A stretch of DNA of 64,000 nucleotides from Symbiodinium natans. Lineage: Eukaryota > Sar > Dinophyceae > Suessiales > Symbiodiniaceae. Shown here piece after piece: positions 1 to 64,000 of this stretch. The first letter of the stretch is position 1. The number at the start of each line of letters is the position of its first letter. A program made the position numbers and the translations under genes. The notes below the pieces were generated by a model. It saw only the letters and a list, made by a program, of their open reading frames with translations. It searched no databases and was not told the origin of the DNA. The DNA lies in NCBI GenBank assembly GCA_905221605.1, contig CAJNDS010002492.1, positions 62,001 through 126,000 on the forward strand, written 5' to 3'.

Positions 1-269
1 TCAACCGCTGTGTAGTTACCTTCCGGGATTGTTACTTTACGATAAGTAATACCTGCTATGACACCTGGAGGAATGACTTGATGCATCCAATAAATATTGT
101 TGTTTGTGCTGTTTATTGAATACCACGAGTGGGGAATGCTTACCTCATGTATTTGACATAACATGTTCTCATCTAACTGAACTGTTTCAGGTAAATCAAT
201 AGTAAATTCCGATGGTGTACCACTCACTTTATAACTGCTATCAATATAAACCTTTTTGAATTTGAGCAT
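1..269 (-). CDS. Penton/minor-capsid-like virion protein (5' part, runs off the window edge)
   Basis: Open from the ATG at 269 down to base 1 without a stop, so only the first 89 codons are seen. The protein starts MLKFKKVYIDSSYKVSG and has HEVSIPHSWYSIN near residue 50, then a RKVTIPEGNYTA segment. The pattern 'YIDS..R/K.SGT..eF.I.LP' followed by 'V.IPhSWYsI...NN.iYW' is what I associate with the minor capsid (penton-like) protein of polinton-like viruses; this is recognition by eye. It diverges from the lipase gene at 312 across a 42-base AT-rich spacer that presumably holds both promoters. It lies beside the capsid and fibre genes, which fits a structural role. It could instead be another virion-surface protein. 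Confidence 0.55.
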   Translation of the reverse strand, partial: MLKFKKVYIDSSYKVSGTPSEFTIDLPETVQLDENMLCQIHEVSIPHSWYSINSTNNNIYWMHQVIPPGVIAGITYRKVTIPEGNYTAV

Positions 270-311
270 TATAGTATTAATGAGATAAATTAATTTATAA
301 ACTATTTTATA

Positions 312-953
312 ATGCACAAACATAAGCGAAGAAATGAAGGTATTTTATATGAACCTCCTAAAGCAAGAAATAAATTACATAATGAAGTTAGAGATGAATT
401 AAATGAAAATGAAACATTTTTAACTGATACTCAAGGATTAAGACTTGCGTACGAAAACCCAGAAGGCATTTATCAAAATGGTAGCATTTTATACATTGCT
501 GGAACGAAAAGCGGGAGAGATGTATATGATGATTTAAAATTACCGTTTTATCAAACAAGAAACACGAAGAGATACAAAGACGTTGATAAATTTATTAAAG
601 ACGGAACTATAGAGGTTGATGGTAAGAAACTCACAGGTGTAACTGATATTATTAGTCATAGTTTAGGTTCAGCGGTAGGACAACAAATAAATAATGATTA
701 TGGTAATATTTTTAGAAGTAGGAGTTATGGTTCTCCTTTTGTTTCAGGACAACAACCAGATGAGACAGGGACAAATTTAAGAATACGAAAGGCTGGTGAT
801 GTCGTTAGTATGTTTGATAGAGGAAGCACAACATTAAATAGAGGAACATTAAACCCACTTGATAATCATAGTTATGCTGATATTGCTAATGTTCACAATA
901 AACCAGGCAACTTACCTATAACAACAGATGAGTTTATGCAACAATTTAATTAA
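312..953 (+). CDS. Class 3 lipase-like alpha/beta hydrolase
   Basis: A 213-residue protein with a serine-hydrolase layout. The nucleophile elbow is IISHSLGSAVG around residues 113-123, with Ser117 in the H-S-L-G context; the usual first Gly is Ser here. A likely catalytic Asp163 lies in KAGDVVSMFD and a likely His186 in NPLDNHSYAD, so the Ser-Asp-His order matches class 3 lipases. No signal peptide is visible. Lipase or phospholipase genes occur in several polinton-like viruses, where a role in membrane breach or host lipid use is usually supposed; that role is inference here. The start ATG follows an AT-rich stretch (ttttataATG) like the other viral genes. Confidence 0.7.
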   Translation: MHKHKRRNEGILYEPPKARNKLHNEVRDELNENETFLTDTQGLRLAYENPEGIYQNGSILYIAGTKSGRDVYDDLKLPFYQTRNTKRYKDVDKFIKDGTIEVDGKKLTGVTDIISHSLGSAVGQQINNDYGNIFRSRSYGSPFVSGQQPDETGTNLRIRKAGDVVSMFDRGSTTLNRGTLNPLDNHSYADIANVHNKPGNLPITTDEFMQQFN

Positions 954-972
954 TTTCTCAATAATATTAATA

Positions 973-1164
973 ATGTTTGCTTATAAATCTAGCACTTATG
1001 AAAAGTTAGAGAAACCAAAACCAGATAAAAAATTCAAACAGAACAGTTATGAAGAAATACGTAAACTTGTTGAAGATAATGAGGGGAATGACGTAGTGAA
1101 AGATATTAAGAATAAGAAGAAAAATAATAAAGAAATTTCATATAATTTCAAATTATTTGATTAA
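973..1164 (+). CDS. Small lysine-rich viral protein, unknown function
   Basis: 63 residues beginning MFAYKSSTYEKLEKPKPDK. Lysine makes up roughly a quarter of the residues and there is no hydrophobic segment or cysteine. The frame is open further upstream, from an ATG at 928, but that part overlaps the end of the lipase frame and reads as low-quality sequence. The ATG at 973, after an AT-rich leader, is preferred. The high charge suggests a nucleic-acid or scaffold-binding protein, but no family is recognised. Confidence 0.55.
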   Translation: MFAYKSSTYEKLEKPKPDKKFKQNSYEEIRKLVEDNEGNDVVKDIKNKKKNNKEISYNFKLFD

Positions 1165-1190
1165 ATATAATATTAACAATTATATTTAAT
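1160..1190. terminator. AT-rich palindrome after the small lysine-rich gene
   Basis: A perfect 11-base inverted repeat (attaaatataa / ttatatttaat) with a 9-base loop begins at the stop codon of the upstream gene and lies before the capsid gene. Similar palindromes follow the capsid gene and the gene ending at 5229. A transcript-end or RNA-processing role is inferred from position only. Confidence 0.45.
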
Positions 1191-1218
1191 TAAATTTCTA
1201 TTTATATTATATATACTT

Positions 1219-2652
1219 ATGGAATCGTTCAGCCCAGAGGATATCCTCATTGACAACCTGTCATTTAAATTAAACAAAGGTAGTTCATATATAACTGATA
1301 GAAGAAGTGTTACATTTTGGCCTTCTGGTTCAAATATCTATAAACCTACAAGTGGTAACCGTGTATTGAAATTTTCATTAAACGCTGAAGATAATGCTTG
1401 GTTAGACCCTCAATCAGTAAGAATTTTCTTTACACTACAAAATCTTGACGCTGGAGCATTTAATAACAAACTCCGTCCATTATCTCCTCCTTATAGCTTC
1501 TTCAGACGAATGAGAATTATTGCTGGTAATCAGGTTGTTGAAGACTTTGATAATTACAACCGAGTTCATCATATGTTCTCTAAAATGATGTCCCAAGGAG
1601 CACGAAAAGATGAATCAAATGAAGGGTTTGGTTATCGATATGATGACGAAATTAAAACTCTCGTTAATGACGGTGACACAAGACTAAAATATGAAGTTAA
1701 TGGTTTAACTTGTCAAGGCTTTAAGGATAAAATGATTGTTGGATTTAAACCATTATGTGGTTTATTCAGTCAGTTTAAATATTTACCTTTAAAGTATATG
1801 GGAAATTTAACAATTGAATTAGAATTGGTTACTAATGCTACTGATTGTGTAATTGACCCTACAGATGTTACAACGGCAGATGCTGTAGGAAATAGGTTTG
1901 TAACTGACGTTAATCCTGCCACAGAAGCAGACGCTGAATTTAGAAATACAAGCACTGATTGGGAAATTAATAATGCTCGTGTTGTTTGTGATGTTTGCAC
2001 CCTTGATAATAATTTAAATAATGAATACGTCAAACATCTTTTAGAAGGAAAGGGACTGCCCATTACTTATACAACTTATATTACACAATCTCAATCAATA
2101 AAAGGCACAACCGATATTAACGTCCAAGTCATCCGTTCAGTGTCTAAATTAGTAGCATCTTTCATTACATTTTACAAAGAAGGAGACCCAAGCACCGGCT
2201 ACGAATACTGTGACAAAGAATTTTGTCGTTTCTATCACCCACAACAACAATCAGATGAACAAACTGAAGGAATTTATGATAACAATTTTGATTTACAAAT
2301 GCAAATACAATTAGGTTCTAAACTATATGCCGAGTATCCGATTACATCACTTCAAGAATGCTATTATCACTTGAGAAAGGCATTAAATCTTCCAATGTTT
2401 CATCAACATTCAATGTCAATTGATTTTAGACAATATCGTGACCGTCAATTTGTGTTTGGGTTTTCATTTGAAAAAGTGCCTGATAGTTCATATACTGGAA
2501 TTAATACACGTGCTGGACAACAGATGTTAGTAAAAGTTAAACCAGCAAATGCTTCAATAACAACTACTGCTATGCCTGATAATATTTATATAACGTTACT
2601 GTCGGAACAAATATTAGAGATACGTGATTTAGGTTTGAAAGTTTTTGACTGA
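1219..2652 (+). CDS. MCP: Major capsid protein, double jelly-roll, polinton-like virus type
   Basis: A 477-residue protein that I recognise as a polinton-like virus major capsid protein. Diagnostic stretches are VTFWPSGSNIYKPTSGNRV (about 31-49), NAWLDPQSVRIFF (59-71) and the run SPPYSFFRRMRIIAGNQVVE (89-108) leading into DNYNRVHHMF (111-120). The length suits a double jelly-roll capsomer that builds an icosahedral shell. It lies between a lipase/penton-like group and the fibre gene, with the packaging ATPase downstream, so the main morphogenesis genes are together. The start ATG at 1219 follows a TA-rich leader. The frame is intact with no stops or shifts, so the copy is young, or the DNA is viral rather than anciently endogenised. 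Confidence 0.85.
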   Translation: MESFSPEDILIDNLSFKLNKGSSYITDRRSVTFWPSGSNIYKPTSGNRVLKFSLNAEDNAWLDPQSVRIFFTLQNLDAGAFNNKLRPLSPPYSFFRRMRIIAGNQVVEDFDNYNRVHHMFSKMMSQGARKDESNEGFGYRYDDEIKTLVNDGDTRLKYEVNGLTCQGFKDKMIVGFKPLCGLFSQFKYLPLKYMGNLTIELELVTNATDCVIDPTDVTTADAVGNRFVTDVNPATEADAEFRNTSTDWEINNARVVCDVCTLDNNLNNEYVKHLLEGKGLPITYTTYITQSQSIKGTTDINVQVIRSVSKLVASFITFYKEGDPSTGYEYCDKEFCRFYHPQQQSDEQTEGIYDNNFDLQMQIQLGSKLYAEYPITSLQECYYHLRKALNLPMFHQHSMSIDFRQYRDRQFVFGFSFEKVPDSSYTGINTRAGQQMLVKVKPANASITTTAMPDNIYITLLSEQILEIRDLGLKVFD

Positions 2653-2663
2653 TTTTAAGATAA

Positions 2664-2703
2664 TTAATATTAATAAAATTATTATCTATTTTATTAATAT
2701 TAA
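2664..2703. terminator. Perfect 16-base inverted repeat between capsid and fibre genes
   Basis: The arms at 2664-2679 and 2688-2703 (ttaatattaataaaat and its exact reverse complement) enclose an 8-base loop. It sits 11 bases after the capsid stop and ends 3 bases before the fibre ATG. It could end the capsid transcript, be part of the late fibre promoter, or both. Confidence 0.5.
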
Positions 2704-2706
2704 CTA

Positions 2707-5001
2707 ATGCCTTTGACACTCAATAACACAAACACATTAACAGCAGATAACATTGTAGTCAGTGGAACTAATTTAACAGACTTATACGCCACAAAAACAG
2801 AACTAAGCGACATAAACAACACAACAGAAGTAGCAACAAACACCGCCGACATAGCAGTTTTAAATACAAAACAATTACAAAATTTCAATAATATTAATGC
2901 AATTAATGATGATTTAACTAATAATTACCAAACTAACACGGCTCTAGCTACCAATTTTTACAACAAAACAGAGGTAGATGCTACATTTACTAACTATTAC
3001 ACATCAACACAAATAGACACAAACTTATCTACTAATTATCAAAACAACACATTATTAGCTACCAATTTTTATAATAAGGGCGAGGTAGATACGTTGATAG
3101 CAGGAGCTGGGGGTGGTGGAGGCTATACTGATACAGAAATTGATAATCTACTAGCGTTAAGAGTTCCATTAAGTGACTTTACTGATAGGTTCAAAACAAA
3201 CCCAGTTATTGATTGTAGTGCTCCTACTATTATTCATAGTGGATTAACATTAAATAACGAAACAATAAATATATCACCGACTACGGGATTATTATTTAGT
3301 AATCAAACAGGAGGAGGAGATAAAGTTATTAGTGTATTTAAAAATGCTACTAATTATCTAACTTTACAAGGAAATAAAATTATATCAAATGCTACATCTG
3401 ATGATAGTGTTGTAGATTTAGAATTAAATCCATCAGGAAATGTTAATATTACCAATGATTTATCAGTATCTAATTTAACAGCCAATGAAATCAGTTTAAC
3501 AAATAATATTAATATTGGTGGTAATATTGAATTAACAGACGCTAATACAAGTATAGAAAGGTACAATAACGCTACTAAATCAAATATATCAATGGATGTA
3601 AGAACAGACCAAGAGGCAGTGAGAGTAATGTTAGGTACATCAACAGATGCTAACACTAGTACTTATATAGAATGTAATAATGCAACAGGAGGAACTACAT
3701 TATTTAACCCAACTTATTTTAAAGACACTATAAATTATGAAAACGACACTTTAAATATTTCTAATAACTCAGGAATTACATTTTATAAAGATACCACGGA
3801 TGCCAGTAATGTTTTAACCGTAAAAAACGCACAAGGTTATATAAGATTTAACTCATTTAATATTAACGCGTATAATACAAGCAATGACTCATCGTCATTA
3901 CTTTTATTGAACACAGCAAACGGTAATGGCGTTTATTGTTTAAGTTTAGGCATTGGAGTCATTCAAGGTTCAAACAAACTAAATGTATCGGGAGGCAATG
4001 CTAATTTTGGAAGCACAGCATCTTTTCAAAGCACATCAACATTCAACGGCGATATTTATGTTAATAATTCAGGCAGAATATTTCAAAGAGCGGACGTTAA
4101 TAATTCATTAAATGTAATATCAACTAACGAAATTAATTTTTCATTACAATCAAATAGAACAACCGACCCTACAACAGGAACAATAGCGTTACAATTAAAC
4201 GACACTAACGGAATTACTATAAATAGAGCAGTCACAAATAATCAAACATTTAACAGCATTGGTAATATCGTTGGTGAAGCGGATGTTATTAGTTGGGGTC
4301 GCTTTATGTTTCAGAACAGTAGTGAATTAAAAGAAGTATTGGATACTCAATATAAGTTATATATCAGAAATGGTGATACATTAGGAGATATTAATTTAAC
4401 TGTTGGATTAGAATCATCAACGCCGGAAATTCAATTAACTGATGGTAAAGTTAAAATGAATAGTAATTTAGAAATAACACAAGAAACAATAATAGCAACA
4501 TACGAACAAATACAATTTTGTAATACAGATAGTGCAGGTGAGATGTTCTTTTATTTTGGTGATACAACAGCAGGGAATGAAGTATTGGAAATTACAGCAG
4601 GAGGTGTATATATTGACGGGACTTTTGCTTATTCGTCCGATTTTACATTAAAAGAAAATATTAAAGAAATTGATAGTAAAAAATGTTATGAAATAGTTAA
4701 ATATGTAAAACCAAAAACATTTAATTTTGCACATTTGAACGAAGAGAAAAATAAAGTTAATCATATTGGATATATTGCTCAGGATGTTGAGAGTGTAATT
4801 CCGCAAGAATGGGAAGGCATCATAACAACAGATAATAAAGGACACAAAAGATTAGATTATTGTAAAACAGCAGTAATAACACACGGAGCATTACAGCATT
4901 TGATTAAGGAAGTTGAAGATTTAAAGAAGGAGGTTAAGAAGTTGAAAGGCGAGGAGAGCCCGAAAGCGAAGGCGAAAGCAAAAGCCAAAACTAAGAATTA
5001 A
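2707..5001 (+). CDS. Fibre/spike protein with C-terminal intramolecular chaperone (peptidase S74)
   Basis: 764 residues, rich in Asn/Thr and beta-prone. Residues about 10-150 contain repeated blocks built around 'TNFYNKTEVD' and 'T.TEID.NL', a Gly-rich hinge (AGAGGGGGY) follows, then a long shaft of N/T-rich strands with recurring 'S.TSTF..DIYVNN' patches. From about residue 640 the C-terminus matches the peptidase S74 chaperone: SSDFTLKENI gives the expected Ser-Lys pair (Ser644, Lys649), followed by a GYIAQDVESVIPQEW region. In phage tail spikes this domain trimerises the fibre and then cuts itself off. A final coiled coil and a KAKAKAKAK tail follow. Inferred role: trimeric receptor-binding fibre, probably on capsid vertices. 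Confidence 0.8.
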   Translation: MPLTLNNTNTLTADNIVVSGTNLTDLYATKTELSDINNTTEVATNTADIAVLNTKQLQNFNNINAINDDLTNNYQTNTALATNFYNKTEVDATFTNYYTSTQIDTNLSTNYQNNTLLATNFYNKGEVDTLIAGAGGGGGYTDTEIDNLLALRVPLSDFTDRFKTNPVIDCSAPTIIHSGLTLNNETINISPTTGLLFSNQTGGGDKVISVFKNATNYLTLQGNKIISNATSDDSVVDLELNPSGNVNITNDLSVSNLTANEISLTNNINIGGNIELTDANTSIERYNNATKSNISMDVRTDQEAVRVMLGTSTDANTSTYIECNNATGGTTLFNPTYFKDTINYENDTLNISNNSGITFYKDTTDASNVLTVKNAQGYIRFNSFNINAYNTSNDSSSLLLLNTANGNGVYCLSLGIGVIQGSNKLNVSGGNANFGSTASFQSTSTFNGDIYVNNSGRIFQRADVNNSLNVISTNEINFSLQSNRTTDPTTGTIALQLNDTNGITINRAVTNNQTFNSIGNIVGEADVISWGRFMFQNSSELKEVLDTQYKLYIRNGDTLGDINLTVGLESSTPEIQLTDGKVKMNSNLEITQETIIATYEQIQFCNTDSAGEMFFYFGDTTAGNEVLEITAGGVYIDGTFAYSSDFTLKENIKEIDSKKCYEIVKYVKPKTFNFAHLNEEKNKVNHIGYIAQDVESVIPQEWEGIITTDNKGHKRLDYCKTAVITHGALQHLIKEVEDLKKEVKKLKGEESPKAKAKAKAKTKN

Positions 5002-5019
5002 ATTCTAAAATAATATATA

Positions 5020-5229
5020 ATGGGAGCTAAATCTTCTAAATCTTGTGTCAGTGAAAATATGAAACAAATAAAAGAATTAGATATTAATGAAAAAACTAAA
5101 ACAGACATATTATTATTCAATACTTTAAAAGATGTTATTGAAAGAGTTGAAAAGTTAGAAGAGAGGAAAAGCGACAAAATATATTATAAACTGCCACCTG
5201 TAACATTATGTAATTATTCAATCATTTGA
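5020..5229 (+). CDS. Small putatively acylated coiled-coil protein
   Basis: 69 residues starting MGAKSSKSCVSENMKQ. Gly2 followed by small and basic residues and a nearby Cys is a classic N-myristoylation (plus palmitoylation) signature. A heptad-like helix covers about 12-52. The gene begins 18 bases after the fibre stop and ends in an AT palindrome that also covers the convergent gene's stop. No family is recognised. Membrane tethering in the host is an inference from the N-terminus. Confidence 0.55.
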   Translation: MGAKSSKSCVSENMKQIKELDINEKTKTDILLFNTLKDVIERVEKLEERKSDKIYYKLPPVTLCNYSII

Positions 5230-5262
5230 TTAATAATATTATAGCTGAATAATATTATTAAT
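5229..5262. terminator. Palindrome between convergent viral genes
   Basis: A 12-13 base inverted repeat (ttaataatatta / taatattattaa) with an 8-base loop lies exactly between the plus-strand gene ending at 5229 and the minus-strand gene ending at 5258. A bidirectional terminator is the simplest reading. Confidence 0.5.
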
Positions 5263-5488
5263 TATCTTCTTCATTATTTTCATCTGATCTAGAACAAAAC
5301 AGTGATTCTCCTAAATAATATATTCCATAACCAACAGCCATTATTGGAACTATCACAGGCATAAACGGTGTTAAACAACAATTAATCAAACCTTCCTTTG
5401 TTAAACCATCACTTTCAATATGTCTAAGCATCGCTTTACCACACTCAACTATATACATCATTACACCGCATATTAATATTGTTTCCAT
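5258..5488 (-). CDS. Small viral membrane protein, unknown
   Basis: 76 residues with two hydrophobic segments: residues about 3-15 (TILICGVMMYIVE) and about 40-60 (PFMPVIVPIMAVGYGIYYLG). The tail is acidic (DENNEEDN) and there are several cysteines (C7, C16, C37, C38, C67). It is convergent with the 69-residue gene and is followed on the same strand, after 32 bases, by the ATPase gene upstream. A two-pass membrane or internal-membrane virion protein is plausible. No family assigned. Confidence 0.5.
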   Translation of the reverse strand: METILICGVMMYIVECGKAMLRHIESDGLTKEGLINCCLTPFMPVIVPIMAVGYGIYYLGESLFCSRSDENNEEDN

Positions 5489-5520
5489 TATTTAGTATTT
5501 AGGTTTTAATCTTTAAGCAT

Positions 5521-6312
5521 TTAATCAATAACTAATTTAGCATCAAAGCGTTTATAAAACATATCATTCACATCAGCCTTCATTAAGTTGATAAACAAGA
5601 AACTGTAAGGTTCTTCGGTAGCTAGATTATACACCTCTAATAATAATTTCTTCGCCTCTTGTAAGTTTTTAGTGTCTGCTACGGTAGATTTTTTAATTAA
5701 GACGGCGCTCAATTCCTCAACCATGGTTTCTATTTCTTTGTAGTTCCTTAACCTGAAGAAGAACAACTGACGACTATTGACACGAATAATTGGTGATAAA
5801 GCATTAAATTTTTGTGTGCTTGTTATAATATTGATTGCGTTATGTCTCCCGCGCACATACAACTGATTTAATAACGGGCTATTGCGCGAGAACGCTTTTG
5901 AATCAGCAAAGTCATCAACAATAATAAGTATTGAGTGTAATTTGTTGTGGTCGTTCTTTTTCTGATATTCTATTACCTTATGTTGTCTTTTTATAACTGC
6001 CTCCAGTTCTTCTGGTATATACTCGTCAAATAGGCACTTTTCTTTCTCTAAATCAACCTTTAAATTATCTTGGATGTATTTTTTAACTGGTGTCCAATTG
6101 CTATCAACTGAAATTGAAGGGGACCAAATGTATATTCTAGCAAAAACATCTCTGTAAATGTCTAGTATCATTGACTGCAATAATATACCTTTACCAGAAC
6201 CTGAGGGACCTGTTATTATTTGACTGAATGGTAGTCTCGGTGCTATTTCATACTTAGATTGTTTAAAATCATATTCTTTAACATTAACAGGTTTGACTAT
6301 AGGAGTAATCAT
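5521..6312 (-). CDS. Genome-packaging ATPase (FtsK-HerA/A32 type)
   Basis: 263 residues. Walker A is GPSGSGKG at 35-42. Walker B is ILIIVDDFAD at about 128-137, with Asp133/Asp134 in place to bind Mg and activate water. A sensor-like STQK follows at 165-168 and RGRH at 154-157 may supply an arginine finger. Size and spacing fit the A32-type packaging ATPases shared by polintons, virophages and large DNA viruses, which pump the genome into the capsid. It diverges from the 53-codon gene at 6329 across a 16-base spacer. The motifs and frame are intact, so the protein is potentially functional. Confidence 0.8.
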   Translation of the reverse strand: MITPIVKPVNVKEYDFKQSKYEIAPRLPFSQIITGPSGSGKGILLQSMILDIYRDVFARIYIWSPSISVDSNWTPVKKYIQDNLKVDLEKEKCLFDEYIPEELEAVIKRQHKVIEYQKKNDHNKLHSILIIVDDFADSKAFSRNSPLLNQLYVRGRHNAINIITSTQKFNALSPIIRVNSRQLFFFRLRNYKEIETMVEELSAVLIKKSTVADTKNLQEAKKLLLEVYNLATEEPYSFLFINLMKADVNDMFYKRFDAKLVID

Positions 6313-6328
6313 TATATAATATAATAAT

Positions 6329-6490
6329 ATGGATAAAATAAATTACAGCGATTATATTGATGTTATTGAGAACATTGAAGAAATACAAGAAAAAATAACG
6401 CCTCCCAAATATCGCAGGTGTTGTTACTCCTTCTTGGAAGTTTGCAAAATAATGCTTGAATACTTTAAATACAATCGCAAAAATAAATAA
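6329..6490 (+). CDS. 53-residue viral protein, unknown
   Basis: ATG at 6329, TAA at 6488-6490. The product begins MDKINYSDYIDVIENIEE (acidic amphipathic helix) and ends in a basic Cys-containing half (PPKYRRCCYSFLEVCK, then YFKYNRKNK). The A/T-rich leader and tight packing between neighbours (16 bases from the ATPase start, 14 bases before the next gene) support a real gene. No family recognised. Confidence 0.45.
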   Translation: MDKINYSDYIDVIENIEEIQEKITPPKYRRCCYSFLEVCKIMLEYFKYNRKNK

Positions 6491-6504
6491 TCTAACCTAG
6501 TTAA

Positions 6505-6867
6505 ATGACAGACAACGAACAAAAGGAAGGAGGCTTCCATTTGGATAAAGGCAACGTTGATTGCTTTCCTTGTAGGTGTAATAAGAAGACACTGCACAAG
6601 GAGACAAAAACAACAAAGGATGATGAAGGCAAAACGATAATCAAACAAACCGAAAATCGTACTTCATGGAGAGTCGGAAGCGGTTATCGCAACGCTACAC
6701 CTGATGGGAACGATATTTTTAAAACGAACATGAACGATAAAGAGGGTGTTGATACTGTTGATACAGGGTTTGGTTCACGAAAGGCTACCCCCGAAGAACG
6801 AATTGAAAAACTTGAAGCGGAAGTAAAAGAACTCAAGAAGTATCGTCAGTTAGAGCACATGGATTAA
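6505..6867 (+). CDS. 120-residue viral protein with Cys cluster and C-terminal coiled coil
   Basis: The N-terminal part has a CFPCRC cluster (C20, C23, C25). The middle holds two related short motifs, GYRNATPDG (about 60-68) and GSRKATPEE (about 80-88). The C-terminus, ERIEKLEAEVKELKKYRQLE, is a clear coiled coil. The repeat plus coiled coil suggests a self-associating virion or scaffold protein, but no known family is assigned. The start ATG follows 'ctagttaa' and the preceding gene's stop. Confidence 0.55.
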   Translation: MTDNEQKEGGFHLDKGNVDCFPCRCNKKTLHKETKTTKDDEGKTIIKQTENRTSWRVGSGYRNATPDGNDIFKTNMNDKEGVDTVDTGFGSRKATPEERIEKLEAEVKELKKYRQLEHMD

Positions 6868-7198
6868 AGTATTTAAAAATTTAAACCCATTATATATTTG
6901 ACAGAGTACAGTGAAACTATAGATTCTTGGTTTTTTATTTCCAAAAAAAAACCCAAGAATGTACAGTCCGCCCAGGCCGATTTCAACGAAGGAGAAGAAA
7001 CCCCCCATTGGCAAGTTCCCTTAATACCTACTGCATTATAGATGAACGAGAGAAAGGGAAGTAACTTGATACATCTATATAATTTGATACACATAAGATG
7101 TATCAGCTAATTAGTTTGTTTGCTCGTTAAAGCTTAAGGAATTTAATATTTCATAACATTTCGTTATGTTATGATATATTTTGTTAGCTAATTATATA
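6868..7198. other. Viral intergenic region with two hairpins and a possible 21-codon frame
   Basis: Holds a hairpin at 6923-6960 (attcttgg / ccaagaat arms extended by T/A runs) and a second at 7067-7105 (tgatacatct / agatgtatca, perfect 10-base arms). A small palindrome (cataacat..atgttatg) lies near 7151. A 21-codon frame at 6959-7024 starts MYSPPRPISTKEKK, but nothing else supports it. The region probably contains the end of the upstream gene and the promoter of the zinc-ribbon gene. Confidence 0.4.
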
Positions 7199-7396
7199 AT
7201 GCTTGTTGTATTTGGTGAAGTTAAAGAGGTCAAAGAACATCTCATTGAATGCAAGAGGTGCAAAAAGGAGTATCCGAGTAATAACTTTGTGATTGTCAGC
7301 AACAACAGTTATTCATCTAAATGTAAGAACTGCAGAGAGGACTTAAGAAAGGAAGGTGAGAGGAGGAAGATTCAGAAGATCTTGCGTCCGCGTTAA
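7199..7396 (+). CDS. Small zinc-ribbon protein
   Basis: 65 residues from the ATG at 7199; the frame is open further upstream only from a TTG, so ATG is preferred. Two CxxC pairs, C18-C21 (ECKRCKKEYP) and C42-C45 (KCKNCREDL), with 20 residues between them form a zinc ribbon. A basic helix follows (RKEGERRKIQKILRPR). Such small ribbons are common in phages and protist viruses and usually bind nucleic acid or RNA polymerase; the exact role here is unknown. Confidence 0.6.
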   Translation: MLVVFGEVKEVKEHLIECKRCKKEYPSNNFVIVSNNSYSSKCKNCREDLRKEGERRKIQKILRPR

Positions 7397-7429
7397 AACT
7401 TTTAAAACTTTTAATATAGGTTTGTATAT

Positions 7430-7720
7430 ATGAGTGATTGCTCGACAGAAATCAAAAGTCCTATCAAGAAATTAAAGGAAGAAGTTGCGGAAATAAAAGA
7501 TTTAGTTAATAGTCTCGTTGAAAGGGTTTTAAAGTTGGAAGGAAACAAAGAGAATATTAAACCTAGTGATAATAAACCTAATATTATGGATGCTAATTAT
7601 AATAATCGCAGGAGTGCCTATATAAGCAAACTTAATAATAAAGACATTAAACAACCCAAGGAAGAAACAATGAAATATTATAATGTTGTGTATGATGCTG
7701 ATAAGGATGTTTATTTTTGA
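7430..7720 (+). CDS. 96-residue coiled-coil viral protein
   Basis: Residues about 10-42 form a strong leucine/valine heptad coil (IKKLKEEVAEIKDLVNSLVE then RVLKLEG). A disordered N/K/P-rich linker follows, then a C-terminal tail YYNVVYDADKDVYF. No enzyme motif. The gene begins 33 bases after the zinc-ribbon stop. Likely an oligomeric accessory protein; no family assigned. Confidence 0.5.
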   Translation: MSDCSTEIKSPIKKLKEEVAEIKDLVNSLVERVLKLEGNKENIKPSDNKPNIMDANYNNRRSAYISKLNNKDIKQPKEETMKYYNVVYDADKDVYF

Positions 7721-7777
7721 ACCATTCAAGGAAGAAAGTATTTAAAGAAATGACGACTATATATATTAAGTGTGAAA

Positions 7778-8368
7778 ATGGGATTGTTTAAGTTAGAGGA
7801 GAATTGCTATGTGTGTAAATGTCATAGGATTAGAAAGGCAGTAGTCTTGAATTTGGTTTTTGATGCTAGTGTTGTTAATAATATTCTGCCTTATCTGAGT
7901 TGTTATAACTGTTCTAAAATGATGAAGTGCGAGTTAGAATATGAAAAGGAAGAATATAAAGAATATAATAGAGAGGCAAAGTTGTTTCATTTTATCTACA
8001 ATCATCTAGACACCAAATACAATAAACTAAAAACATTGAAGGATAAGAAAACCTATATGAAAGAGATAATCAGGTGTTCAGAAAGTGCTAAAAAAGGGAT
8101 GCTGGTAAAGTTTGTTAATGATACTTATTATTTGAAAGGATTTGATGAATACAAACAGTGGTTTTCTGAAGCATGTCCTACTAAGGGGTATTCTATTTTT
8201 GATGAATCTGACCTAGAAGATGAGTTCTTTTATTATAGAAATGATAGAATGCCTTTCTATGATGTTTTAAAAAATCTGTTCTATATATACATAAAACATC
8301 ATACTAGAGGATATAAAAAACACTTTGACAATATTGATGTTATAGCGTGGGTACTACGAATTTTTTAG
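7778..8368 (+). CDS. 196-residue viral protein with Cys pairs, unknown
   Basis: Starts at the ATG at 7778; an upstream in-frame GTG adds only two codons. The N-terminal third holds CYVCKC (C10, C13, C15) and CYNCSKMMKC (C42, C45, C51), consistent with a zinc-binding module. The rest is helical and charged with many aromatics (FHFIYNHLDTKYNKL, FYDVLKNLFYIYIKHH). It is the last viral gene before the host sequence. Function unknown; a DNA-binding or replication accessory role is possible. Confidence 0.5.
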   Translation: MGLFKLEENCYVCKCHRIRKAVVLNLVFDASVVNNILPYLSCYNCSKMMKCELEYEKEEYKEYNREAKLFHFIYNHLDTKYNKLKTLKDKKTYMKEIIRCSESAKKGMLVKFVNDTYYLKGFDEYKQWFSEACPTKGYSIFDESDLEDEFFYYRNDRMPFYDVLKNLFYIYIKHHTRGYKKHFDNIDVIAWVLRIF

Positions 8369-8494
8369 GTAAAGCAACCATAATATCATTCAATAAATAA
8401 TATTATCGTTGAAACCACAACTAACAGAATTTTGCATCATCCACTACCCAAGCCCTGAAACCCTAAATTTACCATAAATTCTATCAACCTGGCC
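8369..8494. other. Virus-host junction
   Basis: AT-rich viral sequence with a weak palindrome (ataatat..atattat near 8380-8406) gives way by about 8450 to host-like sequence holding a degenerate telomeric motif (ccctgaaaccctaaa, 8453-8467). No terminal inverted repeat or clear target duplication of the virus is visible on this side, and the other virus end lies outside the window. The exact joint cannot be placed better than 8,369-8,450. Confidence 0.5.
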
Positions 8495-8608
8495 ACGCCT
8501 GTTGGGAAGATGGTCTTTGGATATACCCTATTTGATTAGGCTTATTTGTTATAGGTGTAAAAGCGTAGGGGGGGGTATGGGTTTTGGGACCATCTTACCG
8601 ACAGGCGT
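8495..8608. mobile_element. Short inverted-repeat element (introner-like) next to the junction
   Basis: Arms of about 21 bases (acgcctgttgggaagatggtc at the left, its near-exact reverse complement ending at 8608; 2 mismatches) flank an AT-rich core with a G run. Size and structure match the other introner-like elements of the host part, so this stretch is host DNA. It lies in the last visible intron of the kinase gene. Confidence 0.5.
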
Positions 8609-8758
8609 CCCCTGTGCTAACTTTTTTCAGGTTGCTTACATTTATAAGGGAGTCCAGAAACCCCCCCCCCCCCCCCCCCCCCCCCCACCCTAAACCCTAA
8701 ACCCCCCCCCAAAAAAAAAACATGGGGTAAAGGGTACCACCATAGGCTACCAAGTCTC
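8609..8758. repeat. Poly(C) run and telomeric scraps in the last kinase intron
   Basis: Contains a C run of about 27 bases (from 8659), two CCCTAAA units, then C and A runs and the end of a CTTGG-type introner (gggtaccac..ctaccaag) adjoining exon 16. Confidence 0.6.
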
Positions 8759-11700
8759 TTTGATGCTGAAGTAGCACAAAGAGCCGTTGAAGGCAACCCA
8801 CATGTCGCGCTTCAGCCAATGCGTCGGGTCCTGTAGGGTTTAGGGTTTAGGGTTTAGGGGTTAGGGTTTAGGGTTTAGGGTTTAGGGTTTAGGGTTTAGG
8901 GTTTAGGGTTTAGGGTTTAGGGTTTAGGGTTTAGGGTTTAGGGTTTAGGGTTCCCGTCCGTGTTGCTACTTTTTATGTGCATGCACATAAAAAGTAGCAG
9001 CACACCTGTGCCTGCATATAAGAAAACTAGACCCAGGAGCAACCTAGGAATCAAAAGGGTGCCCTTTTTGGGTGTGGCGCGTAAGGGAACCCAAACCCCC
9101 AAAAAAAGGAATAAGGGCCTACTGTCGTCCGTGTTGCTACTTTTTATGTTCCTAAACCCTAAACCCTAAACCCTTTCTGCAACTGAACCCTAAACCCTAA
9201 ACCCTAAACCCTCAACCCTAAACCCTAAACCCAAACCCTAAACCCTACGCGTAGTCGGGTCCTGGGGGTTCCCATCCGTGTTGAGCTTCCACAGGGTGCC
9301 CTTGTAGAGGGGCGCTTTGCTGGAGGTGTCCTCGATCCGGTTTCGGGTGGTGCGGTCCACCTTCTCCTTGGCTTAGGGTTTAGGGTTTAGGGTTTAGGGT
9401 TTAGGGTTTAGGGTTTAGGGTTTAGGGTTTAGGGTTTAGGGTTTAGGGTTTAGGGTTTAGGGTTTAGGGTTTAGGGTTCCCCAATAAAAGTTTAACATTT
9501 GGGCACCCCTAATATGAAATTAGGGGAACCCATGTAAACTTATGAAGTGATAAAGTAGTAGCATTAAAAACTCTGAAGTCACAGCTAGTCTCATGCACCG
9601 GCAAGGGTGGGGCCTCTGACTGGGTGTGCTCCATCTGCTCCGTGGTCGAGTTCTGGGCAACCTTCTCCTTGTCCTGAGAGTAGCCCAGTAACCATAGTAT
9701 GATAAGGGTACCCTTTTTGGGTTGGTTACCCTAAACCCTAAACCCTAAACCCTAAACCCTAAACCCTCAACCCTAAACCCTAAACCGAAAAAAGGGTAAA
9801 GGGTACCACTGGGCTACCAAGTGTCAGACTCCAGGTAAGAATCTGAGAGGCACTGGGCCAGGGTCTTCCTCTTCGTGTGGTCACACACCTCGGCTGGCCC
9901 CCACCCTAAACCCTAAACCCTAAACCCTAAACCCTCTGAAACAAATCCTAAATAGGAGCCTCTTTATCCCACATAAAGGGGAACATATATACAGTATCCC
10001 AAGGGCCGTAACCATATTCTTTTTTGGGGTTTAGTTCCTTTATAAGGGAACCTTGAACCCCCCCCCCCCCCCAAAAAAAAAAAAAAAAAAGGAAAAGGGT
10101 ACCACTGGGCTACCAAGCTAGACACAAGGAGGGAGCCGATGAGCATCTGGTGGAAGGCCGGATCAAACCGCTCGATGCTCTTCGGGATGGGTGCCTTGGC
10201 GATGAACCCTAAACCCTAAACCCTGAAACCCTAAAACCCTGAACCCCTAAAACCCTAAAACCTTAAACCCTAAACCCTAAACCCTCGGAATGGGTGCCTT
10301 GGCGATGCTGCCGAGCCAGTCCATGAAGAGGAACCCCGCCTCTCGGTGGGAGTGCCCATTCCGCAGGAAGTTGGCCTGGGATGGCACGTTAAAGCCCTCT
10401 GAACAATGACTGGCTAGTTCTTAATCGGGAATGAGGTACCCTATATAATCCCTTAAAGGGTATATACAGGCCCTAATTCCCTCATTCCCTACGAAGAACC
10501 AGGGGGGATAATTCCTGAATATGATCCTCTTAAACCCAACAAGGGAAAAATGAAAAATGTCCCTTAAGTAGGGGATAGGATTAGGGGGACCCTTGGGGAT
10601 ATAGACCCTCTGAATAAGGTCCCTGTTTAAGAGAGCCAGAAGAGGGTTTAGAAGGGGTTCCCTTTTCAGGGTCCCCCTTATCCTACCTAGGATTAAGGGC
10701 CTACCGAGTGGCGTACATGGGCTTCAGCACGGCATCCAGGGTTGCCAACTCGCAAATGGTCATCCCGACGCTCCAGACATCCAGATGCGGGCGCACGGTG
10801 ATCTTCGACTCCGTCTCCTCAATCCTTGCTGCTGCTTAGAGTCGGGGATGGGGGGTGGGGGGTACCCTATGTAATCCCTTAAAGGGTATATAATATATAT
10901 ACCCTACGTAATCCCTTAAAGGGTATATATATATATATATAGGGCCCTATGTAATCCCTTAAAGGGTATATATATATGTATATATAGGGCCCTACTAAAA
11001 TTATCAGCAAGACGCAGGAACCGCGCCCACTCCGGCGCGCAGTAGCAGGGGGAGAAGGAGATCGAGGAGTCCTGTATGGAGACCTGATAGCCCCCATAGG
11101 AGCCATGATGATAAGGGAACCCCAGAAGCCATAAAAAGGGGTTTAGGGTTTAGGGTTTAGGGTTTAGGGTTTAGGGTGAGCCCAGAACCCACAAAAAAAG
11201 GGTAAGAGGGTACCACTCGGGGGTCAAGCCTGGCTCCCACAGGGCACGCAGCCATCCACGTCGATCAGCTTCAGCCGGCCACTGAACATCATCCTCGGAT
11301 GGAATTTAAAAAAAAGCCCTCTGACAAGAAAAATGAATGTATAAGATCCTCTTATAAACACCCAAAAAAAGCAAAATATTTATATTGGAATTTATATTAT
11401 GCCCTCTGAGAGAAATGAATATAAGATCCTCTTTTAAAGCCCAACAAAAAGGAACATAGAAGATGTCGCAGAAGCCCTACCGAGCATCAGGTTTTCGGGC
11501 TTCAGGTCCAAGTGCACCAGGTTTTTGGCATGCAGACCCGCCACAACAAGGATGATGGCCTTGCTGATGTTCTTCACTGCTCCCCTTGAGAGGCTCTTCC
11601 CTTGGTCCCTTCTGAGGGCCAGGTAGTCCTTGAGGCTATACCTTGGTAGCCCAGCAGCCATCTTACATTAAGGCTACCCCCTTTTTTGGGGTTGGCCACT

Positions 11701-13348
11701 TTAGAACACCCCCAAAAAGAGGGTAAAAGGGCACCAGTGGGCTCCCTAAACCCTAAACCCTAAACCCTAAACCCGAAACCCTAAACCCTAAACCCTAAAC
11801 CCTAAACCCTAAACCCCAAGGTACTGGGCCAACTCGGTGACCACGTACATCACGCCGTCGATGGGATCGGGTGCCGGGGTGCCACTCTGGTCCTTGCTGT
11901 AGTCCAGCCTCTACTGAACTTGGAACATTTGGAACATCTTGGAACCCTAGCGCAAAAACTATACCTTTAGCTGCTTCTTAGGAATTCAAGTACCACAAAT
12001 ATTAGAAACTATTTCCAAATGCAGTACCCCATTTAGCTGTTTCTTAAGAATTCAGGTTTCCAAATACCCCTAAGCTTAAAATTAAATAGCTGTTTCTTAG
12101 GAATTAGAGTGCCCCCCCCCCCCCCCCCCCCCAAAAAAAATATTTCCAAATGCCCCTAAAGCAGCAGGGACATGAAGAGCTTCGAGGGCTTCGTGGCTGC
12201 CAGCTGCGGGTGCCAGAGCGTCTCGTCGGACACTGTTTCAAACGGCTCCTCTGCGAATTGCTTATGAGAACCCCCCCCCCCCCCCCCCAAAAAAAAAAAA
12301 AAAAAAACACAAAAAAACACACATATATCTATATATATATATACACACTTCCTTATAAGGGCAATATCGGATAATATAGGGAGTATTCTTTTGCTTATTT
12401 AGGTAGGGGGGGGGCCCTTTTTGAGCAAACAGAAGGTCCTGCAGCATCTTCAGCACGCTGATTTGCCTGCGGAACTTTTGGAGTCGCACGTCCTCGCCCT
12501 TGTGGGTCTCTTTCCTTTTTCTGAACTTGGAAGCCTAGCAAGAAAAAATATATTATAGGAGCTGTTTCTTAGGAATTAGAGCACCTAAACATTAAAAACA
12601 AAAACATTCCCAAGTTGCCCTAAGTTTCAACGATCCTCTTAAACCCCAAGAAGGGAAAACGGAAAACAGAACATGTCCCAAAATCGCCTACCGAGTTTCA
12701 AGGCCTTGTAGACTTTGATGGCCACTTCGGTGCCGGTCTCCATGCACACGCCTTTCCTGCAGATGGAAGAGGTGCCCTCGCCCATCAGGTCCTGCTTGGT
12801 CATGCTCATCTTGTACTTTCCTGGGATGGCTTGGGGTTTAGGGTTTAGGGTGTAGGGTTTAGGGTTTAAGGTTTAGGGTTGAGGGTTCAGGGTTTAGCGG
12901 CCCTTCAAGCCATCTGAAAAAATATTCCACTGGATGTGCTCCTCTTAAACCCAATAAGGGAACCTACAAAAAAATGTCCCACAGGGCCGACCGAGTTTCC
13001 CATGACAATGGGTGAGCCATCGCTGCTCACCTTCCGCTCCGCTGTCTTCAAGCTCGCGGAGGGCTGCGACAGAGGAGACGCCTCTGAGTGATGCACCTTA
13101 GGTTTAGGGTTTAGGGTTTAGGGTTTTAGGGTTTAGGGTTTTAGGGTTTAGGGTTTAGGGTTTAGGAGGATTGCCCAGTACCCTGGCTTTAAAAATTGAT
13201 AAACTTTTCTCTTAGTGGGGGGTTTAGTATGCCCAAAAAGCTAAAAAGTCCACCGATTGGGCTCCTAAGGCACAGGCTCGATGGACTTGCTGGATTCCAT
13301 CGCCGCAGGCTGTACCGGATTGGACACGACGCCCTGTGCGCAGCCCAT
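8759..13348 (-). CDS. Membrane-anchored protein kinase with C-terminal PH domain (16 exons seen, 3' end missing)
   Basis: Joining 16 exons gives 486 in-frame codons. The N-terminus MGCAQGVVSNP is a myristoylation/palmitoylation signature. Kinase domain about 57-395: Gly-loop GEGTSSICRKG (71-81), VAIK with Lys93, alpha-C helix KFRRQISVLKML where the usual Glu is Gln117, hinge MYVVTEL (181-187), catalytic loop HLDLKPEN with Asp234, a DFG variant IDVDG (250-254), CAPEW (276-280) and DVWSVGMTICEL. From about 447 a PH domain begins (LYKGTLWKL, then HWLKRDMWVAFNGSLCYF) but stops at codon 486, before its last strands and helix. The next exon should follow a GA donor at 8758 but is absent; viral DNA starts about 300 bases on. 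Predicted Ser/Thr kinase at membranes; substrate unknown. Confidence 0.75.
8831..9261. repeat. Kinase intron 15: telomeric arrays, 36-bp palindrome and 11-base flanking duplication
   Basis: Contains a TTTAGGG array (8833-8952), a perfect 36-base palindrome (8964-8999), an introner-like body and a CCCTAAA array (9150-9247). The coding sequence gtcgggtcctg is present at both ends (8823-8833 and 9254-9264). GA..AG splicing inside these copies restores the PH-domain frame. Confidence 0.65.
9372..9582. repeat. Kinase intron 14: TTTAGGG array plus unique AT-rich stretch
   Basis: About 15 TTTAGGG units (9374-9478) abut the exon 15 acceptor; the rest (9479-9582) resembles the body of an introner (tttgggcacccct..aggggaaccc). 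Confidence 0.55.
9674..9825. mobile_element. CTTGG-family introner with array, kinase intron 13
   Basis: Minus strand: target GACA + CTTGGTAGCCCAGTGGTACCC...GGGCTACTCTCAG + GACA; donor GA. An array (9728-9786) sits in the core. Confidence 0.7.
9889..10125. mobile_element. CTTGG-family introner with array, kinase intron 12
   Basis: Minus strand: target GTGT + CTAGCTTGGTAGCCCAGT...CAGCCGAG + GTGT; donor GT. Contains a C/A homopolymer pair and a CCCTAAA array (9903-9936). Confidence 0.65.
10182..10307. repeat. Telomeric array flanked by a 23-base direct duplication, kinase intron 11
   Basis: A degenerate CCCTAAA array (10205-10284) is bracketed by copies of tcggratgggtgccttggcgatg at 10182-10204 and 10285-10307 that differ at one base. 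Both copies are coding sequence. Splicing from GC in one copy to AG in the other (minus strand CCAAG|GCACCC) removes array plus one copy and restores the kinase frame. Confidence 0.8.
10376..10712. mobile_element. CTCGG-family introner, kinase intron 10
   Basis: Minus strand: target GCCA + CTCGGTAGGCCC...CCATCCCAG + GCCA; donor GC. At 337 bases it is longer than most copies and contains a second inverted-repeat unit (aatcccttaaagggtatata, 10447-10500). The join gives codons for MYANF in the kinase domain. Confidence 0.65.
10835..11013. repeat. Kinase intron 9: repeated 'aatcccttaaagggtata' palindromes
   Basis: Three tandem copies of a palindromic unit (ccctaygtaatcccttaaagggtatata) alternate with TATATA tracts between 10861 and 10990. 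Each unit is a near-perfect inverted repeat around cccttaaaggg. Confidence 0.6.
11294..11488. mobile_element. CTCGG-family introner, kinase intron 7
   Basis: Minus strand: target GATG + CTCGGTAGGGC...CCATCCGAG + GATG. Donor GA, acceptor AG. Splicing restores the KPENLM-M codons of the catalytic loop exactly. The core repeats 'gccctctga..gatcctctt' twice, suggesting an internal duplication. Confidence 0.7.
11642..11824. mobile_element. CTTGG-family introner with telomeric array, kinase intron 6
   Basis: Minus strand: target GTAC + CTTGGGG, about ten TTTAGGG units, then a body ending GGGCTACCAAG + GTAT. Donor GT; target copies differ by one base. The array replaces the usual GTAGCCCAGT start. 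Confidence 0.65.
11909..12165. mobile_element. Introner forming kinase intron 5 (CTTTAGGGGC family)
   Basis: Minus strand: target GCTG + CTTTAGGGGCATTTGGAA...TTCAGTAGAG + GCTG; donor GC. The core carries the motif 'agctgtttcttaggaatt' three times, so it is an internally duplicated or nested copy, and it includes a C run (12111-12132). Confidence 0.65.
12261..12426. repeat. Kinase intron 4: poly(C)/poly(A) and TA-rich filler
   Basis: Holds a C run (12271-12288) directly followed by an A run of about 19 bases, a TATATA stretch and another short C/G run near 12402. No clean introner ends were found. Confidence 0.5.
12521..12699. mobile_element. Introner(s) in kinase intron 3
   Basis: Begins GAAACTCGGTAGGC (CTCGG family) and ends in a second family whose plus-strand start is ctgaacttggaagcctagc with the motif gctgtttcttaggaatta. 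Two elements appear joined, so the acceptor has no matching duplication of the donor's GAAA. Confidence 0.55.
12821..12999. mobile_element. Introner forming kinase intron 2, interrupted by a telomeric array
   Basis: Minus strand: target GAAA, then CTCGGTCGGCC...GAAGGGCC, then a telomeric block, then ATCCCAG and the second GAAA. Splicing GA..AG restores 'ATGG|GAAAG'. The 3' end AAGGGCCATCC(C/T)AG of this family is split by the array (12834-12897), so the array entered an existing introner. Confidence 0.7.
13097..13273. mobile_element. Introner forming kinase intron 1 (CTTAG..CTAAG ends)
   Basis: On the minus strand the intron is target GTGC + CTTAGGAGCCC...CTAAG, followed by the second GTGC of exon 2: donor GT, acceptor AG, 4-base duplication. 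A TTTAGGG array (about 13099-13165 on the plus strand) occupies the element's 3' part. Confidence 0.7.
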
Positions 13349-13851
13349 CGAGGGTCCGCGGGCCAACGTCGTCGCGCCGCCCAGGAGGAAAGCCTGCGCC
13401 GTCGTTCCGGCCAAGTCGGCTCTCTCCTTCTCCTCTTAGAAGGCCGGGAGCCACATCTGGGGGGGTTTCGTGTTTCGTGTCAGGTGCTCGCATGCGCTAG
13501 CTGAAAGCACTTGAGCCGAAGCCACGTGGAGGTTCAGCACACATCGGCCCGTACTTCCCCGAAGCAGATGCTCCAAGCAAGGCTGACAAGGCGGCAAGAG
13601 TCTTGCACAGAACGGCAAACCCTAAACGGCCCTAAGCCCTAAGCCCTAAACCCTAAACCCAAAACCCCAAAACCCAAAACCCTAAAACTCAGACACTTCA
13701 AGGGGCCTCCTCAGCAGCCCCCCCGCTTGCAGGCGGCCTGGAGGAGGTCCAAAGACGTAAGTGCATCCGAGAGAGAGCGGCAGAGAGAGGCAGAGAGAGA
13801 GAGAGAGATACATATGTATATATAAATATAAATAAATAAATCAATAAATAA

Positions 13852-13883
<32 letters not shown>

Positions 13884-14710
13884 CTATAAACCAATAAATA
13901 TAATTATATACATAATATATATATATATATAAGCTACCCAGCCCCTCTGGTACCCAGCAACTTGATGATCTCGAATCTTGAGGGGGACTGAAACCTTCAG
14001 TCCTTCAGTTCCTGGCTCCCAGACCCGGAGACTCAGGAGTCAAGATGTCTGGGGGGAAACTTTCCTCGGTCTCTTGAATCCCTGCCCTGCACACGATGTG
14101 TAGGGTAACCCTAAACCCTATAAGCTCTAAACCCTAAACCTAGGACTTTAGGGTTTAAATTCCTGAACACTAAAGAGCACAACATCCAAAGACCCCCCCA
14201 CCCACCCACCCAAACTTGCTCGTCCGGTAGTGCAGAATTGGTTGGGAGCTTAATCCCTGTTCCCCTAGAAAGAAAAAAGGATCCTTTTTGTTTATAGATA
14301 AGAAAGCCCATAACCCAAAAAGTAAAAAGAGGATCCCTAACACTGATTTAGAATTGGTTGGGAGGGCTACTGGGATGTGAAGAATCCGAAGAAGCTGCGT
14401 GCGACGGGCTAACGGCTAACGACTGATCGATGTGCTGAATGTTCAAACCCCATGTTTCCGGAACGTTTTCCGGAAAATCTCGGGCTGAAGATTGAACATC
14501 CCCTTGGACAATTCTATGGGGATCTTCGATCTCTCCCCACCCTCCAAAAACACAAAGTACGGGGGAGCGGGGCACCACAAAACAATCAACAAACATGCCG
14601 GTGTGTCTGTATATATATATATATAGAGATATGTATATTATATATACATACAAATATATATATATATATATACATATTTCTATCTATCTCTCTCTCTCGC
14701 TCTCTCTTAG
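13349..14710. other. Upstream of kinase gene: no assigned gene; AT microsatellite and telomeric scraps
   Basis: The kinase 5' flank (13349-13617) is GC-rich and open in several frames but unassigned. Degenerate CCCTAAA units lie at 13618-13685. An exon-like island (about 13689-13756) has AG before it and a GTAAGT donor after it. A GA then (TA/TAAA)n microsatellite runs 13775-13935, a second TA/TC microsatellite covers 14610-14705, and degenerate telomeric units lie at 14108-14155. Confidence 0.4.
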
Positions 14711-16035
14711 GCAGCTTGTGAAACAGTTGCTAGGAGTTCAGGCCAGTGCCCACATGCCTTTCAGGCTCTTATGAAGATGCTGGAAACACCGCAATTGACA
14801 AGCATCCCATCTTCGTGTGCTGCATCAGCCAAAGAGCTCGTCCACTGTGGCATTGCCTCAGGGGGTCTCAACACAAGGGGGTCACCTGCCTCTGTGTTGC
14901 GTTAGATATGCCGCAGTACTCCGCGCGCCGCCGTTTCCGCAGCTTGGGTACTGCATTGCGCTGCGTGCCATCTTCTCTCGTAAAACAGCTCAAGCTGCCC
15001 TGATTGAGGAAGACGTGGGCAGTCTCGCATAGCCTGGGCTCAGGGCTCACTTGCCTTAAGGCTCAACAAAAAAGATGCCCGCCATGCGAGAAGAATCAAG
15101 CTCCAGCTTCCGAACATCTGCCGTATGTTTTCAACGCAAGGGGATGCCACAGGATATCTCAGTCGAGCCGGAAAAGCACTAGAATCCTGTACAGTGAACT
15201 CCAAAAAGTTGGAACATCCTTATCCCCATACCCCCAAAAGGCATCCTGAAGGGAATGCCAGCTCTCATCATCCTTGAACCCTGTTCCAACTTTCTGGAGT
15301 TTACTGTAAGTCATTCAACCTGGGACACCCTCTAGGATGGTCCTTCTTCCCTTAACCCCCAAACAGGGACAAATGTAAAATATCCCAGGGGCCTACCTAT
15401 CTCTTTTCCTACAGTTTTGTGGGTCATACGTACTCATTATGAATTAAGGGTAACTACTACTAATTTCTAGGTACGTTAGAGTCCCAGGAAAGTGCCAAGC
15501 AGAAACCTTCTCTGCTCCAAGCTGCGGGCAATAGAAGCAGCCCACTGGCCAGTAGTTGTCCTGAGCGACGGCTGCCCCCAAAACGTCCGAAAAAGACTCT
15601 GATCTTCAGGTTAGAGTTTACCTGGGACCACCTTTACCTACAGTCTTATGGGATATGCCTACTACTTAAGGGAAGTTCCTACTAAACTTGAAGTGAATAA
15701 AGTCCCAGGGGGCTCACATTCAGATAAAGGATCCCAAGCACCCAACTTCCACTTGCCACCAACTTCCACTTGCCAGAATACACCCACTCGGAAAGAGCCT
15801 AGCCCTGAACCCCTAAACCCTAAACCCTAAACCCTAAACCCTAAACCCTAAACCCCTAAGCTTCCTTAAAAGAGGAGCCCCTGGGATCTCGAATCTGTAC
15901 TCCCCACAGCGTGGTCAAGTGGCCATGCTGGCAAAAGCTCTTGGCCAGTTGACCACCGCAACCGCGCCATCAAAGGCAAGCGCCAACTCTGTTGCCGCCC
16001 TTTCCTCAGAGGCGGGGGTGCGGGAGCTGGGTTGA
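14711..16035 (+). CDS. Candidate multi-exon gene of unknown function, plus strand
   Basis: Four islands read as exons, but I could not join all phases. (1) 14711 to at most 14902, after CTCTTAG: frame with FQALMKMLETPQLTSIPSS. (2) 14943-15032, after TTCCGCAG: frame CIALRAIFSRKTAQAALIEE and a TAG at 15030-15032, which may instead be an intron start. (3) 15488-15609, between a GTCCCAG introner end and a CTTCAG|GT donor: LLQAAGNRSSPLASSCPERR with basic PPKRPKK. (4) 15910-16035, after CCCACAG: MLAKALGQLTTATAPSKASA and a TGA stop at 16033-16035. These may belong to one or two genes. No family recognised. Confidence 0.35.
15192..15306. mobile_element. Mariner-like MITE with TA target duplication
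   Basis: Inverted ends of about 25 bases beginning CAGTGAACTCCAAAAAGTTG match their reverse complement at the other end with 2 mismatches. The 115-bp element is flanked by TA on both sides (15190-15191, 15307-15308), the hallmark of Tc1/mariner insertion. No transposase is encoded. It differs from the introners in ends and target. Confidence 0.65.
15316..15487. mobile_element. Nested introners: a CTAGG-family copy inside a CCTGGGAC-family copy
   Basis: The outer element runs from cctgggacacc to gagtcccag. Its start, normally followed by ctytttncctacag, is interrupted after ccctct by ctaggatggtcc...gggcctacct, then resumes with tctcttttcctacag. The repeated (c)tct at both sides is the inner copy's target duplication. 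Confidence 0.6.
15621..15709. mobile_element. CCTGGGAC-family introner
   Basis: 89 bp from cctgggaccacctttacctac to aaagtcccagg: inverted ends plus the internal ctactactt/actaaact motif shared with the copy at 29718. Confidence 0.6.
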
Positions 16036-16860
16036 GACTTCTCCTTCTCCCTCTTCTCTTTTCCTTTCCTCTTCATGAGAAGAGAGAAAATGAAAGGAAC
16101 GGAGATTAGAGGCCCTCACTCTGAACATCTCCTCCTTCCTCGGTTTGAGCGTTTCTATCGGTCTCTCCTTCGGCGAATTCCCTGTTCCGCTTCTCTTTCT
16201 CCCTCTCTCTCTTGCTGAATTCTCGTCCCCTCTTCCTTCTCCTTTCTTCCCTCTCCCTTTCTCGCTTTCCCCTTTCCTTTTCCTCTTGCAAAGGGAAAAT
16301 GCGGATCTCGATTAAGAAGAAAAAGGAGAAAAGGGAAGAGACAACAGAAGGGAGAGCGAAACAGAGAATGGTACAGCAGAAGGAGAACAAGTATGAGAGA
16401 AAGAAGACTGAAAGGAACAACGAAAGACATTTTCGAAATACGGAGAGAACAGGCAAGAGAGACAGAGAGAGAGAGAGAGAGGAGAGAGAGCAGGAGAGCG
16501 ACAGCGAGACAGAGAGTGAGCGAGTGAGTGAGTGCGTGAGCCAGAGAAAACCCTCTCTCTTGATTTGTGTAGGAAGAACAAAGCGGGGCAGCTGCGACAC
16601 TATGAGAGGGAATGAGGGGCAGCTGCGAAACTATGAGAGGGAGCTTTCCTCTTCACTCGCCTTCTTCCTCTGTCGCCTCTCTTCCGCTCTCGTTTCCATG
16701 AGTTTCTTCTGGCGGAACGGCCGGAGCCAAGAATAAGAAAAAGGAAAGGGGGAGAAATTGAAAGATAAGAAGGCAACGCCAGGAGAAGAAGAAACAGAAA
16801 ATGAGTGAGAGACAGAGAGAGCGATAGAGATGAAGAAAAGAGCCATTAAACATAGAGCTC
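16036..16860. repeat. Alternating polypyrimidine/polypurine blocks
   Basis: About 240 bases almost purely C/T (16040-16280), then about 270 of A/G (16290-16545), a second C/T block (16640-16700) and a second A/G block (16730-16840). Open frames here code only for S/L/F- or R/E/K-rich low-complexity peptides on both strands and are not genes. The blocks can fold back on each other or form triplex DNA. Confidence 0.6.
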
Positions 16861-18700
16861 CGGGGCCGTATCTTTTGAGGGTTAAAATGAAATTGAATCG
16901 GCCTAAAATCTTGAAATACTTGAAAAAATCAAGTGGCCCGCATGCTCCCGGATGTTTATTTATCAGGACTTTGAAGATCTTCGGCGGTTTGAAAATTCTT
17001 CAACCCATAAGAACATACAATCCCGGGGCTCTCACTTGTTAAGGGCTTAAACAAGTTTAACACCCCGGTGCATGTCACAGACCAAGGAAAGGCCCAGGCT
17101 TAGCATATCTATCTTTAAAAGGATATTCAAGAACTTCGGAGGCTCTGAACCCCCTAACCTTGGACCAAAACTTCCCTAAACTAAACAGTTAGACTAAACC
17201 CTAAACCCTAAACCCTAAACCCTAAACAGACTGCCAAGTTCGGGGCCTGGATCACAAAATGTCCGCCAAGGGTCGCAAAGTGTGACATTCGAGATCAGCA
17301 TGTAGCCTTCTCGACACCGGCCACGGGCCAAGCGAAACTCGGTGGTTAGCATGGAGAAGTTTCCTTCAGCCTCGGCTTGGTTTAGAGCATTGGGTTTAGG
17401 GTTTAGGGTTACGTCTAGGGTTTAGGGGTCGGGGGGGTTGTAAAATTTCAGGCGGGTCGAGTGTCGCAAGAAGTGGCGTACGCTTATGCTGTTACTTTCG
17501 AACATACACACCAGCAACTGCCTTATGTTCACCGCTCTCGTCACTTCATCGCTACCACAGCTTCGGTACTATCACACGACCGTGCCAGCACTGCAGAGAT
17601 TCTGAAAGCTTCCTGCGAAATTAAACTAGGAGTAGAAACGAAGAGTTTAACGACTGGCTTTGTCCGTAGACGAACCCTCCTTGCAATGTGTTCAAGCTAT
17701 TGCAGCCGCGACATTGGCTGCCGGAAAGGAAGCCGCAGAGCATGCACACGAAGGGATGGACTATCCAATGCAGAGAAGCCAGCCACCAAGCGTTTATCAA
17801 AATCTAGGACCTAACCCCATAACTCTACACAGCTACATATACGAGTCGATTTCAAGAAAGCCATGCAAAACCTTTATCCTCGAGCTAAGCTAGCTAATGG
17901 AACGTGTTTTTGACTGGCTCACGCAAACCCCTAAAGCTTCTCACCTTGAACCTCCACCCTTTTTAAACCCTAAACCTTATTAAGGCATTAAGCCTTCCCC
18001 CCCCCCCCCCCCCTAAACCCTAAACCCTAAACCCTAAACCCTAAACCCTAAACCCTAAACCCTAAACCCTAAGCCCTAAGCCCTAAGCCCTAAGCCCAAA
18101 GCCCAAAGCCCAAAGCCCTAAGCCCTAAACCCTAAACCTCCCCCCACCCCACCCCCGCCAGCCAGCCTCTGTTGCGACCCGGAGCACACGATCCGAGCAG
18201 AGGGCGGCTGCCAAGGGAGCCTGACCTGGTCTTGCCGTGGCGAGGGCTCAAGGGTTTAGTTTAGGGTTTAGGGTTTAGGGTTTAGGGTTTAGGGTTTAGG
18301 GTTTAGGGTTTAGGGTTTAGGGTTTAGGAAGACTGCAAATCTCAATCGGACCCGGCACTACAGAAGCCCACAACAGCCATAGCAGAGCTTTGGTATTTTG
18401 AGGTGGGGGGGAGGGGGGGGGGCGGGTTCTGTGGATTTGGGGCTCGGGATGTTTGGTCAAGGCTCGGGTCAAAGGGCTTGAGGTTTAGGGTTTAGGGTTT
18501 AGGGTTTAGGGTTTAGGGTTTAGGGTTTAGGGTTTAGGGTCTAGGTTTGGGCTTCAGGTTGTGCACATCTTGTCCATGAGGGAGGTGGGCTTTCGCAAAA
18601 AGAATTGGCGCCGGTCGGCGGTTAAGCTTTTAAGGTTCAAGTTTGTAGGTTTTCCAGCAGGCGGGGCTTACGGTCCTGGTCTTGCGTCTTAGCCTTGGCT
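16861..18700. other. Mosaic of arrays and islands, no firm gene
   Basis: Telomeric arrays at 17196-17227, 18012-18137 (with blocks of CCCTAAG and CCCAAAG variants), 18251-18328 and 18482-18542; C run at 18000; G-rich run near 18405. The island 17461-17890 is open in one frame to 17814 and in another from 17660 with IAAATLAAGKEAAEHAHEGM, which looks protein-like; it may be two exons of a plus-strand gene, unproven. Confidence 0.4.
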
Positions 18701-18707
18701 CTAGCCT

Positions 18708-19034
18708 CTACGACCTACTGTTTCGACCTCGGGCGTAGGAAAGCTTGGGGTTTCGACGCTCGCGCTCGCACATGGCAGGCAAGGCCCAAAAGAATCCCAC
18801 AGCGTGAATTTCCCCAAACATGATTCTACGCGCACGCTCGGCAGCATCCTCTCTGGCAAAGCTGCGGATGGACTCGGTAGCCGTCTCCTCAATGGAGGCG
18901 TTGTTGAAGTATAAGTCCTTCGGCGAGGTCTCAGTGTGGCTGGCTTGTCTAGGGGTCTCGAAATTGGCCACTTGAAGCGAAGGCGGCTGAAAACATTTAA
19001 GCCTACAGAGACCATCGGCTTCCAGGGACTTCAC
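18708..19034 (-). CDS. Candidate exon, unknown protein
   Basis: A minus-strand frame with SPKDLYFNNASIEETATESI and FAREDAAERARRIMFGEIHA has natural composition. It continues into ALPAMCERERR, encoded by a short motif (cgcRcatggcaggcaagg) that recurs at about 26047 and 61056. Splice ends not defined. Confidence 0.35.
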   Translation of the reverse strand: MKSLEADGLCRLKCFQPPSLQVANFETPRQASHTETSPKDLYFNNASIEETATESIRSFAREDAAERARRIMFGEIHAVGFFWALPAMCERERRNPKLSYARGRNSRS

Positions 19035-20321
19035 GATGTCGGGAGAGCAATACTTTTTGACTCAATTCCGAAGACAGGTCTTGCAAACCAGACTCGCCCT
19101 GATCGCATTCTTGGCAGAAGAAGCAGCTGGCCGGATAGCCAGGAAAATAGCCAGAGACTACCTGGCAGACATTTGGGCTTTGTAGGTCTTTTCCAGCTTA
19201 GGGCCTTCTCAGTTGAAGTTTAGGAATTGGAGTCTATTCAGAATATAGACTGAATATAGACTGAAGACTGATTCACTGTGGACCTCATAGACCTGGCTAT
19301 GTTGTGCGGCTTCCATGCGCGCTCCCCACCAGGCGCCGAAGTCCCACAACCCCGAGCCTTGGAAACCCTGAACCCTTTTTGGAGCAAGGGCTGCAGCGCG
19401 CATTGCCCGGATCCTTCAGACCCTAAACCCGTTTGCATCACACTTCTCAGGCCCTTTTCCCTAGACTCTTTGGAACCAGGACTCTCTTCCCTGGACTCTA
19501 AAAACCCTAAACCCTATAGAGCCTCAAGCCAAGCCTAGGCCCTGAGAGCTGCCTGAGTGAGGGCAAGTCCCAGGTAGAATCCGGCTGCTGCGCAATCCTC
19601 CGCTTGGGGCCGTGGCAGCCGGGGTTTACAGGGTTTACAGGGGTGCATAGGGGTTTTGGGGTTGTTTTTGGGCTTTATAGGGTTTAGGGTTTATAGGTTT
19701 AGGGCGTTTTGGGTTGTAGGGTTCATAGGGGTAGGGTTTATTGGGTTTTATCGGGATTTTTATCGGGATGTTTAGGGGTTTAGGGGTTTCGGGGGTTTGA
19801 AGTACCAGCTCTCAAGGAGGGCAAACGGGTTCATCCCAGATCTTGGGTGCATTGCGAAGCTGTGGCTTTGGTTTAGGGTTTAACTAGGATGGCCCTTCAA
19901 ACCCTCTGAAAAATATTCCTAAATATGGTCCTCTTAAACCCAATAAGGGAAAATATAAAATATCCCAAGGGCCTACCTAGTTCATTAGGATACCCCAAAC
20001 CCTTGTTTCCATCTGGGCGACCCTAAACCTTAAAAACCACTTCGGGAAAGTGGCATACAGCAACGACAGAAGTAGACAGCGCGAGGGCGCCAAATGAGAA
20101 GGGCGGGTCAGGGAGGCCCAGTACTCTGAGACTACCGGATTCGTGCAGATGGCAGTCCTACACTCTGCTTCACCTCTCCCTGCACCAAATGCTGGCGATC
20201 CCGAACTCCTAAAGGTTCCAAGTTGAAGGATGGGAACCCTAAGCCCTCAGCCCTAAGCCCTCAGCCCTAACCTAAGCCCCAAGCCCTAAGCCCTAAACCC
20301 TATCGAAGTTCCGTTTCACAG
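19035..20321. other. Arrays, degenerate telomeric G-rich tract and one introner
   Basis: Short telomeric units at 19500-19515, a degenerate gggttt/gggttta tract at 19620-19800, a 97-bp introner at 19884-19980, and CCCTAAG/CCCTCAG variant units at 20232-20300. The remaining unique sequence holds no frame I can support. Confidence 0.4.
19884..19980. mobile_element. CTAGG-family introner, 97 bp, identical to copy at 63711
   Basis: Runs ctaggatggcccttcaaacc...cccaagggcctacctag. Ends are inverted (CTAGGATGGCCCTT / AAGGGCCTACCTAG). By direct comparison every base equals the copy at 63711-63807. Confidence 0.8.
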
Positions 20322-20465
20322 GTTTCGGGGGAGGTCTCCGAAGGAGTCCACACCCCAGCAGTTTCAGGGGTGCAAGAAAGTGCCTCCGCATGGGTCAGCG
20401 TCAGCAGCCCCTCTCGGCAGACCTTGCGAGAGCCGGCTCATGCCGGCGTTACCCTTAGAAAAGAA
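20322..20465 (+). CDS. Candidate exon, unknown protein
   Basis: After a TTTCACAG acceptor the frame VSGEVSEGVHTPAVSGVQES, then SAWVSVSSPSRQTLREPAHA, is open to the telomeric array at 20471. Composition is natural but no family is recognised. Confidence 0.3.
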
Positions 20466-22325
20466 AGGTGTGGGGTTTAGGGTTTAGGGTTTAGGGTTTA
20501 GGGTTTAGGGTTTAGGGTTTAGAGTTTAGGGTTTAGGGTTTAGGGTTTAGGGTTCAGGGTTTCTCAACGTCTTGAGAGTTTGGGTGTATTGGTGCCCTCT
20601 TGAGGGGGCGATGGGGTGGAGGGGGGGCGGTGCCTCTAGGGTTTGCAGTCTACGGGTGGGGTTTGTCCCTTCGCATCTGAGACCCAGCGTTTTGATTTCG
20701 CTTTACGTGCTTGCGTTTACAAGCCCAAAATCCAAAAAAATAGAACAGAGTCCCCCCACAAAGGGTACCGAAGGCATTCTGCAAGGCCGTGTGTTCGAAG
20801 CAGCTCTTTGTTTTTATAGGTCACAATCAAGCCCCCTCAAACCCTAAGCCTAAGCCCTAAACCCTAGCCCTAAACCCTAAACCCTAAACCCCAAAACTCT
20901 AAACCCTAAACCCTAAATCCTCTTAAGTGCCGTAGACCCCACCAGGTCTGGGAAGGGGCACCGGAGGTGTGGCCATCATCTGGAAGCGCAAAGGGAAGTG
21001 GCAAACCTCCCGGCGAGAGGGTTTAGGGGTTTAGGGGTTTAGGGTTTAGGGGTTTGGGGTTTAGCGTTTAGGGTGTTGGGGGATTTAGGGATTTTAAGGT
21101 GTTAGGGTTGTAAGGTGTTAGGGTGTCAGGGTGTTGGGGTTTTAGGGCTTCTTGCTTTAGGGTGTTAGGGCTTTAGGGGTTTAGAGGTTGTGAAGAAGTA
21201 AGGGCAAAGGGCTGAAAGCTGGCCGGAGCTGAGATCGGCTTCGAGTTTGATGGAAAGCTTTTTCTGTGCTAGGGTTTTGGGTTTAGGGTTTAAGGGCTTG
21301 GGGGCTAAGGGATTTGGGTTTAGGGTCTAGCTCCAATACGAGGACTTTGTTCCATCCTGGGGCTAACACATCATGGCAATAAACCGATCTTGGTCTCTTT
21401 TTCCCGCCCTCTAGCCGCACCTTGGTCTGGGGTCTTTAGGTTTTAGGCGCACGCATTTGGAGTTCACCCTCGCAACTTGTCTTGATCGCGGCTGCTGGGT
21501 TTTCCGCATGTCCTTGCAAGTTGCGCAGGTTACCTTAACCTTGCACTGCCCTACACTCGTTAGGGCCCAAACCCTAAACCTTTTTCCGGACCATCAGGAG
21601 AACCAAAACCCCTGAACCCTCAAGGCCTAATTATGCTCTTCCTGAACTTGCGGGCCGATTGCTCCTTGGGTTTAGGGTTTAGGGTCTAGGGCTTACCCTG
21701 CACCCACCTCGGGGAACTGCCTCTGAGTGAGAGGCATGTAGACGATGGTGGGCGGCAGGTGCCTCGAAACCACTCAGATTGCAATCCGGAAGTCCACTTC
21801 CAACAGCAGGGTGTGCATTGGGATTTGGGGCTTGCGGTAGGGTAACGCAACTGCACCACTCTCGACGCTCTACACCGGTCTGAGGCTCATGTTGCAGGGA
21901 AATAAGTGCATCGACTCTGAACCCTACAAGCCCTGAGCCCATCTCACGTGGCCCAAGGAGGAAAGCAAAGCCTCTGTTAGTAGCAATCCCTAAACCCTAC
22001 ACCCTGAACCCTAAACCCTAAGCCTCTATGCCAGAACTGAAGACCAGGACCAAAAGCCACGAAGAGCCTAAACCCTAAACCCTAAACCCTAAACCCTAAA
22101 CCCTAAACCCCAAACCCTAAACCCTAGAGAGCCCTCTGAGACGCGCATCCCAGAAGCAGCCAGGAGTCGCGAGGAACATGCCAAGTGGTGTCTTCCTCTG
22201 CGTGGTATGGGCCAGGGGTTTTGGGTTTAGGGTTTAGGTTTTTTTTTGCCACCTGCCTAGCAGGGTTGAGGGTTTAGGGTTTCGGATGTAGGGCTAAGGG
22301 GACGTCTGGGCTGGGTCTTTTTTTG
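20466..22325. other. Arrays and exon-sized islands, no firm gene
   Basis: TTTAGGG array 20471-20560; mixed units 20842-20920; a degenerate ggtttagggg/gggtgtt tract 21020-21190; units at 21280-21330, 21670 and 21985-22020; array 22070-22127. Short protein-like islands occur (for example 21210-21270, plus) but cannot be joined. Confidence 0.4.
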
Positions 22326-22948
22326 GAGCTCATAGTAGGAGGCCTTCACCACGGTGATGGCGCAGTGGGCAAGATTCAGGGTCCCCCGGTACACGTGCAA
22401 CCCAGGAGCTGAGGTGAACACCACCAAGATCAGGTGGTCGTCGAACCTCTACTCACCCTAAACCCTAAACCCCAAACCCTGAACCCTAAACCCTGAACTC
22501 TAAGCCCTAAGCCATAAGCCCTAAGCCCTAAACCCTAAATCTTCCAGCCATGGTTCCCTGCCCCCCCCACAAAATCGAACCCCAAAAGCTGGAACCCTGA
22601 ACCCTGCTCTTTTCCTAGATCCCTTTGACTAAACCGTTTTCTGGCCACGACTGAACCGGTTTAGTGTTTAAGGTTTAGGGCTTAGGGGCATAAGGGGCTG
22701 GCTGTAAGGTGTTGTTTGGGGGGGGCTCTCTCTCTTTTTTTCTCTTTGTTCGACTGGGGTTCAGGGTTTAGGGTTCAGGGCTTAGGGTCCCTTCGCAGTG
22801 TCGGGTTTTCGGGTTAAGGCTCTTTTACCCTAAACCCTAAACCCAAAACCCCTTTTTTTGGGTGGTCGACGAACCCGGACATGCCCAGCAGCTGCAGCTG
22901 CTGGGGCCCGCCCCAAACGCCATCCCAAGAGAAGCGAACCTTTGGCGG
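22326..22948 (-). CDS. Candidate two-exon gene fragment around a telomere-bearing intron
   Basis: Minus strand exon 22948-22875 (frame VRFSWDGVWGGPQQLQLLGM) joins exon 22446 to about 22326 (FDDHLILVVFTSAPGLHVYR, then LNLAHCAITVVKASYYEL) across an intron at 22447-22874. The join (GT donor, AG acceptor) keeps the frame and lies inside a 14-base coding duplication, ggtggtcgwcgaac, at 22433-22446 and 22861-22874. The hydrophobic pattern is convincingly protein-like. Family not recognised; further exons expected on both sides. Confidence 0.5.
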
Positions 22949-23986
22949 CTTCAGGGCGTAGGGTGTAGGGTTTGGGACTAGGGAGTCAAGGGTGTGTAGG
23001 GTTTCTAGGGTTTTCTAAGCCCTCTACACCAATAAGCTGTAGGGCTCAGGCCTTAAGGAGATTAAGCCGGGGCCTATGCGAGGATCTGAAGAACTGTAGC
23101 TCCTGCCCGAGGTGTAGGGGCAACTGAGAGGCCCTAGTCACTCGGGTCGCTGGTCCCAAAGATCTGTAGCGTCGCGTCGTACAGTAGGTGATTAGCTTTT
23201 CATGATGCATCTCTGCACTTGGCCCGTGCCCTGGCAAGCCATTCGGTGAACAAAAGGCAAGATTTCATTCTCTGAGTGATGTTGGATGACTCTACTGGGT
23301 ACGCCGATGCATCACATCCCTTTGCACCCAAAAGCCCCTTTCCTACCATGAACTCTAAACCTCCGAGCCCCCAAGGCCTTTTTTGTTCACAGGCTTCTGA
23401 TGTCATGCTTCTCTCTCTTATTCCTGAAACGCAATCCTAAGCTCTATAAGCCCTTAACCCTCACCACCCTCCCAGCCCTAAACCCTAAACTCGAAACCTT
23501 AACCCGAAAACCCTAAATCCTGAACCACCCGCCAAGCAACTTCGGCCATGCTTTCGCCGATGAACCGCACTGCCAAGCCTAGCGTCGATAATCGAGGTTT
23601 AGGGTTGAGGGTTTAGGGTTTAGGGCTTAGGGTTTAGGGTTTAGGGTTTAGGGTTTCGGGCGACGCCAGAAAGCAGGACGGCATGTCTTGGGTAGGCTTG
23701 GGGGCCCTATAAAGCCATGACTGTAAAAGGACTCTTTTGGGTATTAAGGGATATGTTCAAACCTACCCCTGATGCGTTTCGGGGGCGTCGCTCGAAACTT
23801 CGCAGAGCGAAGCTCCCACAAGCAGCCCAGCCTATGTGGCCAGCAGCTGAACCAGCACCTTCCATGTACAGCGCATCAAAGAACCCTGCCAAAAAGGGGG
23901 GGGGGGGAGCGCAAGGCTCGTCCCGAAACCCTGGCCATTTTACGAGCGGTGGGGATGCAGGGCCGTGGGTCGGAATTGTGCTGTGA

Positions 23987-24024
<38 letters not shown>

Positions 24025-25105
24025 ACTCCCCGCCTGGCGCTGACAGCCTGCAGAGGAGGCAAACTTTGTTCAAAGGACGTGTTCACAAGACCGGATTCGT
24101 GATTGCAGCTGCTACTTGCAGTTGCTTGGATCACGCGCTACGGGTAGCTGTCGGCATGCCGACATCAGACCCCAGTGTCGCACCTTCATGAGTAAAAGTG
24201 GATTCCCCGTCCTTGCAAGCTCAGCACCCCCAGGTCAAAAAGCTGGTGGCTAGCAGCACCCCCTAAACCCTAAACCCTCATGCTCTGCGCCTCTGCGCAT
24301 GGCCACAAGATTCAAAGCAACTCGCGAGGACCCTGAACCCGAAAGTGTATGCTTCCAGCGGCCATTGATGCTCCGTGGATGTCGGTAGCCAGGAAGCATC
24401 CACAAAACCAGCGACCTTCATGCCACATGCGATGGGGTTTGGTGTGGAGACTGAAACTTAACTATTAATTGGGGGTCCCTAAGCCCTAAACCCTAAACCC
24501 TAATAAAGGCAGCCCGGCCTCCCAACCACCTACCTGACTTTAGGTCGTTGAACTCTCTTTTATAGTTCTCTGTCTGTGTGCTTGTTTGCTTTTGCTGCGT
24601 GTGTCTTTCATGTGTCGGGAACTTCGGCTGTGGGGCCTTTCGGAGCCTCCGGGGTTTCTAAGACCTTGTTTAGGGTTTAGGGTTTAGGGTTTAGGGTTTC
24701 GCCTTCAGGGTTTAGGGTTTAGGGTTTAGGTTTTAGGTACCTTTGGTTTGTGGAAATTGACCCTCACCTGTATTTTTCCCATCAGGACTTGAGCGATCGC
24801 CTGAAAGTTTGAGCATAGGGATGCTCAGCTCTTACGACTGCGCTTCTAAAAGCCCTAGAAACCCGGATGGGCCATTAGGCCTTAAAATCCTCATAATGAA
24901 CCCTATAAAGGGCCTTTTAACGGATAATGGGGTACAATAGCCCATCCGGGAACCCCTGAAAATCCTCGTCGCCTCGGGTTGCGCAGGCATTCGGGAGTTT
25001 CTGGGGATCCTCCCGGGCCCCAGTTGACAAAAACCCTAAACCACCCCACTCTGCCTCACCCAAGACCCGAAACACCCTGGAGCCCCAACCACTCGCCTCA
25101 ACCCC
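22949..25105. other. Arrays, microsatellite and islands, no firm gene
   Basis: TTTAGGG array 23597-23660; (TG)n microsatellite 23990-24023; array 24668-24737; scattered CCCTAAA units at 23475-23520 and 24260-24290. Minus-strand islands near 23040-23240 (frame NHLLYDATLQIFGTSDPSD) look exon-like and may be upstream exons of the candidate at 22.3-22.9 kb. Confidence 0.4.
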
Positions 25106-25500
25106 AATCCCTAAACCCTAAACCCTAAACCCTAAACCCTAAACCCTAAACCCTAAACCCTAAACCCTAAACCCTAAACCCTAAACCCTAAACCCTAAAC
25201 CCTAAACCCTAAACCCTAACCCTAAACCCTAAACCCTAAACCCTAAACCCTAAACCCTAAACCCTAAACCCTAAACCCTAAACCCTAAACCCTAGACCCG
25301 ACCTCGGTTCCGCTCTGCACGCCAATCTCCAGGTAGTACGCGCCGGACCTTCCGGATTCTCTGGGTTCAGGGAGGGTTTAGGGTTTAGGGTTTAGGGTTT
25401 AGGGTTTAGGGTTTAGGGTTTAGGGTTTAGGGTTTAGGGTTTAGGGTTTAGGGTTTAGGGTTCAGGGTTTAGGGTTTAGGTTTAGGGTTCAGGGTTAGGG
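25106..25500. repeat. Head-to-head telomeric arrays
   Basis: About 27 CCCTAAA units (25106-25292, one CCCTAA variant) face about 18 TTTAGGG units (25373-25500) across an 80-base unique spacer. These are among the longest arrays in the window. Confidence 0.8.
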
Positions 25501-27922
25501 GTGCGCCGGGCTTGGTTGAAATTTACTAGGATGGCCTTCAAGCCCTCTGAAAAATCTTCCTAAACATGATCCTCTTAAACCCAGTAAGGGAAAATACACA
25601 ATATCCCGAAGGCCTTCCTACATGGATGGAAAATTCATGGCCGAGGTCTTCCGATGGTTCTTTGCAAGTCTTTGAAGCCTCAGATCATAGCTACATTCTT
25701 TTGTTGGGTCGCTGGGGTTCAGGGCCCTAAACCCTAAACCCTAAACCCTAAACCCTAAACCCTAAACCCTAAACCCTAAACCCTAAACCCTAAACCCTAA
25801 ACCCTAAACCGTTAACGGGAGCCTCTGAGGCTTTTTGGGTCAGCCTCGCTGTCTTGATCTAGATCTTTGGCTTCTTGGCGCCATTTTGCTCCAAAGCACC
25901 TCAGCAAACCTGCCAACTCTATCCCAATCCTGGGCTGACACGTCTGGCCTTTTCTCGCAAACTCGCCGTTTTGCTCCAAAGCACTCCAACAAGCCCAAGG
26001 TGTTAAGCTTGCAGGGCCCAGGGTTGAGGTTGTAGGACTTAGGGAGCGCATGGCAGGCAAGGCTTCGAAGGTAACTAGTGGTCGAAAAAGGCTACAGGTC
26101 ACAACCGGGACCTTTTGGGTTTTCTTCGGCCGTAAAGAGGTGTGCAGACAAGATCCCCTCAAAACTGCCTCGCATCAGAAGGCTGGGACTCACTAACGAA
26201 GAGTGAAATGCCCAAAATGTTGACAGGCACCCTTGAAGACGGAGCCCCAAAACCAAAAGAAAAACCGCCTCCCATTCCCACCTCCCCACCCCTAAACCCT
26301 ACAAACCCTAAACCCTATAAACCCTAAACCCGAAACCCTATACACCCTAAACCCCAAACTCTAAACCCAAACCCCAAACCCTAAACCACCAAAGGCCTTG
26401 GGGGCATGAACTGGATGGAGAGGGGTTCGTTAACTCTGGGGCCCTGACACCATTCGGTTCTCAGGCATGCCAACCTGAGCGTGATTTGAGCGATTGCCAA
26501 AACCGGCGGGTGGTGCTAATGGACGCAACCTGAGGGGTGTCGCTTTCCAAGTGGTTTTACAGGGTTTTGGTATCAACCATCCGCGCTTGATATCTGCAGG
26601 TGTCGCTGTGGGGAAAAAATCAAGGCTTTAGCTCACCCAACGGTGTCGCTTTTCAAGTGTTCCCATCGCTTTACAGGGTTTTGGGCATGCGTGTCCACCC
26701 CTTACTTACTTGAATGGCTGGGGGGTTTGGCGCTTGCTCATTTGGGGATTTCCGAAAATAGGGGTATAGTTTAGGGTTTAGGGTTTAGGGTTAAGGTTTA
26801 TGGTACCCTTTTGGGGGTTCCCATTACAAGGATTGCCTGGGACCCTCTTTACCTACAGTTTTATGGGTAATACCTCTAAGGGAGAAATGTGGGTTACTCA
26901 GCTTAGTCAAAGTACGGGTCGTGATCGTAAGACTCGAAGCGATACAACATGGTAGTGATGATGGCAGTGCTAATGGCGATGGTTTTGAAAGGAGTCTTTC
27001 CATGGCGCCAGTCATGTGCAGGGCGACAACTCCCAGCTGGCGCGAATAATGTGCTAACTCACGGTGCCGCACATTTGTCTGCTCCCTCCCCTGACAAACC
27101 CTAAACTCTAAACCCTTTTCGCATCTTGTCAAGCTCCTTTGGTTTGATTGATCCTGACCATGATGCTCCTCAAGATGCGTTCTGATAATGGCGATTACGT
27201 CTCAGAAGCCCCTTGAGGCTGCGGCCACGCCAGGGGAAAGCTCCACCAACCTCGTTCGAGGGCTGATGTTGGGTTTACTCCGGCTTTGAGGGCTATAAGT
27301 GAATTTTCCAGCGCCTTTAATGGGGTTTGAGGGTTCATGTGGCTGGCCCAACTACTGTAGGGAGGCTTTGGGAATTCGCATTACCCAGCTTGAGCCTTAC
27401 TTTGGGAATTCGGATTACCCAGCTTAAGCCTTAACAAAAAAACCCTTGTGCTTAAGCCCTAAACCAGGACATAATTAATCGGAAAAGCTCAGGTTCAGGG
27501 TTCAGGAATACAAATAAACATTGGTGGGCCTTTGTGGCCTTCGGGCTTACCTCTGCATGATTGCCCCCGAGGGTGATGCAAGCCCCAATGAACCCTAAGC
27601 CCTTTTTTGCCACTGAGGATTTAGGGTTTAGGGTTTAGGGTTTAACTGAAGGCAAGCCAGATTCCCATGCACCACCGAGGCTTATGAAGCAACCGCCAAG
27701 CGCTGGACGCGCAGCAGCCAGTCGCTCGGCACAATGTCAACAAGCAGTATGAGTTGAAACAGTGTGTACACTGAGTGATGAAAGGGCATGCAACACGGAA
27801 GTATCGAAATCTAAACCCTAAACCCTAAACCCTAGACCCTAAACCCTAAACCACCCGACCCTCAACCCGAAACAGTGCTACTGCAGATCCTGCGGTTAAT
27901 ACACCCTGGTCCCAAATCCTGA
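25501..27922. other. Introner relics, arrays and islands, no firm gene
   Basis: A diverged CTAGG-family introner at about 25529-25620; array 25726-25812; degenerate units 26284-26385; short TTTAGGG run 26767-26793; start of a CCTGGGAC-family element at 26836; arrays 27620-27645 and 27811-27852. The coding-looking islands near 25,835-26,035 and 26,870-27,100 have no supported exon ends. Confidence 0.4.
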
Positions 27923-28139
27923 GGTTTAGGGTTTATGGTTTAGGGTGTAGGGTTTAGGGTTTAGGGTTTAGGGTTTAGGGTTTAGGGTGTAGGGTGTAGG
28001 GTGTAGGGTGTAGGGTTTAGGGTTTAGGGTTTAGGGTTTAGGGTTTAGGGTTTAGGGTTTAGGGTTTAGGGTTTAGGGTTTAGGGTTTAGGGTTTAGGGT
28101 TTAGGGTTTAGGGTTTAGGGTTTAGGGTTTAGGGTTTAG
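27923..28139. repeat. Long TTTAGGG array with a GGGTGTA block
   Basis: About 30 units in one orientation; four successive units (about 27988-28014) are GTAGGGT-type variants rather than TTTAGGG, so the variant spread as a block. Same variant block type as at 34215-34270. Confidence 0.8.
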
Positions 28140-28915
28140 CCCCAAACTCCCGGGCAGGCGGGAGGCTCGGAGCAGCCCCGAAAGCGGCGATCTGCTTGTG
28201 CCAGGGTTGTGGAGGAGGTGGTGCTGCCGCCTCAAAGGTTTACGGTTTAGGGTTTAGGGTCTAGGGTTTAGGGTTTAGGGTTTGAGGGGGGCATCCTCAA
28301 CCCTGACCTGCAACTTCATGCGGAGAACCTAATGCAGCTCCTGGCCCATCCAAGCATGGCCACACCTTGCGACGCCCTAGAAACCACGGCTTTGGGGTAA
28401 GCATGCTTGATCTAAATCTACCCTATTCCAGCCCTATGTGTTTTTGCCACCTGTTTCAGCCCTGTATACATGTTTAGGGTGCGGCGTTCAGGGATGTTAT
28501 CGGAATGCGCAATGCTTTCAAAGGAGCGGTTCTCACACGGAGTGTCGGGCGCAGTGCCATTGAGCTCGTCCTGAAAGGGCGCACTTCCGCGGTTGAATAA
28601 GGGTGGGGTTGCGCGGCCCTGAAAAAATTGAAATGCCGACTGGGGTTGCTTCTAGGGCTTTCTGGGGGTTAGGGCCCAATAGAACACTGAATAAATATCC
28701 CAACGCTAGGTCGAGGGTCGCAATAAACGACCACGGCTGTGCAGAGCGCACGGCGGAGCTCGGGCCAGGCAAGGCCGTCGCAGGTGAGATTGACCAGACC
28801 TGCAGATGACCCGTAAACAGCATTTAGGGGTATATGCCGCATTTGTCGCGCAGCTCCCTCGAATTGACATCTACATCTACATGCAAGACTTGAATCCTTG
28901 GATCCTTTCCCTCAG
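28140..28915. other. Unique sequence with two arrays, no firm gene
   Basis: Array 28240-28282. A minus-strand island at 28140-28235 reads FEAAAPPPPQPWHKQIAAFG and may be an exon. The rest (28290-28915) is unique sequence without a supported frame. Confidence 0.35.
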
Positions 28916-29293
28916 TTTCTGAAACTATGGGAGATCATGCGACAGTTGCAGTCTGCTGCCTTCCTGCGCGCAGGGCACGGTGCAGATCTCGCCCTCCTCG
29001 AGGCCTGTAGCAGCAGAGCCATGAAACGCAAGACCCTGAACCCAAACGATCGGGGTCTGGGGCTGTTCCGCCTTTGCGCCAGGCCCGCTATAGTCCTTGA
29101 AAGGTCTGAGGTTCTGGTTTGCGTGACAAAGAATTATGGGCTGATGAGAGACCGCGAAGGGTTCGCGAAGGTGCAGCACTTCTGCGAACGCTCTCCACAG
29201 TATCGACTTTCTGCTGAGCCAAGACAGTACTGGCCACATCCGTTTTGCCCTGATTTGTTCAAGCCTGTACTCTTATATATTTACAGGGTATGA
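28916..29293 (+). CDS. Candidate exon, unknown protein
   Basis: After CCCTCAG the frame FLKLWEIMRQLQSAAFLRAG stays open for over 120 codons, through SPQYRLSAEPRQYWPHPFCP. Length without a stop and composition support coding. A stretch KTLNPN derives from a telomere-like motif, so part may be intronic. Confidence 0.35.
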   Translation, partial: FLKLWEIMRQLQSAAFLRAGHGADLALLEACSSRAMKRKTLNPNDRGLGLFRLCARPAIVLERSEVLVCVTKNYGLMRDREGFAKVQHFCERSPQYRLSAEPRQYWPHPFCPDLFKPVLLYIYRV

Positions 29294-30967
29294 CCCCCCA
29301 AGTAGTAGGCAAATGGATCCCCAGGTCAAGGCTCTTTAACTGGTTTTGAACTCTGAGCATCAGCTCAAACCCAAACCCCAAACCCCAAAAACCAAAAACC
29401 AAAAAGCCCAAAGCCCAAACCCTAAACCCCAAACCCCAAAAACCCTAAACCCAAAACCCCAAAACCCCAAACCCCAAAACCCCAAACCCTAACCCTAAAC
29501 CCTAAACCCTAACTAGGGCTGGATCCCGTACGCTGAGCGGCGACTTCGGCCGTCGCAGGCGTCGGGGGTGGAGACAATGCAGCCCGTGACCTGATGCGGT
29601 TTGCGGTTTAGGGTTTAGGGTTAGGGTTTAGGGTTTAGGGCTTAGGGCTTAGGGCTTAGGGCTTAGGGCTTAGGGTTTAGGGTTTAGGGTTTAGGGTTTA
29701 GGGTTTAGGGTTTACTACCTGGGATCCTCTTTCCCTACAGTTTTGGCGTTCTACCTACTTATTCAGGGTAGCTACTACTAAACTGTAGGTAAACAGAGTC
29801 CCAAGTACAGGCCACAAACATCCCAACCCTTCATACAAACATCCCTGCCCTAGACCCTAAACCCTAAACCCTAAACCCTTCATAAAACATCCCTGCCCCT
29901 AGACCCTTTTGCATAAGGATCCAGGGGCTGCCGTGGGTTTAGGGTTTAGGGTTTAGGGTTTAGGGTTTAGGGTTTAGGGTTTAGGGTTTAGGGTATTTGT
30001 TTAACAGTGATAAATGCACCTATAACCCACTTATAAGCCCTTGAGTGCCTTAGTATGGTTATAAGCACAGTTATAAGTACAGTTCTAAGTTCAGCTATAA
30101 TTGGTTCACAAGTAACATGAACCTCCAAGTAGGCGTTTATAAGGGAACCAAAACCCCCTAAAAAAGGGAATAAAGGTCGGGTACTGGGCATTCCAACGCA
30201 ATCCGCACGGAGGATGTGATCACCAGTGAGTGAGTTGGGAGCTTCATAAGCTGCTGGACCTGCATGTTCTAGGCATCCCCACTCTTCTATTCCCGCCCTG
30301 CCTTCCACTGAGACAAGGTTTTAGGGTTTAGGGTTTAGGGTTTCCGGCCATTCGTTGCCGGACATATTTCATATCCCCAGGCATGAGAGCAGCTGACCGG
30401 CCACAGCCACCCCGGCACGGACAAAAGATGGAAGTTACCGAAGGATCCAAGTGCCCACATCGTAGCAAAATGGCTTGAAACCCTCAACCCTCAACCTTAA
30501 ACCCTATAAACCCTAAAACCTAAACTACCCTAAACCCTGAACCCTAAACCCTTAACCCAAAGCCTCAACTCTAAAACCAGACAAGCTGGACAAGCAAATG
30601 CCGCTGCGGCGCGCAGGGATAAGCCTCACAGCTGGGTCGAAACTCGTAGCCGCGCCCGCGGTCGCCGCCTGGCTGCCACTCCTGACGAAGGAGCGCGCAG
30701 GGTCTGCAAAGGCGTGGTTTAGGGTTTTGGGTTTAGGATTATCATGCTTCTACAATAACAAATATTAGCTGCAAGGATGTGGGCCATTGGGATTGAAGAA
30801 GCCTGCTCCTGCTGCACAGCTTGACAGGAGGCATACTGCAAGGCACACGCCACTGGCACGTGCACAAGTCCCCCAGCCCTCTCTCTCTCTTTCTCCCTCT
30901 CTCTCTCTCTCTCTGTCTCTTTCTCTCTCTCTCTCTCTCCCTCTTTCTCTGTCTCTCTGTCTCTCTG

Positions 30968-31010
<43 letters not shown>

Positions 31011-31530
31011 CTATCCCCCTCGTCTTCTTCTGCTTGCGCAACCTCAGAGCGCTGGTCCAGTGGCGTCCTGACTCTCTTGTTCTTCTTCCTGTTCATCTTA
31101 TTTCTCTCTTTTCTTTCTTTCCTGGGGCTTGAGGGCCGACGTTCTCTCTTTGCTCGTATGGCTTTGAAAGTCGCGCGCTCAGGAAAAAAACGGTTACGCA
31201 CGCCACGGCCCGCACAAAAACACGCACAAGGGGTTTTGGCCGTTCAGGCCTGCAATTGGGAGGCGGGTATCTGAGCTTCCTTTTTTTACTATTTGCTTAA
31301 GAACCCCAAAGGAACAACAAAAAACAATCCCTATATTACCCTTAATAAGGAGGAATATTTTTTCGGAGTTCTTAAGCAACTATGTAGTCTCGCGCTCAAA
31401 AACCAAGTGGACAGTTTGTACACGATGATGAACACGACTTGAATCCCACACCTTTCTGCCGGGATGTGCACCGGTGGGTTTTTTGAATTTCTTGTTCTGT
31501 CGAGGCAGGCGTGGGGGCTTAGATCATCTG
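29294..31530. other. Degenerate telomeric tracts, introner, CT microsatellite
   Basis: Degenerate ccccaaaaccc tract 29370-29512; TTTAGGG array with a GGGCTTA block 29602-29713; introner 29718-29805; arrays 29850-29880 and 29935-29995; units 30305-30340 and 30485-30560; a nearly pure CT tract 30877-31014 whose frames encode only S/L or R/E repeats. No firm gene. Confidence 0.45.
29718..29805. mobile_element. CCTGGGAC-family introner
   Basis: 88 bp, cctgggatcctctttccctacag...aaacagagtcccaag. It begins directly at the edge of a TTTAGGG array. Confidence 0.6.
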
Positions 31531-33345
31531 ATCTCCTACACCCTAAACCCTAAACCCTAGAGCCCTGACCCTCCCTAAACCCTAAACCCTAAACCCTAAA
31601 CCCTAAACCCTAAACCCTAAACCCTAAAGCAATCTGATCTACAGTATAAATGCTACGAACCGGGGGGTGGCCTCCTGCAAGCAATCGTAGGCCGTGGCTC
31701 CAGCCAATGGCACCTGAGAGAACGACGCGTCTCGCCCAAGAAATCGACTTGAAGATGCAAGGCAGCTATACTGAACTGGGGGGTTTAGGGGTTTAGGGGT
31801 TTCGGGGTTTCGGGGTTTAGGGGTTTAGGGGTTTAGGGGTTTAGTACCCTTGCAAACAAATCTACGTTTAGCTGTTCCTTAGGGATTCTCAAGTAGGCAA
31901 CAACTAAGGGTTGTTTCCAAGTTCGCCTAAGGTAGGAGGACAGCCGATGGTGCGTAGCAGATTCCCGATCCCCCTCCCCTAAACCCTGAACCTTAAACAC
32001 TCTAGAGACAGTTGAGCAGCCAAGGTTGCACGCGACCAGGCCTCCTCCACAGGTGCGCGCGGGCTGAGCCCAAACTCTTCGAACAAATTCCCCGAATTAT
32101 ACAATAATAATCTGTTTGGCTTTTCTCTTACGCTATTCTTCTTATTTGGATGCTTATTTTTCAAGGGCGGCAACTGCGGGCAGAGCCTTCCCGAGAAAAC
32201 CCAGAATTGCACAAGCGGCCCCGAGACGATCGAAAGTATGAATGCACAGCCCATGCACTGGAGTCTGTTCTAACAACCTAAGCTCTACCAATGAACTCGC
32301 AGTGTCTCGACCGGAAAGGGCCAAGGAACTCGCCTTCACAAGAAGCGTGGGTTTTCCGGGGGTGTAGTAGATTCTACTTCTCGGCAATTCTAGGGTTTGT
32401 AGAGTTTAGGGGCCACCCGAAACTTTCTGACTTACGGGCCGTGCAAGAGGCCGCCCTGCTACCTCCAACCCTAAACCCTAAACCCTAAACCCTAAACCCT
32501 AAACCCCTAGAAGGCAAAAGAGGATCTGCATCCTGCTGGTCGGAGCTCCAGCCGTAAACCTCGGCTTCGTGGCATGATTTTTTGGGCCACACTCCTTTCC
32601 TTTGGGTTTAGGGTTTAGGGTTTAGGGTTTAGGGTTTAGGGCTTAGGGCTTAGGGCTTAGGGTTTAGGGTTTAGGGCTTAGGGTTTTGAGTTGGCGTTCT
32701 TACATATTGAGTTATTCATACAGGGACTCATGTCTCCCCCTTGCAGGCGCGAAGCAGAAAGCATTTAGTGGCGTTGCGAACGTTTGACCCAACACCCCCA
32801 CAAGCACCTCAACCACTGGCAGCCCTGAGTCCCCAGCTTGTTCCCCCCTCCCGGAAATAGGAACCCTAAACCCTAAACCCCCTAAAACCCTAAACCCCTA
32901 AAACCCGAACCAGCAAAACCCCTCTCAAAACCGAGTGTCCACCGTGGCATTCCCGGACACAGGGTCGCCCTGCAAGACCACGGCCGGGAACCAGGGCGAG
33001 GGCTCGCAGCCAGGGTGCCTGTGTGGGCTTAGGGGCTTTTAGGGTTTAGGGGTTTTTTAGGAATTTAGGGTTTAGGGTTTAGGGTTTCGGGTTTTATTTA
33101 GGGCTTTAGGGTTCTTGTCTCTCTCTCTCTCTCTGATTCTGTGGTGTTTGAGATGGCTTGATGGCTGAGGGCTGCTTTTCGTGCTCTTCCGGCGATAAGG
33201 CTTCGAGGCTTTAGGGGGTGAGATTCAGGATCTCTAAGGGCAAGCCTTTTGCGGGACCTTGTGCCACCCACCAAGCGCCATGCTTGCCTTGGTAGAGACT
33301 CCGTGTAGGTCTTTTTTTGCTACGTTTTGGATTGTCAGATCTACA
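31531..33345. other. Arrays and exon-sized islands, no firm gene
   Basis: Arrays 31541-31628, 31782-31843 (TTTAGGGG variant), 32468-32507, 32605-32690 (GGGCTTA block) and 33010-33100. Minus-strand islands 31650-31780 (SRFLGRDASFSQVPLAGATA) and about 32935-33022 (PSPWFPAVVLQGDPVSGNAT) are protein-like and may be exons of minus-strand genes. An introner relic with the gctgttccttagggatt motif lies at about 31850-31935. Confidence 0.4.
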
Positions 33346-33447
33346 TTGGGATGCTGCGCCTTATCCATAACAGTCCTTAGTAGGGATGATCGCACCCCCT
33401 TTTATAATCCCAATTAAGAACTGATAGCATCAGGGGTAACATCCCAA
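33346..33447. mobile_element. TTGGGATG-family introner
   Basis: 102 bp, ttgggatgctgcgccttatcc...aggggtaacatcccaa, with internal acagtcctta / gaactgat arms as in the copies at 47598, 57374, 59115 and 62419. Confidence 0.65.
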
Positions 33448-33448
33448 G

Positions 33449-34168
33449 AACTCCATTTAACCTAAGCACTGACACCGATGCCCGAACCGGGCTCAACAAA
33501 TGGGTGGAGCCGATGGAGGGCGCTCGAATACCGCACTTTCTGGGCCGGGTGGGGCAAGGGACCATGGAAACGAAGGTTACAGGTGGGAAATTCAAGAGCG
33601 CGGCCCTAAACATAATGCTAAACCCTAAACCCTAAACCCTAAACCCTAAACCCTAAACCCTAAACCCTAAACCCTAAACCCTAAACCCTAAACCCTAAAC
33701 CCTTCACAGTGGGTGGGTCATGCAACACTCCCCACTTCGATGGGCTCTTGCACAAGGTGGAAGATCAGCGCGCGGCGCGGGATGCGCCACCGATGCTACC
33801 ACTTGGAGTGAGGTGGCTTGCAAGGATTCTCGGCCGCTGCGCCCGCAAGACGGCGACGGCAAAACCCTTTTGCCTAAAACACCCTTTAAGCCCAACAAGC
33901 CCTTTTTTGAACCCAGCCCCTAACCCTAAACCCTAACCCCTCAACCCTACAAACCCTAAACCCTAAACCCTAAAACAAACGCTACAAACCCTACAAACCC
34001 GAAACCCGAAACCCGAAACCCTAAACCCTAGAAACCCTAAACCCTAAACCCTGAACCTTAAGGCCAAGCTGCTGTATGGCCACGACGGGGGAGCCCGTGC
34101 AGCGGCTGTTCACTTCCAGGTCGAGGCGAACTTCACCGACAAACTCCTGTGCTGGCTCTTGGGGGTGA
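33449..34168 (+). CDS. Candidate plus-strand gene, three exon islands
   Basis: After the introner at 33346-33447 the frame NLSTDTDARTGLNKWVEPME, then HFLGRVGQGTMETKVTGGKF, is open to the array at 33619. A second island (about 33712-33880) reads HFDGLLHKVEDQRAARDAPP and RWLARILGRCARKT. A third (about 34062-34168) reads AAAVHFQVEANFTDKLLCWL. All three have natural composition on the same strand and are separated by telomeric arrays, but I could not fix the junctions. Function unknown. Confidence 0.45.
33619..33702. repeat. CCCTAAA array, about 12 units
   Basis: An uninterrupted array between two candidate exons of the same strand, consistent with an intronic position. Confidence 0.75.
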
Positions 34169-35860
34169 GATTTTAGGGTTTAGGGTTTAGGGTTTAGGGT
34201 TTAGGGTTTAGGGTTTAGGGTGTAGGGTGTAGGGTGTAGGGTGTAGGGTGTAGGGTGTAGGGTGTAGGGTTTAGGGTTTAGGGTTTAGGGTTTAGGGTTT
34301 AGGGTTTAGGGTTTAGGGTTTAGGGTTTAGGGTTTAGGGTCTCGGGTTTAGGGCTTAGGGTTTGAGATTTAGGGGGTTTAGGGTTTGGGGGGCTTAGGGC
34401 TTAGGGGGTGTAGGGTTTAGGGGTTGAGGGTTTAGGGTCTATAGGGCTTGGGGCGTTTAGGCTTTTGGGGGGTTTTGGGTTTCGGCTTTGGGGTGTTGGT
34501 TTTGTTCTCTTAGGGTTAGGGTTTGATTGCGACCTGCCTAGCACCCGGGATTTAGGGTTTCGGGGGTTTAGGTTTTCGGCTTTAGCACGCGGCTTGGCGT
34601 TTCGACTTTGTGGGCTTTACTCTAGGATTTCGGAAATTCGTTTGCCACTTGACTTAAAGGCACCGACGGTTATATAGGGGGACGCAAGGTACCTGAATGG
34701 TTCCTAATCCTGTAGTTCTCTATTTCCCAACTCAGAACTAGTACAACAGGCCCAGTTTCTAGGATTTGCCGGACAGCACATGCCCTTGGAATCGTACATA
34801 TGGTTTATCAAGAGCAATACAAATACGGATGCAACATAACATGTACATGCGCACATAAAAGTACATATATACATAAACATCCGATTGAAGTTTTTCATCA
34901 TGCTAATACATGATAGCGTCGATGTAATACACAGTTCTTCTAGACATACATACGTGCATACATACAACGATACTTCTCAACAGAACTCGCATAGAGTCAT
35001 AGAGGTCTTTTGGATCCTTCCTGCAATCTGCCAAGCCTTTGAACCCTGTAAACTCTAAACCCTTTTGCCTCTGGTCTGCAGCGACTCAACCAGGAAAGAG
35101 GTACCAAAGGCCGACTCTAAGCCCGAAACCCTGAATCTAAACCCTGTAAACCCTACAGCCGGAAGCCTTGCGCCCCAAGAGGCACTGCAAGCAGTCACCC
35201 AAAGCAGAAGCAGGGCTGCACAGCGCAGCAGTGGGAACATCCATACCTGGCATGTCGCCAGGAATGACCAAGATCTTCGAGCCACCAAACCCTGTAACCC
35301 CTAAGTGTTGTTGCTGTGAATCGCACTTCTTCCGTATGATCTTTGTGATTCTCAGATCCAAAAATATCTGAACGATCAGGATGATCATTCCTGTGCCTGT
35401 ATAAGCCCCTTAAGCATGCAACTGGGGGCTTTCAGAGTTTTGTCCCCCCCCCCCCCCCCCCCCCCCCCGGCAAGCACTTGCATACACTAGTTTTTAAGGT
35501 GCAGGGCTTTAGGTGTTGAAGGGTTCATAGTACCCCCAAGCAGGAAACAGGAAAAGCCTTGAACCCCAAACCATGCCTCTTGAAAATGCTGGGCTGGCTC
35601 AGATCTTTAATTATGTTTTTGTATATGTATACATATGAGATATATATATATATGTATAGTTTAGCTATATCTAGTTTTCTAGTCTTCGTATGAGTTCTAG
35701 AGCGCTTGAAGCTGCCTTATTCTCGTGCAGCGTCGACCAGTGCTGAGAGGGTTCTAAGTTTCAAACTCTTCGGGGAGCCGAACGCAAGAATGTAGAAATG
35801 CAGAATTTCCCTGTCGCAGGTGCGCAACTGTTTGCTCAGCGGGCGTCCAGGGTGCAAGAG
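34169..35860. other. Long TTTAGGG array with GGGTGTA block, then unique sequence
   Basis: Array 34172-34345, in which about seven consecutive units (34215-34270) are GTGTAGG variants, decaying into degenerate gggttt tract to about 34580. Unique AT-rich stretch 34700-34960, a C run of about 26 bases at 35443-35468, and a TATATA stretch near 35640. No firm gene. Confidence 0.45.
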
Positions 35861-37032
35861 CAAGGCTGTAGGGTTTAGCGGAGCAGAGCCCGAAAAGTTG
35901 GGACTGGTTTGCATTCTAGGGACTCAAGTCTTGCAGGCCTTTTTTTATGCTGCAAGCAATGCCAGAAGGGCGACGAGCTTCCAGCCACTACAAACTGTAA
36001 GAAGCTCGCAAGATGGCTCGCGATTCATCTCATGCGGCTCATTCGTCTGGACTGGAACAAGTGCTGGGACCCTGCCAGGCCCTGAGTGGCATTGCGCAGC
36101 GAGTCCCCAGCCGGATCTCCTTGTAACCAAACCTCTGCTGACGTCGTCCAGCTTGTGGCTGGCGCCTTGACCTCCCCCATGATCTGCTGCTTGCGCGGGT
36201 GTCTGTCTTACGACACGCTCTCCGTGGGGCGGCAGACGCACTTTCTGTCGAGGACGCGCACGCCAGCGCAATCCGAGCCTTGGATTTTCAAGCATCTTGC
36301 AACAATTGGCAAATCCAGTGAACCCAGTGATTTAGTCGACATGCTGACACGGCTTCAGGCATGGCCCTTTTCAGAATCTTTCAGACAGATTGATCGCAAG
36401 CATTCCACCCTAAACCCTAAACGCTATAAACCCTAAACCCTAAACCCTAAACCCTAAACGCTATAAACCCTGAACCCTAAACCCGCAAAAAATGCGCACA
36501 CACGAAAAGCCTTTCCAAAGAGTTGAGCTCGTGCTTGGCCAGGTGACTGGAGCAGGCCTTCCGCGGGCAAGATGCTCATCATGCGTAATTACGCGGTTTA
36601 GGGTTTAGGGTTCGGGTTTAGGGTTTAGGGTTTAGATGGGTTTAGGGTTTAGGGTTTACTGGCACATCCCTGGCTCGCGCGCAGAGACTGCATGCAAGCA
36701 TCAACAACCCTCGTGCTGAGTATGCAGCTTTGTGATTGCTGGCCCTGAAACTGCCTCACGTCACCTTCGGACGCACATGCATCCCTCCTCCAGCCTTCGG
36801 CCGCCCAAACCAAACAGGAGCTGAATACCCTAGCCCAAAAAAGGTTGACCTTCAATTTATATAGTAGGATTCTATATCACCAAAAGGGTTCAAGGTAACC
36901 TACCCAGTCCCCTAAGTAAACTGCAAAAGGGGACTCTCTCACGGTGCCTGGAAGTACACGGGTTCCACAGCTAGCTGCTGCACGGCAGGCTCTTCCGAAA
37001 GCCTCGGTGCATTGAATCCCCGTGAATTTCAG
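35861..37032. other. Exon-like islands and short arrays, no firm gene
   Basis: The island 35,938-36,400 has several protein-like frames on the plus strand; the best ends GAADALSVEDAHASAIRALD. It follows an AG but the frame cannot be chosen with confidence. Telomeric units at 36406-36485 (with two acgctataaaccct variants) and 36596-36658. Confidence 0.35.
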
Positions 37033-38260
37033 GAGTCCCTGTGTACCCTGAAAGAGAGGTTCTGATCATACTGCCCACATGCGCACGATACCTCATCAGC
37101 CTGATGCGCTATAGTCTGCTCCGCCACAGCCACATTACCCTTGACGGCAGGCTTCACCAAAGATTTCTCGCCCGGTTTGCAGTGCTCAGCTCGTGCGACA
37201 TTGAAATCTGCAGCCCGCTAGCCCTAAACCCTAAACCCTAAATCCTAATGTTCCACTGTCAGCGCGGCTCCCGGGCCACTTCTCAACCCCCCCACACCTG
37301 CAAGCCCATATGCACGAAACGCCCAGTCCCCCGAAATCACCTATGATCAGTTGGATCACGGAAGCAGAAAGCTCTGTGGGCCCGAGAAGCGGCCCTTTTG
37401 GCGGAAACAACACGCTGGAGAGAAACTCTTCAGAACGCTTGTTTGGGGGGTACAGAATATAATTAGGGGTATATACCCTTTTAGGGTTCCTATAATGGGG
37501 AGTATACCCTTTTGGGTGATATTCAACCCTAAACCCTAAACCCTAATCCTAAACCCTAAACGCTAAACCCTAAACCCCTAAACCCCTAAACTGCGTCCCA
37601 AGGGTCACTGACCAAAGGCGGCTCATCTGAGCCAGGCGCGCCACCGGGGGCCAGGGCCGAGGCGGAGAAGGCTTGCCGGAAGGAACCTATTATAGGGTTT
37701 AGGGTTTAGGGTTCAGGGTTTAGGGTTTAGGGCGCTTTGGGGTGGAGTGAGGGGATCAGGGTTGGAGGGCTGTCCTCAGCCGCATTGCATGATGTGATCT
37801 GTGAATACACTTATTTTATATATAAATATAAAAAGACATGTAATATACATGAACAAAATAATTAAACAAATCTGTATTTTTACATGTTCATTTGCAGGGC
37901 TCTCGTTCTGAGGGGCGCAACACTTTCTGAGAGCTGTGCTCCTTTCATCGCCAGTGCCCAGGTCGAGGCAAATGCTCTTTCGGACCTCATCCGCAAAGGC
38001 TCCAAGCTCACGGGACTACAGGTTACGGGGGGGTTTCCGGCTTAGGGCCTAGGAAAAACTCACTCCCTACTAGAGCTCAAACTTGCTGCAAAAAGGAGTC
38101 GGGGCTCGCATGTTCATTAGCACAACGCCAGGCCATTCTCAACGCGCCATCCCAGAACCCAGAACGCTCTGCTTTAATTGCCCACCCAAGCCTTCGCCAA
38201 CAACTGGGAATTATCGAGCCCATTTGGTGTTCTGGCCAAATGGTTGGAGGGGGGGGGGGG
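37033..38260 (+). CDS. Candidate multi-exon gene, unknown function
   Basis: Three plus-strand islands with splice-like edges. (1) 37033 to about 37222, after ATTTCAG: PEREVLIILPTCARYLISLM, then HSHITLDGRLHQRFLARFAV. (2) 37898-38021, between TTTGCAG and CTACAG|GT: SESCAPFIASAQVEANALSD, then LIRKGSKLTG. (3) about 38112-38260: NAPSQNPERSALIAHPSLRQ. Between 1 and 2 lie short arrays (37527-37585, 37692-37730) and an AT-rich stretch. Phases across islands were not all resolved. No family recognised. Confidence 0.4.
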
Positions 38261-38727
38261 GGCTGATGATTGTCCCTTGGGCTCTTGCAGGTCAAACATG
38301 CCTGTGCCACTTGACAGCACGCCACACACGTAGCGATTTCATTCGTCAATTCTCAAGTGGGGCTGGTGGTGCAGACAGAGTCCGTGGGGGCAGCAAGCCG
38401 CTCGCTTCCGCCCTTGCCCCCCCGCCACAACGTAGCAACATGTAGCAGCAATTGGTGGCCATCGACACAGAATCTGACCATTGCAACGACCTTTGGGCAT
38501 CAGCAGTCCCTGACGTTTCAATTCTTTTTCTGAGGGCGTGATGGTCACCTGGCAAACGCGACTTTGTCCGGCGCAGGTGGCCTTAGAGCCACGGAAACTT
38601 GAATTTGTCGTGATTCCATGGCTACATTAAAGAGCTCGCAACGACTGGGTCACCACGACTTGGAGACTAAAACCTGTACATAAAGTAGAAACGATGCACG
38701 ACATGGAGTCTTTACACCGTCCACTCT
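38261..38727. other. 3' flank of ankyrin gene 1
   Basis: From about 38540 to 38727 the sequence matches the regions downstream of the other two ankyrin genes (40866-41061, 43940-44118), so it belongs to the duplicated unit. 38249-38262 is a G run. Confidence 0.5.
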
Positions 38728-40452
38728 TCAAACGCTCAAGAGCTCGGCAGCCACTGCTTCGTGCCCTAGGGCCATCGCAATGTTGATTGGAAGGTCCCCT
38801 CGGTCATTGGACATGGATGGGTCAGCGTCTGCGTCCAGCAAACAACGTGTCAACGCGTGATCACCAAAGAACGCAGCCATGCCAAGTGGAGTAATACCTT
38901 CTAGGCTTCCGAATAGTTTGGTTGCCGCAGAGAGTGAAGCAAAATCTGACATGTAGGAGGCCATCTGAGAACAGTAACATACGCACGCAAAAATGCCCGT
39001 CCCTGCTGCAGAGGCCCGAACGTTAACATCAGCTCTGTGGGCAATAAGCATCTTGGCTTTCTCGACTGACTGGTAGCGCGAGGCACATAGCAGGCAGTGC
39101 AAAGGGTAGAAAGACTGGACAGACGGATGTACCTGGCAACCGCAAGCTATCATTTCGGCCACCGTTTTGGCATCGGCATAGCAACTCACGTTCGCTAGTG
39201 GACCATTCCCGACTCGGTTCAGGCTTTCCAAGTCTGCTTTCGCAGAGACCAGCACCTTCACTTGCCCTGGTGTTTGTACCCAGTTCAGCACAGTCACGCC
39301 AAAGGGGCAACATGCGTTCACATCCGCCTGGAGCTGGATGAGTGTGGACAGCACCTCTGGCGCTTGCTTGGACCTGCACGCCACCATCAAAGGTGTGTGG
39401 TTGTCGGGCTGGCGAAACATCTCCTCAAGCCCGTGGCACCGGAGGTTAACGTCTGCCATGCTTTTCACCAAGCTTCGAATCATGCTGACATCACCGGATA
39501 GAACTGCGCACAGCAAGCCTGGCATTGAGCTTCTGTCATGGGCAGACTCTTGGATGCTACAAAAATGAAACTGTGTGAGGAACTCATCCGCATCCTCTGC
39601 CTTGGCTTTGCTTCCGCCCAGTTTGAACTGCCCGGCCGTCAGATAGCGAGATAGTGATAATAAACCGCGCTCCCTCGCGTGACGAATCTTGCTTTCAACC
39701 ATTTTTCTGACGAAGTCCAACACCACGAGCCTGTCCTCCTCAACGGTGAATTGGCTTTGCCACAATGCATCCCAATCAATCTGCCAAACGTTAAGTTCTG
39801 CGTGCCTTGCGGAACGAAGGGTAATGATTGTGGCGTCCTTTTTCTTGGACAATTGGTGACATAGCAATTCAGCCATGCACCATCCGCGCGACTGCCAAGA
39901 CCTAGTATTGCAAAGCATCCCAGTGTCCTCATGAAAAAGTTCTGGAGTAAGGACCATCAAGAGATTGCACCTCTCGACGTATCCAGGAATACTCTGAATA
40001 GCCTTTGCAGCCTTCGACTTCGTCAAGTCTTCATCGACGCCAGACATGCCGTGGGTAATCTGTGGGATAGCAAACCAATCCAACCAAATGTAAGCCTCCG
40101 GAATTCTCGATTGAAGTTCGCTTGAGGTCTTACTTTCATCCACGAAGAAGACCCACTGACCATCCAGAGCCAATCGCAGAGATCCGTCCATGAGCCCCTG
40201 TAGCGCGGCTCTCAAGACATCCAACTGGTAGCCGTTGGGGTCTGGATGCTTGTTGGAGAGCCACTGGTGCGAGACAAAGATGACAAACATTCCTGGCTTC
40301 CACTCGTGCAACATGTCCTTCAGAAAAGAATGTGATTTCGGACGGCCACTCATCTGCAAGAAATCCGAAACCTTCAGCACGTACATCGGGAAGAGCATCT
40401 CGTGTACCCATTCCTCCGGAGCGAGAACTCCGCCACATATCTGATTTCCCAT
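38728..40452 (-). CDS. Ankyrin-repeat protein, tandem copy 1
   Basis: 574 residues in one exon, starting MGNQICGG; an in-frame ATG 12 bases upstream exists, but the MGNQ start matches the other two copies. Gly2 and Cys6 predict dual acylation. Residues about 50-200 form a conserved domain with FVIFVSHQWLS (56-66), HPDPNG, YIWLDWFAIPQ (121-131) and RGWCMAELLCHQ (189-200), a type I associate with dinoflagellate proteins and reminiscent of TIR/HET-like folds. From about 310 follow seven to eight ankyrin repeats (NHTPLMVACRSKQAPEVLST; GITPLGMAAFFGDHALTRCL). Likely a membrane-tethered protein-interaction factor. It is intronless, unlike the other host genes resolved here. Exact role unknown. Confidence 0.75.
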   Translation of the reverse strand: MGNQICGGVLAPEEWVHEMLFPMYVLKVSDFLQMSGRPKSHSFLKDMLHEWKPGMFVIFVSHQWLSNKHPDPNGYQLDVLRAALQGLMDGSLRLALDGQWVFFVDESKTSSELQSRIPEAYIWLDWFAIPQITHGMSGVDEDLTKSKAAKAIQSIPGYVERCNLLMVLTPELFHEDTGMLCNTRSWQSRGWCMAELLCHQLSKKKDATIITLRSARHAELNVWQIDWDALWQSQFTVEEDRLVVLDFVRKMVESKIRHARERGLLSLSRYLTAGQFKLGGSKAKAEDADEFLTQFHFCSIQESAHDRSSMPGLLCAVLSGDVSMIRSLVKSMADVNLRCHGLEEMFRQPDNHTPLMVACRSKQAPEVLSTLIQLQADVNACCPFGVTVLNWVQTPGQVKVLVSAKADLESLNRVGNGPLANVSCYADAKTVAEMIACGCQVHPSVQSFYPLHCLLCASRYQSVEKAKMLIAHRADVNVRASAAGTGIFACVCYCSQMASYMSDFASLSAATKLFGSLEGITPLGMAAFFGDHALTRCLLDADADPSMSNDRGDLPINIAMALGHEAVAAELLSV

Positions 40453-41061
40453 TGCTGGCTTCACGTCTTCTTGACGTATTTTTTAAGCACAGCAGCTAGT
40501 GCGTTGCATGTTTGCTTTGATGTCCTGGCCATAAACCCCTTCCCCTTTCCTTATGCCTTCTCGCTCAAACTTACACCGCTCAAAGCCCTTTAATCCCCAA
40601 ATCCGACCCCAAATCCGAGAAGCCCAAAAACGGCTGGTCCATCCGTCAGTTCTCAAGTGGAGACAGCGGACGGAGCATTGCAGCAAGCCGCACGTCATGC
40701 AGCAATAATCAACCCAACCATGACAACGACTCGAGGGCGTCAGTTCCTCAGTTCTATACTCCCCTTAGAACCTTTAAAAAATACTATTTTCAAAATCCTC
40801 TTGGGCTTTATATGAACAAAAAACAATTCCCAAGGGGGATATAGAGTTGCCCCTGACGTTTCAGTTTTTTCCGGCCGGATCACCTGTCAAACGCCACTTT
40901 GTCGGGCGCAGGTGGTCTTGGAGCCTCGGAAACATGAATTTGACGTGATTCCATGGCTGCTTTAAAGACTTCGCAACGACTGGGTCACCACGACTTGGAA
41001 CTAAAACCTGTACATAGAGTAGAAACGCTGCACGACATGGAGTCTTTACACCGTCCACTCT
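40453..41061. other. Spacer between ankyrin copies 1 and 2
   Basis: Both edges are part of the duplicated unit (5' flank about 40453-40570, 3' flank about 40866-41061). The centre (40,760-40,850) carries an introner-like stretch (ccccttagaacctttaaaaaatac..cccaaggggg). No telomeric array is present here. Confidence 0.5.
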
Positions 41062-42786
41062 TCAGACGCTCAAGAGCTGGGAAGCCACTGCTTCGTGCCC
41101 TAGGGCCGTCGCAATGTTGATTGGAAGGTCCCCGCGGGCATTGGACATGCATGGGTCAGCGTCTGCGTCCAGCAAACAACGAGTCAAAGCATGATCACCA
41201 AAGAACGCGGCCATGCCCAGTGGAGTAATACCTTCTAGGCTTCCGAACAACTTGGTTGCCGCAGAGAGTGATGCAAAATCTGACATGTAGGAGACCATCC
41301 GAGAACAGAAACACACGCACGCAAATATGCCCGTCCCTGCTGTGGAAACCCGAATGTTAACATCAGCTCTGTGGGCAATAAGCATCTTGGCTTTCTCGAC
41401 TGACTGGTAGCGTGATGTGGATAGCAAGCAGTGCAAGGGGTAGAAAGACTGGACAGACGGATGTACCTCACACCCGCAAGCTATCATTTCGGCCACCGTT
41501 TCGGCATCCGCATAGCCACACACATTCGCTAGTGGACCATTGCCGACTCGGTTCAGGCTTTCCAAGTCTGCTTTCGCAGAGACCAGCACCTTCACTTGCC
41601 CTGGTGTTTGTACCCAATTCAGCACAGTCAAGCCAAAGGGGCAACATGCGTTCACATCCGCCTGGAGCTGGATGAGTGTGGACAGCACCTCTGGCGCTTG
41701 CTTGGACCTGCACGCCACCATCAAAGGTGTGTGGTTGTCGGGCTGGCGAAACATCTCCTCAAGCCCGTGGCACCGGAGGTTCACGTCTGCCATGCCTTTC
41801 ACCAAGCTTCGAATCATGCTGACATCACCGGATAGAACTGCGCACAGCAAGCCTGGCATTGAGCTTCTGTCATGGGCAGACTCTTGGATGCTACAAAAAT
41901 GAAACTGTGTGAGGAACTCATCCACATCCTCTGCCTTGGCTTTGCTTCCGCCCAGTTTGAACTGCCCGGCCGTCAGATAGCGAGACAGCGATAAGAAACC
42001 GCGCTCCCTCTCGTGACGAATCTTGCTTTCAACCATTTTTCTGACAAAGTCCAACACCACGAGCCTGTCCTCCTCAACAGTGAATTCGCTTTGCCACAAT
42101 GCATCCCAATCAATCTGCCAAACGTTAAGTTCTGCGTGCCTTGCGGAACGAAGGGTAATGATTCTGGCATCTTTTTTGTCGGACAATTGGTGACATAGCA
42201 ATTCAGCCATGCACCATCCGCGCGACTGCCAAGACCTAGTATTGCAAAGCATCCCAGTGTCCTCATGAAAAAGTTCTGGAGTAAGGACCATCAAGAGATT
42301 GCACCTCTCGACGTATCCAGGAATACTCTGAATAGCCTTTGCAGCCTTCGACTTCGTCAAGTCTTCATCGACGCCAGACATGCCGTGGGTAATCTGTGGG
42401 ATAGCAAACCAATCCAACCAAATGTAAGCCTCCGGAATTCTCGATTGAAGTTCGCTTGAGGTCTTACTTTCATCTACGAAGAAAACCCACTGGCCATCCA
42501 GAGACAATCGCAGAGATCCGTCCATGAGCCCCTGCAGCGCGGCTCTCAAGACATCCAACTGGTAGCCGTTGGGGTCTGGATGCATTATTGAGAGCCACTG
42601 GTGCGAGACAAAGATGACAAACATTCCTGGCTTCCACTCGTGCAACATGTCCTTCAGAAAAGAATGTGATTTCGGACGGCCACTCATCTGCAAGAAATCC
42701 GAAACCTTCAGCACGTACATCGGGAAGAGAATCTCGTGCACCCTTTCCTCCACAACGGGATCTCCGCCACACATCTGATTTCCCAT
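41062..42786 (-). CDS. Ankyrin-repeat protein, tandem copy 2
   Basis: 574 residues, MGNQMCGG start, same architecture as copy 1: acylation signature, FVSHQWLS/WLDWFAIPQ domain, ankyrin repeats. Differences from copy 1 are scattered single residues, for example DPVVEERVHEI for LAPEEWVHEM near the N-terminus and IRVSTAGTG for VRASAAGTG in the repeats. The frame is intact. It is the closest relative of copy 1 by eye, so copies 1 and 2 probably arose in the latest duplication. Confidence 0.75.
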   Translation of the reverse strand: MGNQMCGGDPVVEERVHEILFPMYVLKVSDFLQMSGRPKSHSFLKDMLHEWKPGMFVIFVSHQWLSIMHPDPNGYQLDVLRAALQGLMDGSLRLSLDGQWVFFVDESKTSSELQSRIPEAYIWLDWFAIPQITHGMSGVDEDLTKSKAAKAIQSIPGYVERCNLLMVLTPELFHEDTGMLCNTRSWQSRGWCMAELLCHQLSDKKDARIITLRSARHAELNVWQIDWDALWQSEFTVEEDRLVVLDFVRKMVESKIRHERERGFLSLSRYLTAGQFKLGGSKAKAEDVDEFLTQFHFCSIQESAHDRSSMPGLLCAVLSGDVSMIRSLVKGMADVNLRCHGLEEMFRQPDNHTPLMVACRSKQAPEVLSTLIQLQADVNACCPFGLTVLNWVQTPGQVKVLVSAKADLESLNRVGNGPLANVCGYADAETVAEMIACGCEVHPSVQSFYPLHCLLSTSRYQSVEKAKMLIAHRADVNIRVSTAGTGIFACVCFCSRMVSYMSDFASLSAATKLFGSLEGITPLGMAAFFGDHALTRCLLDADADPCMSNARGDLPINIATALGHEAVASQLLSV

Positions 42787-44118
42787 TGCTGGGAGCCTTC
42801 ACGTATTCTTAACGTAGGCCCAAAGCACAGCAGCTAGTGCAGGGTATAATTGCTTTGATGTCCTGGCCATAAATGCACCCAAATCCCTAAACCAGAAACC
42901 GCACGCCCCCTTGCCTTATGCCTTCTCGCTCTAACTTACATAGCCCCATAAACCCTAAACCCGACACCAAATCCTACATCCCGAAACATGGTTCCATCCG
43001 TCAGGTTTTTCGAAGTGGAGATGGCCGTCCGGACAGAGCAGTGCAGCAAGCCACAGGCGGCAACATGTAGCCCTAAACCCTAAACCCTAAAACCCTCAAC
43101 CCTAACCCTAAACCCTAAACCCTAAACCCTAAACCCTAAACCCTAAACCCTAAACCCTAAACCCTAAAGAGGCGCTTAAGGTACCTCCATGCTGAGGTGC
43201 CTCTTTGGCCTAGCACAACACCAGTAAGGGAGCTAGATGGTTCCTCCGCTGAAATCCCTAAACCGTAAACCCTAAACCCTAAACCCTAAGTCCTAAACCT
43301 TTGGAAAGCTGCAGGGTTGATGGGTGTGGAGCTGAGGGTCAAAGCTCTGAATTGGCAATGTGCTGTCGCCAAGCTCTGGAGGAGGAAAACAACCAGCAAG
43401 CGTCTTCTTTGCGAGTAGCCGCTAGCCAAACCCCCCCCCCCCCCCCCAAACCCGAGGCTGGGGTTGAGAGGCCCCCGAACCTTTCCCCAAAAAAAAACGG
43501 CAGGAAATCTGGCTTTTTTCCAGCTTTGTTTCTATTTTTTCCTAGCCTTTTCTAGCTGTCCCTAGCTTCCGCACTCGTATTTCGTAGCATGGCTTGGTGT
43601 GCGAGGCTGGGGTGACCTGGCGAATGTGGGTACTATAGGGGCCTCAAGAAATAGAATAGGGTTAAGGGTTTAGGGTTTAGGGTTTAGGGTTTAGGGTTTA
43701 GGGTTTAGGGTTTAGGGTTTAGGGTTTAGGGTTTAGGGTTTCGGGTTTCGGGTTTAGGGTTGAGGGTTCAGGCGTTAGGGCTATAGAACTCGAAATACTT
43801 AGAATAGTTACTGGTAGCTTTATTTTATTATATTATTATTATATATATATATACATATGTATATATTATTACTTTTTTTTGGGGGGGGGGCCGAGGATTC
43901 AGTTTAGGGTTAGGGTTTAGGCTTTGGGGTTTAGGGGCTGATGGCCACCTGTCAAACGTGACTTTGTCCGGCGCAGGCGGAGCCTGTGGGAAACTGGAAT
44001 TTGACGTGGCGCGAAGGCCCTTCTTCAAGAACGACCGGGTCACCACGACTGGGAGATTAAAACTGTATACATAAACTGGAAGCTGTGCAAAGCATGAAGT
44101 CTTCACATCGTCCATGCC
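42787..44118. repeat. Enlarged spacer between ankyrin copies 2 and 3 with telomeric insertions
   Basis: Outer parts match the duplicated unit (42787-42930; 43940-44118). In between are arrays at 43075-43168 (C strand), 43258-43290 and 43664-43770 (G strand), C runs near 43433, A runs and TATATA. The copy 1-2 spacer lacks these arrays. A short plus-strand frame at 43,301-43,555 is not supported. Confidence 0.6.
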
Positions 44119-45843
44119 TCAGGCGTTCAAGAGCTCGGCAGCCACTGCTTCGTGCCCCAGGGCCGTCGCGATGTTGATTGGAAGATCCCCTCGCGCATTG
44201 GACATGCGTGGGTCAGCGTCTGCGTCCAGCAAACAACGAGTCAACGCATGATCACCAAAAAATGCGGCCATGCCCAGTGGAGTTATACCTTCTAGGCTTC
44301 CGAATAGTTTGGTTGCCGCAGAGAGTGAAGCAAAATCTGACATGTAGGAGGCCATCTGAGAACAGTAACATACGCACGCAAACATGCCCGTCCCCGTTGT
44401 GGAAGCCCGAACGTTGACATCAGCTTTGTGGGCAATGAGCATTTTGGCTTTCTCGACTGACTGGCAGCGCGATGTGGATACCAAGCAGTGCAAGGGGTAG
44501 AAAGACTGGACAGACGGATGTACCTCACAACCGCAAGCTATCATTTCGGCCACCGTTTCGGCATCCGCAAAGCCACACACGTTCGCTAGTGGACCATTCC
44601 CAACTCGGTTCAGGCTTTCCAAGTCTGCCTTCGCAGAGACCAGCACCCTCACTTGCCATGGTGTTTGTGCCCAATTCAGTACAGTCAAACCAAAGGGGCA
44701 ACATGCGTTCACATCCGCCTGGAGCTGAATGAGTGTGGACAGCACCTCTGGCGCTTGCTTGGACCTGCACGCCACCATCAAAGGTGTGTGGTTGTCGGGC
44801 TGGCGAAACATCTCCTCAAGCCCGTGGCACCGGAGGTTCACGTCTGCCAGGCTCTTCACCAAGCTTCGAATCATGCTGACATCACCGGATAGAACTGCGC
44901 AGAGCAAGCCTGGCATTGAGCTTCTGTCATGGGCAGACTCTTGGATGCTGTAAAACTGAAACTGTGTGAGGAACTCATCCGCATCCTCTGCCTTGGCTTT
45001 GCTTCCGCCCAGTTTGAACTGCCCGGCCGTCAGATAGCGAGACAGCGATAAGAAACCGCGCTCCCTCTCGTGACGAATCTTGCTTTCAACCATTTTTCTG
45101 ACAAAGTCCAACACCACGAGCCTGTCCTCTTCAACGGTGAATTGGCTTTCCCACAATGCGTCCCACTCAATTTGCCAAACGTTAAGTTCTGCATGCCTGG
45201 CGGAACGAAGGGTGATGATTGTGGCATCCTTTTTGTTGGACAATTGGTGACATAGCAATTCAGCCATGCACCATCCGCGTGACTGCCAAGATCTAGTATT
45301 GCAAAGCATCCCAGTGTCCTCATGAAAAAGTTCTGGAGTAAGGATCATGAAGAGATTGCACCTCTCGACGTATCCAGGAATACTCTGAATAGCCTTTGCA
45401 GCCTCCGTCTTGGTCACGTCTTCATTGACGCCAGACGCGCGGTGGGTAATCTGTGGGATAGCAAACCAATCCAACCAAATGTAAGCCTCCGGAATTCTCG
45501 ATTGAAGTTCGCTTGTGGTCTTCCTTTCGTCCGCGAAGAACACCCAATGGCCGTCCAGAGCCAATCGCAGAGATCCGTCCGTAAGCCCCTGTAGCGCGGA
45601 TCGCAAGACCTCCGACTGGTAACCGCTGGGGTCTGGATGCTTTTTGGATAGCCACTGGTGGGACACAAAGATGACAAACATTCCTGGCTTCCACACGTGC
45701 AACATGTCCTTCAGAAAAGAGTGTGCTTTCGGACGGCCACTCATCTGCAAGAAATCCGAAACCTTCAGCACGTACATCGGGAAGAGAATCTCGTGCACCC
45801 ATTCCTCTGGAGAGGGGGCTCCGGAACATGTCTGATTTCCCAT
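44119..45843 (-). CDS. Ankyrin-repeat protein, tandem copy 3
   Basis: 574 residues, MGNQTCSG start. Same domain order as copies 1 and 2 with more substitutions, for example LHVWKPGMF for LHEWKPGMF, NEDVTKTEAAK for DEDLTKSKAAK and QFQFYSIQES for QFHFCSIQES. Cys6 and Gly2 are kept, as are the SHQWLS, WLDWFAIPQ and RGWCMAE motifs, which points to selection on function. All three genes share strand and length. Confidence 0.75.
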   Translation of the reverse strand: MGNQTCSGAPSPEEWVHEILFPMYVLKVSDFLQMSGRPKAHSFLKDMLHVWKPGMFVIFVSHQWLSKKHPDPSGYQSEVLRSALQGLTDGSLRLALDGHWVFFADERKTTSELQSRIPEAYIWLDWFAIPQITHRASGVNEDVTKTEAAKAIQSIPGYVERCNLFMILTPELFHEDTGMLCNTRSWQSRGWCMAELLCHQLSNKKDATIITLRSARHAELNVWQIEWDALWESQFTVEEDRLVVLDFVRKMVESKIRHERERGFLSLSRYLTAGQFKLGGSKAKAEDADEFLTQFQFYSIQESAHDRSSMPGLLCAVLSGDVSMIRSLVKSLADVNLRCHGLEEMFRQPDNHTPLMVACRSKQAPEVLSTLIQLQADVNACCPFGLTVLNWAQTPWQVRVLVSAKADLESLNRVGNGPLANVCGFADAETVAEMIACGCEVHPSVQSFYPLHCLVSTSRCQSVEKAKMLIAHKADVNVRASTTGTGMFACVCYCSQMASYMSDFASLSAATKLFGSLEGITPLGMAAFFGDHALTRCLLDADADPRMSNARGDLPINIATALGHEAVAAELLNA

Positions 45844-46250
45844 TGCTGGGAGCCTTCACGCCTTTTTAACGTAGGCCCAAAGCACAGTACCTAGTTCCTT
45901 CCATGTTGCTTCAGCCAAAAAGGCTTGTGACACTTCCGGATATTACATGCAAGCAGGGATTGCAATCGAATGCTGCGCAATACTTCCTTGGCTCCCCCAC
46001 TCTGCAAAGCTTGGCTCAGTGGTCAGGTTGTGGCCTGGAGGAGTTGGGGGGGTGGGGGGGGAGGGGGCCTAGGGTTTACCTGCGACCCCCAAACCTACAA
46101 ATTGGGAGGTGCTAGCGGTTAGAGCACCGTAAAGTGTCCTAAGTATGAGGTAGAACCGCTAGAGTCGGCGCATGAAACCCTATGTAGGGTCTCTTCGGAT
46201 TCGGACGGTGGTCTCTGCTTGCAGTTCCGCTTTGAGCGACATCTTCATGT

Positions 46251-46354
46251 CTTAGGTGCTGAGTTCTTGTCGGGGAAAAAGAGATTTCACCTTTGGGTCT
46301 TAAGGAGGTTTGTACTACCCCAAAAGGCTCAAGGTTACCCACCCAGCACCTAAG
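46251..46354. mobile_element. CTTAG-family introner, 104 bp
   Basis: Starts cttaggtgctgagttcttg and ends cacccagcacctaag, with target copies ATGT (46247-46250) and ATGC (46355-46358). Read on the minus strand the target is GCAT/ACAT, giving a GC donor and exact restoration of flanking codons (AVIE|HEDVAQ). The plus strand also has open frames, so the host gene's strand is not certain. Confidence 0.7.
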
Positions 46355-47597
46355 ATGCTCAATGACAGCAGATCCCCGAACCCCACGACTCGGCCCCGTT
46401 GCCCGCGCCTTCTGGCACAGCCTTGAGCACGACTGGATCCAGCAACCGCAGATTCGCCGCCTGACAACGACGGATGATTTACGAGACAGCTCTTGCGACG
46501 GCCGGCAGGCTCGCCGGAACTACACACAACCCTAAACCTAAAACCCTAAAAACCCTAAACCCTAAAACGAGAAACATGGGCTTGTGTGGGCTTGGAGTTT
46601 CACCATCGAGTTCCGGATGAGAACTTCCGCCCACCTTGCCAAAGTCCTGGAGACTTTGCTGGTAGGAAGTAGGGAATCTCAGAACCTGTATCCGGGTAGT
46701 TTCCTACACTAGGCTCCCTTTTTCGTACACATTCTAAGGCGGCACCCGTTAAAAAAGGGCATTCCAAAAGGCCAAAAGGGATCCGAATTCAGAGAACCGC
46801 CGGCGTCCTGCTTCGAACCTTTCACTGGTTAGGGTTTAGGGGTTAGGGTTTAGGGTTTAGGGTTTAGGGGCCCCACTCGGATGCGCCTGGATGCCCTGAG
46901 AGAAGTTCGCGCTTGGCATGAGGCAGTCCTCCGTGGCTGGCCCACAATTCCTTCGCAAGCCGGGCTAAACCCTAAACCCTAAACCCTAAACCCCAAACCC
47001 TAAACCCGCCCTAAACCCCATCGTGCATGAAATCAGATACGTCGGGCCTGGCAGGGCACAGGGCCTCCTTGGGTGATTCCTACAACGCCAGCAGCGAAAG
47101 ATGTGGGCAGTTTGGGCTTTCGGAAGAAACGGCCTCCCCTCAGCATGCCTCCGAATGTATTGTCTGCGTTGCGGGTTTAGGGTTTAGGGTTTAGGGTTTC
47201 GGGTTTAGGGTTTAGGGTTTAGGGTTTAGGATGCGGCACGTGCTCCGCGCACATGACAAGTTCAACGGTCTGAGCAAGCACTGACATCGGGCTGCCCTCA
47301 TATGCCGTTTGTGCCTAAGCAAGGAACAGGGCATATCTGACCCTGGCCCAACATCTGATGACAAAAATGCGGGTCTTTAGCACGGTGCGGAACAACACTG
47401 CGAGTCCAATGGAGGAAGTGACAAGAGTCCAGTTGGCAAACGAGGATCCCCCCCCTCATACATCATGCCTAGAAGACCTTTTCTTTGGGCTTCAAGACTC
47501 AAGTTCGTCTACGAACCCATACTGAGCGTCACAACCACTAGACCCTGAAAAGGTTAGGTTAGTGGTCTCGTCTCTCGTTTTTTGCAACAGGTTTCCT

Positions 47598-47697
47598 CTT
47601 GGGATCTTCACCCTTATACTAACAGTCCTTAATAGTCATTATGGGCTACTTTTGTCCCTATTAAGGAGCTGGTAGTATCAGGGGGGAACGTCCCAAA
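47598..47697. mobile_element. TTGGGATG-family introner
   Basis: About 100 bp, cttgggatcttcacccttata...aggggggaacgtcccaaa, with the internal acagtccttaat / attaaggagct arms typical of this family. A related but incomplete copy follows to about 47792. Confidence 0.6.
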
Positions 47698-47945
47698 ATA
47701 GATACCATAAACCCTTAATTTAGGACCCTAAACCTATAATAGGGGTGCTATGATCCCTATGGAGGCGCTGTTACCATAAGGGAGAGCATCCCAAGTTCTC
47801 CCCTCAAGCACCCAAATCACGCTGTCCAGGATGATATCGCTGGGTTGTGCGCCCAGGCGAGTGGCCATCCGCGATCAACACCTCACTGTTGATGTCTTGA
47901 CCCTAAACTAGGCCCTAAACCCTGAACACTGAACCCTAAAACCGT

Positions 47946-49307
47946 TTGGAACCCAAACTCTCTGGAGTTGCTGGAGGCAGCACCCGAATCCCCAATCGCC
48001 CACCCCACCCAACCCCCACGATGACCGTCAAATGCTTTTTTACGGCTCGAGGTGCTAAGCTTGAGATACTAGGACCTAGGATGGCCCTTAGAGCCCATGA
48101 ATATGACCCTCTTAAACCAAAGAAGGAAAACTATAACGTATCCCAAGGACCTACCCAAGATGGAAGTCTGCCGCACTTCCAACCTACAAGCTTGTCACCT
48201 GTTGAAGTTGATGGCAACACCCAACTATACCCTCTGGCAAGGTGCACCACTGACGTAGTCGGAGCCCATCGTCAGTGCCGAAGAGTGACTCAAAGAGGCC
48301 GACCAACCTCTGTTTGGGGTTAGGGTGTAGGGTTTAGGGTTTTAGTGCCCCTTTGCCGAGGCTGCTTCGATTCTAGGATTGGCTGGCGTTGTACCTTAGA
48401 CACTGAACCATGTAAGCCCTATAACCCATACACCATTTGCCCTGAACCCTATAAGCCCTGCGTGCATCTCAGAGACTACAGCCCAAGTAAGTCAGATTCC
48501 GAAGCCTTGGGGAACAATAACATGCAGTCTTTCAATCTTGGGCTTGGAGGCTTGAGGGTTCAGGGCATCGCAAGGAGTCTTGCAAGTACGTGGCCCAGCT
48601 TCAGACCAAGTTCTGAGATGTGCATCTGCATCCGCCTCATATGACACACACCCTAAACCCTGTCAAATCATACTATACTCCGTTTCTATAAGAAGCCTCA
48701 CAGAACCTCGAGCATGCCGGGAAGCATCACCACGCCGTCTGGATAGCGGATGGTGACCAAAGGGTTGACCTCCATGTAGCCCAAGATGTTCTCCAACCTT
48801 TACTCTTGCATCCAGGGATGGGTGAGTGCTGACACCCTAACCCTGTGAAAACCCTAAACCCAGTTTGATTCTTGTCCCCTATAGGTATACGCCCGACCCT
48901 CAAAGGCCGTCCACAGCCAGGAGACGTGTTCAGCTTGAGTGGATCTTGTGATTGAGGCTGCGAAGCAGGTGCCAGGGCGTGTGCGTACGTCTTGCGTGAG
49001 AGCAGTCGGATCAACAGCCTGGCTAAGTTGTACTCCATGTAGCTGTCGCCTGGCAGGGCGAGCCACAAACCTTCTTGCAGCTCTTTGAGCTTTCTTGCGT
49101 TGGGTTGTTTAGGGCAGTTCGTGTGTTCTGTTCAGGGCTCCCAGAGGGAGTTGTGGGATGGCTTAGAGGCCTCTATAGGGGCAGCTGTGCCTGCAACCGC
49201 TTCAGTTGCGTTGTAGAAGCGCAAGAACGCGGGAAGCAGGTGGTCTAGGAGCGCAGGTGTTCCCAGCACTCGCTGCGCAGGAGAGGACCAGGTTTCACCT
49301 AATTCTG
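47946..49307. other. Protein-like islands around a CTAGG introner relic, no firm gene
   Basis: A diverged CTAGG-family element at about 48068-48149 (cctaggatggcccttagagc...aaggacctacccaag). On either side are plus-strand open stretches (for example LQACHLLKLMATPNYTLWQG after the element), with competing frames. Minus-strand frames at 48727-49068 are equally open. Few telomeric units here (48318-48340, 48835-48860). Confidence 0.35.
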
Positions 49308-49408
49308 CTTAGGTGCTGAGTTCCCTTGGGCGAAAAAAGTTCGCCTTCGGGTCTTAAGGGGTTTTATACTACCCGAGAGGGTTCAGGGTTACCCACTCAG
49401 CACCTAAG
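49308..49408. mobile_element. CTTAG-family introner, 101 bp
   Basis: Starts cttaggtgctgagttcccttg and ends cccactcagcacctaag: 15-base inverted ends. No clear 4-base target duplication (TCTG / CGAA), so it is older or rearranged. Confidence 0.65.
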
Positions 49409-50398
49409 CGAAGGGCTGACCAACCTTGGGATTTGGAAAACGCAAGCACGGAAACTCGCGTACGCACCCACACAGACAGTGAAACCGTTTTCACAAGCTC
49501 TCGCTTCCACACCAACGTGGGACTTGCACCGTGTCACATCGCAAGCAGCGGACGCCGTTGAACTCCACAGCTTCCTGCCAGGAAGTGCGGTGATGTGCCA
49601 GGCATAAGCCATGTGAGGAGGCACACTCACAATCTGAATGCATCATGTTCAATATGAACAAACAAAAGAAACACCCCCCCCACTCCCCACCCCCCTCAGA
49701 GATCCACACTTGTTGCATAGTTGTCCAGTATGTTGGGGTAAGTCAAGGCTAACCTTTGGGATGATAAGGGGAACATAATACCCCAAAAAGGTTAAAGGTT
49801 ACCTACTCTAAACTAAACCCTAAACCCTAAACCCTAAACCTAAATCCCAAAAAGGTTAAAAGGTTCCCTACTCTACTACTAAGTTCGAGTGTTGTCGAGT
49901 CCGGTATGAATGCTTGCGAGCAGTATGCGAGGCAAACGAGTGAAGCCATGGGATGCTGAAGGCATGTGCGAAACAGAAGGTACCCTAAACCCTAAACCCT
50001 AAACCCTAAACCCTAAACCCTAAACCCTAAACCCTAAACCCTAAACCAGCTGGGTTGGGAAGCCAGCTTCAGATCTTTCCTTGCTTAAATCTAAGTACGA
50101 TCGCGGGCCAGAGGAGGATATCTTAAGGGTGTCTTTCTTAGAGTGGGGTCTTGCAACTTAAACTTCTACTTAGAGGGTAATTCTGAATTAGGCTTAGAAG
50201 GGATGTCTTTTTTGGCTCGGTGTGGCCCCAGAATCTAACGTCTTAATCAAGTTCAATGACAAACGAGGCTCCGATGAGGATTTCTTGGGGCGTGGCTGCT
50301 TTGCAATACAAATTCCAACTGAATTTCATTGCGAGTAGGGGTCAGTGGACGATTTCATACGGAGCGGTCTTTAATGTATAATTTTTAATGAGATGTAA
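49409..50398. other. Introner split by a telomeric array, and flanks
   Basis: An introner at about 49718-49883 is interrupted by CCCTAAA units with duplicated introner sequence on each side (49781-49811 and 49846-49882). A further array lies at 49983-50047. The remainder (50050-50398) is unique and AT-rich without a supported frame. Confidence 0.5.
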
Positions 50399-51139
50399 TT
50401 ACGAATGAATCTCATATAGAAAAGGATGCCTTGGGCTGCGGCATGTTAATGCAATTGCAATACATAGCCAGAGCGTTTGACATTTAACGTGTTCACGAGC
50501 CAAAAGGGCTTCAAAAGAGTGGCACATGTACGTACGTCTTGACCGTCGTGCAACAGTCTTCTGGGCACGCCTGCAAATCAAAGATGCGTCCTTGCTGTCG
50601 AGGCTGCAGAACCCGGCAAACAGGCCGGTGTCAATGGGTGCTGCCACAGCGCTTCCGTTGACGTAGCGTCGGGATAGGATCGCCGAAATGGGGCCTCGGA
50701 TATATTCCTCGCTACATCGGCGCCGCGCAGCATAGGACCAAAGGAATTGGTGTAAGTTCCAGCGCGTGCTTAGGAGGGAGTTTGTCCTTGAACGACTTTC
50801 TTGTGGTTTGCTCTCTGAGACAGAGGGTTCCCGCGTACAGGATGTGAGTTCATTCCGTAAACCCGAAACCTTTAAGCTGTAAGCTCTTTTTGGGGTTTTG
50901 GGTAGTGGTTTCGGGGTGACAACTGAACTGTCTTGGGAACTGTGCAGCATCTCCGCTTCTTGTATTTCGAACATCCCACGACACTCCCATCCTGGCCCAG
51001 CCAATGCAGCCAGAACTCCACACTGGGGGTTGCCCCCGCTTGCCCGATACATATTCAGCGCAGAGTACATAGGCCTCTGGGATGCTGTAGGGACGTCTGG
51101 ACCTCTTTGGCTGTCAGAAGCACCAAATGTTACAGTACC
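50399..51139 (-). CDS. Candidate last exon of a minus-strand gene
   Basis: After the minus-strand acceptor CCCCCAG at the end of an introner (51140-51225), a frame runs about 246 codons to a stop at 50399. It includes GPDVPTASQRPMYSALNMYR, RGMFEIQEAEMLHSSQDSSV and YIRGPISAILSRRYVNGSAV. Length and composition favour coding. A stretch PKPLPKTPKRAYSLK comes from a degenerate telomere-like/introner sequence and may be intronic. Function unknown. Confidence 0.4.
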   Translation of the reverse strand, partial: GTVTFGASDSQRGPDVPTASQRPMYSALNMYRASGGNPQCGVLAALAGPGWECRGMFEIQEAEMLHSSQDSSVVTPKPLPKTPKRAYSLKVSGLRNELTSCTREPSVSESKPQESRSRTNSLLSTRWNLHQFLWSYAARRRCSEEYIRGPISAILSRRYVNGSAVAAPIDTGLFAGFCSLDSKDASLICRRAQKTVARRSRRTYMCHSFEALLAREHVKCQTLWLCIAIALTCRSPRHPFLYEIHS

Positions 51140-51225
51140 CTGGGGGAAGTAAAGGTTAACCTTTGGGATGATAAGGGGAAGATAATACCCCAAAAAGGTT
51201 AAAGGTTACCTACTCTACTACTAAG
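51140..51225. mobile_element. Introner with ggttaaaggttacctactctac end
   Basis: Internal inverted arms (aaggttaacctttgggatgataaggggaa / taccccaaaaaggttaaaggttacc) almost match the copy at 49740-49811. The minus-strand 3' end CCCCCAG serves as acceptor for the candidate exon below. Confidence 0.6.
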
Positions 51226-53692
51226 ACAGGGTCCTCAGCTTCATGCGCCCTTGCCATATCGGTCTCCGCAGTTGAGGATCCTCCCACAAAAACCTGAAAA
51301 TCAAGTTCCAGGAAACATCCCAGGGGCATGTAGGATCTGCAAAAGGCGGGTAGCCTCAGAGCAGTCACTTCTTGGTGGCTGAGATCATAAGCCCCCTACA
51401 AGTGTATACCTTATAGGGGGTTGTAGTATCCCAAAAAGTGCAAAGTGTAGTCACTCAGCTGCTAAGACTTGACAGCCCATTGGAGGGTTAGGTTGAGCTC
51501 TTTGTTTTTTCACTGTGTGGGGTGTTGTAATGGCAGGCGTATCCTACGCGGGCCTACGCATCAGCTCATGTTTAGTAGGCGCGGGGCCTACGCGCGGAGT
51601 ATGTTGTTGACGCGTGCCTACGCGGACCTACGCGGCAAGCATAGACAACCTACGCGGACCTACGCGCCCATGCTGCATAGACTTGCCTACGCGGACCCTA
51701 CGCAAACCTCTACGCCGTGCAGGCAAAATGCTACGTACGCGGCCGGCTTTCAATGATCGCGTCTCTACGTAGCCTTGCTCCTAGACAAAACGCTGCTCAC
51801 TTGGCCTCCAACCTTCCCAACTTGAAAAAAACAGCTAATACCCCTCATTGCGGGCGCTTGCACAGGGGTCCCCTAGCCCACACAAGCCTTAGGCAGCAGC
51901 ACTGTAAATCTCCGCCCCACTTCCCCAAGACCGCCCCTCCCTCCGCCCAGTGCTATGACCGCCTGCAACATGGCTGCCTACGACGTTCAAGCCGGGGGTG
52001 CCTTCCGACTTGAGCCCAAACCTTTGTTTTGTTGTTGCCCCATACTTTGTTCTCTTTCTTTCTTTCTGCGTTTCGTTCTTTCTTTCGTTCTCTATTCTCT
52101 CTCTCTCTCTCTCTCTCTCTGTTCTTTTTGGCGACTAGTCGGGTACGAGTACATACGAAACTCAAAAGCCCGATATTCAGGGGTTTGGAGTTTGGCCTTA
52201 TAACCCTGACTGGAAATCGTAAAAATCATATGTTGTCAAATTTTGTGTCAAATGTGTATGACCTGAATGTGTGAAACAAGCTTGAAATAAGTCTGGTGGG
52301 GGTGGGCCAGGGTCACCCCCCCAACCATGCATCCCCCCCTTCCTTCTCACAAACGCCAACGCAACCCCGACCAGCCCCGTTTTGCAACAACACGAAACTT
52401 CAAAACTAATGAGACACCAAACAAACCCCCAAACCCTAAACCCTAAACCCTAAACCCTAAACCCTAAACGCTAAACCCTAAACAACAACCAAAACAAGAT
52501 TACACCTAGATCACAAACATCTCCCGGAGCCAGGGCCTGCCAAATCCAGATTCAAACAAAACACGCACACTTGCCGATCAAAAGCAGAAAATCCTAGTCC
52601 CTCTCTCAGACAATACAGGCAGTCCTGGTTATAAGTTGAGCCTTGAAGCACGGAAACCCACCTCAACCCACTGACCCGACCGAACCCTAAACCCTAAACC
52701 CTAAACCCTAAACCCTAAACCCTAAACCCTAAACCCTAAACCCTAAACCCTAAACCCTAAACCCTAAACCCGAATCCCCCCCTCCATTGCACATCAAAGC
52801 GGGTCGCCAAAGAGGTGCTGCTCCATGGCGTCTGTGTAGATGTTGTTCTTCACATCCAAAGGTATCCTTGGGTTTAGGGTTTAGGGTTTAGGGTTTAGGG
52901 TTTAGGGTTTTAGGGTTTAGGGTTTAGGGTTTAGGGTTAGGGTTGGTTGTGTATCCCGGGGTAAAGGTTCACCTTTGGGATTGTAAGGGGCAATAGAATA
53001 CCCCAAAAAGGTTAAAGGTTACCTATTCTACCTTTTTGAACCTGGAAGCTGCTTCATGCCAGGACTGACCTATTCTACCCTAAACCCTAAACCCCCAAAA
53101 GGTTAAACAGTTACCTACTAAGTATCCTCAGCAGGTGGACCGGACAGGTCAGCTTGATCACCCCCCCGATCGCAAGGCAGCATGTTAGTGAGTAAGCTTT
53201 TTCCACGGAGAAGTACGGCTGTGGTGGCATCAAACACGAAACCCTAAACCCTAAACCCTAAACCCTGAACCCTGGCCACCGACAGGGAAAGCGTGTTAAA
53301 GTAGTCAGAAGAGGTCAGTGCCACCACTGCTGGGCAGAAGACCTCCTGAGACACCTTGTGGCGTCAGAAACGCATCACAGCTACGATGCTGTGCCACAGC
53401 TGTACCGCTTCTCTGGATGCTTGTTGCTCATAAGCTTTTGCATAAGCCCTAAACCCTAAACCCTAAACCCTAAACCCTAAACCCTAAACGTGGGCCTACC
53501 TGCAGTAGGAGGATTCGGACTAGTAGATTCCGCCTTAGAAGAGTGGATGTTTGAAGTGAAAGGCGTCCTGCTCTTCGCTGCTCTGCTCTCTTCTGCTTCA
53601 GTGCAGCTGCGGACGATGCTGAAAATGGCGGTTCCACAGGCTCTTGGCTGGAACTTGAGGGGGGGAACCTCACTTTAGGTTCCCTTCTTCTA
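51226..53692. other. Introner, CG-rich tandem repeat, CT tract, arrays
   Basis: Introner 51367-51466 (cttggtggctgagatc...gtcactcagctgctaag). A degenerate repeat with CCTACGCGGA unit at 51537-51740. CT microsatellite 52045-52120. Arrays 52432-52485, 52683-52771, 52869-52945, 53238-53275 and 53447-53488. Introner relic with an inserted array 52954-53122. No firm gene. Confidence 0.45.
51537..51740. repeat. Degenerate CG-rich tandem repeat (CCTACGCGGA unit)
   Basis: At least ten imperfect occurrences of cctacgcg(g/c) at irregular 10-35 base spacing, including cctacgcggacctacgcgg at about 51623. Rich in CpG, unlike its surroundings. No coding frame fits the repeat. Confidence 0.6.
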
Positions 53693-54282
53693 GTGAAGTC
53701 CCTGCATGGCTGCTGGAGCCCTCAGGGAGAGCTTTTTGAGAGCTGCGCTCTTCACCTCCCTTCAGTTCAGCAAGCATGGCGAGAACTCACCATTCTGGCA
53801 ATGGAAAATTATTGTGATTGGAGGCACCTGCGAGATATCACGGAGCCGGCAACAGCGCTTTCTTTTGCTGCGACTATCGCTTCGTCACATGATTCAACTG
53901 CAGGCAGCTCCCATAAGTACGAGACTTCCTTCAATTGCCTGGCACGTATGAACACATGTGCTCAGTGCCACTGCCCCGAGATCATACCCGGCCGTCTGGC
54001 GTGTACAAATCTCAGGGTATAATCGAAAGGTGAGACTCTTCGAGAAGTATGCCGCGTGCAATGCCTGCTGACAGCGCAATATCCCGCCGGGGGAGTCTTT
54101 ACCTTAACCCCTTACATGGCAAGCTCGTGCAGAAGGCAGGGGCAGTCATGTCTTCCCGAAACTTGTCTAAATCTCTGCATGTGCTTCGAATCGCGTCATG
54201 CAGCGTCGTGGCCAGGTCTACAGGAAAAAGACTGAAGGATCAGCTACCGTGGCTTTTTAGAGTTTGGAGTTTAAAGTTTTAG
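53693..54282 (+). CDS. Candidate exon(s), unknown protein
   Basis: Two consecutive plus-strand frames. 53693-54022 includes GELFESCALHLPSVQQAWRE, then LAMENYCDWRHLRDITEPAT; 54049-54282 includes GSLYLNPLHGKLVQKAGAVM, then LKDQLPWLFRVWSLKF. Hydrophobic patterning is natural and free of repeats. They could be two exons or one frame with a short intron. No family. Confidence 0.35.
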
Positions 54283-54968
54283 CCTTCACTGGCGACGCTG
54301 CACGGAAAAACTGTTTCACCAAGGCACAGGCAGTGTGTTGTTGCCCCGATCGGTGTAGGTTTCGGACTTCATTCTTGTCAGCAAACACAGCATTAGAGAA
54401 TAAACAAGCGGGGCACCAGAACACTAGATTGAGATGCCATTCCTTGGGGACCAGATGACCCATAAAAATTGGGATCATATTCTGCACGCTGCTAGAATCC
54501 CTATTAAATAGGGTATGTCAACCCTAGACCCTAAACCCGAAACCCTGAACCCTAAACCCTAAACCCTAAACCCTGAACCCTTTTTAGGTTCATGTGCGCC
54601 CCCAAGGTTGCCATATGTGGTGAACAGAACAGACGCGACAACAGCCACTCGGCTGAGCCGAATCCACGGGACTGTAAGGTCTTCCTGAGTATACCGGGGG
54701 TTTAGGGTTTAGGGTTTAGGGTTTAGGGTTCAGAGGGGCAAAATTGCTGGACTTTCAATTTGCTGGGCCCCACACACCGCCCACATGCACACCGGTCGAA
54801 GTTTGTGTGCTGTGTGCAGTGTTGGGATGCAAGGCTTCAGTCCAGCAAGCCTCGTGCGTTGTGCGCGCGTGTGCTCCAGCTAAAGTTCTCCGCTCACGTA
54901 ACAGACCTGTCACCTGACAAATCCGGTGACCTTGCAGCAGCACAGAAGGCCACTGTGCAACTTCAAGG
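54283..54968. other. Arrays and the 3' flank of the CCCH gene
   Basis: Arrays at 54520-54582 (C strand) and 54697-54730 (G strand). The rest is unique. A long plus-strand frame from 54760 continues antisense through the last exon of the CCCH gene and is rejected. Confidence 0.45.
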
Positions 54969-56946
54969 CTACAAGGAGATCAAGGACTTACCGCCCTTGA
55001 CCTTGGGGGACGGAGATAAGGAGGATGCCGACATGGCGGAAGTGGAGCCAGCACCGGCTTCGCCGGGTGGTTGGAGCCTTATAAGTGCTGAGTTCACTTA
55101 TAGGGAAGCGAAGGTTGACCTTAGGAGTTTAGGGTTTAGGGGATTGATACTACTCCTTCAAAAGGTTATACAGGGCTTAGGGTTTAGGAGTTTAGGGTTT
55201 AGGGGATTCTACCCCTTAAAAAGGTTATAAAGGTTACCCACCAACAGCACCGAAGAAGCCCTGGTGTCCTCGGGGCTTCCAACTCCTCAGCCACGGTCTG
55301 CCCAAGGCGCGCCAGGATTTCGTCCTCATCCTTCCTTGGTGGCCGAGTAACCATCTTATAATAAGGGTACCCTAAACCCTAAACCCTTTTTGGGGGTTGC
55401 TCAGATTTTAGAAGGGAACCCACAACCCAAAAAGGGCAAAAGGGTACCACTCATCTACCAAGCTTCTCCCCTAAGCCCTTCAAGAGGCTTCGCATGTAGG
55501 GGCTCGTCTCCTGAGATGCTGAGATCACTCTGAGCAACCCCAAAAAGGGTTTAGGGTTTAGGGTTTGGGGTATTATAAGATGGGAAATTTAAAAGAGGTT
55601 CACCTTTGGGTTTCAAGGGGGCGTGTTTGTACTACCCCAAAAGGCTAAAGGTGGCCTACTCATACTACGAAGTCTCGGAGATCTTTCCCAACGCCTTCTT
55701 CTTCCTCTCAGGGTTGTCCTTGAACTCCTCGTAGATTTTCTGGATTGTTTGCTTGTACTGTTGCCGTGCCGCTTTGCATGGACGATGGCGGTTCTTCTTG
55801 CTGTCCGTGTGGTGCGAGTGCCTTGGTAGCCCAGTAACCTCATTGGGGTGAGAGCACCCTTTTTTGGGTTGGCTACCTTTCTAAGGGAACCTTGAACCCC
55901 AAAAACCCTAAACCCTAAACCCTAAACCCCAAACCCTAAACCCTAACCCTAAACTAACCCCAAATTAAACCCTAAACCCTAAAATGCCCTAAAAGGGGAA
56001 AAGGGTACCACTGGGCTGCCAGGGTGCTCAAGGTGGCAGAACATGCATCGGGCCCCGAACTCGCAGCCAGGTCGAATCAAAATCCGGGTGCACGGGGTGC
56101 ATTTCCCGCGGCCATGTCCCTTTGCACCGAGTGACTGTCCATAGCGCGGTTGGTAGTCGTCCTCTTGGTAGCCCAGTAACCATATTATCATAAGGGCACC
56201 CTTTGTTAGGTTGGCTATTTTAGAAGGGAACCCAAAACCAAAAAAAAACAAAGGGCACCACTGGGCTGCCAAGTCCTCCAAGAACTCCTCGATCGCCTCA
56301 ATCCGGCACGGCACCGCGCCCGGCTCCTTCATCTCATCCCTGGGCGCGGTCGGAGGCGCCAGGGGAGGCGGGTGCCGGCGCGTGATGGGCGGCTCGCTGT
56401 GGAACTCGCTCATGGCACTCTGCCATGGCGTCATTGCGCTGAACTCGTGCATGGCCGTCTCCCAGGACGTCGATGCGCTCTCCTCCAAAGCCTGGGTAGC
56501 CCAGTATATTATAACAAGGGCACCCTTAATGTTGGGGTTGGTTATTTCATAAGGGAAGACATAACCCAAAAAAAGGGGCAACGGGCACCACTGGGCTAAG
56601 CAAGAAGCTGAAGCCTTTGAGGATCCCGAATCCTCGAAGATTGAATGGTGTGGCGGGTGCGCCTGTCCAGCCGCGGGGACCGCAAACCACTGCTCCTGCT
56701 CGGCATCTGCTGAGCTGTTCTCGTTGCCTTAGTTGTCCAGTATCCTTGGGTAAGTAACTCTTAACCTTTGGGATTCTAAGGGACATATAACACCCCAAAA
56801 AGGTTCAAGGTTACCTACTCTACTACGAAGTTGCAGCTGTTGGAGGAAGAGCCAGTCCAGCTGTTGGAGCGCGGCCGCGAAGATGTCGACTTCCGTGCCA
56901 CGTCCTGCGTCTGAAGCTCCAAGAACGTGTTGCGCACCTTAAGCAT
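54969..56946 (-). CDS. CCCH zinc-finger (RNA-binding) protein, complete 8-exon gene
   Basis: Joining eight exons gives 318 codons including the TAG at 54969-54971, 317 residues. The start MLKVRNTFLELQTQ is at 56946. Residues 150-193 contain the finger: C173-x8-C182-x5-C188-x3-H192 (CTPCTRIL..GCEFGARCMFCH), the exact CCCH spacing of TIS11-type RNA-binding fingers, preceded by SLGAKGHGRGKC. After it come a basic region and helix (SKKNRHRPCKAARQQYKQTI, EEFKDNPERKKK). The N-terminal half is Ser/Glu/Pro-rich and probably disordered. Dinoflagellates carry many such genes and rely on post-transcriptional control, so an RNA-binding regulator is likely. All seven introns are introners with non-GT donors. 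Confidence 0.8.
55078..55259. mobile_element. Introner with duplicated telomeric insert, CCCH intron 7
   Basis: Minus strand GCTT + CTTCGGTGCTGTTGGTGGG...AACTCAGCACTTATAAG + GCTC. The core contains the stretch ggagtttagggtttaggggatt..acyccttaaaaggttata twice (about 55125-55170 and 55185-55232). Confidence 0.7.
55335..55466. mobile_element. CTTGG-family introner, CCCH intron 6
   Basis: Minus strand GAAG + CTTGGTAGATGAGTGGTACCC...ACTCGGCCACCAAG + GAAG, with two CCCTAAA units in the core. Confidence 0.75.
55511..55676. mobile_element. Introner with telomeric units, CCCH intron 5
   Basis: Minus strand GAGA + CTTCGTAGTATGAGTAGGCC...GATCTCAGCATCTCAG + GAGA; TTTAGGG units at 55550-55568. Confidence 0.75.
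55822..56027. mobile_element. CTTGG-family introner with array, CCCH intron 4
   Basis: Minus strand GCAC + CCTGGCAGCCCAGTGGTACCC...GGGCTACCAAG + GCAC. Degenerate CCCTAAA units (55905-55983) enlarge the core. Confidence 0.75.
56162..56275. mobile_element. CTTGG-family introner, CCCH intron 3
   Basis: Minus strand AGGA + CTTGGCAGCCCAGTGGTGCCC...TACTGGGCTACCAAG + AGGA. Splicing uses the GA inside the target (GAG|GAC), shifting one junction by two bases yet restoring the codons. Confidence 0.75.
56492..56608. mobile_element. CTTGG-family introner, CCCH intron 2
   Basis: Minus strand GCTT + CTTGCTTAGCCCAGTGGTGCCC...ACTGGGCTACCCAG + GCTT; 117 bp; strongly palindromic. Confidence 0.75.
56728..56834. 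mobile_element. Introner, CCCH intron 1
   Basis: Minus strand GCAA + CTTCGTAGTAGAGTAGGTAACC...GTCCAGTATCC-type body ending GACAACTAAG + GCAA. Related to the copies at 49718 and 51140. Confidence 0.75.
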
Positions 56947-59104
56947 GTGAAAGTAGGTGTCCGAGGATCCCGAGGAGTCCATGGCTGCTGGACGAGCCTA
57001 CGAATCCCAGGTCACTTCGCCTGGTACGGGTGTGGGGATGAGGCTTCACTCTGCGCCCGAGGGTATCTTCATGGCACGCCGCATGACAAAAAGGGCTCCA
57101 AAACGAGGGAGGGGGTATCAGAAACCACAGTGGAACACCATACTTCCGCACCCAGCTACAAAGTTGCTGTGCGCTTTTCAGGCTCCAGAAACCCACACTT
57201 CATCACGACTCGGTCCCTGGAAAGCGAATCGGGAAGACTCACGCCCAATGTCACCAAGGGTCAAGTGCAGAGCTTGGAGCATCCAGCCCTCGTAAAGGTA
57301 GGGCGCGGCGGGGCCCTTGGCAGGCTCCAGCGTGACCTGGGCGTGGTGTTGGGGCTATGGGGTTTGGGGTTAGCTGGGGATGCTCCCCCTTATAATTACT
57401 AACAGTCCTTCATGGGTATTATACTAGGGGGGGTACAAAAGTCCCCATTAGGAACTGTTGGTATAAGAGGTTCATTCCCAAGCCTTAAAGGCCCTTCTCC
57501 TGGTTCAGGGTTTAGGGGTATGTATGTAAAGGCTTACGGTTTAGGGTTTTGGGTTTAGGGCTTAGGGCTTATGTGCCGTGAGAAGGAGCAGCCGATAGTA
57601 GCCGGGCAAAGGTAGAGAACTCAGTGGAGATTACGGAGACGTAGCAGAAGGCCGTCACAGTGCATGGGGCTTGGGGTTTGTGGTTTCAGATTTAGAGTAG
57701 GATGCTTGATGTCTGAAGAAAGAAGAAGGCACCATCTTGCAAACTTGAAGGTTGCCGACACAAGTCCTCCATACCCATATGTTCGGGATTAGAACGGGCG
57801 GGTACTCTAATCCCTACTAAGGAGCTGTTCGTATAAGGAGAACATCCCCAAACCGTATGCTTCGGCAGGTCCAGGGGGAGCCGCATGGTGGGGTGCTATG
57901 CATGCTGCCATGACCCAAAACCCTAAACCCTAAATGGGATAAGGGGTACCTTACTCGTGATAACGGAATCCTTCTATTTGGGGTCGGTACTAGGGTTCCC
58001 CTGTTTTCGTAAACCCCCTCAAACCGAAACCCTAATGCCTAAACCCAAAACCCTAAACCTTAAACCCTAAACCCTAAACCCTACACAAGTCCCAAAAGTT
58101 TCAAAGCAGCTCCTTGCCATCAAAGTGGCGCCCAAGCCACAGTTGCCCTCGCGTCGGGGATCCGCTGTCGATCCGAAATTGTGCACCTCGAGGGTTTAGG
58201 GTCGAGGATTGAGGGTTGAGGGTTAAGGATTTGGGGGTTTCCCAAAATAGGGGTACCCTTTTTGGGGGTCCCTTAAAGGGGATTCTATGCGGGACATAAA
58301 AGGGGTACCCAATGCCGCCCATTTAGGGTTTTTGAATTAGCTGCGGGGTGTCTTCGGGTGTCTTGCACAGTTTGCTTCCAACCTGGTCACTTCGGCTTCG
58401 CCTTCAATGAACCTAACCTCACATGAACGCTGCAACAGTTTAAAACAAAAAAAACGCAATTCCTGTTCTACAATTTGCGGGTTTCTGCCCCCCCCCCCCC
58501 CCCCCCCGCGTGTGAAGAACACAGCCCCTCCGAACCCAAAAGTGCTTCACCCCAGAACTCAAGTTCAAGCCCAAGCTCTCGCGTGTGTATCGTGGTGGGG
58601 TTTCCTTTGGCTTGCTGTGGATGCAAGAAGGGTGTTCCCTAACTCAGCCTGCACGGGAATATGCAAACCCGAAACCCTAAACCATAAACCCCCCTAAACC
58701 CTAAACCGTAAACCCTAAACCCTAAACCCGAAACCCTAAACCCTAAACCCTAAACGGCGGAAGTTTGCAGCGCGTGCTGGAGATGATCATCTCTCCTACT
58801 GGACAAAGGGACGAGCTCTGCCGACAGCAGCTCTTGGTTCAGCCGAGCCTGGGCTTTGAGGCTCTGAGCTTTGTTTGGGGGGGGGGGGGGGGGTAGGGTT
58901 TAGGGTTTAGGGTTTAGGGTTTAGGGTTTAGGGCTTAGGGCTTAGGGTTTAGGGTTTAGGGTTTAGGGTTGAGGGTTCAGGGTTTAGGGTTCAGGGTTCA
59001 GGGTTCAGGGTTCAGGGTTTAGGGTTTAGGGTTAGGGTTGCTTATTACCTGAGTTCACCAGATAACTAAACAACTGTGAGCCCACATTCGGGGCCAGTTT
59101 TTGT
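56947..59104. other. Upstream of the CCCH gene: introner, relics, arrays
   Basis: Introner 57374-57482; a diverged relic of the same family about 57735-57855; relics with gggtaccctttttgggggtccc at 58240-58320; arrays 58040-58085, 58670-58755 and 58894-59036 (with a block of GGGTTCA variants, about 58985-59015); C run 58489-58507; G run 58877-58893. The open stretch 56,957-57,300 has several competing frames on both strands and no supported gene. Confidence 0.4.
57374..57482. mobile_element. TTGGGATG-family introner
   Basis: ctggggatgctcccccttata...ataagaggttcattcccaag, with acagtcctt / aggaactgt internal arms; 109 bp. Confidence 0.6.
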
Positions 59105-59114
59105 ATAGTGAACA

Positions 59115-59225
59115 TTGGGATGTTCGCCCTTCTACAAACAGTCTTAATAGGAATTAGAATAGGGGGTACTAGAATTAGACTATAATCCCTATTGCGGACT
59201 GTTAGTACAAGGGGGAACATCCCAA
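59115..59225. mobile_element. TTGGGATG-family introner with 10-base target duplication
   Basis: Perfect outer ends (ttgggatgttc / gaacatcccaa) around the usual core; flanked by atagtgaaca (59105-59114) and atagtaaaca (59226-59235), a duplication with one mismatch. Confidence 0.7.
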
Positions 59226-59235
59226 ATAGTAAACA

Positions 59236-61370
59236 TCAACTTTTCTATACTGAATTTGGAACCCTAGAAAACAATTTAATTTGCTGTTTCTAAGGAATTA
59301 AGGTACACAACAACAACAACAACAAAATTATTCCCAAGTAGCCCTAACTTCTGGGGGGCCTTCTACTATTGAGGGCAAAACACCATGAGCTCCTCCGGTG
59401 CCAGCTGCTGCAGTTGGCTCCCGTCATCAAAGAGGGCCAGGTAGCCTCGGTTTAGGGTTTAGGGTCTGGGGTCGGGTGGGGTCGCAAGACGTCCCTGAAC
59501 CCTTTTGCCCGATACACCCTATACATCGAGCCCAAAGCCCGGACCTAGAATTCGCAAGCACAAAACACGAAAAGACCCTAACAAAGTGTAAAAACGCTCC
59601 CAAAGCAAGGGGGCAAACTAAACATAAGATAAAAGACAAGCGCCTGAAACCCACCCGGCCCTACATAGCCCCAGACGTTGAATCCTGGAACTGGGCGACC
59701 TATAAACCCTCTAAACCCCAAATAACCCAAACCCCAAAGAACCCAAACAGGAAGACAACAAAAACAATTAAGAAACAACTCCAACACAAGCTCGAAAAAT
59801 AAAAAGAAACCACAAAAATCAAAGAGCCCCCAAACAAAAACTCAAAAATCTCCACAAAAACCCAGGAGTCCCCCAAACAAGAGCCCCAAACACAAAAGCC
59901 CAAGAAATCCCATAAAACCCTAAACCCTAAACCCTAAACCCTAAACCCTAAACCCTAAACCCTAAACAAGAGCCCTGGCGCGGCGCAAGGCAGGCGAAGA
60001 GAGGAGCGCTAGCAGCGCCGGGCGACCCAGGGGGGCGGCTGCCCGGGCCTTTTTCTGTTTGGGTTTTAGGGTTTAGGGTTTAGGGTTGAGGGTTGAGGGT
60101 TGAGGGTTGAGGGTTTAGGGTTTAGGGCTTTGGGTTCAGGGTTCACCCCCCCCCCCCCCCCCCCAAGCAGGCACGCGAACACGCCGCTTTTGGGGCTTGA
60201 GGGTTTGTCGGGTTTTGCGGGTTTTGTAGGGTTTGCAGGGTGTGTAGGGTCTGTAGGGTTTGGAGCTGTTGGAGGACTTGCAGGGTTGACAGGGTTAAGG
60301 GTCTTTAGGGCAGGGGTTCTGAGGTTTAGGGTATCGTCTCCGCCTTTCATGGTTTGGGGTTAGGTTCGGGGGTATCGAACGCTTGTGTACTGGCATCTGT
60401 TAAAAAATAGACCCAAGAGTAAGCTTTGAATAACAAGGGTGCCTTTCTTGGTTTAGAGGCCCAAAAAAAGGCCAATGAGGGCCTACTCTAGAAAATGCTC
60501 GGGCTTCTCATCATGGATTAGGGCCTCTGCCTGACGCTTGTCTATTGACGCCTCCGTACGTCCCTTCCACCCTCGCTGAGGCTCCTTGTGCAAGGGCGTG
60601 GCAAGTAGACAAATGCGCTCTCCTAAACCCTAAATCCTAAACCCTAAACCCTAATTAAACCCTAAACCCACCCTAAACCCTAAACCCTAAACCCTAAACC
60701 CTAAACCCTAAACCCTAAACCCTAAACCCTAAACCCTAAACCCTAAACCTGCAGAGTCTCAGTCGGCCTCGCGATCTGCCCGCTCGAAGATCTGAGCCTG
60801 GATGGGGCCCTGCCTGACACAAGGTCTTTTTTGGGCTAAACCCTAAACCCTAAACCCTAAACCCTAAACCCTCTTGCAGCAGGACTCCTCGCCACTGCCT
60901 GCCTCGCCCTTGCTCCCCCGCAGCCCAGGACAACCAACGACAATAATACCCTAAACCCTAAATAAACTCTAAACCCTAAACCCTAAACCACCCAGCTGGC
61001 AGACTCCACCAGGGCCTTTCTTGCTGGCACAGAGTGGGGCTTCGGCTCTCGCACTCGCGCATGGCAGGCAAGGATCCGGTTGGTCCACGCATTAAGGCGG
61101 TTTAGGGTTTAGGGTTTAGGGTTTAGGGTTTAGGGTTTAGGGGCTTAAGATTGCGCTCTTTTCATTGTTTCGGGAGGAGTTTGGGGGGGGGGGGGGGGGG
61201 GGGGGGGTGTCGTTGCAGCTGCCTTGGCAGCTGTGGCGGCCGCTCCGGCGTGGTGCCGCACACCCCGCTGGCACCTTCATCCCAAGCCTTGGGTTTAGGG
61301 TTTAGGGTTTAGGGTTTAGGGTTTAGGGTTTAGGGTTTAGGGTCTAGGGTTTAGGGTTTAGGGTTTAGGG
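59236..61370. other. Introner relic, arrays, homopolymers; no firm gene
   Basis: Relic with the gctgtttctaaggaatta motif at about 59249-59348; arrays 59915-59967, 60060-60130, 60622-60746 (about 17 units), 60836-60872, 60948-60990, 61097-61141 and 61290-61373; C run 60146-60164; G run of about 27 bases at 61181-61207. Islands 59400-59870 are A/C-rich without convincing frames. Confidence 0.45.
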
Positions 61371-61373
61371 TTT

Positions 61374-61890
61374 TCAAAGCTTGGGGAAGAGGGCTTCGCA
61401 GACTTTGCCAGAAAAGTGCCTGACCCATTGAAAGACCCAATCATCGACTTTGTTCCCTCTCTGCTTTGCCCGGCGGCTTCGGGATAAGATACGTTTGCGT
61501 TGCCCAATCTTACAGGGACAGGGTCTACGGGTGGAAGGCATGTTTCGAGACTCGTTCTACCCTGATCTCCAAGACGAGATGTCATGGGCTGGGGCTTGGG
61601 TTGGGTCTGGTCTAGTTGCTTCATGTTCTTCGGAGCCTCCAATGTGTCACAATGCAGATGCTGGCTGCCAATTCTCGCAATTCCGAGGGCAACCCTAAAC
61701 CCTAAACCCTAAACCCTAAACCCTAACATTGTTCGAGGCCCCGGGTGCACCCGTGCTACTCCTTGCCTTGTCCAAGGAGATGAGGAAGAGGAGGAGGACC
61801 GCTATCGAAAGGGAGGCGCAGCAACCTGCCAAGAACTTGAAACGCTCTTGTGAAGTACAGGCCAGGATCAGGAGGCTTACGTACAACTGA
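61374..61890 (+). CDS. Candidate 3' end of a plus-strand gene
   Basis: Three islands: 61374-61487 (FSKLGEEGFADFARKVPDPL, then KDPIIDFVPSLLC), 61516-61689 after CTTACAG (FRDSFYPDLQDEMSWAGAWV), and 61738-61890 after TTCGAG (APVLLLALSKEMRKRRRTAI, then QARIRRLTYN and TGA at 61888-61890). A short array (61691-61725) separates the last two, with CGAGG present on both sides. I could not reconcile all phases, so the exon ends are tentative. No family recognised. Confidence 0.4.
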
Positions 61891-63710
61891 AGGATCCATT
61901 ACCCGGGTGAGGGTTTAGGGTTTAGGGTTTAGGGTTTAGGGTTTAGGGTTTAGGGTTTAGGGTTTAGGGATTAGGGTTTAGGGTTCATGAGCTCTTAACT
62001 CAAAGCCGGCTCTCAGAACGCCTGTTGCTTTGTGCCGCGTGGAGGGCGCTGCAACTCCCAGCAGTGACTGCTGCATCGCAGCGGTGCCTGAGGCGAACAC
62101 TTCAGCTTAGGTTTAGGGTTTAGGGTTTAGGGTTTAGGGTTTAGGGTTTAGGGTTTAGGGTTTAGGGCTTAGGTGGTGACTTCCCTTGGGGGAGAAAAGG
62201 TTAACCTTTGGGTTTTACCCCAAAGGGTTCCACCCAGCACCCAAGTCAGTGGGCATTTCCTAGAACTAGGGGTGCCCTGTATGTGTAATCCGACACCCTA
62301 AACCCTAAACCCTAAACCCTAAACCCTAAATATGCTTCTGTGTAGCAGGTACCATTAATTCACGCCCTGAATGTTGCTCCAGGTGTGCCACAAACCATTC
62401 CAAGGTTAGGGCCTTCAGTTGGGATGTTAGTCCTTAATAGGGATTCTAGTACCCCCGTTAGAATCCATATTAAGGACTGTCTAAGGGGGAACATCACAAG
62501 CATTGAGCCCTAAGCCCTAAACCCTAAACCCTGCTGGATCCCACTGGATCCCTGTGGAGTTTGTGCACTTCAGACGAAACCGCGCCTCGTCCGAGGAGCA
62601 GGGACGTCGCATGCCGATCCGAGGCTGAGTTGGGGGCTTTCCGAAAATAGGGGTTTAGGGTTTAGGCTTTAGGGTTCAGGGATCCGAAATGAGGACTATA
62701 ATAGTACTTGGGGGTATCTTCGGGGTACCCCTATTTTGCGAAACGCCAGTTGTTTAAGAGATCTTAAACTCGGGGCCACTTTGTTTTGTTTGTGTTGTGT
62801 GTGTGCCCGCGGCCTATAAGCCCTAATCAAAGCCCTTTACCCTTTCAGCCCTAAACCCTAAACCCTAAACCCTAAACCCTAAACCCTAAACCCTAAACCC
62901 ACATCGTGGACCAGGTCGGAGCTACCTGGCATACGCTCCCACTACGACCCACGCCTGTGCATCTTTCCAACTTCTAGTGAGGGTCTAGGGTTTAGGGTTT
63001 AGGGAGGCTGCATAGAGGTATTCTGATCCTGCGCCTGCCTTGTCGGGACCTTGCCTCGTTGGATCATGAAAAGCCAGGGGAGTTTAGGGTTTAGGGTTCA
63101 GGGTTTAGGGTTTTGGGTTTGTGTCTTAGGGTTTAAGGGTTTAGGGTTCAACCAGAAAACCGGAACTTCGACACCCGGGCAGGCACAAACGTGGCGGCTG
63201 GACCCTGTCAATAAGGCAAAGATCAGCTGCAAGAGCGTGTGCCGTAGCTTACGAAAATCAGGGGCCCAACATATAGACCCCCAAGGACTCCCCCTATAAG
63301 TTGGACTATAATAGGGCATCCCCAAATTTCAGAAACCCCTAGGTTAAGTATTTGAACCATAAACCCTTTTAGGGTTCACTAACGGCCCAAGGAAATTACC
63401 GTGTGGCCGGGCGACGCCCTAGATCGAGTGGATTTCGGGCCGGCGAGAGGAACCGGCTTGGTATAGTCTATCAAAAGCCTTAAACCCTAAACCCTATAAA
63501 CCCTATAAACCCTATGCTGCCCGTACCCACTGCTCAGCCTCCGTAGCTTCGGTGGTGCTGCAGTCAACGCGTTTTGGGTTTAGGGTTTCGGGCTTAGGGT
63601 GTAGGGCTCTTAAGTGGTGCGCAGATTAAGTTTTTGTGTGCCCCGTGCGGCTTAGAGACGAACAGCTACTGTGGATTGTTGAGGGGGTGGGCATGCCTGC
63701 CAGTTCTTTA
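61891..63710. other. Arrays and introners; no firm gene
   Basis: Arrays 61912-61986, 62108-62168, 62295-62330, 62848-62900; short units at 62514, 62983 and 63480-63515. A CTTAG-family introner at about 62169-62249 starts directly at an array edge. Introner 62419-62500. A ttccgaaaataggggt / acccctattttgcgaaa inverted pair spans 62639-62745 with telomeric units inside its left part. Confidence 0.45.
62419..62500. mobile_element. TTGGGATG-family introner, short copy
   Basis: 82 bp, ttgggatgttagtccttaatagg...aaggggga acatcacaag; lacks part of the left arm. Confidence 0.55.
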
Positions 63711-63807
63711 CTAGGATGGCCCTTCAAACCCTCTGAAAAATATTCCTAAATATGGTCCTCTTAAACCCAATAAGGGAAAATATAAAATATCCCAAGGGCC
63801 TACCTAG
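63711..63807. mobile_element. CTAGG-family introner, 97 bp, identical to copy at 19884
   Basis: ctaggatggcccttcaaacc...cccaagggcctacctag. On the minus strand the flanks read GTAAAT before and TAAAG after the element, giving a possible GT donor and AG acceptor. A protein-like minus frame on its 3' side (63,808-63,999) may be an exon. Confidence 0.8.
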
Positions 63808-64000
63808 ATTTACAAAGGCCCTAACTTTTAGGGGGCTTCCAAACAAAGCAGGGCTTTGCGCATCGCAAGCTACCTCCTGGAGGTGAACGCATTCTACGCG
63901 CCAGGGTTTGGGGGCCTGAGGGTGCCGGAGAAACGGGCAGACTCGCTCTTTGACCCGGATTTGGTAGGGTTTAGGGTTTAGGCCACCAGAAACATCCATT
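63808..64000. other. Window edge, possible minus-strand exon
   Basis: A minus-strand frame beginning near 63999 (VCPFLRHPQAPKPWRVECVH) runs into the introner at 63711-63807; a TTTAGGG scrap lies at 63967-63981. Too little sequence to define a gene. Confidence 0.3.

Follow-up and report, generated by a model that had tools for sequence, protein, structure and literature searches.

In the dinoflagellate Symbiodinium natans, introns of a kinase gene and of a second gene, both located on one 64,000-nucleotide stretch of DNA (the window; positions are counted from its first letter unless another locus is named), are very probably introners that insert with a 4-bp duplication without regard to the target, are filtered by splicing for orientation and for a G(T/C/A) target, and derive their donor from that target. 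The window and the genome supply the observations behind this reading: duplications, restored codons, empty paralogous sites, a one-sided excess of G, and one orientation in two genes. In the mechanism that we propose, short non-autonomous elements with terminal inverted repeats (TIRs) would insert with a 4-bp target-site duplication (TSD), largely blind to the target letters, and an exonic copy would be spliced out and survive when its orientation gives a working 3′ acceptor and, in addition, the duplicated target starts with G and has T, C, or A as its second letter. The upstream TSD copy would then serve as the 5′ splice site and the last AG of the element as the 3′ splice site, such that excision of the element plus one TSD copy would restore the codons, and the mixture of GT, GC, and GA donors would reflect the second base of the target after a filter that rejects GG.

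The kinase gene is encoded on the minus strand of contig C2180 (759-Mb assembly); translation starts at 13,348, and the protein begins MGCAQG. Of its 17 introns, 15 are in the window (13,348 to 8,831), and two are located beyond the gene part of the window and were taken from locus L071. Junctions were positioned by protein and paralogue comparison, and the joined exons encode 570 amino acids that align without gaps at all 17 junctions with P0001, a transcript-derived MMETSP protein from a relative (88% identity), and with P0002 (93% identity). Alignment with the S. natans protein PHKG2 (P0003) shows 96% identity from residue 57 onward and is gap-free at the junctions that it covers (15 in full and the second junction at its edge). 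All 15 window introns have the form G...AG, with GT donors in three, GC donors in five, and GA donors in seven.

At the ends of 11 of these 15 introns, a sequence of 4 bp or more is exactly duplicated (4 bp in nine introns, longer in two). The 4-bp class (minus strand, as for all introns of both genes) comprises GTGC at the GT-AG intron 1 (13097..13273; element CTTAGG...CCTAAG), GAAA at the GA-AG introns 2 (12821..12999; starting with CTCGGTCGG) and 3 (12515..12699; starting with CTCGGTAGG), GCTG at the GC-AG intron 5 (11909..12165), GATG at the GA-AG intron 7 (11294..11488) and GCCA at the GC-AG intron 10 (10376..10712), both starting with CTCGGTAGG, GTGT at the GT-AG intron 12 (9889..10125) and GACA at the GA-AG intron 13 (9674..9825), both of the CTTGGTAG family, and GAGA at the GA-AG intron 14 (9367..9592). 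The two longer duplications flank telomeric repeats: in the GC-AG intron 11 (10195..10297) a TTTAGGG array lies between near-perfect direct repeats of ∼22 bp, within which 18 bp are exact and which fall outside the 4-bp class, and the GA-AG intron 15 (8831..9261), with its telomeric arrays, has the 11-bp repeat CAGGACCCGAC. Near-exact duplications occur at two introns, the GA-AG intron 4 (12249..12438; GACC/GAGC) and the GT-AG intron 6 (11642..11824; GTAC/GTAT), a member of the CTTGGTAG family with a telomeric array within its 5′ terminal repeat, and no clear TSD was found at two of the 15 window introns examined, the GC-AG introns 8 (11084..11229) and 9 (10825..11015). Intron 16, whose 5′ part in the sense of the gene occupies 1..8758, has CTTGGTAG-type ends and the TSD GAGA. 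When the downstream copies were shuffled among the same introns (20,000 shuffles), the mean number of exact matches was 0.94 and the maximum 7, compared with the 11 of 15 observed; at the sequence level, the duplicated targets of the kinase gene are confirmed as real. The first-pass annotation, made from this DNA alone, had counted duplications at 10 of the 15 introns, and the pattern that it described holds: the targets that it listed are all found, although GTAC/GTAT is only near-exact, introns 3 (GAAA) and 14 (GAGA) had been overlooked, and the count of exact cases becomes 11.

A paralogue on contig C1391, read by eye, continues through the sites of introns 2, 3, 4, 5, 12, 13, 14, and 16 with a single copy of the target (next to the site of intron 3 it has an intron of its own, a few bases upstream), and a paralogue on contig C2040 is uninterrupted at the site of intron 10. 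Conversely, C1391 carries introns at the positions of kinase introns 6, 11, and 15. Among the 17 intron sites, 12 could thus be judged (nine empty and three shared), with introns 1, 7, 8, 9, and 17 outside this judgement. C1391 carries exon pieces of P0003, including the residues at which the gene in the window differs, and because of these matched residues we read it as the gene of P0003 itself, so that the kinase gene in the window is a paralogue of that gene; in a genome search with P0003, the best-scoring exons (near 90% identity) were on C2180, not on C1391. These comparisons bear on a different history, in which the introns are old spliceosomal ones, the repeats at their edges arose through slippage or from convergent exon edges, and transposon-like ends were inserted later. 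The introns that C1391 has at positions 6, 11, and 15 would fit such a history, and because they are common to the paralogue, these three may either be older or represent repeat hits. As a general account it is nevertheless most unlikely, given the nine sites that are uninterrupted in paralogues and the 4-bp repeats that stand beside element ends in 9 of the 15 kinase introns, in all six elements of the second gene, and in 20 of 40 genomic copies. The nine sites without an insertion support instead the reading in which the donor comes from the duplicated target.

In the second gene (54,969-56,946, minus strand), all six elements examined are flanked by exact 4-bp duplications, five of which begin with G: GCAA (56728..56830), GCTT (56492..56604), GCAC (55822..56023), GAGA (55511..55672), and GAAG (55335..55462). 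The sixth TSD is AGGA (56164..56273), where a cut AG|GA within the repeat would serve, and a GA donor and an AG acceptor can both sit in the TSD. The elements at 56492, 56164, 55822, and 55335 belong to the CTTGGTAG family. When the six elements are removed, each with one TSD copy, the remaining sequence reads as one uninterrupted frame of 298 codons (open at the chosen end), and the best five of its 15 matches, to Symbiodinium and environmental proteins, cover 96-99% of its length; a further intron may lie below 55,245. The AGGA case would represent a second route to splicing; kinase introns 11 and 15 likewise use AG|G, within a longer duplication. That the donor comes from the duplicated target and the AG from the element, with the codons restored, had been claimed in the first-pass annotation, and both the gap-free splicing of the kinase gene and the joining of the second gene into one frame agree with it; its interpretation as a whole is partly supported, with two of its further claims taken up below.

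To describe the CTTGGTAG family beyond these genes, the strict pattern CTTGGTAGCCCAGT(60-90)ACTGGGCTACCAAG was searched in the genome, with 292 copies as the result, and 40 copies with 200-bp flanks (the first 40 among 50 matches listed of the 292) were sampled. The sampled copies are 95-116 bp long, within the 88-118 bp that the pattern permitted, and have the 14-bp TIRs that it demanded; the terminal repeats are internally asymmetric, such that a B end (..CAGTGGTACCC) can be told from an A end (..CAGTAACCATA). Exact 4-bp TSDs flank 20 of the 40 copies, compared with 0.73 after shuffling, and the other 20 are without an exact TSD; by position, the two flanks agree in 28, 31, 35, and 27 copies within the four bases and in 4-12 copies outside them. 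The family thereby shows what is expected of introners, namely, many genomic copies of which some are introns (nine in two genes), a target duplication of fixed length beside TIRs, and, judging from the two genes and the empty paralogue sites, what appears to be a splice site taken from the target with the frame restored. It also has the features of a miniature inverted-repeat transposable element (MITE), as the 40 sampled copies are short, non-coding, and TIR-bounded, with a constant TSD. An agnostic scan of 264 kb for CT...AG inverted repeats gave a weak signal: of 7,427 candidates, 379 were kept, mostly unrelated repeats, and 7 of these had exact 4-bp matches, compared with 1.6 after shuffling. 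The pattern for a second family (CTCGGTAGGC) had 52 matches (34 G, 18 T), with nearly as many (36) in the reversed control. An apparent GC content of 15-18% in two sampled regions was discarded as an artefact from unreadable letters.

The letters of the target differ between copies in genes and copies at large. Read in the intron orientation, the first letter of an exact TSD is G in 16 of 17 genic cases (the exception being AGGA) and in 5 of 20 genomic cases (p = 3e-5), where the 17 genic TSDs (11 from the kinase gene, of which two are at introns 16 and 17, and six from the second gene) span several families and the 20 genomic TSDs come from one family, with some copies possibly in genes. Within the CTTGGTAG family alone, the corresponding figures are 7 of 8 genic and 5 of 20 genomic (p = 0.004). 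GNNN therefore looks like the product of a splicing filter, and the G looks like a property of the copies that turned into introns rather than of insertion. The expectation of the first-pass annotation that copies across the genome would have matching GNNN flanks is borne out as regards the matching; the letters, however, are NNNN.

Because the two ends of the element can be distinguished, the base at position -4 can be compared between them over the whole genome. A G precedes the B (donor-side) end in 956 of 2867 copies and the A end in 258 of 1380 (33.3% versus 18.7%; odds ratio 2.18, p = 4e-24), the end patterns compared being slightly different in length (16 versus 17 fixed letters). The two bases at positions -4 and -3 of the 2867 B ends are GT in 424, GA or GC in 441, GG in 91, and others in 1911. 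Over the A-end background, the estimated excess is 266 for GT, 137 for GC, 115 for GA, and -1 for GG, figures that carry sampling error because the split between GA and GC and the second base at the A end were taken from 100 matches listed of the 441 and of the 258, respectively. With the A end as background, we estimate that ∼517 of the 2867 copies are in a spliceable context. The same comparison weighs on the idea that the transposase itself favors GNNN targets, which would require no splicing filter and would yield the G-first targets seen in all 15 window introns and in the genic TSDs; an element with symmetric TIRs, however, would be expected to show such a preference at both ends, and the one-sided excess, together with the mere quarter of genomic exact TSDs that are G-first, renders this very unlikely. 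If the splicing filter is the correct explanation, comparing both ends within a transposon family serves as an internal control, and the genome sequence by itself is enough to reveal donor tolerance, with GT tolerated about as well as GC, followed by GA, and GG not at all.

Orientation is equally restricted. The B end is at the donor in all nine genic copies of the CTTGGTAG family (p = 0.004; two genes), that is, in kinase introns 6, 12, 13, 16, and 17 and in the elements at 55335, 55822, 56164, and 56492 of the second gene; five of these were typed by script and the remaining four (kinase introns 6, 12, 13, and 16) by eye, with the B end alone recognizable in intron 12, and the count is confined to these two genes, as the gene strand is not known in the sampled regions. 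It had been claimed that, the ends being mutually inverted, the element would offer a usable acceptor whichever way it inserted; the nine copies in the same orientation and the G signature at one end genome-wide contradict this. Over the last 40 nt, pyrimidines make up 50% in the intron orientation and 35% in the reverse orientation (n = 40), and a pyrimidine-richer 3′ end is a possible reason for the fixed orientation. We infer that insertion is driven by a transposase, that selection acts as the filter, and that a signal on the acceptor side fixes the orientation. It is likely, in our estimation, that insertion ignores the target sequence and that the decision falls to the spliceosome alone, which accepts any second base but G and a single orientation despite the identical terminal repeats.

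A changed 5′ end of U1 was considered as the cause of the non-GT donors and dropped. U1 genes are found in at least eleven places above the Rfam cut-off, and the one copy read, on locus L075, retains ACUUACCUG near its 5′ end; judging from this copy, an altered U1 end would not explain the tolerance of GC and GA, and the donor preferences above would be those of a species whose examined U1 copy carries ACUUACCUG. On L075, genes for U1, U4, U5, U6, 5S rRNA, and SRP RNA are clustered within 3.2 kb, and on contig C479 neighboring U1 copies repeat about every 3.8 kb.

Telomeric arrays are present in 9 of the 15 kinase introns and in none of the kinase exons, and they total 6.9 kb of the window, where they were noted between 8,400 and 64,000. 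Interstitial (TTTAGGG)n arrays are very common: 430 arrays cover 26.5 kb of 200 kb (13%; 13.6 kb reads N) in 20 sampled regions (L009-L028), a figure that is biased because the contigs of these regions were picked from a list of telomere hits, and a stricter count gives 7.7% of the 20.4 kb around 40 introners (L029-L068) and none in 5.7 kb of paralogue. In the literature searched by title and abstract, we found no description of abundant interstitial telomeric arrays in Symbiodinium. Some introner copies are interrupted by an array in their interior or in a terminal repeat (C91:620466-620560, C160:197891-197994, and intron 6 of the window), for which reason the arrays seem to be later arrivals than the introner. 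Around some arrays there are direct repeats of ∼22-24 bp with AG|G, as if inserted at staggered breaks (L010:8918-8959, L020:3167-3196, and window 10195-10297), and a further inverted-repeat family with CTTGGAGGTTCATG ends, flanked by TA instead of 4 bp, was noticed at L012:4532-4673 and 5040-5153.

For introns 11 and 15, these arrays raise the possibility of a separate origin, in which telomeric repeats were captured at a staggered break, the filled ends became the 22-bp and 11-bp duplications, and AG|G inside the duplications supplied both splice sites. Both introns indeed have a telomeric array between long direct repeats, each with AG|G; similar flanks occur elsewhere (e.g., the repeat at L010 8918-8959 is a perfect 24-bp one); flank matches of at least 8 bp were found for 28 of 465 isolated arrays, compared with 10.6 expected; and insertion of such repeats during break repair is reported for primates and rodents (PMC7215372). 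The majority of the arrays, however, have no repeat at their flanks, and telomere-like sequence accounts for several of the longest flank matches. In addition, the C1391 paralogue has introns at both positions, and an older intron may therefore have been rebuilt, which weakens the case for introns 11 and 15 as certain new gains. We keep telomere capture as a tentative possibility for these two introns.

The CTTGGTAG-type ends of intron 16 are ∼22 kb apart, the far end lying outside the window, in L071. Window positions 1-8,400 (31% GC) are part of this ∼22-kb intron (L070, L071), inside which is an AT-rich element with inverted ends of its own. Among its open reading frames, one encodes an ATPase (Pox_A32, E 5.6e-10) and another a protein whose end matches Peptidase_S74 (E 6.1e-12); these suggest that a polinton-like virus has inserted into an introner. 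A 477-amino-acid frame of the insert had zero Pfam matches; that it encodes a capsid protein is a guess.

Together, these results would link the non-GT donors of dinoflagellates to the sequences at which a transposon family inserts, offer a way to measure which donors the spliceosome accepts, and define limits on intron gain, namely, orientation and the first two bases of the target.

How does the S. natans system compare with introners elsewhere? Huff et al. reportedly found in 2016 that the introners of Micromonas and Aureococcus are DNA transposons with TSDs and TIRs, a type to which those of S. natans also conform. Those of Aureococcus differ from ours in that their splice motifs are canonical and their repeat lengths constant, as cited in PMC7789003. 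In Amoebophrya, according to the same article (Farhat et al. 2021, PMC7789003), the introns made by introner elements have at their ends both inverted repeats and 3-5-nt direct repeats, and their donors are non-canonical; in these respects, direct and inverted repeats and donors alike, S. natans is similar. Splice motifs in Amoebophrya are described there as far more varied, and U1 as not detected; in S. natans, unlike this, all 15 window introns are G...AG and U1 is present, with ACUUACCUG in the examined copy. Introners have also been connected with intron gain in Polarella and other dinoflagellates (Roy et al. 2023, Curr Biol, as cited in PMC11453091), and introner-driven gain in S. natans is of the same kind, to the extent that the citing paper conveys it.

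The closest system is that of Symbiodinium microadriaticum, for which the legend of Fig. 2B in Gozashti et al. (2022, PMC9860276) gives introners with a 4-bp TSD, TIRs, a 3′ splice site of their own, and a 5′ splice site from the TSD; the same article reports GC and GA donors per introner family. The link from target to donor, which the first-pass annotation had put forward as its own central observation, is therefore already published for that species. Orientation dependence or GG exclusion was not found in the introner literature searched, of which Roy et al. 2023 was not a part, and we claim no priority for either. As far as the sections of Gozashti et al. allow a comparison, the two species have in common the 4-bp TSD, the TIRs, the 3′ splice site carried by the element, the 5′ splice site derived from the TSD, and the GC and GA donors, whereas the present analysis concerns another species and a specific local gene and presents a one-sided excess of G, the exclusion of GG, a single orientation, and empty paralogous sites.
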